Shown piece after piece: positions 1 to 64,000 of a stretch of DNA of 64,000 bases. The number at the start of each line of letters is the position of its first letter. The stretch's first letter is position 1. Source of the stretch: Gigantopelta aegis (lineage: Eukaryota; Mollusca; Gastropoda; Neomphalida; Peltospiridae); the NCBI RefSeq assembly GCF_016097555.1, contig NC_054706.1, positions 47,512,660 through 47,576,659 of the forward strand, written 5' to 3'. The notes under the pieces are model-generated. The model had not been told where the DNA came from. It made no database searches and saw only the letters and a program-made list of their open reading frames with translations. A program made the position numbers and the translations under genes.

Positions 1-500
1 ACCATAGGTCTTGTTAATCTAATTACTCTGTTATTCCAGTCAATAGAGACACTATCTGATTACACTTATACAGCTTAATCTAATCACAAGAAAGATATAC
101 ATGTATATGTGAGAAAACACTTATAGCTATTGACATCATTAAACTTCATCACCTTGGAACGCATGTATGTTCATGGAGGTCAGCTCAGGTAAACCATGGA
201 AAATACTGGTATCAAACAGTATTAAATTTGGTTTAAATATTTAATACAGAACCAAAACTGGCAATATCATTTGGGATTTAGTTAATACTAGTAGCATTTT
301 TGTTTCTATTAATCCTTATTTGATAAAAAAAAAAAAAATTAACTAAAGATTGATGATTTAGATTTTTTTTTAAACTGTACATTTTTTGCCAGAGGGTATA
401 TAGGGTAAAATTACACACCCTAAAATATTGACCATTAATGGATATTTATTTTTTATTTTTAGGTAGTTAACAGTAAAAGAACTTGGTTACAATATGTCAA
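1..500. other. AT-rich non-coding DNA with a dispersed-repeat fragment
   Basis: No gene. At about 388-450, TTTTTGCCAGAGGGTATA and ACACCCTAAAAT match a repeat fragment also seen at 30924-30985 and, weakly, 33295-33345. Confidence 0.5.
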
Positions 501-504
501 AGAG

Positions 505-802
505 CAGGGCGAGACGACATCTCTAGAGCATATTTATTTATTAATCATCGGCTAATGGTCAGACATATGATAATTTTGACAAAACATCTTAGAGAGGAAA
601 CCTGCTACATTTTTTCCATTAGTAACACGGGATTTTTTATATGCACCATCCCAGTGGCAGGATATCACATACCACAACCTTTGAATATCAATCATCCATG
701 GTGCACTGGCTGGAACAAAAAAGACTACCTACAGAGATCGATCCTAGACCAACCAAGCATCAGGTGAGTGCTTTACCACTGAGCTATCTTCCACCCCACT
801 GT
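505..802 (-). mobile_element. SINE, head H1 with tail B
   Basis: Reverse-oriented copy: tail B (CTCTAGAGCA, ATTAATCATCGGCTA) at the left, shared body, and head H1 (GAGTGCTTTACCACTGAGCT in reverse) at the right. Diverged, and lacking the usual start of the tail. Confidence 0.75.
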
Positions 803-929
803 TAGTAAGAAGAAACCTGTTGTCATTACAGAATTGCTGTGTTTAAGCTTTAGTTTGCCAAATCATCAAATGTTAAAGCAATTTAAAGCTGAATTTGGCA
901 AATATATAAACCAATTCACCAAACAGCTA

Positions 930-1523
930 CAGTGAAACCTCTCAAAACCGGACCCTCTGTAAACCGGAATTCCCTCAAAACTGGACGTTTTACAAAGTCC
1001 CTTTTTAAAAACCAGGACAGAACGTAATCTCTCTAAACCGGATCCCTCTTAAAACCAGACATTTGTCTCTGTCCCAAGGAGGACCGGCCTCGGTGACGTC
1101 GTGCTTAGGCCATCGGTCTACAGGCTGGTAGGTACTGGGTTCGGATCCTAGTCAAAGCATGGGATTTTTAATCCAGATACCGACTCCAAACCCTGAATGA
1201 GTACTCCGCAAGGCTCAATGGGTAGATGTAAACCTCTTGCACCGACCAGTGATCCATAACTGGTTCAACAAAGGCCATGGTTTGTGCTATCCTGCCTGTG
1301 GGAGGCGCAAATAAAAGATCCCTTGCTGCCTGTCGTAAAAGAGTAGCCTATGTGGCGACAGCGGGTTTCCTCTAAAAAACAGTGTCAGAATGACCATATG
1401 TTTGACGTCCAATATTCGATGATAAGATAAAAAATCAATGTGCTCTAGTGGCGTCGTTAAATAAAACAAACTTTACTTTTTTTTTACTGTCCCAAGGGAG
1501 TCCGGTTTAGAGGGGTTTCATTG
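930..1523. mobile_element. MITE with CAGTGAAACC-type ends, split by a SINE
   Basis: Left end CAGTGAAACCTCTCAAAACC and right end, inverted, CAATGAAACCCCTCTAAACC, with TA at both edges (928-929, 1524-1525). A SINE at 1080-1486 interrupts it. No coding capacity. Related copies are at 23428-23592, 23705-23885 and 61378-61906. Confidence 0.8.
1080..1486 (+). mobile_element. SINE, head H3 with tail B, inside a MITE
   Basis: It starts with the tRNA-like head H3 (A-box-like GTGCTTAGGCC, B box GGGTTCGGATCC), has the shared body (ATAAAAGATCCCTTGCTG) and ends with a tail-B type CTCTAGTGGCGTCGTTAAAT plus T-rich tail. The direct repeat CTGTCCCAAGG at 1069-1079 and 1487-1497 is its target-site duplication. 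This head/tail pairing is unique among the copies here. Confidence 0.85.
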
Positions 1524-1525
1524 TA

Positions 1526-2095
1526 ATATGAAAACTGTGTGTCTCTTGTGTGGGTATACATGTAGCTATTTTTTTTAAATAATTCTGTTACTTGAATTTG
1601 GCTACCGATTTTCTGATCAAATTCACCAGATTGCTAAAAGAATCTGGCTTCTGGCTTAAACCCTAAAACGATATACACCTTGGCTAATTATTGCATGAGT
1701 TGCCTGTAGTACAAGTTCTAGCTTGATTACATAATTAGCTTAATAGGAGTGTGCTAGTAACGGACCGCTAGGGATGTTTCTGATGCACTGAGACATTGGT
1801 GTTGTTGACACAACGATTACCAGCAAACCTCCGCTCTTGACGGCAAACTCTTAACAAATACTTGAGTTTTCAAAGTGTAAATACAAGCGTGAACTAGTTT
1901 GTATCACTGGCAGTCTGCCCTGCTAAGCAGGATTTTAAACTGTAAACTTGGTGGACAAATGGAAACTCCTCAGGTTGTAAATATACATAACTTTTTAAAC
2001 ACACTTGTCATTCTGCAGTTGAGTGTTTTACTGAACACTGTGTACACAAGAACAGATACAATTTGTAATAAAGCTTTCGTAAAATTAAAGTTAAA
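1526..2095. other. AT-rich intergenic/intronic DNA
   Basis: I see no gene, SINE or tandem repeat in this stretch. Confidence 0.5.
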
Positions 2096-2405
2096 GTTGG
2101 TTTTGTTCAATGACACCACTAGAGCACATTGATTTATTAATCATCTGCTATTGGATGTCAAACATTTGGTAATTCTGACATACAGTCTTAGAGAGGAAAC
2201 CCGCTGTATGTTTCCATTAGTAGCAAGGGATCTTCTATATGCACCATCCCACAGACAGGATAGCACATACCACAACTTTTGATATATTAGTTGTGGTGCA
2301 CTGGCTGGAACAAGAAAGAGCACAATGGGTCCACTGACTGGGATTGATCCCAGACTGACCACGCATCAGATGAGTGATTTACCACTAGGCTAAGTGCCAC
2401 CCCTA
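2096..2405 (-). mobile_element. SINE, head H1 with tail B
   Basis: Near full length: ACACCACTAGAGCACATTGA at the tail end, GATCTTCTATATGCACCATC in the body, and the H1 head with GATTGATCCCAGACTGACC at the right. Bordered by two related stretches containing AGAACAGATACAATTTGTAA and AGAATAGATACAATTTGTAA (2051, 2409), a probable target duplication of about 20 bp or more. Confidence 0.82.
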
Positions 2406-2829
2406 CAAGAATAGATACAATTTGTAATAAAACTTTCTTGAAATTAAAGACAAATTAAAAAATTTAAAAAGAATTACATGTTGGTATATTCATTATAAAT
2501 GATCCAAACATTTTAAATTTCACACCATTAGGTGTGTATTGGAGAAATAAGAAACCCATTGCTACCATGTTACAATTTCATTAGAAAGATTTATTTTTAA
2601 TGTGCATTTTCTCAAACAGAACAGCACATGTCACAACCTTTGATATACCATTACACTATGCGTATGTTACCAGTAATGGGAAACCCACTGGAAGCAAATA
2701 TCCAAACAGACCACTAAAGTGGGTTTATGCTGATGTAGCATGTACTTCAACTGGGCACTTCTCCTGATCTCTACACCCTACATACTGGATCCAATAGATC
2801 TGCTGTCATGTTGATGGCAGATGTATCAG
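2406..2829. other. AT-rich DNA with weak SINE-body traces
   Basis: GAAATAAGAAACCCATTGCT and ACAGCACATGTCACAACCTT (about 2543-2640) look like a strongly decayed SINE body on the minus strand. Nothing else is recognised. Confidence 0.35.
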
Positions 2830-3213
2830 AAATAAATGTTTTATTTAACAATGCACTCAACACATTTTATTTACAGTTATATGGCATCAGACATATGGTT
2901 AAGGACTACACAGATTTTGAGAGGAAACCCACTGTCACCACTACATGGGCTACTCTTTCTGATTAGCAGCAAGGGATCTTTTATTTGCGCTTCCCATAGG
3001 CAGGATAGCACAAACCATGGCCTTTGTTGAACCAGTTATGGATCACTGGTCGGTGCAAGTGGTTTACACCTACCCATTGAGCTTTGCGGAGCACTCACTC
3101 AGGGTTTGGAGTCGGTATCTGGATTAAAAATCCCATGCCTCAACTGGGATCCAAACCCAGTATCTACCAGCCTGTAGACCAATGGCCTAACCACGATGCC
3201 GCCGAGGCCAGTA
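2830..3213 (-). mobile_element. SINE, head H3 with tail A, full length
   Basis: Tail A (TTTATTTAACAATGCACTCA, TATGGCATCAGACATATGGT), shared body, H3-specific stretch (ACCTACCCATTGAGCTTTGC) and the H3 head to GCCGCCGAGGCC. It is the most complete H3-A copy. Confidence 0.88.
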
Positions 3214-4140
3214 GATGTACTGGACTACACATACATGTCGTGTACATGCACGTTTAAAACAAACAAACACAAATCCATCATAACACTTTTAAAATCATAC
3301 CAAGGTGCATGTACATGAACAGGCATTATTGGCTATTCCCAAACCACTTATTTGATTTGCAGAAATCAATATTGTTTAAACCAACGTACAAGGTACAAAT
3401 ATACCTTTGTATTATTATGACATCCTCCATTACCGACCCATGCAATGCTAATTTATGTAACTATACGGTATACGTGTATGTATTGCATGTACATGTCCAT
3501 ACATGTATCAAATTCGACGTAATGGCTCAAGGTATTATAGCATCTGTTAAAGCGTCATACTGTTGATTTTCTTGTTAACAAGTAATAAAAGTGTAATAAC
3601 ATCCCAGCATGAAACAAAACCACATCCTTACCGAGTGACAAACATGATATATTATGAATGAGTCATTGACTAACACAAGTATAAATATATCTCCATGAAA
3701 GGAACGTCTGCTTAACAACAACACAGCATGTTGCTTTATTATCACCAGCTATTCAAAGATGTCCATCTGTTAAATTTGGTCTTGAAAATTAGAGAAGAAA
3801 CCCGATGCTGACACATGGCTGCTCTAATTACCATCACGGGTTACAGATCTTTATAAATTGCATGAACAATTTTTTTATTCATGCATCATTTACTGTATGC
3901 AATTTTAGTTAGCATAATTGATTTACCGTGTGCACAAATTTACTGATCACTGTCTGATCAGTGACATATATTAATGTGTGTTATACCGTGAACTGTCTTA
4001 ACTGACATCAAGGACTGATTGATATAGTACAATACCAATCAGTAAGCATTGATTAGAACAGGAAATAATAAACCACAATATGAAAAGGATATTAAATCAA
4101 TGAATCCACTTTATTTTGTTAATAACCACACAATAGTAAT
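3214..4140. other. Non-coding DNA
   Basis: No convincing gene. A decayed SINE-like trace (AGAGAAGAAACCCGATGCTG) lies near 3790. Rich in ACATGTA words, as are many parts of the window. Confidence 0.4.
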
Positions 4141-4144
4141 AGTT

Positions 4145-4452
4145 AATAGTTTGTTTTGTTTAACAACATCACTGGAGCACATTGCTTAATTAATCATCGG
4201 CTATTGGATGTCAAAAACCATTTTGGTAGTCACCAGAGGAAACCCATTACATTTTTCCTAATGCAGCAAGGGATCTTTTATATGCATATTCCCACAGACA
4301 GGAAAGCACATACCAAGGCCTCTGACCAGTTTTGGTACACTGGTTGGAACGAGAAAAAACTCAATCAGCTGAATTGATCCACTGAGGTGGTTCGATCCTG
4401 CAACGTAAGCACCTCAGGTGAGCACTCAACTGAATGAGCTAAATCCCGTTCA
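4145..4452 (-). mobile_element. SINE, head H2 with tail B
   Basis: Tail B at the left (TTTGTTTAACAACATCACTG), body with GGGATCTTTTATATGCATAT, and the H2 head in reverse (GCACCTCAGGTGAGCACTCA, GAGCTAAATCCC). H2 resembles a tRNA in its GATTTAGCTCAG start on the minus strand. Confidence 0.85.
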
Positions 4453-4727
4453 GCTTCAGCATATTATCATGATTGAAACCGAAACTAAAGCTAATCAAGC
4501 CTGTTAGATCTGAGACAAGCACATCATCTAAACTAAGGTATACATCATGTATGTTTCTTTAACAACACCTCAGCAAATTTCATCTGTGGATGCACAGTAG
4601 TAGTAATACCCGGTACTGTCAGTAGCTACATTGAATAACATATATGATAACAGTAATCATAATGGCAAAACTTGCAAGAATGTAACAAGAAGAAAAATCT
4701 GCTACCATTGCACCTGTTACTCTTGCA

Positions 4728-5091
4728 AGAGATATTTAATATGCTATTTTCCCCCGATAGGACAGCACACACCACAGACTTTGATCCATCAGTCATGAGT
4801 CATGAAGCACTGGTTATGAGGCAAAATGAGTTACTGGGGTCCGACAGATGTTTAAATTCTTTGCATGTGTTTTAGAGCCCGTCAAGTGGACACCTGTCCC
4901 CTGCAGAGCTCCATCTCACCTCTGGCTCGGCTGAGTGACATCTACATGTACATGTTACCACACCTTTACAAAGTTGACAGTATAATACACTAACTCAGAG
5001 ATTTTTAACCTCTCTGGTATTGTCATCCTGTCAGTAGCTTTTCAAAGCAAGCCATCATAAACCATACACAGCACACACAAAAAAAGGATAA
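4728..5091. repeat. Duplicated 360-bp segment, copy 1
   Basis: Runs from AAGAGATATTTAATATGC to AAAAAGGATAAC and is nearly identical, apart from scattered substitutions and small indels, to 8604-8972. It has no SINE head or inverted ends. The two copies are 3.9 kb apart in the same orientation. Confidence 0.85.
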
Positions 5092-5248
5092 CCTCAGCAT
5101 CTTGTTTTATTTTTCAAAGTTTAGTCATTTAGTTGTCTAGCATGTATGGCTGTTTCTACACTTGGTCTGGAAATCAACTCCAGCCACATTAGGCTGCTGC
5201 TATTAAAAAATCTTTCCCAATAGACTGGATAGTACCTACATGACCTTT

Positions 5249-5250
<2 letters not shown>

Positions 5251-5336
<86 letters not shown>
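5251..5336. repeat. (GA)n microsatellite
   Basis: About 43 uninterrupted GA units. Long Leu/Ser reading frames on the opposite strand are products of the repeat. Confidence 0.97.
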
Positions 5337-5338
<2 letters not shown>

Positions 5339-5339
5339 T

Positions 5340-5550
5340 AAAGAATGAGGAAACATGTTGCTACCAATATATAGGCTACTCCTACAAAAAACAAGCAAGA
5401 GGATTTTTTATATGCCATTGCTTAGACAGGACAATACATGCCACAGCCTTTGACATATCAGATGACGGGCACTGGTTAAGATAATAAAAACCAAAGTCCA
5501 TAACGGGTGATCAATCCTAAATTTGAGCTACATACAACCCTCGGCTTTTG
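5340..5550 (-). mobile_element. SINE fragment, tail lost
   Basis: Body traces in reverse (GAGGATTTTTTATATGCCAT, GACAGGACAATACATGCCAC, GGGCACTGGTTAAGATAATA) next to the (GA)n tract. Badly decayed. Confidence 0.5.
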
Positions 5551-5934
5551 CCAAGAATATCTGTTACAACATTATACCAAAAAAAAAATCTAAAATGTTC
5601 CAAGTCTGAACCATGCAGATATATTCTAGTATTTCAAAATAAACTTAGTGAACACAACTACAAACAACAGATCACATGAAATTTCATATCTACCTGCACA
5701 TTGTCTATGGGCATGTCAACATACACCGTGTGTAAATGGGGGGTTGTTTTTCTTGTTCTAAAAATTCCTTTCAGAAGAGTAAATACAATTGTGTATGCAT
5801 GTATCTGTTGCGTACAGGTACCTCTACTTGTATGTGTATTCTAGGATTTTGTAGTAAGCAGTTGTAAACCGTAATACAAAGAAATTCTCTGATGCAAGTA
5901 TATTCCTTCAACTTGCTCTATAAAGAAATATATA

Positions 5935-6211
5935 TAGATCTACATGTATTACTGTACATGTAGTTTTACCGTACATGTAGCTTTACCACACACGTAGCTT
6001 TGCCGCACACGTAGCTTTACCGCACACGTAGCATTACCACACGTAGCTGTACCGCACAAGTAGCTTTACTGTACACGTAGCTTTACTGTACACGTAGCTT
6101 TGCCGTACATCTAGCTTTACCGTACATATAGCTTTGCCATACATGTAGCTTTACTGTACATGTAGCTTTACCGCACATGCATGCAGCTTTACCGTACACA
6201 TACCTTTACCC
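5935..6211. repeat. 17-bp minisatellite, left part
   Basis: Repeats of about 17 bp of the type GTAGCTTTACCGTACAT, with variants (GCC, CACAC, TGTAC), running to the edge of an inserted MITE. It resumes at 6468. Confidence 0.9.
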
Positions 6212-6467
6212 AGTGTTCGAAATAGGCACTTGTCCGTTTGTCCCAAATAGTGAAAATCTATTCGGACAAGCAAAATGTGCCTTGGTGGTTGTCCAGTGGA
6301 CAAGTAGAAATTTTCAGTGCAATTTTATTTTGAGCAATCAAAGACATCATCCCAGTACTTGAATAAAAGAAATAATTTATTTGGACAAGTGAAAATATTG
6401 GTGGACAAATAATTTTTAGATGTATTTGTCCGGTGGACTAGTGAAAAATTATTCTTATTTCTATCAC
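6212..6467. mobile_element. 256-bp MITE interrupting the 17-bp minisatellite
   Basis: Ends are imperfect inverted repeats: GTGTTCGAAATAGG at the left against GTGATAGAAATAAG from the right. The interior has inverted TTGTCCRGTGGAC words. Flanking sequence is the GCTTTACCGTACAC minisatellite on both sides. No coding capacity. Confidence 0.8.
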
Positions 6468-6612
6468 GCTTTACCGTACACGCAGCTTTACCGTACATCC
6501 AACTTTACCGTGCATGCAGCTTTACCGTGCATGCAGCTTTACCGTGCATGTAGCTTTACCGTGCATGTAGCTTTACCATGCATGTAGCTTTACTGCACAT
6601 GTAGCTTTACCG
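6468..6612. repeat. 17-bp minisatellite, right part
   Basis: Continuation of the GTAGCTTTACCGTGCAT-type repeat after the MITE, with the same period and drift. Confidence 0.9.
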
Positions 6613-6635
6613 ATGGCGATACATACTTGTACCCA

Positions 6636-6776
6636 GGGAACAGTTTCTTCATAGCGATTCACTACACAAATTTCAGAGATCGCTACACAATTCTGAAATA
6701 TTTAAACAGTAGTTGCTAATAAATTTTCAATTGACTAGATATATCGCTGAAGATTTTGAAAACAAATTGTTCCCCG
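6636..6776. mobile_element. Small palindromic element
   Basis: CCAGGGAACAGTTT at the left and AAATTGTTCCCCGTG at the right are inverted, with GTAC at both borders. An internal piece (GATTCACTACACAAATTTCA) recurs at about 28087-28130. Confidence 0.55.
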
Positions 6777-6779
6777 TGT

Positions 6780-7975
6780 ACCTCAATGAAGGCATTTGCC
6801 ATCAGTTCAAAACTGCAATATCAGTTTGTAGTGTTTAATAAAAGTTTCATAACGTGCCAAAAATTAATGGTTCCCACCCTCTCTATTTTTTTAACTTATT
6901 TCCTCCTAAATGTTTTTACTTTAGGTGCAGTACTCCTAGCTTAGACGGTTAACTTCAAGCCTTAATTGTACGACCCACTGCACCTCAAACCGGTGTTCTA
7001 CTATGTACAATGTACATGTATATCTTGCTCCCACATTTTTACAATTTGCTTGGGTTGTATAGCTTGCCAAGTTTCATTATTTTTAGTTGGCTTGGGTATT
7101 ACGCAAGAATTATAGAGTAAAAACAAATATTTAAAAGTTGATCTTTTACATCAATAGGACTAATTAAAGCCAGGTTATTTTGCCAACTCTTTCATTCAGA
7201 ATATTACACACTCTTTTTATGAAAATTACCGTACCATTCATAAGATTTTCCATGTGCAAATTGTTATTGTTTTTACGTGTTTTCCATGTAATCTACTTGT
7301 CATGCATGAATGTATAGTGTTAATGCACTTCCACCATTATCCAGTGTTGTAAATATCTATTTAATTATATATTGTCGCTGAAATAACAAAACCTCTTATC
7401 TGCATTTTCATTGTTTTTCAATAGACAAAAACAAATAAAGCCTTTATTCTTCATATCATGGTTCTCAAGAGCTATTTGTTACACTGAATCAGCTTGTAAC
7501 AAGATAGTTTTTTTCATCTCCCGAAAAACACAGAAAATGCAGATACGAGGTTTTCTTTGTTCAGTGACGAATTATGCAGTAATATATTATAATAAACTTG
7601 TAAGTTGCACAAATTAGCAATAAAGAACTTGAACTGTGTACAATGAGTGTATATTTAGTAGACCACATACACATAAGAATATAGAAAAAAGACAGCCAAA
7701 TTAATGAGCTTGCAGCGAAGTCACTAGACCATGTAATAAAATCAAACAAGTAGAGGAATTCAAGACGCCTATGTATACTAAATGGCAATCTTCAAAATGA
7801 AACACAGTGCTGTTCCTTTGGTCCACACATAATCCTCATACTATCTACAAGTACCAACAAAAGAGTAAAGGTCGACAAGGGTCATTTGGCCACACTAATT
7901 TAAACAAGTACAGATCAACAAGATTGATTCATGTACTGTAGTAAATGTGTACATATAATGTAGTTATCAAATATA
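6780..7975. other. AT-rich non-coding DNA
   Basis: No gene, SINE or tandem array is recognised. ORFs here are short and low-complexity. Confidence 0.5.
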
Positions 7976-7980
7976 TAAAA

Positions 7981-8283
7981 AAATTTAACAACACCACTAG
8001 ACCACATTGATTTATTGATCATCAGCTATTGGATGTCAAACATTTGGTAATTTTTACATATAGTCTCAGAGAGAAAACCAGCTACATTTTTTCCATTAGT
8101 AGCAAGGGATCTTTTATGTGCACCATTCCATAGACAGGATAGTACAAGGCCTTTGAGATACCAGTTGTGGTGCACTGGCTGAAATGAGAAATAGCCCAAT
8201 GGGTCCACCAACACTGAACAGGGATCGATCCCAGACTGACCGTGCATCAAGCGAGTGCTTTACCACTGGGCTACGTCCCACCT
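7981..8283 (-). mobile_element. SINE, head H1 with tail B
   Basis: Tail (ACACCACTAGACCACATTGA), body (GGGATCTTTTATGTGCACCA) and the H1 head in reverse (GAGTGCTTTACCACTGGGCT, then ACGTCCCACC). Full length. Confidence 0.87.
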
Positions 8284-8603
8284 TTGGCTACACTAACAAA
8301 CGAGTACAGGTCAGCAAGAATCGGATCATATGATCTGTAGTACATGTGTATGTAGTTATAAAGTCTGTGTTCTTCTAAACACACCAACCAACAGGTTTTA
8401 GTTACATAATTATCGGCTGTTGATCAAAGAATACTAAATATAAACAAATACCACGGTATCCATTTACTAAGCATCAGGTTGCCGTAAATTAACCCAGTCC
8501 ACAATTTGATACGTCTTTTATAAGCCTATTTACATTTTTAAAAACAACTTCAACATTAAATAAAATTCAAAAAAATTAAAATTAAATTAGCTAAAAAGAA
8601 GAT

Positions 8604-8972
8604 AAGAGATATTTAATATGCTATTTTCCCCCGATAGGACAGCACACACCACAGACTTTGATCCATCAGTCATGAGTCATGAAGCACTGGTTGTGAGGCA
8701 AAATTAGTTACTGGGGTCCGACAGATGTTTAAATTCTTTGCATGTGTTTAGTGTTTTAGTGTCAAGTGGACACCTGTCCCCTGCAGAGCTCCATCTCACC
8801 TCTGGCTCAGCTGAGTGACATCTACATGTACACGTTACCACACCTTTACAAAGTTGACAGTATAATACACTAACTCAGAGATTTTTAACCTCTCTGGTGT
8901 TGTCATCCTGTCAGTGACTTTTCAAAGCAAGCCATCATAAACCATACACAGCACACAAAAAAAAGAGGATAA
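8604..8972. repeat. Duplicated 360-bp segment, copy 2, with flanking 22-bp direct repeats
   Basis: Near-identical to 4728-5091. It is bracketed by a perfect 22-bp direct repeat at 8579-8600 and 8983-9004 (core AAATTAAATTAGCTAAAAAG), as expected of an insertion with target duplication or a templated repair event. It carries an extra TTTAGTG relative to copy 1 near 8751. Confidence 0.85.
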
Positions 8973-9044
8973 CTAAATATTTAAATTAAATTAGCTAAAA
9001 AGAAAAGAACTGGATTAATGTTTATATGTTAGTTAGGTAAAGTT

Positions 9045-9095
9045 TGTTTTGTTTAATGACACCACTAGAACACACTGATTAGTTATTACGTATCC
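9045..9095 (-). mobile_element. SINE tail-B fragment
   Basis: Only the tail end survives (AGTTTGTTTTGTTTAATGAC, ACCACTAGAACACACTGATT) and then stops abruptly at a different repeat (CCTCAAATTATTTTCTGGCA) that recurs at 32790-32815. Confidence 0.6.
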
Positions 9096-9129
9096 TCAAA
9101 TTATTTTCTGGCAGAAAGCCTGATAATTA

Positions 9130-9417
9130 AAGGAAGAAGAAAAGAATATTTCAAGTACAAATGAAGACTCCACAAGCAACAGAGTTGTTTTTTCTGTTTT
9201 GTCCTCTAGACACAGGAAAGAACATTCAATGACCGCCTATATGAGCTACACACATGGACATGCAGTTATTGAAGCACTTGCTAAGACAGGAAATAATATT
9301 ACAATGATGAGTAGAGGAAAACTGTTTAGTGAGACCACCCAAAATCTGAAATATTGACACCTCATGGACATTTGTTTTTTGCTAAATGTCTAAAACAAAT
9401 TTGTTAGACACTGACAG
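9130..9417. other. Non-coding DNA
   Basis: Nothing recognised. Confidence 0.4.
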
Positions 9418-9657
9418 GGCTCAAACGTGACTGGCACAGGTGCCAATTGCCACAGAGCTGCAATATATATTGATATAGGTCAGGGTTTCACCAATTGACA
9501 GGGTTTTTTTGCCATTGAATAAAAATCATTGCCATTTGTTGAAAGGATAGCTTTAGTTAGTTTTGTATTTGTGTTTATTTGTTTAAAAAGTTATTTTTAA
9601 AACTGCTGAAGTCAAGCTCAAAATTGCTGTAGGTAACAATTTTTTTAATTTGAGCCC
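9418..9657. mobile_element. 240-bp MITE, GGGCTCAAA ends
   Basis: GGGCTCAAA at the left and TTTGAGCCC at the right form a perfect 9-bp inverted terminal repeat, with TGCCAATTGCC-type sub-palindromes inside. AT-rich, no ORF. Confidence 0.65.
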
Positions 9658-10013
9658 TTTGTTCATAATATGTACATAAGTTTGTATACTCGTATCCAAT
9701 ACTAGTACGACAATCATTTAGAAGAAAGAAACCCTTTTTTTTTTAAATTTTGCATACAGATGTGTTTTTATAATAAAGCAATAATTAAGATGCAAATTTA
9801 ACAGTGACAGAGTTTTGTATCAATTTTCTTATTTTACTGTGGAGAATAAAATAATTCACTTGTTTCATACATTTTAAGTTTTATTATTTTGAACAGATCT
9901 ATACATTTTGTTGCTCCTTTAATTAAAACAACTAGACAAAATACTGAATTGTTATCACACTATCACACCAAGCAAAACACACATCCAACACAAACACACA
10001 CTGCTGCAAAGTA

Positions 10014-11271
10014 CTCTCGAGTGCCTAATAAACATAGGGGCTGAATAAGCATAGGGTCTGGAAATTTTTCTAAAATCAATTAAAAGTAGGGTGTGAATTA
10101 GCATAGGGTGTGGAAATAAAAAAAAAACCCAATAAGTTCCATGCAAGAAAACCAAAACAATCAGGGTGGATGACAGCTCGCTAGATTCATCTCCTATATT
10201 TAACATATGGTCAATTATAACAAAACGTAATTTCATCAACTTGATTTATACCTGTATCATTCTTTATTTTTAATGCATAGGTGGGGACACTTATGATGCT
10301 AGGGGCTGGCATGCATAAATCTCAGCTGAAGATTCACAAACAACTGTGGTCATCGGCCATGCCAGCTGTTAGCGGAATGCGCCGGAACTGGAACGCGCTT
10401 AGGGGATGTAACTCTGCCTAATTTTTCTCGCTAATTTCTAATAAACTCTATTTGCAAGTGAAAATAAAAAGGTTGAGTGGAATTTGTAATTAAAATGAGT
10501 GGAATTTGTAATGTAAAAAAATATATATAAAAAGAGGAAAGAATGTAGATAAAGTTTGGGCCAGTTCCCCTTATCCTAAAGGAACTGTACTTTATCTCCT
10601 CTAGTATACATGTACATAGCTTAACAAAAAGTCATATTTACCTTTAAGAATTCGGTACCCCCGTCTTCAATGTTTAGTGAAAAGATGAAGTGTTGAAGTG
10701 TAATTGATTAATTTATATAAAATGCTTGCATGAACTGTTGCATCGATTTACAGGCGAGCACTCAATCGAACGCATTCTAGGAATTTACCCAAACGAATAA
10801 AACCGAACCGAGCCAAGCAATAAAAACAAAATGGCGGCCAACAATGTTCGGAAACGTGTGTTTACATTTTGTCATAGAGTAACATACTTTGTTGTGCCTT
10901 AATGGTTCAAATGATCAATTAAGCAGAAAAACAACGTATGTATATTAATAAATAAATAAATGTATTATCTGACCACAAAAGTTGGCATTTTATTTGACAA
11001 CTCAGAAAATTGTAAATTCCGTTTAAGATTTGCAATTCTGTCCATGATTCCGTGATCGCGGAAAATCGGTACCCCTAATAGTAAATAGAGGCTATATGTA
11101 AGCATTAATTTTGATAAATTAAGAATTGTAATAAGCGTTGGGTGTCGAATTAGCGTAGGGGTTACATTTTTTAAAGATGTAATTAAACGTAGGATGCTGA
11201 ATAAGCGTAGACACCAACATTTTTTCACAAATTTAATAAACGTAGTTGTATGTTTATTTGGCACTTGAGAG
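10014..11271. mobile_element. 1.26-kb non-autonomous DNA transposon, TA target site
   Basis: The ends CTCTCGAGTGCCTAATAAAC and, inverted, CTCTCAAGTGCCAAATAAAC match at 18 of 20 positions and are bordered by TA (10012-10013, 11272-11273). Subterminal repeats of the type GAATTAGCRTAGGGTG occur in both halves in opposite orientation. The interior has a GC-richer patch (10340-10420) and AAAATGGCGGCCAACAATG near 10829, but no transposase. Confidence 0.8.
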
Positions 11272-11273
11272 TA

Positions 11274-11660
11274 GTAACCTTGAATCTAGAGAAACAATTG
11301 AATAAATTATCACTTAACTCTCTCAGTAAAGAATCAAGTATCACTTTTTACATATACATTTACATCTTGGACCACTTCCAGAGCAGTCAAAGATAGGCTA
11401 GGGCATGTTACACTACAAAAACACTTTTCTTTATTGAAGTTAGGGGCAAAATGCTAAACATTTATAGCTCGGGCCAACCTTGTGTCTTGCTGCAACTAAC
11501 TCAACTGATTAAAAAAACACCTAAAAATATCAACATTCACTTTTATTTTATACCTTTCTTGCCCACTTCCTATTTTTGATATAAAAAGGTAAACAAAAAA
11601 TGGTAAGAGACTCCTAAAACCAACACACTTGCATTTACTAGCAATACTTGGTCATAACAT
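11274..11660. other. Non-coding DNA
   Basis: No gene or repeat recognised. Confidence 0.4.
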
Positions 11661-11987
11661 CAGTGTTCAAGATTAACGGTATCCTGATATCCCAGGGATA
11701 GCCGAATTTAATTTTGGATACCAGACTTCAATAGCCCAGTATCCCACCGAGATACCATATATAATGTGTGGGTGGGTTTTTTTTCAATCCTGCTGGGTTT
11801 TTTTTTGCTGAAACAATGAAAGTCATCATTTACTGATGAAGTTAAGTAACAATGTCATCCAAGTCTGTTATTTATGAATTTCATTCAAGTGGGATACTAA
11901 ATTCTCAGGTAGGATACCAGATTTTGAAATGTTAATATCAAACTGGGATACTGCACAAATTTATTAAATCTCGAAAACTGAACATTG
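11661..11987. mobile_element. MITE, CAGTGTTC ends
   Basis: Left CAGTGTTCAAGATTAA, right inverted CAATGTTCAGTTTTCGAG. GGATACCAGA/GGGATACT words recur in both halves. No ORF. Confidence 0.55.
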
Positions 11988-12000
11988 GTAATGTTGATAA

Positions 12001-12350
12001 TGTAGGGCCTCCAAGAGTCCAAAATATTGGACTCGAGTATTTGAGGGTCAAACTCGACCCGGACCCGAGTACCCACAACTAGATAATAATGAGACTAAGG
12101 AATAAAGTAAAATAGCATTATGTATCTTAATTCCAGCACTGAACATGGATGCCAAATCATGCCATTGTATTGCATTCCACACATTCAACTTTTGTTTTCC
12201 ATCCATGTCTCATGGCCCTATAATGTAACCGGTGGTAAGCATATGTCAAAATGACATTAAAAATATAATTAAATGAGATCGCTCTTCTTTGCATGGATAC
12301 TCGAGTCTTGCTACACTCAGCCCATGCCCAATTACTCGAGTACTCATGGA
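12001..12350. mobile_element. Probable decayed palindromic element
   Basis: GACTCGAGTATTTGAGGGTC with CGACCCGGACCCGAGTACCC at the left and ACTCGAGTACTCATGG at the right suggest a MITE with CTCGAGTA ends. Boundaries are unclear. Confidence 0.35.
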
Positions 12351-12505
12351 GACTTTATCTACAGGTACTGAGGAAGCCATTTATTGTAAATGTATGCAGA
12401 AAACAGGGCACCATTACACATTTTCTGTGAAAGTTTCTTACCTACCCGCCAAACTCATCCCAACAAATTGCCAACCCATAATTCATTCATATATTTTTAC
12501 AATTG

Positions 12506-12655
12506 TTTGACATCCAACAGCCAATGTATTTTTGTGCCGAGGTGTCATTAAACATTCATTCCATGACCCCATCCCACAGACAGGATAACACATACCACTG
12601 CTTTTGATATACCAATCATGGTGCACTGGCTACAAGGAGAAATAGCCCAACCTAA
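12506..12655. mobile_element. Two abutting SINE fragments
   Basis: A plus-strand tail C (CAACAGCCAATGTATTTTTG, GGTGTCATTAAACATTCATT) abuts a minus-strand SINE body (CATCCCACAGACAGGATAAC, GTGCACTGGCTACAAGGAGA). Confidence 0.65.
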
Positions 12656-12929
12656 ATATGTGTGGATGTCTCACACACTGTAGAATGTGATAAAGAAAAC
12701 TTAGTGACAATTAGGGTAAAAAAAAAGAATACAAACTAGAATCATTACTGCTTACTATCTGTCTAAAGATCTTGGATTGTTTCCAGAAACCAAACAGTTG
12801 TCTGTAATATGTAACACAACATGTACATTTGTACATGTAGCTTTCAGAGCAAAGTGGTAGTTCAGTGCAGCGAAAGGAATGTCCCTATATCAGAGTATAT
12901 ATGTTCAGTGAAATATATGTAAAAACAAA

Positions 12930-13228
12930 GTTTAAAGTTTGTTTTAAAGGCACCAATAGATCACATTGATTTATTAATCATCGGCTATTTGGTAATTTTG
13001 ACACAGTCTTAGAGAGAAAACCCACTATATTTTTTCATTATTGCAAGAGATCTTTTATATATAAAATTCAACAGGCAGGATACCACATACCACTGCCTTT
13101 GATATACCAGTCATGGTGCATTGGCTAGAACAAGAAATAGCCCAATGGGCCCACCGACGGTGATCGATCCTAAACCGACCGCACATCAAGCGAGTGCTTT
13201 ACCACTGGGTTACGCCCCCACCCCCCCT
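12930..13228 (-). mobile_element. SINE, head H1 with tail B
   Basis: Left half of the tandem duplication. Tail, body and H1 head (GCGAGTGCTTTACCACTGGG in reverse) are recognisable. Confidence 0.82.
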
Positions 13229-13311
13229 TGAAGCTTTGAGAGCAAAATGGTAATTCAATGCAGTAAAAGGAATATTCCTGTACCTATGTTCAGTGAAATA
13301 TATGTAAAACA

Positions 13312-13560
13312 AAGTTAAAGTTTGTTTTAACAGCACCACTAGATCACACTGATTTATTAATCATCTGCTATCAGATGTCAAACAGTTGGTAATTCTGACA
13401 CGTGGTCCAAGAAGCAACCCACTATATTTTTCCATTAGCAGGCAGGGTAATTATGCACTTTCCCTCAGACAGGATAGCACACACATAGCCTTTGATATAC
13501 ACCAGTTTTGGGGCATTGGTTAGAATGGGAAAATCCCAATCAGAGAATGGGTTCACTGGG
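13312..13560 (-). mobile_element. SINE, tail B, head replaced or truncated
   Basis: Right half of the tandem duplication. The head end reads CAATCAGAGAATGGGTTCAC, as in the copy at 24087, rather than the H1 head of its sister copy. Confidence 0.7.
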
Positions 13561-13587
13561 GTACATGTACAATGCACATGCTCAGAA

Positions 13588-13917
13588 AGAAAGGAAATAG
13601 TTTTATTTAACGACGCATCAAAACTTTTTATTTACAGTTATATAGCGTCAGACATATGGTTAAGGACCACACAGATTTTGAGAGGGAACCCGCTGTTACC
13701 ACTACATGGGCTACTCTTTCCGATTAGCAGCAAGGGATCTTTTATTTGCGCTTCCCACAAGCAGGATAGCACAAACCATGGCTTTTGTTGAACCATTTAT
13801 GGATCACTGGTCGGTGTAAGTGGTTTACACCTACTCACTGAGCCTTGTGGAGCACTCACTCAGGGTTTGGAGTCGGTATCTGGATTAAAAATCCCATGCC
13901 TCAACTGGGATCTGAAC
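13588..13917 (-). mobile_element. SINE, H3-type body with tail A, 5'-truncated
   Basis: Flanked by the exact 14-bp target duplication GCACATGCTCAGAA (13574-13587, 13918-13931). The head stops after the H3-specific AATCCCATGCCTCAACTGGG, so this is a 5'-truncated insertion, the pattern expected of LINE-driven retrotransposition. Confidence 0.9.
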
Positions 13918-13931
13918 GCACATGCTCAGAA

Positions 13932-14465
13932 GAAAGAAAACTGTTGTTTAAAAATTAAATGTATACTTTTGTTTTATTATTAAAATCTACATAAAATATA
14001 AAGATTATTATGTGAAAACTACATGCACAAATGAAATCAGATTAAAATGATCTAACTAAACATGTACAGTGAATAATGAAAAATTGAAATAACAATAGCT
14101 TACAAGTAAGCTTCTTTTTGTTACACAGAAATTATTCTTGTTAATTTCATAGCAAAAACATTTTTAAAATGTAACACATTGTGTGGTCAATCAAATAGTA
14201 TTTGTTATGCATGGCTTGAGATATATATGAAACCCATTAATACCATATATGGTACACCTTTCAATTGGCAACAAGCTGTCTTTTTGCTGCATGCACTTTT
14301 TAAGACAGGATTCCAATTATAAATGTATGGCTGCATTCAATGCAAAATAAAATAAAAATAGAACTGGTTCTCCATATAATTTATGTATAACTGTAAATTA
14401 ACAAACATTGATTAATTGATTATTAATAGGGGTGGGTTGTTGTTGTTTTTGGGTGGGGCTTTTCT
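13932..14465. other. AT-rich non-coding DNA
   Basis: No gene or clear repeat, apart from a faint SINE-like trace around 14270-14310. Confidence 0.4.
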
Positions 14466-14470
14466 TCTCG

Positions 14471-14688
14471 CAATGTTCATCAATTCATTATGTTCATCAA
14501 TCCATTATGTTCATCAATTTATTATGTTTTTCAATCCATTATGTTTCATTCATGGTATGTTCATCACGGCATTATTGAATCAATTCACTATGTTCATCAA
14601 TCCATTATGTTCATCAATTCATTATGTTTATCAATCCATTATGTTCATCCATTCATTATGTTCATCAATTCATTATGTTCATCAAAAT
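14471..14688. repeat. 17-bp minisatellite (TTCATCAATTCATTATG)
   Basis: About 12 units with drift (AATTTATTATG, CATTCATGG variants). Overlapping frames rich in Phe/Ile/Asn/Ser/Tyr are by-products. Confidence 0.92.
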
Positions 14689-14799
14689 AAAAGGGACAGG
14701 TTGACTGATGATTTTTATTTCCAATTTAGTTTCATACATGGTGTGTGTCTAGGACGGCATGCTTGAACCATATATGACTATTATATATTGCCTATTATT

Positions 14800-15040
14800 T
14801 CATTTCATTTCAACTTATTTTCGTGCTTATATCCAATTACGGTTCAAGCACGCTGTCCTTGGCACACATCTCAGCTATCTGGGCTGTCTGTCCAGGACAG
14901 TGGGTTAGTTGTTTACTTGGTTAGTGCTTAGTGAAAGAGAAGAGGGTGTAGTGGTCTTACATCTACCGATTGAGTCATTAAAACTCACTCTGGGTGGGAA
15001 CCGGTACCGGGCTGCAAACCCTGTACCTACCAGCCTTATG
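14800..15040 (+). mobile_element. Second SINE-like repeat family, copy 1
   Basis: Contains ATCCAATTACGGTTCAAGCA, CTGTCCAGGACAGTGGGTTA, CTACCGATTGAGTCATTAAA and GGGCTGCAAACCCTGTACCT. The same sequence occurs at 56845-57010 and, inverted, at 16388-16530. It leads directly into the 117-bp array. Confidence 0.7.
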
Positions 15041-15857
15041 TCCAATGGATGGTTTGCCCATTATAAATGTAGTTGAAACATACTGTCCACCACACACCTC
15101 AGCAATGTAGAAGTCTGCCCAAGGCAGAGGTCACATGATCATGTTTTGTTGTTTATGTCCAATGGATGGTTTGCCCATTATAAATGTAGTTGAAACACTG
15201 TCCACCACACACCTCAGCAATGTAGAAGTCTGTCCAAGGCAGAGGTCACATGATCATGTTTTGTTGTTTATGTCCAATGGATGGTTTGCCCATTATAAAT
15301 GTAGTTGAAACATACCGTCCACCACACACCTCAGCAATGTAGAAGTCTGTCCAAGGCAGAGGTCACATGATCATGTTTTGTTGTTTATGTCCAATGGATG
15401 GTTTGCCCATTATAAATGTAGTTGAAACATACCATCTACCACACACCTCAGCAATGTAGAAGTCTGTCCAAGGCAGAGGTCACATGATCATGTTTTGTTG
15501 TTTATGTCCAATGGATGGTTTGCCCATTATAAATGTAGTTGAAACATACCATCTACCACACACCTCAGCAATGTAGAAGTCTGTCCAAGGCAGAGGTCAC
15601 ATGATCATGTTTTGTTGTTTATGTCCAATGGATGGTTTGCCCATTATAAATGTAGTTGAAACATACCATCTACCACACACCTCAGCAATGTAGAAGTCTG
15701 TCCAAGGCAGAGGTCACATGATCATGTTTTGTTGTTTATGTCCAATGGATGGTTTGCCCATTATAAATGTAGTTGAAACACACTGTCCACCACACACCTC
15801 AGCAATGTAGAAGTCTGTCCAAGGCAGAGGTCACATGATCATGTTTTGTTGTTTACT
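15041..15857. repeat. 117-bp tandem array, 7 copies
   Basis: Units start at 15041, 15158, 15273, 15390, 15507, 15624 and 15741, each beginning TCCAATGGATGGTTTGCCCA. Copies are nearly identical, with 2-bp indels and a few substitutions, indicating recent expansion. The unit appears to extend the end of the SINE-like repeat just upstream. Confidence 0.95.
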
Positions 15858-15984
15858 TGAGATATTATTGATAGAGCGACTTACAAGTACATACATGTAC
15901 ACATGTACACCTCCCCAGTGAAATCATTCAGCCAGTTCAGAGTACTGCGAAACTCTGAAAATGATAAATATCAGGACTAAGCCA

Positions 15985-16560
15985 ATCTATAATTACCAGT
16001 CTCAGCGGAGTAGTGGTTAAGCCACCCCAGTACTGGCTTCCACCCAGAAAGAAGTTTGTTTTGTTTAACGACACCACTAGAGCACATTGATTAATTAATC
16101 ATTGCGGCTATTGGATGTCAAACATTTGGTAATTCTGACTCGTAGTCATCAGAGGAAACCCGCTACATTTTTTCTAATGCAGCAAGGGATTGTTTATAAG
16201 CATTTTCCCACAGACAGGAAAGCACATACCACAGCCTTTGTCCAGCTGTAGTGCACTGGTTGGAACGAGAAAAACCCAATCAGCTGAATGGATCAACCAA
16301 GGTGTTTCAATCCTATGATGCAAGCACCTCAAACGAGCACTCAACCAACTGAGCTAAATCCCTTCCCCCACCCCGGCTTCCACCCAGAGCGAATTTAATG
16401 ATTTAATGGTTAGGTATACATGTAAGGCCACTACACCAACTTCTCTCACCAAAGACAGACTTGAAAACTGAGATGTGTGCCCAGGACAGTGTTCTTGAAC
16501 TTTAATAAGCACGAAAATAAGTATAAGTAAAAATGAATCTACATTTATATGTCTATTAAA
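15985..16560 (-). mobile_element. Second SINE-like family, copy 2, split by a SINE
   Basis: Reverse copy: CTCAGCGGAGTAGTGGTTAA and the part from 16388 (AGGCCACTACACCAACTTCT, CCCAGGACAGTGTTCTTGAA). The SINE at 16048-16374 sits inside. Confidence 0.65.
16048..16374 (-). mobile_element. SINE, head H2 with tail B, nested
   Basis: Flanked by the exact 13-bp duplication GGCTTCCACCCAG (16035-16047, 16375-16387). Full-length H2 head in reverse (GAGCACTCAACCAACTGAGC). Inserted in another SINE-like repeat. Confidence 0.9.
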
Positions 16561-16569
16561 ATGATCCAT

Positions 16570-17056
16570 CCATTGGCCAACCATTCAACCAGCAACACAG
16601 AAGCTAAAAAGAAACAAACAGCACACTTCCAGGAAGTTTATGGTCTAGCTGCTCACAACCCATGCCAGTCTGTGATAACAAAAAAGGCTTTCTCTGACCT
16701 TTAGTATGGGGTGTGTGATAAAAAAAATACTGAAGGCAGTAACCTGGAGAATGCAGACAGCTCAAGATGTGAAGACTGACAGCATAACTGTGACCTACAT
16801 TCACACATTGTCAAGTGATAATCAATGATTTTTATTATTTCTTCCGCAATCCAGAGAATTTAGACAGTGAAAGATATAATGGCTAAATTTAAGTACGTGT
16901 AGATGTTTGTACGTATTTCAAAGAAAGAAACTCTAGTATATATATATGGATTATTTCTGAGTGTTGTGAAAAACAGTGAACCTATGCACTTAGGGACCAT
17001 TCACATTTATCATTGCATTCACATGTGTACAAAATGTACTATTTTAAAGGTTATTT

Positions 17057-17060
<4 letters not shown>
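16570..17060. other. Non-coding DNA
   Basis: No gene or repeat recognised. Confidence 0.4.

Positions 17061-17061
<1 letters not shown>

Positions 17062-17117
<56 letters not shown>
17062..17117. repeat. (TA)n microsatellite
   Basis: About 27 TA units. A second tract at 17234-17265 borders Tc1 element 1. Confidence 0.95.
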
Positions 17118-17118
<1 letters not shown>

Positions 17119-17230
17119 TTAAAAGTGTATGTTTATCTCTACATGACAGGCTTGTTTCGTGAGAGAGTTGAATTGCTCTCACTCATCAGATGTAGATTTA
17201 TAAAATAGCGTCTTTGAACTCGAAAACGAC

Positions 17231-17265
<35 letters not shown>

Positions 17266-17266
<1 letters not shown>

Positions 17267-18746
17267 TCTTCAAAAGAAGAAACGCAAAACCACATTGTCG
17301 TAACATTTGGAGAATTGATTTAATTATTGAATGGTGAGTCCGATAATTACCAAATGTTGCACGATTGTTCACAATTCACTCTAGTCCATTGTGAGTAAGT
17401 GATAGGACACACCACCAAGGTCAAGGTCATCTGGAGTCAATACTGGGTGTGGCCTCCGCGTGTGTTGACAACTGCCTGGCCCCGCCTGCCCATTGAAGCA
17501 ACCAGAGTACGGATGACGTCCCGGGGGATGGTGGCCCACTCGGCCTGCAAGGCTGCTGCCAGCTCGGGCAGGGTCTGGGGCTGTGGAGGCGTCGGTCCAA
17601 CTCGTCCCATAGATGCTCAATTGGGTTCAAATCCGGTGATATCGATGGCCAAGGAAGGACATTAATGTTGTTGTTCTGTAGGAAAGCCGTTGTGAGACGT
17701 GCTGTGTGAGGCCTGGCGTTGTCATGTTGGAACACTGCATTGGCGTTGGCCATAACTGGAACGATGTGTGGCCGGAGGATCTGGTCAATGTAGCCCTGTG
17801 CATTCAGGTTGCCCTGCACGTGGACCAGGTCAGTTCTGCCAGTGTGTGAGATGGCTGCCCACACCATGACACTACCCCCGCCGAATCTGTCCACTTCCTG
17901 CACGCAGTTTGCCGCATAACGTTCACCACGACGCCTATACACGCGACATCTTCCATCATGACGTCGGAGCAGAAATCGGGACTCGTCACTGAACCACACC
18001 TGTCTCCATCGCAGTTGAGGCCATTGTCGATGAATCTGACACCACTGCAGTCGGAGTCGACGGTGCTGTGGTGTTAAGATGACACCTCGAACTGGACGTC
18101 TGGCACGAATTCCTACCTCACGTAGGCGGTTCCGTACGGTCTGGTCGGATATCCTGCGCAAACCTGGTATTGCTGCGGCTGTGGAGGTGGCAGTAGTCAA
18201 TCGTTCCCGAAGGTGGCGTACCCGGATATAGCGGTCCTGCCCGGGGGTAGTGACCTGTGGTCGACTGGATCTAGGCAGGTCACGTGTTGATCCATGTTGC
18301 TGGTAACGGTCCCACAGTCTGGAGATGGTGCTTGGGGACACATGGAATGCCCTGGCAACGGCCGTTCTGGATTCGCCTGCGTCTAGTCGGCCGATGGCAT
18401 TGTTTCTCTGCAGTTCACTGAGACGTGGCATGTCCTGGATTGTCAACTGTCAGCCAGATACAGAGGCCAGGCAAGCGAACACCCTGCACTTTTATACTGT
18501 CGGTGTTCATGTTGCACGTGCAGACAACGCACGTGCAGTGGTGACATGGTTTGCACGTGGCTGCGTTTTTGCGAATATTCACATTTTGGAACTTTATTGT
18601 ACAGTAGCTGCGTTTTATCGAATGTAACCGTGGGAATGTGTTTGGGACATGCAATGACCTTATATTCACAAAGCATGAACCGGTAGGAAACATAAAATCG
18701 GAGTTATAACCCATTTGTACCCTTTAGCGTTTCTTTTTTTGAAGAG
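17266..18746 (-). mobile_element. Tc1/mariner element 1 (1481 bp), TA target site
   Basis: The ends are inverted: CTCTTCAAAAGAAGAAACGC at the left and the same with one substitution at the right, each bordered by TA (17264-17265, 18747-18748). It sits inside a long TA microsatellite. It carries a nearly complete transposase on the minus strand. GC content is much higher than the flanks, which marks it as an invader. Confidence 0.93.
17437..18446 (-). pseudogene. Tc1-family transposase, one frameshift (element 1)
   Basis: Cut-and-paste DNA transposase of the Tc1 DD34E group. The ORF from 18446 (or the Met at 18431) shows an N-terminal helix-turn-helix (about residues 10-50, RTAVARAFHVSPSTISRLW), a second HTH (about 97-125, ISDQTVRNRLREVGIRARRP) and the DDE core: D154 in WFSDESRFLL, GGGS at 189-192, D242 in HDNARPH, E277 in PDLNPIEHLWDEL, with exactly 34 residues between D242 and E277. 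Just after DELDRRL (about 17575-17590) the frame slips. The correct C-terminus (ALQAEWATIP, then RGGHTQY) continues in another frame to a TGA at 17437-17439. With this single visible lesion the copy is young but probably inactive. Confidence 0.9.
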
Positions 18747-18753
18747 TATATAT

Positions 18754-18800
18754 ATACACTGATGTCCAAAAGAAACCATACCAATACTCTGAAAGACTAC
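18754..18800 (+). mobile_element. Possible solo Tc1-like terminus
   Basis: Directly after the TA tract beyond element 1, CACTGATGTCCAAAAGAAACC resembles a Tc1-type end (CAAAAGAAAC core) but has no partner end nearby. It may be a relic of another element. Confidence 0.3.
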
Positions 18801-18878
18801 TAAAGAAAACACAAAATATGTTATATACATGTACATATATATACTAAATACTAAATTCTTCTTGTTTTATAAGCAGGA

Positions 18879-19178
18879 TGTAGCCCAGTGATAAAGCACT
18901 CGCTCGATTCCTGTTGGTAGGCCCACTGGGCTATTTCTCATTCCAGCCAGTGCACCACAACTATATATTAAAGACAGTGGTATGTGCTATCCTGTCTGCG
19001 GGATGGTGCATATAAAAGATCCCTTGCTACTAATCGAAAAGAGTAGCCATGAAGTGGCGATAGCAGGTTTCCTCTCTCAACATCTGTGTGGTCCTTAACC
19101 ATATGTCTGATGCCATATAACCGTAAATAAAATGTGTTGAGTGTGTCATTAAATAAAACATTTCTTTCTTTCTACTTG
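18879..19178 (+). mobile_element. SINE, head H1 with tail A
   Basis: The head GATGTAGCCCAGTGATAAAG lacks part of the middle of H1, including the box B region. Body GTGCATATAAAAGATCCCTT, tail GTGTCATTAAATAAAACATT and TTTC-rich end. Confidence 0.85.
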
Positions 19179-19289
19179 TTTTACATACACACACACACAT
19201 ATATATATAAGCAGACATAGCCAACTGACTATATGGTATATAATCTGGAAACAAGCAAACAACAAAAATATAATTAAGCTACATATATA

Positions 19290-20895
19290 CACCTCGTCAT
19301 AAATATCGCACCACCCAATTTTGTTCACTAAGTAAAACTGGATCTTCAGCCTCATAAAAATGGTGCTTAGAAAAGCACATTAAACTGTTTATATGGCCTC
19401 ATGTGAGCGTTCAGTCAGAAAATTTACAACACAAGACCGAATTTGAGCACTAAATGAGGGTTTAATTGCAGCAAAGTAAAGTTCACTAAAATCACCGTAA
19501 AATACGGTGAAATAAGTATGGCTGCCGGGGTCGTTACAACAGACACACAACACAGTTCACATTTCATTAATGTCAAACACACTAGTAAGGTCCACAATGA
19601 CTGGCTAACTCAGTATCTGGTGTAACCGCCTCGCACTTGGATAACATGTTCTACACGCCTTCTCATGCTTGTCACCAGACGTCTGATGCTCTGTTGAGGG
19701 ATCTGCTGCCACTCATCATGCAATGCATGGGTCAATTCCTGAAGGTTCTAAAATGTAACACAAATGCTCAATAGGATTTAGGTCTGGACTTCTGGCAGGC
19801 CATGGTAGTGTCTCAATGGCGTTGTGTTGGAGATGCTGAACAAGAGCTCGAGCACGATGTGGTCTGGCATTATCGTCCATGAAGACTGGACGTGTGGTGA
19901 GAGCATGGTTATCGAAATGAGGCACAACAGCACCGTCCAGGATCAAGTTCTGGTATATCTGTCCATTCAGTGTTCCGGGAACTGTGATGAGGTCAAGTTT
20001 ACAATCATAGGAACAACACCCCCACACCATGACGGATCCACCCCCAAATGGAACCTCAGCTTGAATGTTCCTCTGATCATATGCTGTGCCTCTCTGCCTC
20101 CAAACTCGTGCCCTCCCGTCTGTATGATGCAGCAAAAATCTGCTTTCATCGGACCAGTGGATCCTTCTCCATGTCCTCAGGTTCCAGCGATTACGTGCTT
20201 GGCACCAGGCTAAACGGGCATGGCGGTGCTGATTTGTGAGGAGTGGACGTCTGATTGGTCGTCTTGCTCTCAATCCTGCAGAATTTAGGCGTCGTCTGAT
20301 GGTGCTGATGGACACTCTGTTGTATGGATGCCATCCATGTCGCAGCTGTGTACAAGTAGACTTTGGGCTTCGTCTGGCTTGGCGTACGAGAGCACGGTCT
20401 TCCCTGTCATTGGTTTTTCTGGGACGTCCAGACCTCGGTGCATCCTTCACTTCACCGGAAGCAGTATGTTTACGTATTAGCCTGCTGATGACAGTGTGAT
20501 TAATGTTCAATTGTGTTCCAATAGCACGACATCACATACCAGTCTGGTGCATACCAATAATTCGCCATCTTTGGTTCAGAGGCACTGGACGCTTGGGCAT
20601 TTCACTGGTTGGTCAAAATAAAGCTTAATTTATGCCTAAAATCAAATTTTAGCTGTGTCTGCCAACATAACATACACCAAAAGAGGCTATGTGCATACTG
20701 CATTGTTAGCAAACCGACCCCCGGATCAATCATGCTCGACTGAGCATGCACGTGCAGCTCGGAACAGGGTGTGTTTGTGATATTATGTTCACAGATGTTG
20801 TAGTATATTAAATATATACTTGTAGTTTAAAAAACCGAAACTTATATTTTCTAATTTTACTTTAAAATGTGTGGTGCGATATTTATGACGAGGTG
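19290..20895 (-). mobile_element. Tc1/mariner element 2 (1606 bp), TA target site
   Basis: Perfect inverted ends of about 25 bp beginning CACCTCGTCATAAATATCGC occur at 19290 and, inverted, at 20895, flanked by TA (19288-19289, 20896-20897). A degenerate transposase lies between them on the minus strand. The termini are unrelated to those of elements 1 and 3, so it is a separate Tc1 lineage. Confidence 0.93.
19610..20600 (-). pseudogene. Tc1-family transposase, stop and deletion (element 2)
   Basis: The reading begins MPKRPVPLNQRWRIIGMHQT at the ATG at 20600, meets a TGA at 20534-20532 (codon 23), and stays open after it to 19716. After the stop it shows the second HTH (VSISTIRRRLNSAGLRARRP), then WSDESRFLL, GGGSVMVWG, MDDNARPHRA and SPDLNPIEHL. 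The second Asp and the Glu are separated by 34 residues (DD34E). Just past IEHL (about 19750) a short deletion shifts frame. The expected C-terminus (LTHALHDEWQQIPQQ, then RGGYTRY) is readable in another frame to a TGA at 19610-19612. It cannot encode a functional transposase. Confidence 0.9.
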
Positions 20896-20897
20896 TA

Positions 20898-21225
20898 TAT
20901 ATAAATCATTGGCCCCTCACACGAACCATATTTTAAAAGCTTTAATGGTACATGTTTGTTAAATTATTCCACCCAACAACAAAGGTTGCTCTGTGCAGTC
21001 TAAATAAAAGGACAGTATAGAACCGTAAACAGAAGGATGTACTTGTATGTTTACAAATGAGGAGCCACTTCAAGTTCAGCAAAAGACTTTCTGTGAAGGA
21101 TGTAAATGAGATAGAAAGAGTAAATAACAGTTCTGTTGTGTTCTGATACAGTCTTCACCCGAGTGGTTTCAATGAGTAAGGTGTTCTGCCCACCTAACTT
21201 CAGATACACACTGCTCTTTGAAGGA
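20898..21225. other. Non-coding DNA
   Basis: Nothing recognised. Confidence 0.4.
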
Positions 21226-21227
21226 GA

Positions 21228-21915
21228 AGAAAGGAATGAATGTTTTATTTAACAGCACTCTCAACACATTGTTATCCACAACTGTATCATTATATGGCAT
21301 CAGACACTGATGAGAGTGAAAACCTGCTGTCGCCATTCCATGAACTGCTCTTTACAATTAGATGCAATGGATCTTTTACATGTGTATATTATATAGTGAT
21401 TTCACTAGAAATTTGGCAAGGCATGGTAGACCAAACACTTTTGGGGCATTTTCACCATTTTCGGGGCACTTGTTTTTTATTAAAAATACACAAAAATTAA
21501 CTGAAATAAATTTAATGTAATTTATGTGCTTGCTTTAATAAATGAATGGCGAAAGATATAAAAGGCATATTTGATTAATTAATAATACCTTTTTGGGTGT
21601 TTTATAAAGGCATTTTTAGAATTAATTAGTCAAAAAGGCTTGTTTAATCTCAGGGCAGCATGGTGCTGATTAAGGCAAGATGGTGCTAGACTACTGAGGC
21701 ATGGTGCTACACCATGCTAAAATAAGTTAGGAAAAGCACTAATATATATATGCACCATCCCACAGACAGGATAGCCAGGATAGAACATACCACAGCCTTT
21801 GTAATACCAGTTGTGGAGCATTGGCTGGAATGAATAATATCCCAATGGACCCATCAACGTGGATCAACCCTAGATCAATCACAAATCATGTGAGCACTTT
21901 ATCTAACAAATGTCC
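21228..21915 (-). mobile_element. SINE, tail A with decayed H1-like head, split by a MITE
   Basis: Left part 21228-21390 (GAATGTTTTATTTAACAGCA to TTTTACATGTGTATAT) and right part 21746-21915 (GCACCATCCCACAGACAGGA to the decayed head) are consecutive pieces of one SINE. Confidence 0.75.
21394..21741. mobile_element. MITE inside a SINE
   Basis: Ends TAGTGATTTCACTAG and, inverted, TAGTGCTTTTCCTAAC, with ATAT-rich borders. GGCATGGTAG and GGCATGGTGC words near each end. No ORF. Confidence 0.6.
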
Positions 21916-21924
21916 CATGACTGG

Positions 21925-22090
21925 TACTTCAAAGATCATGGTATGTACTGTCCTAAGAGAAATTGCATATAAAACATATCCCTAGTGTCTTTTAACCAGG
22001 AATAGCCTATATCGTGGCAACAGGTTTCCTTTCTTTTTCTCTTGACAAAGATTAAATAACCATATATGTTAAGACACCAAAATAGCAATC
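21925..22090 (+). mobile_element. Decayed SINE body
   Basis: GATCATGGTATGTACTGTCC, CATATAAAACATATCCC and AACAGGTTTCCT follow the SINE body order in the plus direction. Head and tail are not recognisable. Confidence 0.5.
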
Positions 22091-22123
22091 ATTTTAAATG
22101 AGGCGTAATTAAAAAAACATTTT

Positions 22124-22262
22124 TTGCAACAGTCATAATTTTAGTATACATTAATTTTCATCCCCCCTCCAAACCTCCCCCAAAGTTCCCTTGGCATTCC
22201 GCCTCATGTCATTGCCCCTCCCCCCCCCCCCCAATGGATTTTCTGGATCTGCCACTGCTACA
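22124..22262 (+). mobile_element. GGATCC-end dispersed repeat, unexpanded copy
   Basis: CCCCCCTCCAAACCTCCCCC, CATTCCGCCTCATGTCATTG and a terminal GGATTTTCTGGATCTGCCAC match the repeat at 58269-58444. Here there is no 48-bp tandem expansion. Contains a C-run at 22220-22232. Confidence 0.7.
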
Positions 22263-22690
22263 GATTATCATCACACAAACTTAAGGTCAAAGTTAGGTTA
22301 TATACATGTATGACAACAATGATAATAGAAAAGGAAGGAAAATGCATGCAGTCTGGGAAGTCAACTTGTGAGAGTGCATCCTCCTAGTGGACATGTTTGT
22401 CAGTGAGGAATGACAGTTTGATGCTATTTTCCTGACAACAGACATTCCATTTAACAACATCCACCTGTCAAAATATGCCCGTCATCAACTTTCTGAACGG
22501 GTTCTGTAAACATAGGTTTCTACACACAAGTCAGTAGGTTGTGACACAGGTTCCATTTGCACATTCAAATGCATACTGTCCTCTTTGTACTTCCAGCATA
22601 CAGTTAGTACATGCACATGCACTCACAATATATATATATATATATATATATATAGACTAGTTTTACTTGTTTTTCACTGCATTTAATGTA
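22263..22690. other. Non-coding DNA with a (TA)n tract
   Basis: TA microsatellite at 22628-22653. Nothing else recognised. Confidence 0.5.
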
Positions 22691-22694
22691 GATG

Positions 22695-22985
22695 GGGAAG
22701 GATGTAGCCCAGTGGTAAAGCACTCACTTGATGTGTGGTTGGTAGAGGATCAGTGGGCCCATTGGGCTATTTCTCGTTCCAACCAGTGTACCTCAACTGT
22801 ATATTATCAAAGGCCATGGTATGTACTATCCTGTCTGTGGGATGGTGCATATAAAAGAACCCTTGCTGCATTAAGAAAAATGTAGCAAGTTTCCTCCGAT
22901 GACTATGTGTCAGAATTACCAAATATTTGACATTCAATAGCCGATGATTAATAAATTAATGTGCTCTAGTGGTGTTGTTAATGGT
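22695..22985 (+). mobile_element. SINE, head H1 with tail B
   Basis: Head GGATGTAGCCCAGTGGTAAA, body GGATGGTGCATATAAAAGAA, tail GATTAATAAATTAATGTGCT and CTCTAGTGGTGTTGTTAATG. The middle of the head is partly deleted. Confidence 0.87.
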
Positions 22986-23425
22986 AAACTGATGGCAAGT
23001 GTGTTCTGTATTGTGATTGGTTAATTACATTCTTTTTCCAGGATAAAATGAAAATAACACCCTGTAAGCTAATGACGTCATTAGAAAGTGATGTCATTAG
23101 CAATTGGAACAGGTCAAGTTGACTGTTCAAGGATCTACAGTTAGATTGTAGCCAGGTATTTATTTCGAGAAATAACAAATATACAATTAAGTTCCATAGA
23201 AAAGCGATTCAGTTTACAATATATATATGAACATAACCATATGGATTTTTTAGATTTGCGTGTGTTATTGTCTATTTGATGCCTGCAAATGTTTCATTTT
23301 TAACCTCAGGCTAACGCCTTCACTCAAAAATGACATTTGCGGAATCAAATAGACAGTAACATACGCAAATCTAAAAACTCCATATGGTTGTCTCTGAAAT
23401 AAAGCAAATTTTAATGTAGATAGCA
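22986..23425. other. Non-coding DNA with an inverted repeat
   Basis: ATAACCATATGGATTTTTTA/TTAGATTTGCG near 23233-23260 is inverted at 23362-23390 (CGCAAATCTAAAAACTCCAT, ATGG), with CAAATAGACA/TCTATTTG in between. It is a possible small palindromic element of about 160 bp. Confidence 0.5.
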
Positions 23426-23427
23426 TG

Positions 23428-23592
23428 TACAGTAAAACCTGAACAAACCGGAATCCTGTCAAAAGAGGCCAAGGTTCATGGTCCCAAATTTTTCTAAATT
23501 CTAAAACCCAACCCTATAAATACAGGATCCTGTCTAAATTGGATATATATTAAGTCCCCAGTGTGATCTGGTTTAAAGGGATTTCACTGTGT
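23428..23592. mobile_element. MITE, CAGTGAAA type
   Basis: Left TACAGTAAAACCTGAACAAA, right GGTTTAAAGGGATTTCACTG: same terminal type as the element at 930. A second related copy follows. Confidence 0.65.
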
Positions 23593-23617
23593 ATTTTTAG
23601 TGTTTTGTAACACAGGG

Positions 23618-23646
23618 TGGTGGTGGTGGTGGTGGTGGTGGTGGTA
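23618..23646. repeat. (GGT)n microsatellite
   Basis: About nine GGT/GTG units. Confidence 0.9.
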
Positions 23647-23704
23647 GAGTAAGATTAATGTAATGTACTTTAAGGGTATTTAATACTAAACAACAACTCC
23701 TCGC

Positions 23705-23885
23705 CTTATACAGTAAAAACTGTCTAAACAAGGCCCTGAATAAACCAGAATTCTGTCAAAACTGTTGCATGATCCCAAACTTTTCTAAATTCTAAAATGT
23801 GACCCTTTAAACAGCAGATCTTGTCTAAACAAAATAAATATTAGGTCCCCCATCATGATCTGGTTTAAACAGATTTCACTGTGTA
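23705..23885. mobile_element. MITE, CAGTGAAA type
   Basis: Left TACAGTAAAAACTGTCTAAA, right GGTTTAAACAGATTTCACTG. Sister of the previous element, in the same orientation. Confidence 0.65.
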
Positions 23886-23959
23886 ACTAAGGCAAAACAA
23901 TGACAACCAAAAATAAGGTGTAGTGTGTGTCATATATTTACATGTAAAGGAAAGGAATA

Positions 23960-24030
23960 TTTTAATGAATAGAATAGAATAGAAGTTTAACGACAACCCA
24001 GCACGAAAAATATATCGGCTATTGGAACGT
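23960..24030 (-). mobile_element. SINE tail C fragment
   Basis: GTTTAACGACAACCCAGCAC followed by GGCTATTGG matches the tail C type seen at 58165, in reverse. Confidence 0.6.
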
Positions 24031-24086
24031 TTTAATGATACTTCTGCCATTTTACACTACAGCTACACGTCTAAACTAATAATAAG

Positions 24087-24395
24087 TCAGGATTTAGCTT
24101 AGTTGGCAGACCATTCGACTGAGGTCAGAGAATCGAACAATTTCAGTGAACCCATTCTCTGATTGGGTCCCCCCCCCCCCACCCCCATCCCCCATCTCAA
24201 CCAGTTCCTACAACTGGTACATCAAAGGCCAGTCTGTGGGAAACTGCATTTAAATCATAAATGATCCCTTGTTGCTGGTGAAAACAACATAATGGGTTTC
24301 TTCTGAAGACTGCCTGTCAGAAATCTCAAATTTCTGACTTCCATTAGCTGATGATTAATCAATCAATGTGCTCTAGTGGTGTTATTAATGGTTAA
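24087..24395 (+). mobile_element. SINE, H2-like head with tail B
   Basis: Head GTCAGGATTTAGCTTAGTTG, with AATCGAACAATTTCAGTGAA; C-run at 24170-24182; body and tail B (GATGATTAATCAATCAATGT, CTCTAGTGGTGTTATTAATG). Confidence 0.82.
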
Positions 24396-24469
24396 TGGTT
24401 AATTCAGCACTTGGTCTAGCGAGGGATGACCCAGCAGCCTATACATAAGATTACTTCTATGGGAGGGCA

Positions 24470-24788
24470 GGATTTAGATCTGTTGGTTGAGAGCTCGCTT
24501 GAGGTGCTTGTGTCACAGGATCTAACCACCTCAGTGCCAGTGAATCCATTCCACTGATTGGGTTTTGTCTTATCCCAACCAGTGCACCACAACTGGCCAA
24601 AGGATGTCGTATGTGCTTTCCTGTCTGTGGGGAAAATGCACATAAAAGATCCCTTGATGCATCAGGAGAAAAAAATGTTGTGGGTTTCCACTGATGACCA
24701 AGTGTCAAAATGACCAAATGTCTGACATCCAATAGCCGATGATTACTTCATCAATGTGCTCTAGTGGTGTCGTTAAAAAAAAAAAAAT
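24470..24788 (+). mobile_element. SINE, head H2 with tail B
   Basis: Head CAGGATTTAGATCTGTTGGT, GGTGCTTGTGTCACAGGATC; body ATAAAAGATCCCTTGATGCA; tail GTGGTGTCGTTAAAAA with poly-A. Second of two H2-B copies in the same direction. Confidence 0.88.
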
Positions 24789-24835
24789 AACTTCAATACA
24801 TTGATCACTCATCTGACAGTGTCTGGACTAGAAAA

Positions 24836-24920
24836 AAAAACCATTGGGTCCACTGAGAGGGATCGATCCTATGAGCCAGCATACTGCTCTACCAATGAGC
24901 TATAGCCTATATCCTGCCCC
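24836..24920 (-). mobile_element. SINE head fragment
   Basis: Reverse head only: ATTGGGTCCACTGAGAGGGA, TCGATCCTATGAGCC, CTCTACCAATGAGCTATAGC. Confidence 0.55.
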
Positions 24921-25260
24921 TAGCTGATACTTAGAAAGACAACTTGGGGTCATATTGGTGATGAGTTACATACATCTCAATTAACTGTCTGGACAGCTTA
25001 CAAATCAATGTACATTTCTACACCCACACAGGCTATATGGGAAATGTACCATCCATACCAACTCTGACCTATCATGAGCTGGTGAAAACTGAAGCTCTGT
25101 TTTACATCAATATCATGATCTAGTGGATACTACAATAAAGTCTTCCTAATATCCAACAGTGTGGGATATAAATGTAGGTCAGTGGTAGAGTGCTCGCCTG
25201 TGGAATAATGATGAGCTGTAGGTTTCGTATCATTCTTTAAACTAATCAAAGTGTTTTCTT
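24921..25260. other. Non-coding DNA
   Basis: A possible H1-like head remnant (GATATAAATGTAGGTCAGTG) lies near 25164. Otherwise nothing is recognised. Confidence 0.35.
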
Positions 25261-25276
25261 ACACACCTGTTAGTGA

Positions 25277-25597
25277 AATAAAAAGACAGAAATGTTTTAT
25301 TTACCGACGCACTCAACACATTCTATTTACGGTTATATGGCATTAGACATATGGTTAAGGACCACACAGATATTGAGAGATAAAACCCACTGTCGCCACT
25401 TCATGGGCTACTCTTTTCAATTAGCAGCAAGGGATCTTTTATATGCACCATTCTACAGACAGGATAGTACATATAACAGCCTTTGATATACCAATCGTGG
25501 TGTACTGGCTGGAACGAGAAACAGCCCAATGGGCCCATCGATGGGGATCGATCCCACACCGACCGTGGATCGAGCACCATATTACTGGGCTGCGTCC
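25277..25597 (-). mobile_element. SINE, head H1 with tail A, with target duplication
   Basis: Flanked by a 16-bp direct repeat, ACACACCTGTTAGTGA and ACACACCTGTTGGTGA (25261-25276, 25598-25613), one mismatch. Full length from tail A to the H1 head. Confidence 0.9.
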
Positions 25598-25682
25598 ACA
25601 CACCTGTTGGTGAGAATATCACTCATTATTTTTAATAACACATACTTGTTAATACATATATGTGCGTTAACATTTTTCTTCT

Positions 25683-25918
25683 CTTTTGTTTAATGACACA
25701 ACTAGAGCAATTTGAGTTATTAATCATCAGCTACTGGATGTCAAACATTTGGTAATTTTGACACAGTCTTAGAGAGGAAGCCCGTAACATTTTTCATTTA
25801 ATAACAAGGGATCTTTTATATGTACCATCCCAAAACAGGATAGCACTGACAGGGACTGATTTCAAATCGTCCGCACATAAAGCGAGCACTTTACCATACA
25901 TTGGGCTATGTCCCACCC
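25683..25918 (-). mobile_element. SINE, head H1 with tail B, internal deletion
   Basis: Tail TTTGTTTAATGACACAACTA, body GGGATCTTTTATATGTACCA, then a jump from GGATAGCACTGACAGGGACT to the head. About 60 bp of the usual middle is missing. Confidence 0.8.
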
Positions 25919-26112
25919 CATGATGAGATATGGGTTTCTTATCATTTTTTAGACTAATTAAAGTGTTACACTGTTTACAGTTACCATATTAATGTCAAAC
26001 ACTGACCACACTGATTAAATAAACAAATGTTTTGTATGTGTTTAGTTCGAGTTTTAAAAAAAAAAAAAAGTTAACCTCATAGATGGGTAAATATCCGTTA
26101 CTCAAGTTAGAA

Positions 26113-26501
26113 AAAAGAAAGAAATGTTTTATTTAACGACGCACTTAACACATTTTATTTACAGTTATATGGTGTCAGACATATGTTAAGGACCACACAG
26201 ATTTTGAAAGGGGGAAACCCGCTGTCGCCACTACATGGACTATTCTTTCCAATTAGCAGCAAGGGATCTTTTATTTGTGCTTCCCACAGGCAGGATAGCA
26301 CAAACTATGACCTTTGTTGAACCAGTTATGGATCACTGGTTGGTGCAAGTGGTTTACACCTACCCATTGAGCCTTGCGGAGCACTCACTCAGGGTTGGGA
26401 GTCGGTATCTGGATTAAAAATCCCAATGCCTCGACTGGGATCTGAACCCAGTACCTACCAGCCTGTAGACTGATGGCCTAACCACAACACCACGAGGCCG
26501 G
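26113..26501 (-). mobile_element. SINE, head H3 with tail A, with target duplication
   Basis: Exact 14-bp duplication TACTCAAGTTAGAA at 26099-26112 and 26502-26515. Full-length H3 head ending GAGGCCG. Confidence 0.92.
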
Positions 26502-26515
26502 TACTCAAGTTAGAA

Positions 26516-26870
26516 TGAGATGAAAATCCATAAAGTTAAATGTGAAACTCAATTCAGCATTTCTCAAAGTCAGTAAAATAACATAGCTATTTTAAGCCAC
26601 AATTAGTTTAAAAAAAAAAAAATATATATATATATTTTTTAGAATGTGAGATTATGACAGCTACACATACACATACAAAAAATTAGCATTAGGCTAAGAT
26701 GACCAAAGTGACAGAGTGAGTCATAGTCAAACCACCTGTGTTATTCATGCAAGTTAAGAAACACTGTGCCCAGCTTGTTTTGGTTGAAGCAATGGACCTG
26801 AACAAAACACTGGGGGGGGGGGGGGGGGGGGGGGGGGGTCTGCGTGTGTGTGCATTATTATTACTATTAC

Positions 26871-26907
<37 letters not shown>

Positions 26908-28065
26908 CTTATTTTAGCCTTTGATGAGATAAAATGATTTGTGCCAAATTCACATTTATAAATTATAAATTATATATACGGTACAATGTATGTTGAGGTG
27001 TTTCTGGAATACAAACTGGATCTTTTATGTAGAAGAAACGTTAATTAATTATAATTAATAATTTAGGAACCCACAGTTAATTAGTGATCTGAAAAATTAA
27101 CCATGATACTACATGTATACATAACATATATGTACACCTTTAAAACTATAATGTTTACAGCATGTGCAGTAGACCTACCATTAATTAGGGATCTGTGAAA
27201 TTATCCATGCTGCAATGTGCACACCTTTATAACTATTATAACCAGTGCAGCATAAGTTGCTTGGTATTATAAAGTCTAAACAGAAAGAAGATGCATTGAT
27301 AAGAATGTTTAACAACACCCCAGCACAAAAATGCACATGGCCTACATATATATACATAGTCATACATGTATACATGCACATGCAACTGGGAAGCTACTGC
27401 AATGTTAGCACAACATCTATCACAGTATCAGTCTATTTCTGTGAATGTACACACAGCAAGGAATAGATTTCTAAGTGGTATTTGAACAGGCAGGGTGTTT
27501 AGCCTAACCAGCCTTCAGTATAATTCAACCGAATTCTCCAACATGTACGCACACATAGATCATGATACACTGACCTATAAAAACAAGAGCCAACAGCTAT
27601 CAACAAGTCTTCAGGTTGCCAGGTCCATACACACATGGAGAGTGAAAACTCCGGTAATTGTTTAAATAATTTAATACAATACCAAATCAAGCTCGCTTTG
27701 TCTATACAGACCACCTTTACTTTTCAGGAGTGTATAGGTAATTGGGTGTTATCATTAAAATATAGATCTGTTATATTGACAATATATTCACATTAAAATA
27801 AACATTCCTGCATTTATATACATATCATTACATGAACATGTTCTTGTACACATAAAACTAAAGATATTCATTACATGTAATTCTTAATTTTAACTAAACA
27901 GGTTGGTTATGTGTAGGGATGGGACAGTTTGGGGTTGGGGTTTGGTTTTTTACTTCGATTTGCGATATAATTTTGGTCCAGTTTGATTTATTTATAATAT
28001 AGATTTCACATGTACATTAGCTATAACACATGTATTTGAATTAAAATAACTTTCAAGAAATTTGT
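26516..28065. other. Non-coding DNA with simple repeats
   Basis: Holds a G-run of about 28 (26811-26838), an ATT microsatellite (26848-26903) and a tail C remnant in reverse at 27302-27340 (GTTTAACAACACCCCAGCAC). No gene seen. Confidence 0.55.
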
Positions 28066-28133
28066 TTTGTTTAGTATCGAGCCATGATTCACTACACAAA
28101 TTTTAGAGGTTGCTACACAATTCTAAACTGTTA

Positions 28134-28166
<33 letters not shown>
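28134..28166. repeat. (AAT)n microsatellite
   Basis: About eleven AAT units, next to the fragment shared with 6655-6700. Confidence 0.92.
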
Positions 28167-28167
<1 letters not shown>

Positions 28168-28359
28168 TCTTTATTTAGTGAGGGTAACACAGTTAGCAAA
28201 AGCTAATCTTCCCTGGTATAGTTGCTAATCAATTTAACCTGATAATTACCAATGTCAACAACAAAAAAAGTTATCTGTATACCTGTACAATTAAGTACAG
28301 GATACACTTGCTGACTCATATAACAGTCATAAATGGTGTCTTGACACACCTTTATTAAA

Positions 28360-28402
28360 TTCTACTTTTCCTTCCTTTTTTTTCATTTCTGTATATTTGT
28401 AA

Positions 28403-28443
<41 letters not shown>

Positions 28444-28498
28444 AATGGTGTCACACATACACTTTTCCTTCCTTTTTTTCATTTCTGTATATTTGTAA

Positions 28499-28541
<43 letters not shown>
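28360..28541. repeat. Two copies of a 50-bp segment, each ending in (CA)n
   Basis: ACTTTTCCTTCCTTTTTTT plus ATTTCTGTATATTTGTAATC precede an AC tract in both 28364-28441 and 28460-28541. This is a recent tandem duplication of segment plus microsatellite. Confidence 0.88.
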
Positions 28542-28544
<3 letters not shown>

Positions 28545-28689
28545 ATATATGGAGGACAGCCACAATCCTCAAAATTTAAAATTTTATGGGGAAACTATTT
28601 TTCACATTTTCATTCCACCAATGGCACTTTTGTGCTGCTGGATAAAAATTATTGTCCCCAGTAGAGCAATATCGCCTGAGAAAGATCTA

Positions 28690-28940
28690 CTTCGATAGTC
28701 CATTGGGCTATTCCTCCTTCTAGCCAGAGCACCACAACTAATATCAAGGATCATGGGTACATATGCTATTCTGTCTGTGGGATGGTACATATAAAAGATC
28801 CCTTGCTATTAAAGACAAAAAAATGTAGGGGGTTTCCTCTGTAACTTTAGACTATATGTCAAAATCACCACGTCTGGCATACAATAGCCGACAATTAACA
28901 AATCAATGTGCTCTAGTGGTGTCGTTAAACAAAAAAACAC
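28690..28940 (+). mobile_element. SINE, tail B, 5'-truncated
   Basis: Begins in the shared body (CATTGGGCTATTCCTCCTTC) and ends with tail B (CAATGTGCTCTAGTGGTGTC). No head. Confidence 0.8.
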
Positions 28941-28972
28941 TAAATTTATTTTTCACAGGAATCCATGTCCTG

Positions 28973-28976
<4 letters not shown>

Positions 28977-29022
<46 letters not shown>
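28977..29022. repeat. (TA)n microsatellite
   Basis: About 22 TA units. Confidence 0.95.
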
Positions 29023-29023
<1 letters not shown>

Positions 29024-29364
29024 TGTATATGTATGCAAGTAACAATTGAAGCTTGTGATCATGTTGAGAACATACATGCAACCACTGCAATTAAGAGAAT
29101 GTCCACAGCAAAAAACATACATCCCATCGAAAAGAAATAATTGAATATAGTCCACAGCAAAAAAAAATGTGTCACAAAGAATTCATATCCATGACACTGC
29201 TGACTGTCATTGGCAATTGCAGGGATTGGCATGTACATATATACATATACACATGTGTATCCCAAGTTCTGTATCAATATAACATGCAATTATTGCCACC
29301 TTTCAAAAACAAAATGTTTTTTTTTTTTTTTAAATGAAGCAGTAATATGACATTTTCTTATCTC

Positions 29365-30780
29365 CTAAGTTCAAGAGCCAAGGGATAAATCGCTATGAAA
29401 GTAAAACTTGATCTGTAACAGTACATGATAAAGCTACAAACAAAATGTCAGCTCAATATCTTGATGCACTGCGAAAATGTTCCAGAAAACAAATTTTTTT
29501 ATTTGCTAAGTTCAAGGGCCATAACTCAATGAAAAATGGGTAAATTTTCATGAATGTCAAATTTGATCTTTAACAGGACATGATAAAGCTATATACACAA
29601 AATTTCAGCTCAATATCTTGAGGCATTGCGAAACAAAAGTCTGAAAAACAAAAGTTCATATTTCCTAAGTTCAAGGGCCATAACTCTGTCACAACTATGT
29701 AAATCGCCATAAAAGTTAAACTAGACCTTTAACAGTACCGTATATCTTCGCCTATAAGTCGAATTTTTTTCACCCAAAAATTATTTTAGAACTTGGGGGG
29801 GTCGACTTATAAGAGGGTAAAAAAATTTCACCAAAAAATATTACTGTTTTGGGGATTATTTTACAAGTTTTATGGTTGAAGTATGCCATGTATTTATACT
29901 CAAATATGTTAATTTGACACATTTATTTTTTATAACCTATTTTTTTGGGCATTAGAACGGTTTTGGTTATGCGAAAAGGCGTACGATCTCACTCACTTGC
30001 CAAGACAACAGTCCACTTAGTTAAATTAACAGTCATAACTAATAGTAAAAATGTAAACAATACTAACTACCTGTTGCCTGAATTTATTTTGAAATCTGGT
30101 CACTGGCATTAATGGTTGTTCAAACAATGTTTTGGCGGTGATTAACTTCATGAATATTACTAAGCTTTCCCTTAAAATAGACTGATCTCTGCAGTTCACT
30201 TATCTGGAGCAATAGGGACACACATCATTTGGTACAAAAACCAGTGTACTTTCCAGAGTTATCCTCCTTACATGTATTAATATGGCGGCAAAACGTGATA
30301 CTTTCAGTTTTATCGTAGTGATCTGTTGTCAGCGTTTATAAATAAAGTTGTTGTCTGTGCACAAAACCATCTGTACAGTACTATACAGTAACAGTCAAAC
30401 AGCTTTCACTCTCTTCTAAGGGAATATTTCGTTTTGATGCTATGTAATAATGATAGTTTGATTGGAATAGTCTGATCATATTGCAATGTACAAAACGTGA
30501 AAACCGAAGTTTGTAAAATAATTTTCTTTTGTTCAAATATTATTGTTCTCATGTGCTGAAAATAAGAAATATTTCAATATTTATAAGTAGTTTTTCATGG
30601 GTCGACTTATAAACGGGTCAATAAAAAAATACATTTTCAGGGCTTGAAATTAGGGACTCGACTTATAGCCGAGATCGACTTACAGGCGAAGATATACGGT
30701 ACATGATAAAGCTATACACAAATTTTCAGCTCAATATTTTAAGGCATCGCAAAATAAAGTTTGGAATTAACTATATCTGA
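29365..30780. repeat. Dispersed repeat, three units of 141-159 bp, last interrupted by a MITE
   Basis: CTAAGTTCAAG starts units at 29365, 29506 and 29665. Each contains AACAGTACATGATAAAGCTA-like and TCAGCTCAATATCTTGA-like blocks. The third is split at 29737 and resumes at 30700. I recall this motif as widespread in molluscan genomes. Confidence 0.75.
29738..30699. mobile_element. 962-bp non-autonomous transposon, CCGTATATCTTCGCC ends, TA target site
   Basis: Inverted ends CCGTATATCTTCGCCTATAA and CCGTATATCTTCGCCTGTAA, each next to TA. GTCGACTTATAA motifs sit inside both ends. The uninterrupted sister unit at 29419 reads CAGTACATGATAAAGCT, which proves that only TA was duplicated. No transposase. 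Confidence 0.88.
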
Positions 30781-30995
30781 GACAAAACAGAAAGACATTA
30801 AAAAGAGAGACATTTACCTAGATATAGTCTCAACCAGCTGGACAGGCAAAGGACTAATAAATTAACTGGATCAAAGTGACCCAAATTAATCACTTAATTT
30901 GGGGAGGGGTGGGGGTGGAAGGGTTTTTGCCAGAGAGTACCGAGGGAAAAATTACATACCCTAAATTTTTTGAAATTGATGGATATATATATATA

Positions 30996-32615
30996 CTACT
31001 CAAAAGAATTTAAGGGTAAAAAATTTATAACCAAATAAGTTTCAGAGTGTATTAGATTGATGATGTAAACTACACCAAAAATTTAATTTATTGTTCCATA
31101 TTTACAAAAAAATAAAAAAATAAACATCACTGTATACAAGAAAGTCACATGACATGCTGTCAAAGTTGAAGGTTGTCAAACATGGATTTTACACATTAGA
31201 ACATTCGTTTAATAGTGTGTGAATCCACCCCTGGCGCGAATACACTCGACACATCGTTGCCTCATGCTGTTGATCAGACGTCTGAAGAACTCTTGGGGAA
31301 TGGCCTGCCACTCTGCCATAAGAAGTTGACCCAGATCATGAAGGTTGGCCGGAGGGGCATGGTTGGAGGGGCATGGTTATCCCGAACTGTCCTGCCTAAT
31401 TCGTCCCAGGCGTGCTCTATTGAGGCCAAGTCAGGCGAATATGCTGGCCAATCCATCCTGGCGATACCTTGTTGTCTGAGAAAGTCCGTTACCACCCTGG
31501 CGCGGTGGGGGCTGGCATTGTCATCCTGCAGAACTGCCCCGCCGCCAATCTGCTGAAGGCCTGGGAGAACCAACGGCCGGATAATCTCATTCAGATAGCG
31601 GATTCCATTCAGATTGCCATCCACCACATAGAGGGGGGTCCTGTGGTGGATAGAGATGCCGCCCCACACCATGACGCTGCCACCACCGAACCGGTGACGT
31701 TGTCTAACGATAACGTCAGCGAAGCGCTCCCCAGGACGTCTGTAGACACGAACCCGACCGTGTCGTTGAACTGTAGACTAAACCTGGACTCATCAGTGAA
31801 CATCACTCGACCCCACTGAACACGTTGCCACCGCAGATGAAGTGTGCACCAGTGACGTCTGGCCGTTCTGTGACGTGGTAGGAGTGGTGGTCGAACAGCC
31901 TGGCGACGGCAGCGTAGATTATTGGCTCTCAGACGATTGCGTATGGTTTGATCAGACACTCGAGTTCCAGTCGCAGTCCGCAGATTGTCACGTAATCGGT
32001 GTGCAGTGGTTGTGCGTTGACGTAGAGCCATATTGGTGATGTAGCGGGTCCTCTCTATTTGTAGTGCTTCGGGGTCTTCCCGAACGTGGACGATTTCGAA
32101 CAGAATTCGTTGCTTGGTACCATTGCCACAGTCGGCCAACGACACTCTGACTGACACGAAGTCTCAGAGCAACATTTCTTTGCGTATTGCCATCCTGAAG
32201 CCAAGCAATAGCCCTTCCTCGATCTTAGATAGTCAGTTGACGTCGTACCATTGTCGAATTTGGAGTGTGCACCGTACACGAACGCAAGCTCCAATTATAC
32301 GGAAATTCAGCATTGGGAACATGGAATACACATGCAAAGCGTGCAAATGAAGCCCTTTGTGAAAAAGCAAGTTATGGGCACTTAGCAGACCTTTCGCTTT
32401 CGCCCTAATTTACGTGCAAATGTAAGCATGTTTTCGCCATTAGAACTAGTCGACAGTGTCAATGACAGTGGATTTTAATTCATTTATGGGTTGCTTAGAC
32501 CCACTTTCGTCAAAATGGAACAATACCATGCATGACATTATGGTCTAGCTAATATAATTGACATTCAGAAAATAATGTCGAAAATATCGTCTGACCCTTA
32601 AATTCTTTTGAGTAG
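30996..32615 (-). mobile_element. Tc1/mariner element 3 (1620 bp), TA target site
   Basis: Inverted ends CTACTCAAAAGAATTTAAGG at 30996 and 32615, both next to TA in TA-rich flanks. The ends share CTCAAAAGAA with element 1 but differ beyond. A heavily mutated transposase fills the middle on the minus strand. Confidence 0.92.
31209..32251 (-). pseudogene. Tc1-family transposase with at least four lesions (element 3)
   Basis: The reading starts at the ATG at 32251 (MVRRQLTI) and meets a TAA at 32227-32225. It continues RGRAIAWLQDGNTQRNVALR with HTH character, then shifts by one extra base near 32046-32050. It passes MFTDESRFSL, shifts again near 31758-31765, and resumes with FGGGSVMVWGGIS, LQDDNASPHRA and YSPDLASIEHAWDELG (Asp to Glu spacing 34; the usual DLNPIEH is here DLASIEH). 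A perfect 14-bp tandem duplication at 31351-31378 shifts frame once more. The true end is the TAA at 31211-31209. It is the oldest-looking of the three by lesion count. Confidence 0.9.
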
Positions 32616-33894
32616 TATATTTTTTGGTTTCATGTTGAACATACATGTACATACATGTACATACATGTAGATTATAGTAAATTTGAGAGAACTGCTGTTT
32701 ACAATTTGTCAAAGCACATGAAATGTAGTGTTCAACTTCAAAACATTCAAACCTACAACCTTTGGTTTGTTTTGTTTTAAATACTTACCCTCAAATTATT
32801 TTCTGGCAGAAAGCCTGGTGCGGGTAATTAATTTTTTAACATCAATTTTGTACAACCATGGATACATCCTAATATGTAATAAACTAATTTTCTGCCCATA
32901 TGTTGCATATATATCTGATTATTGACCAGTGGTTGGGGATACAATATTACAATCAGCTTCAGTACATTGTCAAACCAGCAGATTGAGTTGAGAATTGACA
33001 CCATGTGTCCAACTCTTAGCAGTTTAAGTCTGAATCAATATTACATTTATAATGTATGAGGTGGCCTAAAAGTAAAAAGATATTCTAACTTGTAAATTAA
33101 TTAACATTTTGGCAAATCTTAAACTCTTAAATATTTTGTCTTTTCGTCTCACATTACAGAAAAATTATACATGTGTCATGTACAGTATGTAACCATACAA
33201 GTGGTTAGAGCACCCACAAAAGAGTGGCAGTTTGTACTTGTAGGATAATTGCCCTCCAATGATCTTTACAGCCAGATTGTAAAGACGTTCATACTGATCA
33301 GGGTTTCTGCCAATTATGTACCATATAATCTTGGAAATTAATGGATATATATATATACTTTTTTTCTCTTTTTTCATGAGAATTGCCTCTGAAAATTTTG
33401 TTTGCGTGTAACAGTGTTGCTCGTGCAAATCTAATTTTGTATAACCTATTTTTTGTTCATACAAAATTTGGAGCATCATTTGCATGGATATAATGGGTTA
33501 TGGAAAAAGAAAATGAGTTACATGGATTTATTTCTGCGTAACCGAAAAATGGGTTCTCAAGTGGCCTGAATCTCAAAACATTTCAAGACCATAACCACCT
33601 AGTTACATGTATGGTCCGTTTTTTTCTTTTTATTACATACCCTTGAATTACTTTCTATAAAACGTCTGCTGACTGCACTAAAGTAAATTATATAAATTAA
33701 ACACATTCAATTTACAGACAAGAATGTTTATAACATGAATTGTAGTACTTATGGCAATTAAAAATACATAATTTACTAGTAACTACTGCAAAACAGAAAC
33801 TATCACCTACCAGTACATGTAGACTAAGTCACTTTTAAAACATTTTTTATAAATAATTAAATGAAATTAACTAAATGAATCCTTTTTTTCTTAA
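32616..33894. other. AT-rich non-coding DNA
   Basis: Contains repeat fragments CCTCAAATTATTTTCTGGCA (32790) and GGGTTTCTGCCAATTATG (33301), and ACATGTACATACATGTACAT (32642). No gene seen. Confidence 0.45.
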
Positions 33895-35780
33895 ATGGAT
33901 CTTTGTTATGGGGCTGTTTATAAACAAATGTTATCAACATTGTCACAACCTATATTACTTTTTGATATGCTTCAATCCCCTTGTAAAAATGCTAATTTGG
34001 CAAGGAATACTTTAATCAACATTTTAAAAACATTTAGCATAGCACGCCCTATTACCGCAGGTCTTATCAGAAAACGGGATTCTGAATAAAAACATTTGTC
34101 TAACCTAACAATTGTTTTTGCTGTTTTGTTATTCATGCTTTCATGCATATAGTGAAATAAAAAATTCCCACCCATGTTATTAATTTCCAGTAGGAAACAC
34201 GTACCAGTTTTGATGCGGTGTCGTACATATACAAAGGGAAGGAACTCGCAGTTACCGCGGTGTTATGGTTATTTAGTATGGAGGCCCGTTATGGACAAAA
34301 TGTTCATAAATTTTACCTTATTATTGAGCATGAACATCAAGCGTGAATATCACCAGAATTCATCTTTTTAACATCCTGTTATCATGGTTAAAGGTACCTA
34401 AAACCAATAACTTAAAAATATTCGTTACAAATAATCTGAACACAAATCCTGGAATGCAAGATATTTTAAACTGGAACAAATCATAAACTTCAATATACAG
34501 AACAGTGGCACTTTAGAAATTAGCTGAGTATATTCGGCATGCAGTGAAGGCACCGAAACGTTGTCTGTCCTTACAACCTTGGTATCACTGGAGAATATTA
34601 TAAGACGTTTCTAGTGATCACCTTTTTCACATTGTACCCACTTGACACTCACAAGATTTACACATTCTTTGTGTGTTGGTGGAGAAAACTGTTTACAAAT
34701 TATGGCTCCTCTAATCAGATTCAGACCCTTCACTTTCCTCATGGGAAACTGGATTGCGTTTAATGAGGTGGATGGTCCAGACTGGGGTCATGAAGGTACA
34801 ATTTTTGTGTTCTTTCCAATTATTATCTTTTCAGTGCTTTGTTTATTTTAAGTTTAATTTATTTATTAATTTTTAAAATCTTATTATCAGTACCCCTTAT
34901 TATTTATATTTGTGTTCAGTTTATTATTTCTAAAAATAATATGTTTAAAGTAACAAATATGTTGATGCTCTTGCTCATTCTCTAAGTGATTCAGTCAACC
35001 AACAATGTGTGACATTACAGATTTGTGTTAATATTATGTGGCATTTATGCGCCTCCATACAAGCTGTAACACGTCATTACAAAACCTTTCGGCTGGTCAG
35101 CTGACAAACCCAAATAGCAGACGACAGGTCTGGGACACATGAAAAGTCTGATGGTGAATTGGAAGGAAGTAATAAACACTTTTGAAAGAGGGGGGATCAG
35201 TTACTATTTCAAGGTTTGTGAAAATGGTACATGATTTATATTTGTTTTTTTAACTTACAAGAGAATGGAACATTTCACACTGATTTGTTCGCATTTGTCA
35301 AAAACATACTTCCTTCTGTCTATTTGCATATGGCAACAAACTCTATATGGCGCTTCCATATGACTTGAAATGTTTATTCCAAAAATAGCCAAGCCTGCGA
35401 AGACTGAGAGCCCGACTATAACCCTAATGCCCCTTTTTCTCACTCTCTCTCATAAGTGCTCGCACACGCACACACCCACACGTATGAAAAGGCTATTTTG
35501 TGAATGTTCCCTTATTAAATATATATAAATCAAATATAAATAAAAATAAAAATGTTAAAATAATTTTAAAATAAAATAACATAAAAACAATGTTGATCAA
35601 TTAAATAACATGCACATATGCTATATGCACATCTTTGGGTATCAAACAACAAAAACAATTAATTACCATTTTTATCAGAGTTTCTATCAATGCATGAGTC
35701 ACATTTATTGACTGCATGCGCTGACAGTTCGCATAATCGATTATGCACATGCACGCTAATTTAAGTATCAATGTCAAAGT
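33895..35780. other. Mostly unique non-coding DNA
   Basis: No SINE or array is seen. It holds the doubtful exon at 34701 and a GC-moderate stretch near 34200-34280. Confidence 0.4.
34701..34794 (+). CDS. Possible short coding exon, unrecognised
   Basis: From an ATG at 34701 the frame reads MAPLIRFRPFTFLMGNWIAF, then NEVDGPDWGHE, and reaches a possible donor (GAAGGTACAA) near 34795. The composition is protein-like (Trp, Gly, Pro, Asp at high level) and differs from the surrounding low-complexity AT-rich DNA. No homologue is recognised. The ATG context is weak (AATTATGG has A at -3 and G at +4). It could be a chance ORF. Confidence 0.2.
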
Positions 35781-35787
35781 GCCCCAC

Positions 35788-35858
35788 CTTCCAAGATTCT
35801 GATCTGCTATCTGTCTGATACGAAGAAAGTTCTTTCGCAAATTCTCTTTCTTCCACAT
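35788..35858 (-). CDS. First coding exon of an ARHGAP17/ARHGAP44-like BAR-RhoGAP (partial)
   Basis: Reading leftwards from the ATG at 35858, the exon encodes 23 residues plus two bases of a codon: MWKKENLRKNFLRIR followed by QIADQNLG. From residue 8, RKNFLRIRQIADQNLG(R) matches the start of the N-BAR RhoGAPs ARHGAP17/44 (pattern K-K-x-F-x-R-M-x-Q-L-A-x-Q-x-x-G-R) in about half of positions, with conservative changes elsewhere. In that family this segment is the first amphipathic part of the membrane-bending BAR domain, which precedes a RhoGAP domain acting on Cdc42/Rac. The exon ends AAG followed by GTGGGG, a usable donor with split codon AG/N, exactly where the homology would continue. No second exon was recognised to the left, so intron 1 would exceed 35 kb or the rest lies outside. 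A 23-residue match is short, so a chance ORF remains possible. Confidence 0.5.
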
Positions 35859-36060
35859 GCTGATCCTTATTTGACCAAAAACACAACAACGGCTGGTTTA
35901 TTCATGTTAAACTCCGAGTATATTCCATCCTTTTCAACACGGAAATATTCCTCTAACCTCGGCAAAAACTACCAGGAAGTGACTTGAGAACAAACGTGGC
36001 AGGAGATAGAACACTATTGTTGATTGGTTGATTTCAGAAAACTATCAAATCATGATGCGT
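35859..36060 (-). promoter_or_regulatory. Putative promoter/5' UTR of the RhoGAP-like gene
   Basis: The 200 bp upstream of the minus-strand ATG contain no recognisable repeat, unlike most of the window. They carry an ETS-type motif (CACTTCCTGG on the minus strand, about 35972-35982). No TATA box is evident. Assignment rests on position relative to the exon. Confidence 0.3.
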
Positions 36061-36989
36061 GTAACATATTGGCAACAGGTGCTCGTTAAGGGATGAATTC
36101 GATCGATTGCCGGTTAGATCGTACTCGGGTCCACTACTGGGTTTTTTTACTAATTCGTGCCAAAGTCGGTTTGTATCTGACTTAGTGGTCCCTAAAAATA
36201 AACTTTTAAAAAAGTAATACGTTTTATGCAATAAATATACATTTCATTTAGTTCATTTTCGAACACATACACACACAGCTAATAGTTTTAAATATATATA
36301 CATCTTTCGAATACACCCTAATCAACTATTTTTATTTCTGTTGCCCCATAATAATCATAACATGAGTCAAAGGCGATGTTGTTGTCAACCTCCTCCCCCA
36401 ATGTGGGTGGCCCCTATAAAATCATGGCTACGCCAGTGATGTGACATGTATCTACGAGAATTCTCACTACACTGGCATATTGTTCACGTTCTTATGTTTT
36501 GAAGACTACCCGTGCGTATTTTTTTATTATTATTTATATTGCATGGTTTCATATAATAAATGTACATATACATGTATAATTAACGACAAAACAATATAAA
36601 ATTAAGTTAAATTGTTAAGCAACACTATCAAATCCAAATACGGGGGGGTGGTGGTCAATGGGGGTAATTTTCCTTCTGTAGGCGTGTAGGCGGGGGATCG
36701 AGCCACCCCCCACCGCTCAATCAAATGTTCTCTTTTTTTCAATATATTTTCAATGGGAGCATGACTTGACACCCCTATAAATTTCGCCCGCCTCAGTCTA
36801 GACCCCCATGCTAAAATTTGCCCCTCCACACCTCGACACCGCCCCAGGGGCAAAATAAGGTGGCCTTAAAGACACGCACGCACGTATGCAAACACACGCA
36901 CACATGCCCGCATGCACACACACACACACACGCGCGCGCGTGCACACACGCACGCACACGACCAGATCTGTACGAATTTTGTTATGTCC

Positions 36990-37061
<72 letters not shown>

Positions 37062-37367
37062 GCTTGTGCCTCCCTCTAGAAGCTGTTATCCACTAACTGG
37101 AGGTGTACACAGCTGCGTACCTGCGTATATGGAAGCTAGGCCCCTGCTAAAGTAAAACAAATTATAAAATATATAGGTTAGCAGTTTAATTATAAAATAG
37201 ATGCTAAGTTCCACAAAGCGATAACTGTGTAAACATGTAAAGTAGGTATTCCTATGCCAATGGAACAATTCTGAGAGTGATTAGTAGGCTAACATCGGTA
37301 CTAAATTTTACTGTACAGTGATCACGTGATTTTACGTCGACACAATGCATAGATATACGTGAAATTG
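36061..37367. other. Intergenic DNA with simple repeats
   Basis: (CA)n/(CG)n tract at 36917-36960 and (TA)n at 36996-37059 (about 31 units). Between the divergent RhoGAP-like and MFSD6-like genes. No exon recognised. Confidence 0.5.
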
Positions 37368-37450
37368 GGGCGAGGCGTAGCTCAGTGTTAAAGCGCTCGC
37401 TTGATGCGCAGTCGGTTTGGGATCGATCCTCGTTAGTGGGCCTATTAATT
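37368..37450 (+). mobile_element. SINE head H1 only
   Basis: GAGGCGTAGCTCAGTGTTAA, GCGCTCGCTTGATGCGCAGT and GGGATCGATCC form a tRNA-like head with box A and a diverged box B, but no acceptor stem partner, so it is not a tRNA gene. The body is missing; a C-run follows at 37470-37484. Confidence 0.7.
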
Positions 37451-37484
37451 AGTAATCAATGTAGAATGTCCCCCCCCCCCCCCC

Positions 37485-38218
37485 AACAAAAAAAAGAAAG
37501 AATGGTTTTGGCTTTGATGATAAATAATGAATTAAATAATCAGCGTTATTTATAGTTCAAACATTTGCAGTTAACAGTGTTGTTTATTGGACTACGTTAT
37601 TTATGGTACGAATTTACTTGATGCAAACTGTTTGAGGTACTTAAACTGGACTGACCTAGGTTATTACTTGTTGTATTCATTTATGAAATTGTATAGCTTT
37701 ATATAACAAATTTTAAAGTTACAAAATATAAATAGAATAATAATTTTAGTTGAAAGATGAATAGTTTACTTGCATGAACATCGGTTCAATCAAGCATTAC
37801 TCCAGATGGCTCCAATCGAATACGCTGTTCACTGTCGCCGAGTCAAGGCTGTGCAGAAGCAACAAGTGTGATGTGGTAACGTTTAACATGTGTATGTTTT
37901 TTTTTCTATTTGTTTAATTCCAAGTGAACTGTTTACTTGGTTTGTCTTCTATTACGGGCTATGTAGTTCATTATTCTGTGCTATTAAACTATTTGCTTTG
38001 CATTTTGCCAATATCATAATATGATGGCAGCTTGAATATTGTGAATGCGACGAATTGCCGAAAATGCTACGAATCTCACTACTGTGACTACACATTTACT
38101 CATATATTTATTTAAAGAAGTACCCGTCTTCATTTTAGTGGGTTTTTTCTTTCTTTCTTTCCTTTTTCTTTTTGTCAACAATTCCAGGTTAGCTTTATGT
38201 AAAAATAAAATGAAAACG
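37485..38218. other. Non-coding DNA upstream of the MFSD6-like gene
   Basis: A GC-richer patch at 37795-37875 (CCAGATGGCTCCAATCGAAT ... GATGTG followed by GTAACG) could be a 5' non-coding exon with donor near 37880. This is weak. Confidence 0.25.
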
Positions 38219-38352
38219 AAGGATCCTACAGACAGGGCAGCACATACCATAGCCTTTGATATACCATATTGTGGTTCAATGGCAGGAACGAGAAATAGCC
38301 TAATGGGTCCACAGACGGGTATTGATTCCAGACAGACTGCGCATCAGGGGAA
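38219..38352 (-). mobile_element. SINE fragment, body and head H1
   Basis: GGATCCTACAGACAGGGCAG, GAACGAGAAATAGCCTAATG, GACGGGTATTGATTCCAGAC. The tail is absent. Confidence 0.7.
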
Positions 38353-39766
38353 TTATGAATGTCCCTAACTGCTTTATGCTTCCAACTGCGTTTAGTTTGT
38401 TTTCTCATGCACAGTTCGTGCAATCAACATCTGATTTGTTGTCATTTGCTTGTCGTTCATTTGTGAGGTTTTTCTTCACAGATTGATGTAACTCTAAGGT
38501 CACATTTATTAAACTTAGGTAAAACTTCCATTAAAATTATGAAATAAGTGGCAGGTCATGGTTGTTGTCCGGTACAAATTTGTCATTTGTCAAGCTTTGA
38601 CAGTGACTGTCAGTAATTTAATCTTAGCAGTCATTTTGTCTGACACAAAATAAAGTATTTTTGCTTAAGAAGTTCAATGCAGTATGTTATAAAGTGCATA
38701 TTTAAATTAGTCTTTTGACTTATATCATGCACATGCTTGTGGAATTGTTGCTAGAACACCATGTTTGTCCGGAAAAATGATGTTTCCCATGTCTATTAAT
38801 AAACCCGAGCAAAGCTGATTATCCAATGTGTTACAAATGGCTCAAACAATCAACACATCTTTTAACACAAAACTGTGCATCTAAACTGGGTAGCGATCAT
38901 TATATACATTGGCCAATTCAATAGATAGTGTGAAATGTGCATGCTCCGGATTAGCTGTCTATATTTATCAACAGTATCTTAGCTTATGTTGCGATTCTGA
39001 CAAATGTCAATTAAGCAATTAAAATTAAATATAAACATATAATATTGGTTTTAAAATAACTAAAATACAAATTATTTAAATATGTTTATATGGTTGTTAT
39101 TTTTCTGTTGTAACGTATATTTAACCACATTAAGTTTTCAAGTTGGCTAATTGTGGAAAGATATCAACTGTATTTCATTTCCAAATTAAATTACAGCATG
39201 TCAGAAAGTCTGTTGAAACGTGAACATGTTTGATTATGAACAAAATGCCCCACCCCCAATCTATGTGCTTATAAATTGCATTATTTTATCCACAATTGAT
39301 TGTAGTTGTTATTTTTCAGTTTTAATACTTTTTGATATATATATTTTACAGTGAACAAAAAACAACACACAAGCCCTAATCTTGCTGGCAAAAATATATT
39401 TTTTTTCCCACCAAAACTCGGTTCAAATCACCAAGTTATTAGTGGCAGTGAGATTTCAAAGTCGCCGTAATATAGTGGAACTAATCTGATTTCAAAAACA
39501 AAATCACACAACAAATGTCCAGATCCCAAGTTGTACACAGGTCACGTTTAACACCTTGTCAGTGTATGTTTTTATTTTAGCACCAGACTAGATCGTCGCA
39601 TGTCATGCCGTTTGCTGTGGCTAGCCAAGTGTTGTTATTTCTTGGCCACATTTATTTCAGTAATGCCAGAAAATACTAATTATTACTTCCATTTTACATA
39701 ATGACACAATAATATAAAATTAATTATTAACTAGTACTTAATAATACTGCGTTTATTACCAGAGGG
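38353..39766. other. AT-rich non-coding DNA
   Basis: No gene, array or element recognised. Confidence 0.45.
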
Positions 39767-40050
39767 AGCGGGATGTAGCCCAGTGGTAAAGCACTCGATT
39801 GATGCACGGTCAGTTTGGGATCGATCCCCGTTGGTGGGCTTATTGGGCTATTTCGCGTTCCAGCCTATGCACCATGACTGGTATATCAAAGGCTGTGCTA
39901 TGTGCTGTCCTGTCTGTGAGATGGTGCATATAAAAAATCCCTTGTTACTAATGGAAGAATGTAGTGGATTTCCTCTCTAAGACTATATGTCAAAATTATC
40001 GAATGTTTGACATCCAATAGCCGATGATTAATAAATCAATGGGCTCAATT
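39767..40050 (+). mobile_element. SINE, head H1 with truncated tail B
   Basis: Good head (GGGATGTAGCCCAGTGGTAA, TTTGGGATCGATCCCCGTTG), full body, tail to GATTAATAAATCAATGGGCT, where it stops. It is the closest mobile element upstream of the MFSD6-like exon. Confidence 0.87.
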
Positions 40051-40337
40051 TGGCCCATGGGTGTAATGTTTTGAATGGGTTTCACTGCATAGTGAAAAGT
40101 AGATCTACAGGTATAATACATGGTTAATAAAGGACAATAGTAACATTATTTCGACATTTAGTTATTTTTGATAGGCTCAAATTGATTGACATAGGTTATT
40201 TTCACAGGCACCACAATTGTTTATTTTTTTTAATTCAGACCTGCGTTTTTGTGCCTAAGTAGTATTATGACTTGTGTGTGTATATATATATATATATATA
40301 TAATATAATTATATATTATTTTATTTTTAATTTTCAG

Positions 40338-40440
40338 ATTTTCTCAGCTATGTAAACAACACATCTGTATCTTGATCCGGACTGACCAGAAGAAAGAAAC
40401 CTGTTGTGGCAATACTCTCTGTAATCAAAACGATTCCAAC
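40338..40440 (+). other. 5' leader of the MFSD6-like exon
   Basis: A T-rich tract ending TTTTCAG at 40331-40337 looks like a splice acceptor. The sequence from 40338 to the ATG at 40441 is then leader, or the end of a coding stretch begun in an upstream exon, since it has no stop in the coding frame. A (TA)n tract lies just before the acceptor. Confidence 0.5.
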
Positions 40441-42354
40441 ATGGAAACAGTAAATATATCACGGTCTATATTAATATGCAATGTCTTCCAGTTCTTCTTT
40501 GCATCATCCAAAGCCTGCCTTTTACCGTTTTTGACTCTGTTCTTCCGTTTGATGGGACTCAATGCCGTGGAGACAGGAATTATCATAGCTGCCAAAACAC
40601 TTACGGGATTTGTGTGGGCTCCCATTTGGGCTCGTTGTGCAATAGCTTACAATAAACGAAGAATTGTATTGATATTTTCTCTGATGGTCATGGCAGCGAC
40701 CTATTTTACCATGACTATCGTTTACAGTCATGTTTCAAACAATCAGTTTTCTTGCAACAAAAGTTTTCACAGTGGAGACGGTGTGTTAGGTACTACAGTA
40801 AATAAGTCTGGTGGAAACAATAGTTATGGCACAAACAGTGTCACAATGTCTAGTAAAATCCAACCTACCGGTACCTTTATCACCATGCCAGTGACTAACG
40901 AAACCATTTACAATACTGCACAAGCAGTAAGTAACATATCAAAATTATCTACAACTTCCATTCCTACAAGCTCGCTAATGCCAACAAGTCCTTTTCAACA
41001 ATCAAAGCTTAAAAAGTTATTTTCGATTGTTTCTCAACTTAATTTATCTAGGGAAGATAAGCAGGAGATATTGAAAAGCTTTCAGTCTTATAAAGAAGGC
41101 AAAATGAGTTTAAAAGACGTGATAAACATGGTTGGTCGATTCCTTCCTAAAAGCAGGCTGCACACCAGAGACATCAGTGGAATTTGGAATGACTTACAAA
41201 CAGGGCTAAATGAAGAAGAAGAAGACCATCTAAAACGTTCTGAGATGAACTCACTTCAGAAGCGATTCTACCTGGGTTCGTGGTCGGACGTCAAGGACCG
41301 GGTGAAGAAGCTGATGAACGGACTGAAGGAGAAGGAACTGGAACTGTTTCTCATTGTCCTGCTGCTCGTGGTCCTTGGGGAATTCCTCAGTTGTCCCGTG
41401 GAGAAGGTCGCCGATGACGCGTGGTTCGACTTCTTGGACCGCATTGACGACCTAGAGAAATACGGCAAACAGAGGCTGTCGGGATCCATGGCCTTCATCC
41501 TGATTCCAGTCATCATAACCCTGGTGGTGGACTACACTGACTGCATTCTGCCATACAACATCCACCACTTCTTGATCCACATCTACCTGTTTATTGCCTT
41601 TATCGTTGTCACCATGATCGTGGCCATCTTCTACCCTATTCCCAGCGTGGACAAGCAGAAGTATTCCAGCAAGTTTGGCCAGGGCATGAGGATCGTCTGC
41701 TGCGACTGCAGTAGTGTTCTCTATGTCCTCACTCTCCTGCTGCTGGGAATGGTGTACGCATCTTTCAACAACTTCCTCTTCTGGTTGATCCAAGATCTGG
41801 GCGGGAAGGAGGTCACGATGGGTCTGTGCGTGACGATCGCAACGTTGGCGGAAATCCCCATGCTTCTCTTCAGCGGGAAGATGATCAGGAAGCTGGGCAA
41901 TGCTGGTGTCATCTCCATCTCTCTGGTGGCCATGGCTCTGCGCATGCTCTACTACTCCTTCCTGTGGAACCCGTGGGTGGTGATTCCCATTGAGCTGATG
42001 CATGCGTTCACTCACACGGCTATGTGGTATGCTGTCCTCAGCTTCGACGATTACAACGTGGGACCTGCTGTCGACCGAAGCATCCGTTCCATATTGTCAT
42101 CCATTTACTTTGGCATCGGCTTTTCGGTGGGTAGTGTCGTTTCGGGGGTTGTTTGGCACATCTTTGGTAGCTCCGTTCTGTACTGGTCAGCCAGTGTCCT
42201 GTGTGCTGTTTGGAGCTTTCTGTTTTTCGTCATCCAGAAGTGTCTTCCGAAGAAAGAAAGAATAAGATACATCCGGCTTCTTCCTGGCGAAGATGGAATG
42301 GACTCTGGTGGTGATGATGAAGACTGGCTGGAGATGGCGCTGAAAGAACAGTAG
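40441..42354 (+). CDS. MFSD6-like major facilitator transporter, 637 aa
   Basis: Predicted multi-pass membrane transporter of the MFSD6 (MFS_1-like) branch of the major facilitator superfamily; the substrate is not established from sequence. Residues 9-36 and 44-66 form the first two hydrophobic segments, including the family-like stretch ETGIIIAAKTLTGFVWAPIW, and segment 3 is at about 74-96. A long hydrophilic loop (about 97-298) is Ser/Thr/Asn-rich at first, with NNS, NET, NIS and NLS sequons, then charged. Hydrophobic segments resume at about 299-317, 349-366, 378-398, 424-449, 459-478, 487-508, 511-535, 548-571 and 577-599. The tail is acidic (GDDEDWLEMALKEQ). The start is the first ATG after an acceptor at 40336-40337 and has A at -3 and G at +4. 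The frame is open back to the acceptor, so an upstream coding exon cannot be excluded. GC and codon use rise sharply near residue 272. Family call is from remembered similarity, good at fold level and moderate at subfamily level. Confidence 0.88.
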   Translation: METVNISRSILICNVFQFFFASSKACLLPFLTLFFRLMGLNAVETGIIIAAKTLTGFVWAPIWARCAIAYNKRRIVLIFSLMVMAATYFTMTIVYSHVSNNQFSCNKSFHSGDGVLGTTVNKSGGNNSYGTNSVTMSSKIQPTGTFITMPVTNETIYNTAQAVSNISKLSTTSIPTSSLMPTSPFQQSKLKKLFSIVSQLNLSREDKQEILKSFQSYKEGKMSLKDVINMVGRFLPKSRLHTRDISGIWNDLQTGLNEEEEDHLKRSEMNSLQKRFYLGSWSDVKDRVKKLMNGLKEKELELFLIVLLLVVLGEFLSCPVEKVADDAWFDFLDRIDDLEKYGKQRLSGSMAFILIPVIITLVVDYTDCILPYNIHHFLIHIYLFIAFIVVTMIVAIFYPIPSVDKQKYSSKFGQGMRIVCCDCSSVLYVLTLLLLGMVYASFNNFLFWLIQDLGGKEVTMGLCVTIATLAEIPMLLFSGKMIRKLGNAGVISISLVAMALRMLYYSFLWNPWVVIPIELMHAFTHTAMWYAVLSFDDYNVGPAVDRSIRSILSSIYFGIGFSVGSVVSGVVWHIFGSSVLYWSASVLCAVWSFLFFVIQKCLPKKERIRYIRLLPGEDGMDSGGDDEDWLEMALKEQ

Positions 42355-42840
42355 TGTTAAAAGAACAGTAGCGTCAGTACATGACTGTGTGAAGCTCGTC
42401 TTTTATTTCCATGTTGGATGCATGATGAACTCTGTTTAAGCAGCGTTCTCATTACGCTATTTGTCACTCGGACTTGTTTGCATGCAATTCATCGTAGCAA
42501 CTCGAATCGTGTGTGTATAAGACTAATGTCGTACCAGTTTAGATGGTCTCTCACAGTACGATTTGATCGATGTGACAAGTCGTTGCAACTAATTGCATAA
42601 TGAGAACGCCCCTTTACAAACTTTTGAAGTCTGGTTAAGTTTAAAAAAACTCGTACACTGGCTTGAATGTCTAGCTTTCCTTTTAATAACAGTGCTTGTA
42701 TGACTGAATACTACACAGAGTTTATTTAATAGGTTTCAATGTATACACATCAAGTGGCATAGCTAGGTTTTGAGGAGCACAAAGTACTGGGTACTGTGTT
42801 GTATTAGATGGCACCAACGTAGTAAAAATAAGTTTCTTTA
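42355..42840 (+). other. Proximal 3' UTR of the MFSD6-like gene (inferred)
   Basis: Follows the stop directly. No AATAAA is evident in this first part. AAGAACAGTAG is repeated across and just after the stop (42346-42370). Confidence 0.5.
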
Positions 42841-42841
42841 A

Positions 42842-43211
42842 AGGGACAGACCCTAGTTTCAACCCGTAAATATTAACACTAAGTTTAGTTAATCTACAAA
42901 CCTGCAACACATTTGGATAAAGTTAAATTCAATGAAACATTAATCTATGACTTTGAAATGGTGAAATTCCCTCTAAAATAGACTAAAACTCGACTCCATA
43001 AATGTTACTTCTCAGACACACGTGCGTTTTTAGAAATATGAGAAAGGTATTTTGTGATGTTAAAAACACCAGGATGACCAAAAACACTTTGTATGTATGG
43101 AAATTGATAATCTAAACTATAAAATCGAAGTAAAGTATGATTTCAATTAGCAAAAAACGGCTATAATAGTAACAAATATGCCTTAGTGTTTAAAAACTAG
43201 GGTATGTCCCT
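42842..43211. mobile_element. 370-bp MITE, TTAA target site
   Basis: AGGGACAGACCCTAGTTT at the left and, inverted, AGGGACATACCCTAGTTT at the right, bordered by TTAA (42838-42841, 43212-43215). The ends and TTAA point to piggyBac- or Kolobok-type mobilisation. Copies at 50224 and 61464. Confidence 0.88.
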
Positions 43212-43344
43212 TTAACCATTAGTAAATTGTTTTTAGAGACTAGATACTGTGTGGCAAGATCATTCAAAACCATGTTATGGATGGTTACCAAGTTGATTGT
43301 TGATATTTTTTAAAGTAAAAAATTTAATTACTGATCCATATGAA

Positions 43345-43615
43345 GAAATTATTATTTTTATTTTATTAGCAGTATAGTACCCAGTCATAATAATGATGGT
43401 AGGGTAAATTTTGTGAGGTAGATGATAAATACAAAATTTGTTCATTTTCATTTTATTAGCAGAATATAGTTCCCTTCTAATGATGGCAGGGTAAATTTTG
43501 TGAGGTAGGTGATAAATACCAAATTTGTTTATTTTCATTTTATTAGCAGAATATAGTTCCCTTCTAATGATGGCAGGGTAAATTTTGTGAGATAGGTGAT
43601 TAATACCAAATTTGT
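43345..43615. repeat. 87-90-bp tandem repeat, 3 copies
   Basis: Units contain ATTTTATTAGCAGAATATAG and GGTAAATTTTGTGAGGTAG, at 43359, 43449 and 43536. A repetitive ORF on the minus strand (YHLPHKIYPAIIRRELYSAN) has no independent support. Confidence 0.9.
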
Positions 43616-43671
43616 TCATTTATCTAGTCATTGAATTTTATTCTGGCTATTTTATATTTACTACAGTCATC

Positions 43672-45188
43672 GGGTCTAGCTCTGGGTCAGCAGAAAATTT
43701 CACCAAATTATCAATCATACTTCAAAAACTGCAGAAACCCATTTATTTTCCAACAAACCATAACTTATTTCATGAAATTATTTCACCAAATTATCAATCC
43801 TACTTCAAAAACTGCAGAAACCCAGTTATTTTCCAACAAACCATAACTTATTTCATGAAATTATTTCACCAAGTTATCAATCCTACTTCAAAAACTGCAG
43901 AAACCCGGTTATTTTCCAACAAACCATAACTTATTTCATGAAATTATTTCACCAAGTTATCAATCCTACTTCAAAAACTGCAGAAACCCATTTATTTTCC
44001 AACAAACCATAACTTATTTCATGAAATTATTTCACCAAGTTATCAATCCTACTTCAAAAACTGCAGAAACCCGGTTATTTTCCAACAAACCATAACTTAT
44101 TTCATGAAATTATTTCACCAAATTATCAATCCTACTTCAAAAACTGCAGAAACCCGGTTATTTTCCAACAAACCATAACTTATTTCATGAAATTATTTCA
44201 CCAAGTTATCAATCCTACTTCAAGAACTGCAGAAACCCGGTTATTTTCCAACAAACCATAACTTATTTCATGAAATTATTTCACCAAGTCATCAATCCTA
44301 CTTCAAAAACTGCAGAAACCCGGTTATTTTCCAACAAACCATAACTTATTTCATGAAATTATTTCACCAAATCATCAATCATACTCCAAAAACTGCAGAA
44401 ACCCAGTTATTTTCCAACAAACCATAACTTATTTCATGAAATTATTTCACCAAGTTATCAATCCTACTTCAAAAACTGCAGAAACCCGGTTATTTTCCAA
44501 CAAACCATAACTTATTTCATGAAATTATTTCACCAAGTTATCAATCCTACTTCAAAAACTGCAGAAACCCGGTTATTTTCCAACAAACCATAACTTATTT
44601 CATGAAATTATTTCACCAATTTATCAATCCTACTTCAAAAACTGCAGAAACCCGGTTATTTTCCAACAAACCATAACTTATTTCATGAAATTATTTCACC
44701 AAGTTATCAATCCTACTTCAAAAACTGCAGAAACCCATTTATTTTCCAACAAACCATAACTTATTTCATGAAATTATTTCACCAAGTCATCAATCCTACT
44801 TCAAAAACTGCAGAAACCCGGTTATTTTCCAACAAACCATAACTTATTTCATGAAATTATTTCACCAAATCATCAATCATACTCCAAAAACTGCAGAAAC
44901 CCAGTTATTTTCCAACAAACCATAACTTATTTCATGAAATTATTTCACCAAGTTATCAATCCTACTTCAAAAACTGCAGAAACCCGGTTATTTTCCAACA
45001 AACCATAACTTATTTCATGAAATTATTTCACCAAATTATCAATCCTACTTCAAAAACTGCAGAAACCCAGTTATTTTCCAACAAACCATAACTTATTTCA
45101 TGAAATTATTTCACCAAATTAAACTAAAATTCAACAGTTGTTCTTGAAATACGCAGTTGGCGAATTTGGCGAGTGCCAAAGCTGGCCC
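43672..45188. mobile_element. Dispersed element with its core expanded 17-fold
   Basis: Left end GGGTCTAGCTCTGGGTCAGC and right end, inverted, GGGCCAGCTTTGGCACTCGC enclose the 83-bp array. The same ends and a single-unit core occur, inverted, at 59214-59403. Confidence 0.82.
43698..45108. repeat. 83-bp tandem array, 17 copies
   Basis: Exact 83-bp spacing of TTTCACCAARTTATCAATCC from 43698 to 45109. Unit blocks are ACTTCAAAAACTGCAGAAAC, CCGGTTATTTTCCAACAAAC and CATAACTTATTTCATGAAAT. Copies differ at only a few sites (CCGG/CCAG/CCAT; AAG/AAA). One pair of neighbouring variants (AAATCATCAATCATACTCC) recurs six units apart, a sign of block duplication. Confidence 0.97.
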
Positions 45189-45189
45189 T

Positions 45190-46333
45190 TAGTCATAATA
45201 TTGAAATTTTAAGTTCTCTATATGGGTTTTTCTTATGTACCACATATACAATTTGTCTGTATTTAATGGAAAATGTTAAGATGATATATATATATAAGTA
45301 TATTTCAGTTCCTTTAATTCCTTATTTTTGCAGCTTTCTTTGTTGTGTAAAGTGCTGTGATTAACAGGTAACATATTTCTTGCAATGCTGAATCCAGACT
45401 AATACTATTGTTTTCACTTCGGCAAATTTTGTTTGAAAATTTCTAAAGAGTAAAGAGTTAGCGTTTTATTAACCAAATAAAATGCAACAAAATTGTGTAA
45501 GCGTCAATGCGATTTCGCACATATTTGTCAATACTGTGCATATACACAGTACCTATTCCATATATGCAATTTTGCATGCATTTAGTACACTAAAATAAGT
45601 CTGTTGATGGGTGATTTTTCTGTTCAGGTTTTCCAATGTGGTGATTCATAACGTAAAGTATTTACTAGTGGCTTAAAAATGCATTTCAACAATGTCAAGT
45701 TTTATATAGTAAATATGGAGTCTGAAAAAACACATTTCGATGTGTGGAAAAGTGAACAGTAAATTTATGCGGAATCCCATTAATGGAAAGCAGGCTTTAT
45801 ATTATAATTATTTTATAATAGTGCTACTTTTTTTTACTGAATTCAGCTTCTTTTTAAAATTAATATTGCATGCCCAACTTAGTAAAAACTATTTCAGGGT
45901 CTCTAAATAGACCGATCTATATATAGACTGATCTCTATAGAAAAACATGACGTGAAATATTTTTCATTATTAACAGATTGTACTGTTAAGTTATCCATGA
46001 CAAACTGCTGATATTACATAATTATATAGTTGTATGCTCAATAGGATGTGCCTTGATATAATCACAAACTGTATTTTTTGCAATATTGAGAAAATATTTT
46101 ATTAATACTTTTGCTGGTGATCGTGTTAACATTTCTTATTTCTAATATCTACTTGAAATGTTCTAATTTTGTGTTGGGTGTGTTTTGTTTATTTTGATTT
46201 ATTATTTATTTATTTATTTTTTTATTTGGAAAAAGGTTACGTGTGTTAATTATTATCATGGTAGACCTATTCAAGAGAATTTGCAAATATATTTTGAAAT
46301 GAAATATAACCTTTTATTTATCTACCATTACTT

Positions 46334-46398
<65 letters not shown>

Positions 46399-48159
46399 CA
46401 AGATATATAGAGAGAGAACGAGAGGGGTCATACATTTGCCTCAAAGTTGTTTCAATTTTATATATGAATAGAATTATAATAAGGGTGTTTTATATTACTT
46501 ACCGTAGTTGTGTATTATGTCTCTTATAAATGTCATCACTTCAAATATTGTCAGTTAAAACAGTTTCATTGTTTGGATCTGCAAAACCAATAACTGGTCT
46601 TATGTAGATTCTTTAAGCTGAGAGGAAAGAAAGTTGTGATTTGGCAAATTAAAGAAATACAAATTGGTTTGTTTTAGCTACACCCAATGTAATCGTATTA
46701 ATTCTTAAATATTTGCTAAATTGTACTTCCATTGATGTTTGATGGTTTGGTTCTCAATATATCTTAAATTGTGCTCATTAAATGCTGCTCATTTCATAAG
46801 GTGACAATTATTGTTCAATATTACTTTTTACAGTACTGTTTTTGGCTCGCCTTTACAAAGTTAAAAAACATGATATAGGTATTACTTTTTTGACGGGAGC
46901 AGTGGCGTCAGTGTTTGCACCAAAAGTTTAATGTTCAAGTTTCACGCTTAGATGAGTTTATCACAAACTATATGTCCTAGGTCAGTGAAGCGTGGTTTAC
47001 AGATACACCTATAGGTGTTCATCACAGTGCACAGAAATATTTTATAGTGGGGAAGAAATTTAAATTTGTGGAATTTTTGTTTTTGTATTATGTAAGAGTG
47101 CTATCCTGATACATTACTTTCAAAAAATATTGGCCTGATTAATCTTCAATTAGTTTATTGTTACTCATGTTCATGGGACATAGCTCAACATACTGGGTCA
47201 TGATTAGTATATACGTTGGGGGGGGGGGGTCAGGGTGTCCGTTATGGGCAGGAGGCCATTATATAGAGGTGCCCGTTAGACCAAGTTCGACTCTATTCAT
47301 TTTTATACTTTCTATTATTGATTAAACAGTGGCAAGGTTTGTTTTAGTGGTAGAGCACTTTGCCTGTGTTGTAAGATCAGTTTTCCCATCTGTGAGTAAA
47401 CTAATTCCATACCATGCAGAGTTCTACAGTGTGATACATCAAAGCCATGTTACATGTACATGTTAGGCCGTCCTTTGAAAACTCTATGAGATCAGACGGT
47501 TTCTTCTTTCATTCTTTAGACACAGTGTCACTTTAGTTTTTAAAATATATTAGACATATATTGTATTTTTATACTGTCACTTGGATCATCAGTATTTTGC
47601 CTGTAGTAATTGTTGTCAAGAGTTATGTCCCTTGTGTTCAGTAACTTCCATCATAACTTGATTTACCACATATAAATAGCTGGAAAGTGGATATTGAAAA
47701 ACCTACATGATTTGTGATAAAATCAAAACGAATATCCTATGGCAATGTTGTTTTCTCTCATACAGTAGGCCAGCCGTACACACTTACCATGATGTTTGTG
47801 ATACATACATTATTTCCACCTAGTTGTAATCTGTTGTGGCATATTATATGTATGTATCGTTTTACTTTTTACTTATGTTGTATTATTTTCTGGATATTTT
47901 TGAACTATAAACCAAGATATTAACTGTTAAAGCTTATTTTCTATATTGTTGTGTTTATATTTTACTCATAGTTTAATATAATTCATATTTATTGTGCTAA
48001 AAAATTAAAATACCAGAAATGATAACATGGAGTGGATTTTTGGGAAGCGGTATCTAAGAAGAAAACATAAAATGAAATTAAAGGTGCACAAAATATGTTT
48101 GAATGTGTGAACACAAAATGTACAGTGTACTTGTTCAGTACCCCCTATATCCCATACAC

Positions 48160-48200
<41 letters not shown>

Positions 48201-50220
48201 ACTGGTTAGATATAATAGTACGTACTTCAGAAAAATTCTCCAGGCATTTGTTTTTAATATCACCACCACCTCACCCAGACCCAACACTACCATCACCATC
48301 TGTTATTTCTGGAATATAGTTTATGTTGAATACAATAGTATTAGTGAAATCCTATTAGTTTCTACTTCAGTTGACTGTTGTTAATTATTCTTTAGTTATT
48401 ATTTTAAAATATTTTCTTTACTCTTGTTGACAGATTTATATTCATTGTATTTCTTTGTTTGTTTATTTTTTTATTATCAAATGAATATTTATAGTACACA
48501 TAAGTATTTTGCATTCCATGTATTTGAGTTGTGAACATGTGATACAGTACTGAAATAATTTGTTTAGGCTTGTTTACCTTTAATATTGTTTACACCTTGA
48601 AACTTAAAATATTTTGATGTCGATGACTGACAACCAGAATTGTTCATGTCCACCTTTTGTGAAAATTAGAAAACACATTTCATTTTCTTCTTCTTATGGT
48701 GGTCTTTTTTTTTTTTTTTTTTTTTTTTTTTTCTCCAGGGGATATATTTAGCAGGGGTGATGTATAGCTATATAACTTGAATACATTAATAAATTGCTTG
48801 ATTTTAAGATTTTACAGAAATTTTAAAACATCAATACTACATGTTAGTCTTGTTTTGGGGGTTTTGTTTTTTGGACATAACCAGTTTTGGTTTTTAGTTC
48901 TCGATATTGATAGTTTTGATGGAGTTGAAATTTTATACTCTTTTGCCACCATAGAATTTAACAGCACATACCTTGACACAAATATCATTCCTAGGCTAAA
49001 AACTCAGTTGGAAAAATAAAGAATCCCTTCCATTCTCGTATTATCAGAACTGACTTCCAAATCATGTTATTTTATATTTTATCAGCACCCTTTGATAAAA
49101 GTATAAAAATCCTCAGCAAGCCTTGGATTTCATACTTTTATCAACTCGTGCTGATAAATTATGATATCACAAGACACTCTGGGAGTATCTTCTATATAAT
49201 AATAATAATATATGTAAATAATTGAATTATATATGCATATTATATTCATAACAGTTATTTATGTTATCACTGCAAGCAATGTTTTCTTGCAGTACTGTAT
49301 TTGTTTTTTTTGTTTTTTTTGCTGTTGGGGAATAACATTAGTACTTCTGAATTGGACTTTATACATTCCTGTTGTATGGAAAGGTGCGTTCTCAGTGTGG
49401 TTTTAGTAATTGTTTGTAACATACAATCAACAATATCACAACTGTATCAGTTTTATTTGCATACAAGTACAATAATGTACGGTACAACACAGCCAAATCA
49501 TGTCATGTTATTTGTATAAAAAACAAACAACTGTGTTAACACTGTTATGAGAACAGTTTATGCTGAAGTCTCTATTCTCCATGCTGCAATATTGATTACT
49601 AAATTTTGTTTTCACTATCAACAAATATTTATGCATTTAACATAACATTTTAGTTGGGTTTTGGTGATATTTTTATTATTGTAATGGAATAACATTTTTA
49701 TCTTTTTGATCAGTGGTTTTTGTGAATTGTATGTGACATAAATAGGTATATTTACTTTAATACCATTGATTCAGAAAGAGCTGTGAATGTTTATTTTGTT
49801 GATACTGTTTTTTGTTTTTTATTTTAAAGAAAAAACATTTCGATTCCTTTTCTGTTTGTTGTAATTGCAAGGGGCAGGATAATAATTAGACTTTATCACA
49901 ATGGTTTACCATTCTGCTTTATTTACTTACATACTTATCAATATTAATATATTTTTCTGGTCTAACTTGATATGATAAAGTGATTGTTTTGACATTGTTA
50001 TTTTTAATGATTATGCATAATATCTTCATAGTGTATACATTGACATAGATATTTTAATTGCCAGTAGGGGTATATTTTGATATGTCTTCCTCAGTAAATA
50101 AAAACTGTATTACACAAGGGAAATAACCACTTGTGTTTAACATATATGTTTGAGTAGCCTGTATGGTAGGACCAGGTTTCCTGTATTTCTCCTTTGACTA
50201 AGCATTAAAATAACCATTTT
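45190..50220 (+). other. SINE-free AT-rich stretch, possible long 3' UTR
   Basis: No gene or SINE. Holds (GA)n at 46337-46397, poly-A at 48163-48197, poly-T at 48706-48733, and many AATAAA-like signals (for example 45476, 50098). T exceeds A on the plus strand in much of it. Confidence 0.45.
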
Positions 50221-50223
50221 TAA

Positions 50224-50667
50224 AGTTCTAGACCCTAGTTTTTAAAACACTACGGCATAATTTTCACTAATAGAGCCCGTTTTAACAATTACTGTTATTT
50301 TCTTGTTTGAAATAAATATTTTAAGTGTCTGTGGTCATCCTGATGTTTCTAATGCACGAAATGCATTTTTCATAATTCTAAAAATGCACATACTACTAAG
50401 AAGTAACTGTTATTGAGATGAGCTGTAGGCCATTTTAGAGGGTATTTCCCCATTTCAAACTCTTGTTTCTCTCTATGGTAACTTTAGTCAGATGTGTTAC
50501 AGGTTGGTAGATTAGGCCCCCAAAAAATAATATGTGTGTTTCAGGTTTCATCTCTGGAAAAAATAGGTAGGAACTTTTTTTTTTTTTCTTTTTTTTTTTA
50601 AACCGTGTTCTTGACATACTGCATATATCCTGTCTGCAAAAATCGTGGTAGATGTTGAGGTGGGGAG

Positions 50668-50708
<41 letters not shown>

Positions 50709-50822
50709 GTAGTCAAATGTATTAGGGTCGGTCGGGAAACGGAAACACACAATTTTCTTTTTTTTTACGCCATAACCAAACTTAGCGCCTATTTTCACGG
50801 GTTCAAACTGGGGTCTGCAACT
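50224..50822. mobile_element. MITE, TTAA target site, with poly-T-bearing insert
   Basis: AGTTCTAGACCCTAGTTTTT at the left, inverted AGTTGCAGACCCCAGTTTGA at the right, TTAA at both borders (50220-50223, 50823-50826). The right half holds an extra 240 bp with T-runs at 50576-50600 and 50670-50707 and GGGTCGGTCGGGAAACGG, probably another repeat. Confidence 0.78.
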
Positions 50823-51647
50823 TTAAGTAAGACATCAAATATATCATTAAATAATTAAATAAATATTTCTTTTCTTTCATTTCATAATTCAGTTTTGTTT
50901 TTGGGTCACATTATTATGTCAGAAACATAAGGCGGGTTTTCCTGTTTGGCAGGTATACAGTTGTATTTACATTACTTGAGTGCCAGTTTTTATTTTCACT
51001 TACTGCTGTTACAATCAGACATGCTTAGTCATTGCCTTAGGTCATTCCATTATCATAACTTTTTATTTGTGTTCTTTGCTTCATTTGTAACAAAGTATTA
51101 AAAATATCCAGGCTCTGAGCTAATAAGACCTTTACTCTCGTGTGTCTCTTTGTTTGTTTGGCTCTGTTATTTGTTCATGGATTTGCTTGCCTACATTTTC
51201 TTTGATTTGATATGTAATGTCTCAAACCTGGTTTTCATACAGTTAAAATTCCTAATCCAAAACCTTTGTAGGTCTGTGGTATGATTATAAAAGGAGATCA
51301 GGGTTTGAAACCTAAATGTTTCAACCAAGAAATCGTCGCTACGTCCATGCAAATTATTTCCAGTTTCAGTCTTGGGAGTCCAGACTGTAAAGTTTCACAA
51401 GCCATGTGCCTAGGTATAAAACTCTGTGATCAGATTTTGGTGTATTCACTAAATATAAAGCAACTGCATTAATCTCATTTTGAGATCTTATAAACAATGT
51501 ATCATGATTGACAATGCTATTTGTTAGGTACATTGTAGTTGTTCCTTCCATGCTCGTATTACCAGAATTGCTAAAGGGCTTAAAAGGATTATGCAATGTT
51601 GCTAAATTAAGAGAGCTGATGAGAGCTATGTGAATTAAGACCCCAGG

Positions 51648-52188
51648 GCCCCGTTCCACGAAGCAATCTTAGCACTACTATCATCGTAAATACCTACCAT
51701 CGTGACCTTAATTTTTTTCTATGATCACCAGCCCGTTCAACGACGCGGCATAGCTTACTTTTGTCATAAATTTCAGTGATAATGTACAATTGATATGAGG
51801 CAGTTGTAAGCCACTAACGTAGCTGTCAAATGGCAGTTAGATGATGATTTCATCATTTTTTAAGAAGGATACCAACTTTTTGTGTGAAAATGGTGAAACT
51901 CTGCGTTTGATGAAAAACAGTCTAGGCCATACAACATTCACACAAAAATACAGGTGATAACTGTCATGTCTTATGCATATGGCAATTATCGCTTAGCAGA
52001 TAAACTGACAAAGTTACTTCATGGATGTCCAATACCAATGAATATATCCAAGATGTTCCAAAAAGACGGTAATCAATTTATTATTTATTTATTTTATCAG
52101 CTGTAAAGTTTACGGTGCCAGTTGTAAAACTTACCTTGAGTCACTACAATTAACCGTAGCTACAGTTGTTTCGTGGAACGGGGCCCAG
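51648..52188. mobile_element. 540-bp palindromic element, GGGCCCCGTTCCACGAA ends
   Basis: GGGCCCCGTTCCACGAAGCA at the left and, inverted, GGGCCCCGTTCCACGAAACA at the right. Sub-ends AATCTTAGCAC and AACTGTAGCTAC diverge. Related to the middle element at 61419-61857. Confidence 0.8.
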
Positions 52189-52189
52189 A

Positions 52190-54120
52190 TATATTAGTAT
52201 TGTTTTTACTAGTGCTGTGGGATTGCTGGTTACGCTGGTCATAATGATACATGTTATTCCTTTTATGTATAGTCTATGCATTTGCATATTTTCTTTACAG
52301 TTTATGCAATAATTTGCATATGTATATTGACTGCCAGTGTTTTGACGTATATTCCTCATTTACATGAGTAACATGTTTATTGTATGTTCTAATTTTGTAT
52401 TCTTAAAAAATAAAATATGCATGTAGGTAATGGTAGATTTCGGTATGCAAAGATTTCATAGAAAATTTATATCAGTGAAGCAAAACATACATGTGGGACC
52501 ACTGTTGGTTCTTACTTTTCCTTTTGTCTTCCATTTACAGATAAAAGTAAAACACAGTGAAACCTGTTACAGCAGCCATCTTGGGATGTTCAAGGTTTTG
52601 TCAATTATGTCGTTAAACTGTTATTTGGCACCATTCCTTCCTTTTATATTTTATTATATATAAACATACATCGTACATGTATATTTAAATATATACATAA
52701 TGTAAGTTTACATATATTTTTATAATCAGATGAAGTTAGACATGGAAGTGTCTGGGTAGCTCACAAATTTATTTTTATTGATCAAATTGTCAACTGATTT
52801 AATATTCGGAATCATTCACAAATTGTGGTCAGTGGTATTTGCTATGCTCAAGAAATTCATTCCAACCTTGTCAACCAGTTATTTTTTAAGCATATAATTT
52901 ACATTATTTAAACATTTTCACTTTTGTAAAACATTATTGGCTGAATTTATAAAGCTTGTTTTTGACTTACACGTGTGTACTACACTTATTTATAACATCT
53001 ATGTTTAAAAAAAAACATGCTTTGTTAAACTGGCTCTTTATTTTTTTTACTTATCAAACCATGGGTTCAAAAATACATTTGGCTACTTCATAAAAGATGG
53101 CTACTTAATATAGGTCATTATTAGTTTTTTTACTCTATGTAGGGTTCGAACCTTGTAAAAAAAATATGGTAGCCCTAAAAATAATATTGCATGTTGTCAA
53201 ATTATGATAAGTGAACCACGAGCAAGATTTTAATGTGGAATATAAACATTAATAGTGGCTCATATGTTATAGCTCTAAAGAAGATAATATTATTTGGCCG
53301 ACTAACGCCATTATTTTTTAATAATTAAGTCACCCAAACAGGACATTGGTCGCATTTGGCTACCTGGCCACATGCCATTTTGATTCCTGCTATAGAATAG
53401 TAAGGTGACGGTGACCTTAAGACAGGTGGCTGCTTGAGCAGGTTTAATTGTCTCCATTTATGATGTTATCTATGCATTTTATTGCTATCTCTCTTGTATG
53501 AGTGAAGCTAAATGTAGTTAAGTGCCTTGATCACAGAGATATGATATAGCCTGTAGCCATTGTAGTTTATATATATTCATATGCATCCCCTTCAAGATAA
53601 TCAGCTTATTTTCTGGTTGAAATTATTTATACAGTTCTTCCAATCTCAAAGAGGCATAATCTATACTGAGTGATTTTATTTTTTGGTTGTGTTTGTTTAA
53701 TATGAACCACTTTACTTTCTGTTTTATTAGAAATAAAAACATTCCATCCTTTGATTGCTGACTCATTGTTGTGTATTTCAAGCTGAATGTGATATTTTCT
53801 ATTTCTGAAAGGCCATGGTCCGCCCGCAACACTGTACTGTACTTGTAGTTCAGACTTTCTTCCTTAGAGTAGTGAGGTGACAGTGACCTTTTAACACAGG
53901 TGGCTGCTTGAGTAGGTTTAATGTTTGTCCATTTGTGATGATATCTATGCATTTTATTTGTGCGATTTCCCCCATCACAGCAAATTATATCACTATTCAA
54001 AGTTAACTTATGGTGTTTTTTTTCTTTAATAGCCAGAAAGCTATTTTAATGTAGGATTTTCAATAATTTTTATAAAACTTAAATAGTCTTAAAAACAAAC
54101 TTGTCATCTCCTGATATTTG
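52190..54120. other. AT-rich stretch with a duplicated 95-bp block
   Basis: AGGTGGCTGCTTGAGCAGGT (about 53395-53492) and AGGTGGCTGCTTGAGTAGGT (about 53862-53958) belong to two similar blocks, each followed by ATCTATGCATTTTATT. No gene or SINE. Confidence 0.5.
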
Positions 54121-54123
54121 AAG

Positions 54124-54437
54124 AAGTTTGGTTTGTTTAACAACACCACTAGAGCACATTGATTTATTAATCATCAGCTATTGGATGTCAAACATTTGGT
54201 AATTCTGACACGTAGTCATCAGAGGAAATCTGCTACATTTTCTTATGCAGAAAGGGATCTTTTATATGCACTTTTCCAGAGACAGGAAAGCACATACCAC
54301 AGCCTTTGACTAGTTGTGCACTGGATGGAACAAGGAAAAACCCTAATCAGTTGAATGAATCTGCCGAGGTGAATCAATCCTGCGAAACAAGCACCTCAAG
54401 CGAGCACTCAACTGACTGAGCTAAATCACCCCCACCC
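54124..54437 (-). mobile_element. SINE, head H2 with tail B (left arm of inverted pair)
   Basis: Tail TTTGTTTAACAACACCACTA, body GGGATCTTTTATATGCACTT, head GCGAGCACTCAACTGACTGA in reverse. Confidence 0.87.
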
Positions 54438-54494
54438 ACTCCATATTTAAATAAAACTTGGCAAAATATAGTTTTGTTTGGTTTTAACTTTAGT

Positions 54495-54785
54495 TTGGGG
54501 CAGGATCTAGCATACACCTGGGGAGCCTCTGATTGTTCCCGCCCCCCCCCCCCCCCCCCCACCCTGTCCTAATCAGTGCAGCATGAATGGTATATCAAAG
54601 GCTGTGGTATGTGCTCTCCTGTCTGGGAAAGTGCTTTAAAAAGATCCCTTGCTACCAGTAGAACTTTATAGCAGATTTTGTCTCTAAAACAATAAACCGG
54701 TTTTACCAAATGTTTGATATCCAATAGCTGATAATTAATCAATCAATGTGCTCTAGTGGTGTTGTTAAACAAAATAAACTTTTAA
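54495..54785 (+). mobile_element. SINE, H2-like head with tail B (right arm of inverted pair)
   Basis: Head GGGGCAGGATCTAGCATACA, with a C-run of about 20 (54541-54560), body and tail CAATGTGCTCTAGTGGTGTT. Head-to-head with the copy at 54124. Confidence 0.82.
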
Positions 54786-54789
54786 CGTT

Positions 54790-55455
54790 ACTTTATTACA
54801 AAGTTAACCTAAGGAAGTATTTTGAACTCCTAAACATTTGTTACAGATCAAATTTGAACCATAGGACCTACATGTATTTTGTTGTTTTTTCCCTGCTATA
54901 CCTTTTTTCCTTTCTTTTTTCCCATTTACATATTCCCAATTTAGTGTGAAATATCTATGGGCATTAAGTCAATTAAATTTCTGAAATAAAACCCTGATAA
55001 CAATAACATACAATGAAAAGTAAACAAAGCAACATGCATATGCATTATATCAAAACGACAACACCATCTTGGGTTTTCACTGTAAGATAATTGAGTTGGT
55101 TTTTATTGTACCTTTTTGCCATCAACATATTTTGCTGAAAAGATTGTTGTCACTTCAAGAATATCTGATTTCTTGATTTATAGCGAACATTATCTCTGGG
55201 CTATGTTTCAATGTTGGCTGCCATGTGTATCAAGGCCTTACTCCATTGTTTGGTGGAGAAGCCCTTGACATTTGTAAGCCATTTTCATCTGTTAATGATT
55301 TTCATCTAAGTCTTTGACATCAAGGTTTGATCCTCTTGACTTCATTCCTGTATTGAGATTCCAGCAGAGAGGAAATACGTTAGTTCTACGTGTCTTTCAT
55401 TCTTACACAAACTTCAGCAAGGGTCAGTTACGTCAGTAACAAAGTTAAAAGTACT
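54790..55455. other. Non-coding DNA
   Basis: Nothing recognised. Confidence 0.4.
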
Positions 55456-55459
55456 GGGT

Positions 55460-55748
55460 ATGTTTTGTTTAACGACACCACTAGAGCACATTGATTTATT
55501 AATCATCTGCTATTGGATGTCCAACATTTGTTAATTTTTGTACTTGTAGTCTTTTAGGAAACCTATTTTTTTTCCATTAGCAACAATGGATCTTTTGTAT
55601 GCAGGACAGAACATACCATGGCTTTTGATATATCAAAGGCCATGGTTGGGACAGCAAAATGGAGAATGGGTTCACTGAGGTGATTTGATCCTACAACACA
55701 AGAAGCTCGGGCAAGTATTTCACTGACTGAGCTAGATCCTGTCCCCAT
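55460..55748 (-). mobile_element. SINE, H2-like head with tail B
   Basis: Tail TTTGTTTAACGACACCACTA, a shortened body, and a head with GGTTCACTGAGGTGATTTGA and GACTGAGCTAGATCCTGTCC. Confidence 0.8.
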
Positions 55749-55749
55749 T

Positions 55750-56340
55750 GGTACATTATTTCAAAATTTATGATCGTTTTTCATTATATATTTTATGGTT
55801 TTCAAATTTTGTGGTGAGATTTGATTTATCTATTGGTAACGTTTGCCAAAAAATTAATCTGATATTCTGTTGACCCAGATTTAAGGATGTGGCAAAAAAA
55901 TGTCTCGCACATTGAATGGCAACTGTTGGAATTATTTGTATATTTAAAAGATGTTTTAGAAATAAAATGGCTTGGCATGCCTGTGGTTGGTCAAACTGCT
56001 TCAGTTTTCATGCAAGTTTCAAGGAAAACTTTAACTGATAGAAGAATGTGTACAAAGTGGAATTTGTTTCTTGTCTAATCACAGGTAAACAAATATTTTA
56101 TTCAAATTTATTTAGAGCACGGATATTTGTTCTTACACTAGAAGAGTTTATATTAATTTGTGTGCTAAATGATTAAATAAACATAAACATTTCATAATTT
56201 TATTTATATAATGCATGTGATTAAGGGATAAATAGGCTACCGTTCATAAATATTGGTCATAATGTTCCTGGCTTTTTGAACGAAATGAATATACCTGGCC
56301 TGGTGCTTATATAACTTTTAGAGTCAAAACTCTAATAGAA
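55750..56340. other. Non-coding DNA
   Basis: A 63-codon frame at 55887-56078 has no recognised similarity or splice support. Nothing else seen. Confidence 0.4.
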
Positions 56341-56684
56341 AGAAAGAAAGAAATGTTTTATTTAACGTTGCACTCAACACATTTTATTTATGGTTATATG
56401 GCGTCAGACATATGGTTAACGACCACACAGATTTGGAGAGGAAACCCGCTGTCGCCACTACTTGGGCTACTCTTTCCGATTAGCAGCAAGGGATCTTTTA
56501 TTTGCGCTTCCCACAGGCAGGATAGCACAAACCATGGCCTTTGTTGAACCAGTTATGGATCACTGGTCGGTGCAAGTGGTTTACACCTACCCATTGAGCC
56601 TTGCGGAGCACTCACTCAGGGTTTGGAGTCGGTATCTGGATTAAAAATCCCATGCCTCGACTGGGATCCGAACCCAGTACCTAC
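56341..56684 (-). mobile_element. SINE, H3-type body with tail A, 5'-truncated
   Basis: GAAA-rich end at the left, tail A, body, and H3 part to GATCCGAACCCAGTACCTAC. ACTCTAATAG (56328-56337) and GACTAATAG near 56688 may be remnants of a target duplication. Confidence 0.87.
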
Positions 56685-56839
56685 CCTAGACTAATAGAGT
56701 CTGAGACAGTAATGTCATGACAGCACCATACAAATGGTATGTGTGTGATGTCATTTGAGATTGGGTCTGGATTCTTGACTTAAAAGTTCTATAAGCACGG
56801 GCTCTGATGGGACCTTGCATGATATGATATTTCATTTCA

Positions 56840-57010
56840 TTCATTTACAATTATTTTTCATCCTTATATCCAACTGAGGTTCAAGCACACTGTCCTGGGC
56901 ACATCCCATCAGCTATCTGGACTGTCCAGGACAGTGGGTTAGTGAGAGAGAAGCCAGTTAGTGGCCTTGCACCTACCCATTGAGCCATTAAACTTGCTGT
57001 TAAACTGTCT
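56840..57010 (+). mobile_element. Second SINE-like family, copy 3
   Basis: ATCCAACTGAGGTTCAAGCA, GGACTGTCCAGGACAGTGGG, CACCTACCCATTGAGCCATT. A further end piece lies at 57430-57490 (GGTGGAACCGGTACAGG, ACCTACCAGCCTTAAATCCG), separated by the SINE at 57058. Confidence 0.65.
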
Positions 57011-57057
57011 TGGATGTATCCACTGAGACTGACATGCTTGAACCTTCAGTAGATGTA

Positions 57058-57385
57058 GGGCGGGACGTAGTCCAGTGGTAAAGTGTCCGCCAAATGCACG
57101 GTCGGTATGGGATCGATCCCCGTCAGTGGGCCCATTGGGCTATTTCTCGTTCCAGCCAGTGCACCATGACTGGTATACCAAAAGCCGTGGTATGTGCTAT
57201 CCTGTCTGTGGGATGGTGCATATAAAAGATCCCTTGCTGCTAATCGAAAAAGAGTAGCCCAAGAAGTGGCGACAGCGGGTTTCCTCCCTCAATATCTGTG
57301 TGGTCCTTAATCATAAGTCCGACGCCATATAACCGTAAATAAAATGTGTTGAGTGCGTTGTTAAATAAAACATCTCCTTCCTTCC
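57058..57385 (+). mobile_element. SINE, head H1 with tail A, full length
   Basis: Head GGCGGGACGTAGTCCAGTGG, GTATGGGATCGATCCCCGTC; body ATAAAAGATCCCTTGCTGCT; tail to TTAAATAAAACATCTCCTTC. Direct repeat TTCAGTAGATGTA / TTTAGTGGATGTA (57045-57057, 57386-57398) is an imperfect target duplication. The cleanest H1-A copy in the window. Confidence 0.92.
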
Positions 57386-57499
57386 TTTAGTGGATGTACA
57401 CATGTCCAATGATTGATTGATTGATTTATTGATTGCTGTGGGTGGAACCGGTACAGGGAGGTGAACACGGTATACCTACCAGCCTTAAATCCGAAGGAT

Positions 57500-58160
57500 T
57501 GATCACTGTACACCACCCAGGGTGGTAGGCGTGATAGCAATATCGACAAAGTTGTTATATACATAAAGGACAATGCAGAACTCTTTCCAAAGAAAACGAT
57601 TGAAAATGTTGTTTGTGTGGAGTGGCAAGTTGATGTGTGCATGGTTGTACAAGAGAGATTAATATCTAACACAAACTGTTTAGTGGCTAATTTTGCATGT
57701 GTCGGGAGGCTCACATGCCTTATTTAACAGTACAACCAGACACACAGAGAACCAACATCGAATTGCACCATTAAATTTCAATAGAAATACTATTTACTGT
57801 AATGTTTGTTGTTGGTAAATTCCTCCTTGGATACGTCAGCCCTGTGAGAAACTCATCTGGGTGAATGAATAACAGCATGCTAATGTTTTCTCTTGTGTTG
57901 CTCACAGTAAAAGTATAAATGATACTTTCCAGCAAAAGTAATGCATTCTGTGGTCCCATAGTAATCTGAATTAAATGTTCAGCCATTGTGCGTGCTGTAA
58001 CCTCACTGTGTGAATGGTCAATACAGCACAAAATTGAAATTTTGAGTAAAAGTCAGTATCTGTGACATTTGTATTTTTGCACAGTTCTTTACACTGTTTT
58101 TATTTAAATTTTGAATTCTTATATTGATGTTGATCATCACTTTATTTGTTTGCATTACCA
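57500..58160. other. Non-coding DNA
   Basis: ORFs on both strands are unsupported. No repeat recognised. Confidence 0.4.
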
Positions 58161-58164
58161 TAGT

Positions 58165-58256
58165 TTGACACCCAATAGCCGATGTATTTTTCATGCTGGG
58201 GTGTCGTTAAACATTCATTCATTCATTCATTCATTCATTCATTCATTCATTCATTT
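58165..58256 (+). mobile_element. SINE tail C with (ATTC)n end
   Basis: TTTGACACCCAATAGCCGAT, GCTGGGGTGTCGTTAAACAT, then about ten ATTC units (58214-58254). Shares CAATAGCCGATG with tail B but ends differently. Confidence 0.75.
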
Positions 58257-58268
58257 AAATGTTCAGAA

Positions 58269-58423
58269 CGGATCTAGGGGCCCCAGGGGCCCGGCACCCC
58301 CCTAAATTTTACGACAGTTATAATTTTATTATATATTAATTTTCTTTTTTTTTACGACCCCCCTCCAAACCTTCCCCAAAGTTTCCTTGGTATTGTGGCT
58401 CGTGTCACTGGGGCCCCCTGAAT
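58269..58423 (+). mobile_element. GGATCC-end dispersed repeat leading into a tandem array
   Basis: GGATCTAGGGGCCCCAGGGG at the left; CCCCCCTCCAAACCTTCCCC inside; its right end, GGATTTTCTGGATCCGACAC, is the start of the 48-bp array. Matches 22124-22262. Confidence 0.72.
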
Positions 58424-58713
58424 GGATTTTCTGGATCCGACACTAATGTTAGCACCCTCTTGAAGTGCAGTGGATTTTCTGGATCCGACACTAATGTTAG
58501 CACCCTCTTGAAGTGCAGTGGATTTTCTGGATCCGACACTAATGTTAGCACCCTCTTGAAGTGCAGTGTATTTTCTGGATCCGACACTAATGTTAGCACC
58601 CTCTTGAAGTGCAGTGTATTTTCTGGATCCGACACTAATGTTAGCACCCTCTTGAAGTGCAGTGGATTTCTGGATCCGACACTAATGTTAGCACCCTCTT
58701 GAAGTGCAGTGGA
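58424..58713. repeat. 48-bp tandem array, 6 copies
   Basis: Units begin GGATTTTCTGGATCCGACAC and end CTCTTGAAGTGCAGT at exact 48-bp spacing (58424, 58472, 58520, 58568, 58616, 58664), the last shortened by 1 bp. 48 is a multiple of 3, so open frames on both strands are expected and are not genes. Confidence 0.96.
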
Positions 58714-58751
58714 TTGTATAGTTAGGTTAAGAAAAATCTATGGTTATGCTT

Positions 58752-59028
58752 GGGAAGGAAGGAAGTGTTTTATTTAACGACGCACTCGACGCATTTTATT
58801 TACTGTTATATGGCATCAGACATATGGTTAAGGACCACAAAGATATTGAGAGAGGAAACCCACTGTCATCACTTCATGGGCTACTCTTTTCGATTAGCAG
58901 CAAGGGATCTTTTATATGCACCATCCCACAGACAGAATAGTACATACCACGGCCTTTGTTACACCAGTTGTGGAGCACTGGCTGGAATGAGAAATAGCCC
59001 AATGGGTCCACTGATGGTGATTGATCCT
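58752..59028 (-). mobile_element. SINE, head H1 remnant with tail A, 5'-truncated
   Basis: Tail A (TTTATTTAACGACGCACTCG), body, and only the inner edge of the head (GATGGTGATTGATCCTAG). Confidence 0.87.
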
Positions 59029-59213
59029 AGTCACATTATGATGTTAACACGCTGAAAAACTCTATCAACTTTTTTCAGCACATGGAATCGCGTATGTGAA
59101 AAAGGTACTGTGTATATGCACTGTATCAATAAACTCACATGTGGAAGCACATGAAATTGTGTTAATGGAAACGGGGCCTCCTTCTATATGACCATTTAAA
59201 AACATTATTATTA

Positions 59214-59403
59214 GGGCTAGCTCCAACACTTGCCAAATTTGCCAATTGTGAATTGCAGAAACAATTGAATTTTATTTTAATTTTGGCGAAATAATTTAAT
59301 GTAATAATTAATATTTTGTTAGAAAATAAATGGGTTTTTTTTGCAATTTTTTAAAGTTTAATAGATAATTTGGCGAAATTTTCTGCTGACCCAGAACTAA
59401 CCC
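59214..59403. mobile_element. Single-unit relative of the 83-bp array element
   Basis: Inverted relative to 43672-45188. Ends GGGCTAGCTCCAACACTTGC and, at the other side, inverted GGGTTAGTTCTGGGTCAGCA. The core between two TTTCGCC words is about 87 bp and occurs once. Confidence 0.8.
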
Positions 59404-59469
59404 TGATTATATTATTTAATATTTTGGCTTAATATTTATTTTGTTCTTTTTGTACTATCAGATCTTTGT

Positions 59470-59760
59470 TTCTGCTATATTTCTACAGATAAGTGTATAT
59501 AAATGTTTAGTAAATAATAAGTCATCTCGGTGACAATATAATTTTTATTAACAAATTATTTACTTCTTTTTTTGACATATCCTATGCTATACTTCTACAG
59601 ATAAGTGTATATAAATGTTTAGTAAATAATAAGTTATCTTGGTGACAATATAAATAAAACAAATTTAATTATTAATTTTTTTTTTTCATTAAATCATTTA
59701 CTTCTTTTTTTAACATGTACTATGCTATTCTTTTATAGATGAGTATATATGAAAGATAAT
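59470..59760. repeat. Three imperfect tandem copies, 112-138 bp
   Basis: TGCTATATTTCTACAGATAA, TGCTATACTTCTACAGATAA and TGCTATTCTTTTATAGATGA start at 59473, 59585 and 59723. Each of the first two is followed by GTGTATATAAATGTTTAGTA. Just upstream of the putative start of the RRxS gene. Confidence 0.8.
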
Positions 59761-59849
59761 TTTTAATGTGCTGTAAATAACATCTAATTATGTCTGTTAC
59801 TTTCCATGTTCCTAGTTGTAGTCAGCTTGTTGATATATATACACAGACA

Positions 59850-60165
59850 CTTGGAGCCTATTCCACGTTGGTTGTAACAGACTATTCACCAAAGAACTGC
59901 TACAAAGAAAAGACTTTTTATGCAATGAAGAAAGAAAGGTGTTTGGAACATATCACCTGTATTTAGTGCATAAATGTGGGTCTTTTATACCCCACGGTGC
60001 GTGTGTGCTTATGAAAAGCATTTGTAACACATGGGTATGATTCTATAGTGTGTTTTCAACACTTGAGCTTGGTGTCATGAGTGAGAATGTGGAGTAGAGA
60101 CCACCATTATGAAGACTAAACCAGATTGCAGACTTTCATTGTTCAGCTACTAAGGCAGACTTTTG
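59850..60165 (+). other. Possible upstream non-coding exon of the RRxS gene
   Basis: The stretch ends TTTTG followed by GTAAGTTT (donor at 60166), close to the vertebrate/invertebrate consensus. A TA-rich TGATATATATACAC at about 59831 could serve as a TATA-like element. The first base is a guess. No ORF is present. Confidence 0.3.
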
Positions 60166-60353
60166 GTAAGTTTAACTCCAATATTGACAGTACTTGTGGG
60201 GTTTTGTTTGTTCTTTTTGTAAATTTGGTTTTGAGGGAGGGGGGTACAATTTTACGTATTTAGAAAGTAATGTATTGTTGGTAGTCATTAGATTAACTTC
60301 ATATTCATTTTTGTTTCTTCTTGTTGCTGCGATCTTTGAAACAGGACATCCAA

Positions 60354-60452
60354 TCTATACATCCATCTGACCACCCATCCATCTTTCCATCCATTCATCC
60401 ATCCATGCATCCATCCGTCCATCCATCCATCCATCCATCCATCCATCCAATC
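60354..60452. repeat. (ATCC)n microsatellite
   Basis: Imperfect then perfect ATCC units, immediately next to a 5'-truncated SINE. In the proposed 5' UTR intron of the RRxS gene. Confidence 0.92.
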
Positions 60453-60454
60453 AT

Positions 60455-60711
60455 TCATGGTTTGTGCTATCCTGCCTGTGGGAAGCGCAAATAAAAGATC
60501 CCTTGCTGTTAATTGGAAAGAGTAGCCCATGTAGTGGCAACAGCAGGTTTCCTCTCAAAATCTGTGTGGTCCTTAACCATATGTCTGATGCCATATAACC
60601 GTAAATAAAATGTGTTGAGTGCGTCATTAAATAAAACATTTCCTTCTTTCCATATAACCGTAAATAAAATGTATTGAGTGCGTCATTAAATACAACATTT
60701 CTTTCTTTCAT
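60455..60711 (+). mobile_element. SINE, tail A, 5'-truncated, with doubled tail
   Basis: Starts in the body (CATGGTTTGTGCTATCCTGC). The tail segment CATATAACCGTAAATAAAAT to CATT occurs twice in tandem (about 60592-60650 and 60651-60711). Confidence 0.85.
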
Positions 60712-60767
60712 TAGCTAATAATTATATTTTGAAAAATCCTCTATTCTACATGTTTTAATATTTTCAG

Positions 60768-60930
60768 AAATGATCAGCAGGTATTGGAAAACGATGTAAC
60801 ATCATCGGAACTTTACTTCTACCCTGTGCTTCTACAAGTCCTGTGCTTCTACAAGTCCTGTGCTTCTACAAGTCCTGTGCTTCTACAAGTCCTGTGCTTC
60901 TACAAGTCCTGTGCTTGAAACACCCTCACC
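60768..60930 (+). other. 5' UTR part of the RRxS gene exon, with 17-bp repeats
   Basis: An acceptor-like TATTTTCAG ends at 60767, so the coding exon probably begins at 60768 and contributes about 163 nt of 5' UTR. The UTR contains five exact copies of the unit CTGTGCTTCTACAAGTC (60824-60908) and a partial sixth. The repeat is upstream of the in-frame TGA, so it is not coding in the gene's frame. Confidence 0.55.
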
Positions 60931-61284
60931 ATGGATTACTTATCACTGGATGTGGACTCGGACCAGCTGCCACCGATGGACTACCTGTCTCCAAACGATG
61001 CCGGCATGGGTGGCAGACGCAAGGCCTCTCTCCTGCCACTGAGACAGAACTCGGTCCAGTTTCTCACTCCAGACAGACGGCAGTCCATGATGATGAGTCG
61101 CCGTGAGTCTATGGCCATGAGCATGGGCATGAGGCGACAGTCGACCATTTCCCTTCTCATACCCAAACTGTCCATCGCATCCAGTGGCTCGCTCGTGCTG
61201 GGAGATGGGAGGCAGCGTAGTGGCAGTCTGTCATGGAAGGCCATCATGAATAAGATCGTTCCATCGCTAGCTGCAGGGAAGTTG
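60931..61284 (+). CDS. First coding exon of an unrecognised gene with RRxS motifs (partial)
   Basis: The exon encodes 118 residues and ends in phase 0 at TTG followed by GTGAGT (donor at 61285). The start is well supported: CACCATGG context, and an in-frame TGA at 60916-60918. The protein begins MDYLSLDVDSDQLPPMDYLS, so MDYLS occurs twice (1-5, 16-20). It then becomes basic and Met/Ser-rich with four RRxS-type basophilic-kinase motifs: RRKAS (29-33), RRQS (49-52), RRES (57-60) and RRQS (68-71), plus RQRSGS near 96. There is no signal peptide. The last 17 residues (WKAIMNKIVPSLAAGKL) are helix-forming and might lead into a domain in the next exon. It looks like a disordered, phosphorylatable cytoplasmic N-terminus of a longer protein. 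I do not recognise the family. Later exons are not visible in the remaining 2.7 kb. Confidence 0.75.
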
Positions 61285-61418
61285 GTGAGTGGTGTTAGTT
61301 ATTGATGGTGGATTTTTGTTTTTAGTTTTAGTTTAACATTTATTTTTCTTTCCCTGGTTTTGCAGGTAATAATTGCATAAAACAGTGAAATCCCTCTGAA
61401 CTGGACACCCATGGGACC

Positions 61419-61857
61419 AGGGCCCTGTCTTATGAAGCAATCTTAGTGCTAAGATCGCCTTAAAGGGACAGACCCTAGTTTTTAAACACTACAGCATATT
61501 GTTTATTATTAGAGCCATTTATGATCACTTAAATCAAAAATTACTTATGTTTTATTGTTTAGATTATCCATTTCCATAGAACCGAAGTGTTTCTGGTCAT
61601 CCTGGTGTTTCTAATACCAAAACATGCATTTTTCATATTTTTAAGAAGTAGCCGTTATTGATTTGAGTTCTAGTCTATTTTTAAGGATATTTCCCACTTT
61701 CAACGTCACAGAATCTTCTTTCATTTTATTGTAACTTTATCCAAATGAGTTACAGGTTTGTAAATTAACTAAACTTAGTATCCATTTTGTACGGCTTAAA
61801 ACTAGGGTGTGCACCTTTAAATGCATACCACTAAGATCATTTCATAAAACAGAGCAC
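61419..61857. mobile_element. Middle MITE of the nest, GGCCC...TATGAAGC ends
   Basis: GGCCCTGTCTTATGAAGCAA with TCTTAGTGCTAAGATCG at the left; ACTAAGATCATTTCATAAAA with CAGAGC at the right. Related to 51648-52188. Interrupted at TTAA by the inner element. Confidence 0.65.
61464..61816. mobile_element. Inner MITE of the nest, TTAA target site
   Basis: AGGGACAGACCCTAGTTTTT at the left; inverted AGGTGCACACCCTAGTTTTA at the right; TTAA on both sides (61460-61463, 61817-61820). Same family as 42842 and 50224. Confidence 0.85.
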
Positions 61858-61952
61858 AGGTAAAACGTCTGGTTTTAAGGAGTATCTGGATTAGAGAGGC
61901 TTCTGTACTGATATTTAAAGGACTTTCACTCTAGTTTAAACTGAATTTACTA

Positions 61953-62021
61953 GCAGTCTGTTATGGAAGGCCATCAGGAAAAAGATGGTACGTTCCATCT
62001 CTGGTCGAAGGGAAATTGGAA
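61953..62021 (+). pseudogene. Decayed copy of the end of the RRxS exon, in its intron
   Basis: The sequence from GCAGTCTGTTATGGAAGG onward repeats the exon end at about 61222-61284 (shared core TATGGAAGGCCATCA against TCATGGAAGGCCATCA, then GTTCCATC and AGGGAA). Relative to the exon there is a 4-bp insertion after AAGAT, which shifts frame, and the donor GTGAGT has become GAAAGT. It is therefore a broken partial exon duplication about 730 bp downstream, not a usable exon. Confidence 0.7.
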
Positions 62022-62193
62022 AGTGTCAGTGTTATTTTTATATTTATTTTTGATTAACCTTGAATGAATAAATACATAATGCTTCAGATTGAGGTTTTAA
62101 ATATGATTTTCTTACAAATAATGGTTATCTTAACACAACATTTATTTAAAAGATATTTTCTTTAGTTTTAGGGGCATTTGTCCCATGCTCAGA

Positions 62194-62492
62194 GGTGGGA
62201 TGTAGCCTTGTCTGATCTGCTTTTAGTCCCTAATCGATTCCTGTTGGTGGGCCTATTGGGCTATTTCTCGTTTCAATCGGTTCTCTAACAAAGGCTGTGA
62301 TAAGTACTGTCCTGTCTGTGGCATGGTGCAGATACATATAAAAGATCCCTTGCTGCTAATCAAAAAGTAGCCCTTGGAGTGGTGGCAGCAGGTGTCCTCT
62401 TTCATCTGTGTCTCATGTCTGAAGTCATATAACCGTAAATAACAATGTGTTGAATGTATTGTTTATAATGTTAAACTTTTCTTCCTTCCTTG
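62194..62492 (+). mobile_element. SINE, head H1 with tail A, rearranged head
   Basis: GGTGGGATGTAGCC then an altered head, CCTAATCGATTCCTGTTGGT; body CATATAAAAGATCCCTTGCT; diverged tail A. In the intron of the RRxS gene. Confidence 0.8.
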
Positions 62493-63496
62493 TCCATTGT
62501 TCATGGTAGAATAATAATCTTTCATTATATAGGTCTACCGATGTGGGATAAGGTTATTTCATTCCAAGGTCAAGGTACATAATTTACTATCAAGAATTTG
62601 ACAATACCAGCACTGTCAATGATAACAAGTTATGTACTTTTGGGTGGAATATTAAATACATATATATGACATATAAACAAAACCTCTATTCAAAAAGCCA
62701 CCAGCTTAATATATAAAACTTGGCTTGTTGGATCAATTAAACTGCTTTAAAATTTATGGACTGGTCTGGCTTTGAAGCCAAAATTTAATCAATGTGTAAA
62801 GAGTTGTAAATTGGGTTTTGCTGTTTACTCTTATCTATTTTCACAGTCCATTACTTTTTGAGAATACAGTCATGTGCATGTGTAGGTATATAAACTGAAT
62901 ATTTTCATGATAAATTTCCTTGTTGCTAGGCAATGTGAGGGTACTTCAGTTTAAGTGGGTCTTTGAGACACTGAGGGGGTAGAAACTTTAAAAGAAAGAA
63001 AGAAGAAATTAACTGGTATATTCTAAAAGGATTTGTATGGAAAACAGGTAGTTTGAAATATCAGTATCTTGTGAAATGTGTATATAGAGAAAAAGGGTCT
63101 CTATCTTGTTTGGAATTTTTCTTGATATTTGATGATTGACAGTGTTAAAACTAAGTTTTAAAAAGTGATTTAAAGACCATGTGAAGATTCTGAGTGAATA
63201 CTTGAAATATGGGAACTTTAAATGTGACAGTGTTTTATGACAACCTACAGTATAGGCTGGTCAGTTGTATGACCACTAATTTAGTAAAGTTACCCATTAG
63301 CAACATTCTGTTATGTTGTGATAGTTTAATATAACAACATAGTGCACAACTGACATGATGACACAATAACATTGATATAGCCAATGTAAAAGTAATATAA
63401 CTAATATATAAACTGATATGATAACAGTGAAAAACTAAAATGTCAACAGTACAATGAATACAATCAATGTCATTCTGATATAACTAGTGTCATAGT
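62493..63496. other. Intron sequence, nothing recognised
   Basis: No exon with a clear acceptor and open frame was found in this part of the presumed first coding intron. Confidence 0.4.
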
Positions 63497-63800
63497 GATA
63501 TGACTACAGTATAACAGGTAGTATGACTACATATACAGTATAAAGTCATATGACTTCAGTTAAAAATGATATGACTACAGTATAACAGGTAGTATGACTA
63601 CATATACAGTATAAAGTCATATGACTTCAGTTAAAAATGATATGACTACAGTATAACAGGTAGTATGACTACATATACAGTATAAAGTCATATGACTTCA
63701 GTTAAAAATGATATGACTACAGTATAACAGGTAGTATGACTACATATACAGTATAAAGTCATATGACTTCAGTTAAAAATGATATGACTACAGTATAAAG
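63497..63800. repeat. 71-bp tandem array, 4 copies plus a partial
   Basis: Units start GATATGACTACAGTATAACA at 63497, 63568, 63639 and 63710, with a partial at 63781. They contain an internal alternation of ATGACTACA and ATGACTTCA. Copies are essentially identical, so expansion is recent. The flanking 63280-63496 has looser versions of the same words. Confidence 0.94.
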
Positions 63801-64000
63801 TGTTATGATTAGGACACTAGTACAGCACAATATGGCAGTGAAAAAAACCCACTGTCAGAGAAATGACTTCAGAGTAATTGTAATACAATAAAGCAATGCA
63901 GCAGACAAATAACAGTTTTGAGTATGTACATGTATTAACATTTAAAAGTGATGATCCCACTATGGTGTGATATTATGTGACAGTGTGACAATTATTGTAA

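Follow-up and report, generated by a model that had tools for sequence, protein, structure and literature searches.

Two insertions of one short, dispersed transposable element lie in the window, by which we mean the whole stretch of 64,000 nucleotides of the Gigantopelta aegis genome that was analysed. One insertion carries the internal core of the element 17 times in tandem and the other carries it once. The following features were assigned, with positions counted from the first nucleotide of the window:

43665..43670, plus strand: left target-site duplication AGTCAT, a perfect 6-bp match to 45191-45196
43671..43697, plus strand: left arm of the array-bearing element, aligned to the left arms of other copies; its inverted end CGGGTCTAGCTCTGG... 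is decayed from CAGGGCTAGCTCTGG
43698..45108, plus strand: 17 cores, each exactly 83 bp long and opening with TTTCACC, delimited by word spacing and TRF
45109..45190, plus strand: right bounding word (the eighteenth TTTCACC) and right arm ending in GGCCCTT
45191..45196, plus strand: right target-site duplication AGTCAT
59207..59211, minus strand: target-site duplication ATTAT (ATAAT in the orientation of the element)
59212..59405, minus strand: element of the same family, with one core
59292..59378, minus strand: single 87-bp core with its own TTTCGCC word (59372-59378) at its start; the second word lies at 59285-59291
59406..59410, minus strand: target-site duplication ATTAT

In the array-bearing insertion, the word TTTCACC occurs 18 times between 43698 and 45109, and since all spacings are exactly 83 bp, the array comprises 17 full cores, the number given in the initial annotation; TRF reports a period of 83 and 17.2 copies. 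The perfect duplication AGTCAT on both sides of 43671-45190 places the whole array inside one insertion, and the window array is one insertion of a dispersed element of around 190 bp, the 83-bp core of which is present 17 times. The 17 units fall into nine distinct types, which are defined by seven variable sites. Units 8-10 are identical to units 14-16, and block copying of this kind would fit an exchange of several units at once; this is only suggestive (p 0.058). A clear higher-order pattern was rejected, as the longest identical run is three units and the permutation test gives the same p value.

The second insertion had been described as a single core between two TTTCGCC words, and these words are indeed found 87 bp apart on the minus strand of 59214-59403. 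Global alignment of the array core consensus with the core of this copy yields a score of 62, whereas 2000 shuffles gave a mean of -38.6 (s.d. 9.4) and a maximum of -5, and the outer arms of the two elements align as well. The proposal that both sites carry the same element therefore stands, and the objection that the cores might be unrelated beyond their bounding words fails on the core alignment. The outer dinucleotides have to be added to both elements, so that the insertions span 43671-45190 and 59212-59405, the latter being flanked by a perfect 5-bp target-site duplication, ATTAT. Likewise, one-core and many-core states do occur together in the window, but they are not a direct pair of before and after: the single-core copy differs from the array by 0.21 in the core and 0.20 in the arms, belongs to a different subfamily and is a cousin of the array-bearing element. 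The cores closest to those of the window array all come from one-core elements, namely L088, L086 and L054, with core distances of 0.035, 0.060 and 0.073, respectively. In the core tree, the 17 window cores lie on one side of a branch (91/88) relative to 20 cores of 15 related elements, short of a star.

The element family was studied in the genome assembly of 1.149 Gb with a profile built from 31 one-core matches; a first look with three queries returned 3675, 2318 and 3382 candidates, 40 of which were scored for each query. The family consensus comprises 188 bp plus an outer CA/TG, individual elements are around 188 to 190 bp long, and a consensus of this length is too short to encode a transposase. 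The inverted ends of the family read CAGGGCTAGCTCTGG, and 13 bp, GGGCTAGCTCTGG, are identical between the two ends of the consensus. Fifty full elements align on CAGGGCTAGCTCTGGG ... GCCAGAGCTAGCCCTG, with decayed ends in several of them. Outside CA...TG, 12 of these 50 elements have a perfect 5-bp duplication and seven have a perfect 6-bp duplication, compared with 0.32 and 0.18, respectively, expected from re-paired flanks; the 19 elements concerned include seven of the 18 multi-core elements and both elements of the window. Perfect duplications of 7 to 9 bp are absent from all 50, and the 8-bp hAT duplication (0/50 perfect) was dropped for this family. The exact 21-mer of the right end occurs 632 times in the genome, 323 times on the plus and 309 times on the minus strand. 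The family thus shows the traits of a MITE, as it is short, has terminal inverted repeats, is flanked by target-site duplications, of two lengths and not one, and has a high dispersed copy number; it also shows the trait of tandem-repeat-containing MITEs, conserved ends that enclose an internal unit in a tandem array of variable length. That the array lies inside a transposable element, as originally suggested, is borne out by the inverted ends, the target-site duplications, the dispersal on both strands and the single insertion.

The ends of hAT transposons often begin with CAGGG or TAGGG. By its CAGGG-type ends and its duplications of 5 to 6 bp, the family appears to be a hAT-like MITE, a candidate class in view of the mixed duplication lengths. 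Matches to the hAT dimerisation domain were found in the genome, 150 of 951 candidates having been scored. Helitron-type elements of bivalves have neither target-site duplications nor terminal inverted repeats, and such an element was ruled out since the family possesses both. Subfamily A is distinguished by seven diagnostic sites, all of which are located in the core. An exchange of cassettes between cores and arms was also considered and dropped, because the non-CpG divergence of the arms is similar to that of the core in arrays and singles. Within hAT, the hAT5 and hAT6 transposons are marked by target-site duplications of 5 and 6 bp, respectively (PMC12730594), whereas the present family shows both lengths.

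A ladder of core numbers, as anticipated in the initial annotation, is present. Among 53 distinct elements, a non-random sample in that one query contained an array junction and another a one-core element, 33 have one core, eight have two, one has three, two have four, one each has five, six, seven, eight and nine, two have 11, one (the window array) has 17 and one has 19. A further array, L090, which was located by a word search, comprises 22 cores with a unit length of 74-75 bp; its element ends are normal and it is flanked by the target-site duplication ATTAA. Eleven further copies, selected among the hits because they were likely to be one-core kin of the window array, all have one core. 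Long arrays without element ends, that is, free satellite DNA, were not found among the 21 arrays read, each of which is bordered by an element arm at either end, with a short right arm in L041, L043 and L058.

The least biased picture of core number is provided by exact 21-mers, of which the left-end word was counted 277 times and the core-core junction word 123 times genome-wide, next to the 632 right-end words; the control gave 0 for each. The first 100 junction words listed fall into 26 places, 12 of which were read, and all 12 are multi-core. At the other 14 places, lone words above all, the word could have arisen from a left end by drift to the spelling of the junction; in L049, one of the two junction-spelled words is a drifted left end. 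A larger junction-word place, outside the 21 arrays read, lies on C12. An exact junction word was listed in the same element for two of the first 100 left-end words and two of the first 100 right-end words, and multi-core copies therefore look rare. Judged from the end and junction words, and with many junctions being inexact, probably a few per cent of all copies are multi-core.

The one-core consensus contains a single long direct repeat, the 14-bp sequence ATTTCGCCAAATTA, which is found at positions 25 and 108, a spacing of 83. The next longest direct repeat has 8 bp, and a repeat as long as 14 bp was obtained in 0.15% of 2000 dinucleotide shuffles. In 20 arrays and in L090, the repeated stretch reaches from one ATTTCGCCAAATTA copy to the next in one register. 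The short internal direct repeats that had been postulated can thus be traced to one internal direct repeat, whose register is shared by the arrays read, partly by selection, since the query that found most of them contained the junction. A repeated word-to-word stretch is predicted by duplication between short flanking repeats, and the same model has been proposed for minisatellites, according to PMC6947457. The units are 82-87 bp long in most arrays and 74-75 bp in L090, and a few shorter or longer units are present in some, such as L056 and L057.

The explanation we favour, with a probability of roughly three in four, is that a one-core hAT-like MITE inserts, that its 14-bp repeat seeds a duplication of the core and that the array then changes in place. 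A MITE copy would insert with two copies of ATTTCGCCAAATTA 83 bp apart, which bound the core. After insertion, misaligned exchange or replication slippage between these two copies would duplicate the core once, and the duplicated units would then easily misalign, so that the array could grow, shrink and homogenise at its site. The explanation starts from direct observations, namely the homology of the elements, the boundaries of the insertions, the register shared by the arrays read, the ladder and the similarity of cores within arrays. Insertion as the first event, growth rather than contraction as the direction, and the recombination step are what we infer. Such repeats can serve unequal exchange, replication slippage and gap repair alike, and the data do not distinguish between the three. 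Divergence of edge units was considered as proof of unequal exchange and dropped, being mixed over the nine arrays with five or more cores.

Growth in place is addressed by the comparison of cores. Within 20 arrays, the median core difference is 0.025 (range 0-0.077), whereas the mean difference to the cores of other elements is 0.109-0.222, and 119 of 120 cores have their nearest neighbour in their own array; most arrays therefore probably grew at their own sites. Homogenisation could mimic such recent local growth. L057 speaks against local growth in every array, as its cores lie no closer to each other (0.077) than to another element (0.073). In L053, the array consensus has a 3-bp insertion absent from all others of the 58 aligned rows, and eight of its nine units are 86-87 bp and the remaining one 96 bp long. 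The eight two-core elements show no clear sorting of their cores by position: between loci, first cores differ by 0.137, second cores by 0.157 and first from second cores by 0.146, compared with 0.027 within a locus.

This grouping of cores by locus and not clearly by array position, together with the apparent rarity of multi-core copies, makes it unlikely that a multi-core master element transposed as such and that the one-core elements are its contractions, even if the second word retained by one-core copies is what contraction of an array would leave behind. The two sets of relationships point in different directions here. By core, the nearest other element is multi-core in 12 of 20 arrays and one-core in eight, and L039 (four cores) and L041 (two cores) interleave in the core tree, so that a common ancestor of some multi-core copies may already have been multi-core. 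By arms, however, the closest relatives include a one-core copy for 14 of 17 multi-core elements. Multi-core elements are scattered over the arm tree, which is star-like and poorly resolved, and the evidence against a single multi-core clade is only marginal (AU p 0.053 with 17 of 50 rows and 0.07 with 11 of 50).

Alternatively, cores might be gained during transposition, if repair of the excision gap from the sister chromatid slipped between the repeats while the element was still mobile. hAT transposase domains are present in the genome and the word is subterminal, which would suit this doubtful scenario, but the cores of two-core copies differ by a mean of 2.7%, compared with arms that deviate at non-CpG sites by 5-7% from the consensus of their own subfamily, suggesting that the core was duplicated well after the element had inserted. 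The TCGCCAA part of the repeat, found at 28 and 111 on the plus strand, recurs inverted near the right end, at 17 and 26 from it, and would likewise be in line with a gain during transposition; however, a general shuffle test shows nothing exceptional in a 7-mer that is present four times (P 0.28). It is a rather speculative idea that the repeat seeding the arrays is a predicted subterminal transposase-binding motif and array birth a built-in by-product of MITE biology. If true, each of thousands of insertions would be a pre-loaded satellite seed, able to fire independently.

Capture of a pre-existing satellite unit by the element, as has been proposed for miDNA4 and for Helitron-borne repeats, is very improbable, as most copies seem to have one core by the word counts and L090, the one place read of 15 additional junction-word places, sits between element ends. 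An assembly artefact affecting the array or the number of its units, although exact 83-bp units are easily collapsed or expanded in assembly, is scarcely credible given the nine unit types at seven variable sites of the window array and the similar arrays with variants of their own at many places.

MITEs with such ladders are already known. Satovic and Plohl reportedly described tandem-repeat-containing MITEs of the clam Donax trunculus in 2013, and these resemble the present family in their internal tandem repeats, the comparison being by title and not by sequence. A close parallel is miDNA4, a Tc1/mariner MITE of Xenopus tropicalis (Scalvenzi and Pollet 2014; via PMC12628747 and PMC9659126). 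According to these two articles, it shares with the present family an internal unit that is single or forms a variable array, short flanking direct repeats and growth inside a MITE; however, miDNA4 belongs to Tc1/mariner and capture has been proposed as the origin of its unit, whereas the present family is hAT-like. The Xstir MITE of Xenopus (Hikosaka and Kawahara 2004) similarly occurs in MITE, array and composite forms, but its mechanism is proposed to involve two neighbouring elements, as summarised in PMC12628747. BrickBuilt, a MITE with a minisatellite in Porphyromonas gingivalis, has 1 to 22.8 units, and parts of a common leader as well as of a common tail flank 11 of its 19 elements; in contrast to the present family, it is bacterial and has a 23-nt unit, the comparison being by description and not by sequence (PMC4596501). 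Full-text literature searches, by words and not by sequence, found no description of the present family, which is a new and unusually clean one as far as such searches show.

The present ladder is a clear example of an already recognised route by which satellite-like DNA can be born. One genome offers many, apparently largely independent, array starts; they share one defined seed, their boundaries are known, and copy numbers of 1 to 9 and on to 22 at named sites make the rate and direction of birth measurable across individuals or sister species; for satellite DNA, such a measurement is hard, the first steps being lost. Units of other lengths are also represented: the junction word also led to places where its copies are spaced by 62 and 74-75 bp, and the end words of a one-core place on C1 are spaced by 75 bp; the 74-75-bp unit of L090 is thus not private to this array.

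The subfamily of the element that includes the window array (subfamily A) is distinguished by its core, which contains all seven diagnostic sites, the arms containing none; its members are the window array and the genomic copies L039, L040, L054 and L081-L089. Five of these seven core sites are also present in the second copy in L008 (at 1094).

Exact junction words, the 21-mers that span the boundary between neighbouring cores, point to further arrays in the genome. Four of them are regularly spaced at 62 bp on contig C3 (90799700-90799906) and another four at 74 bp on contig C4 (112970332-112970574), and judging from this spacing, both places are probably arrays of shortened cores, in which the register set by the 14-bp direct repeat is unchanged. 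On contig C12, at least 16 junction words, among the matches listed, lie within 2.6 kb (21690532-21693176), with mixed spacings of, for example, 75, 117, 159 and 276. This place, which is known from junction-word positions and may extend past 21693176, is possibly a larger, higher-order derivative array.

Immediately upstream of the array-bearing element, TRF detects 2.7 copies of an 87-bp repeat (43391-43621), which, judged by eye, has no relationship to the element core. The window also contains the following tandem arrays and reading frames:

15036-15855, tandem array, period 117 bp
17427-18449, Tc1-type transposase frame with the domains DDE_3 and HTH_Tnp_Tc3_2
40309-42354, long MFS_1_like transporter frame
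58423-58715, tandem array, period 48 bp
59473-59685, tandem array, period 112 bp, its start lying 68 bp beyond the one-core element
63496-63798, tandem array, period 71 bp
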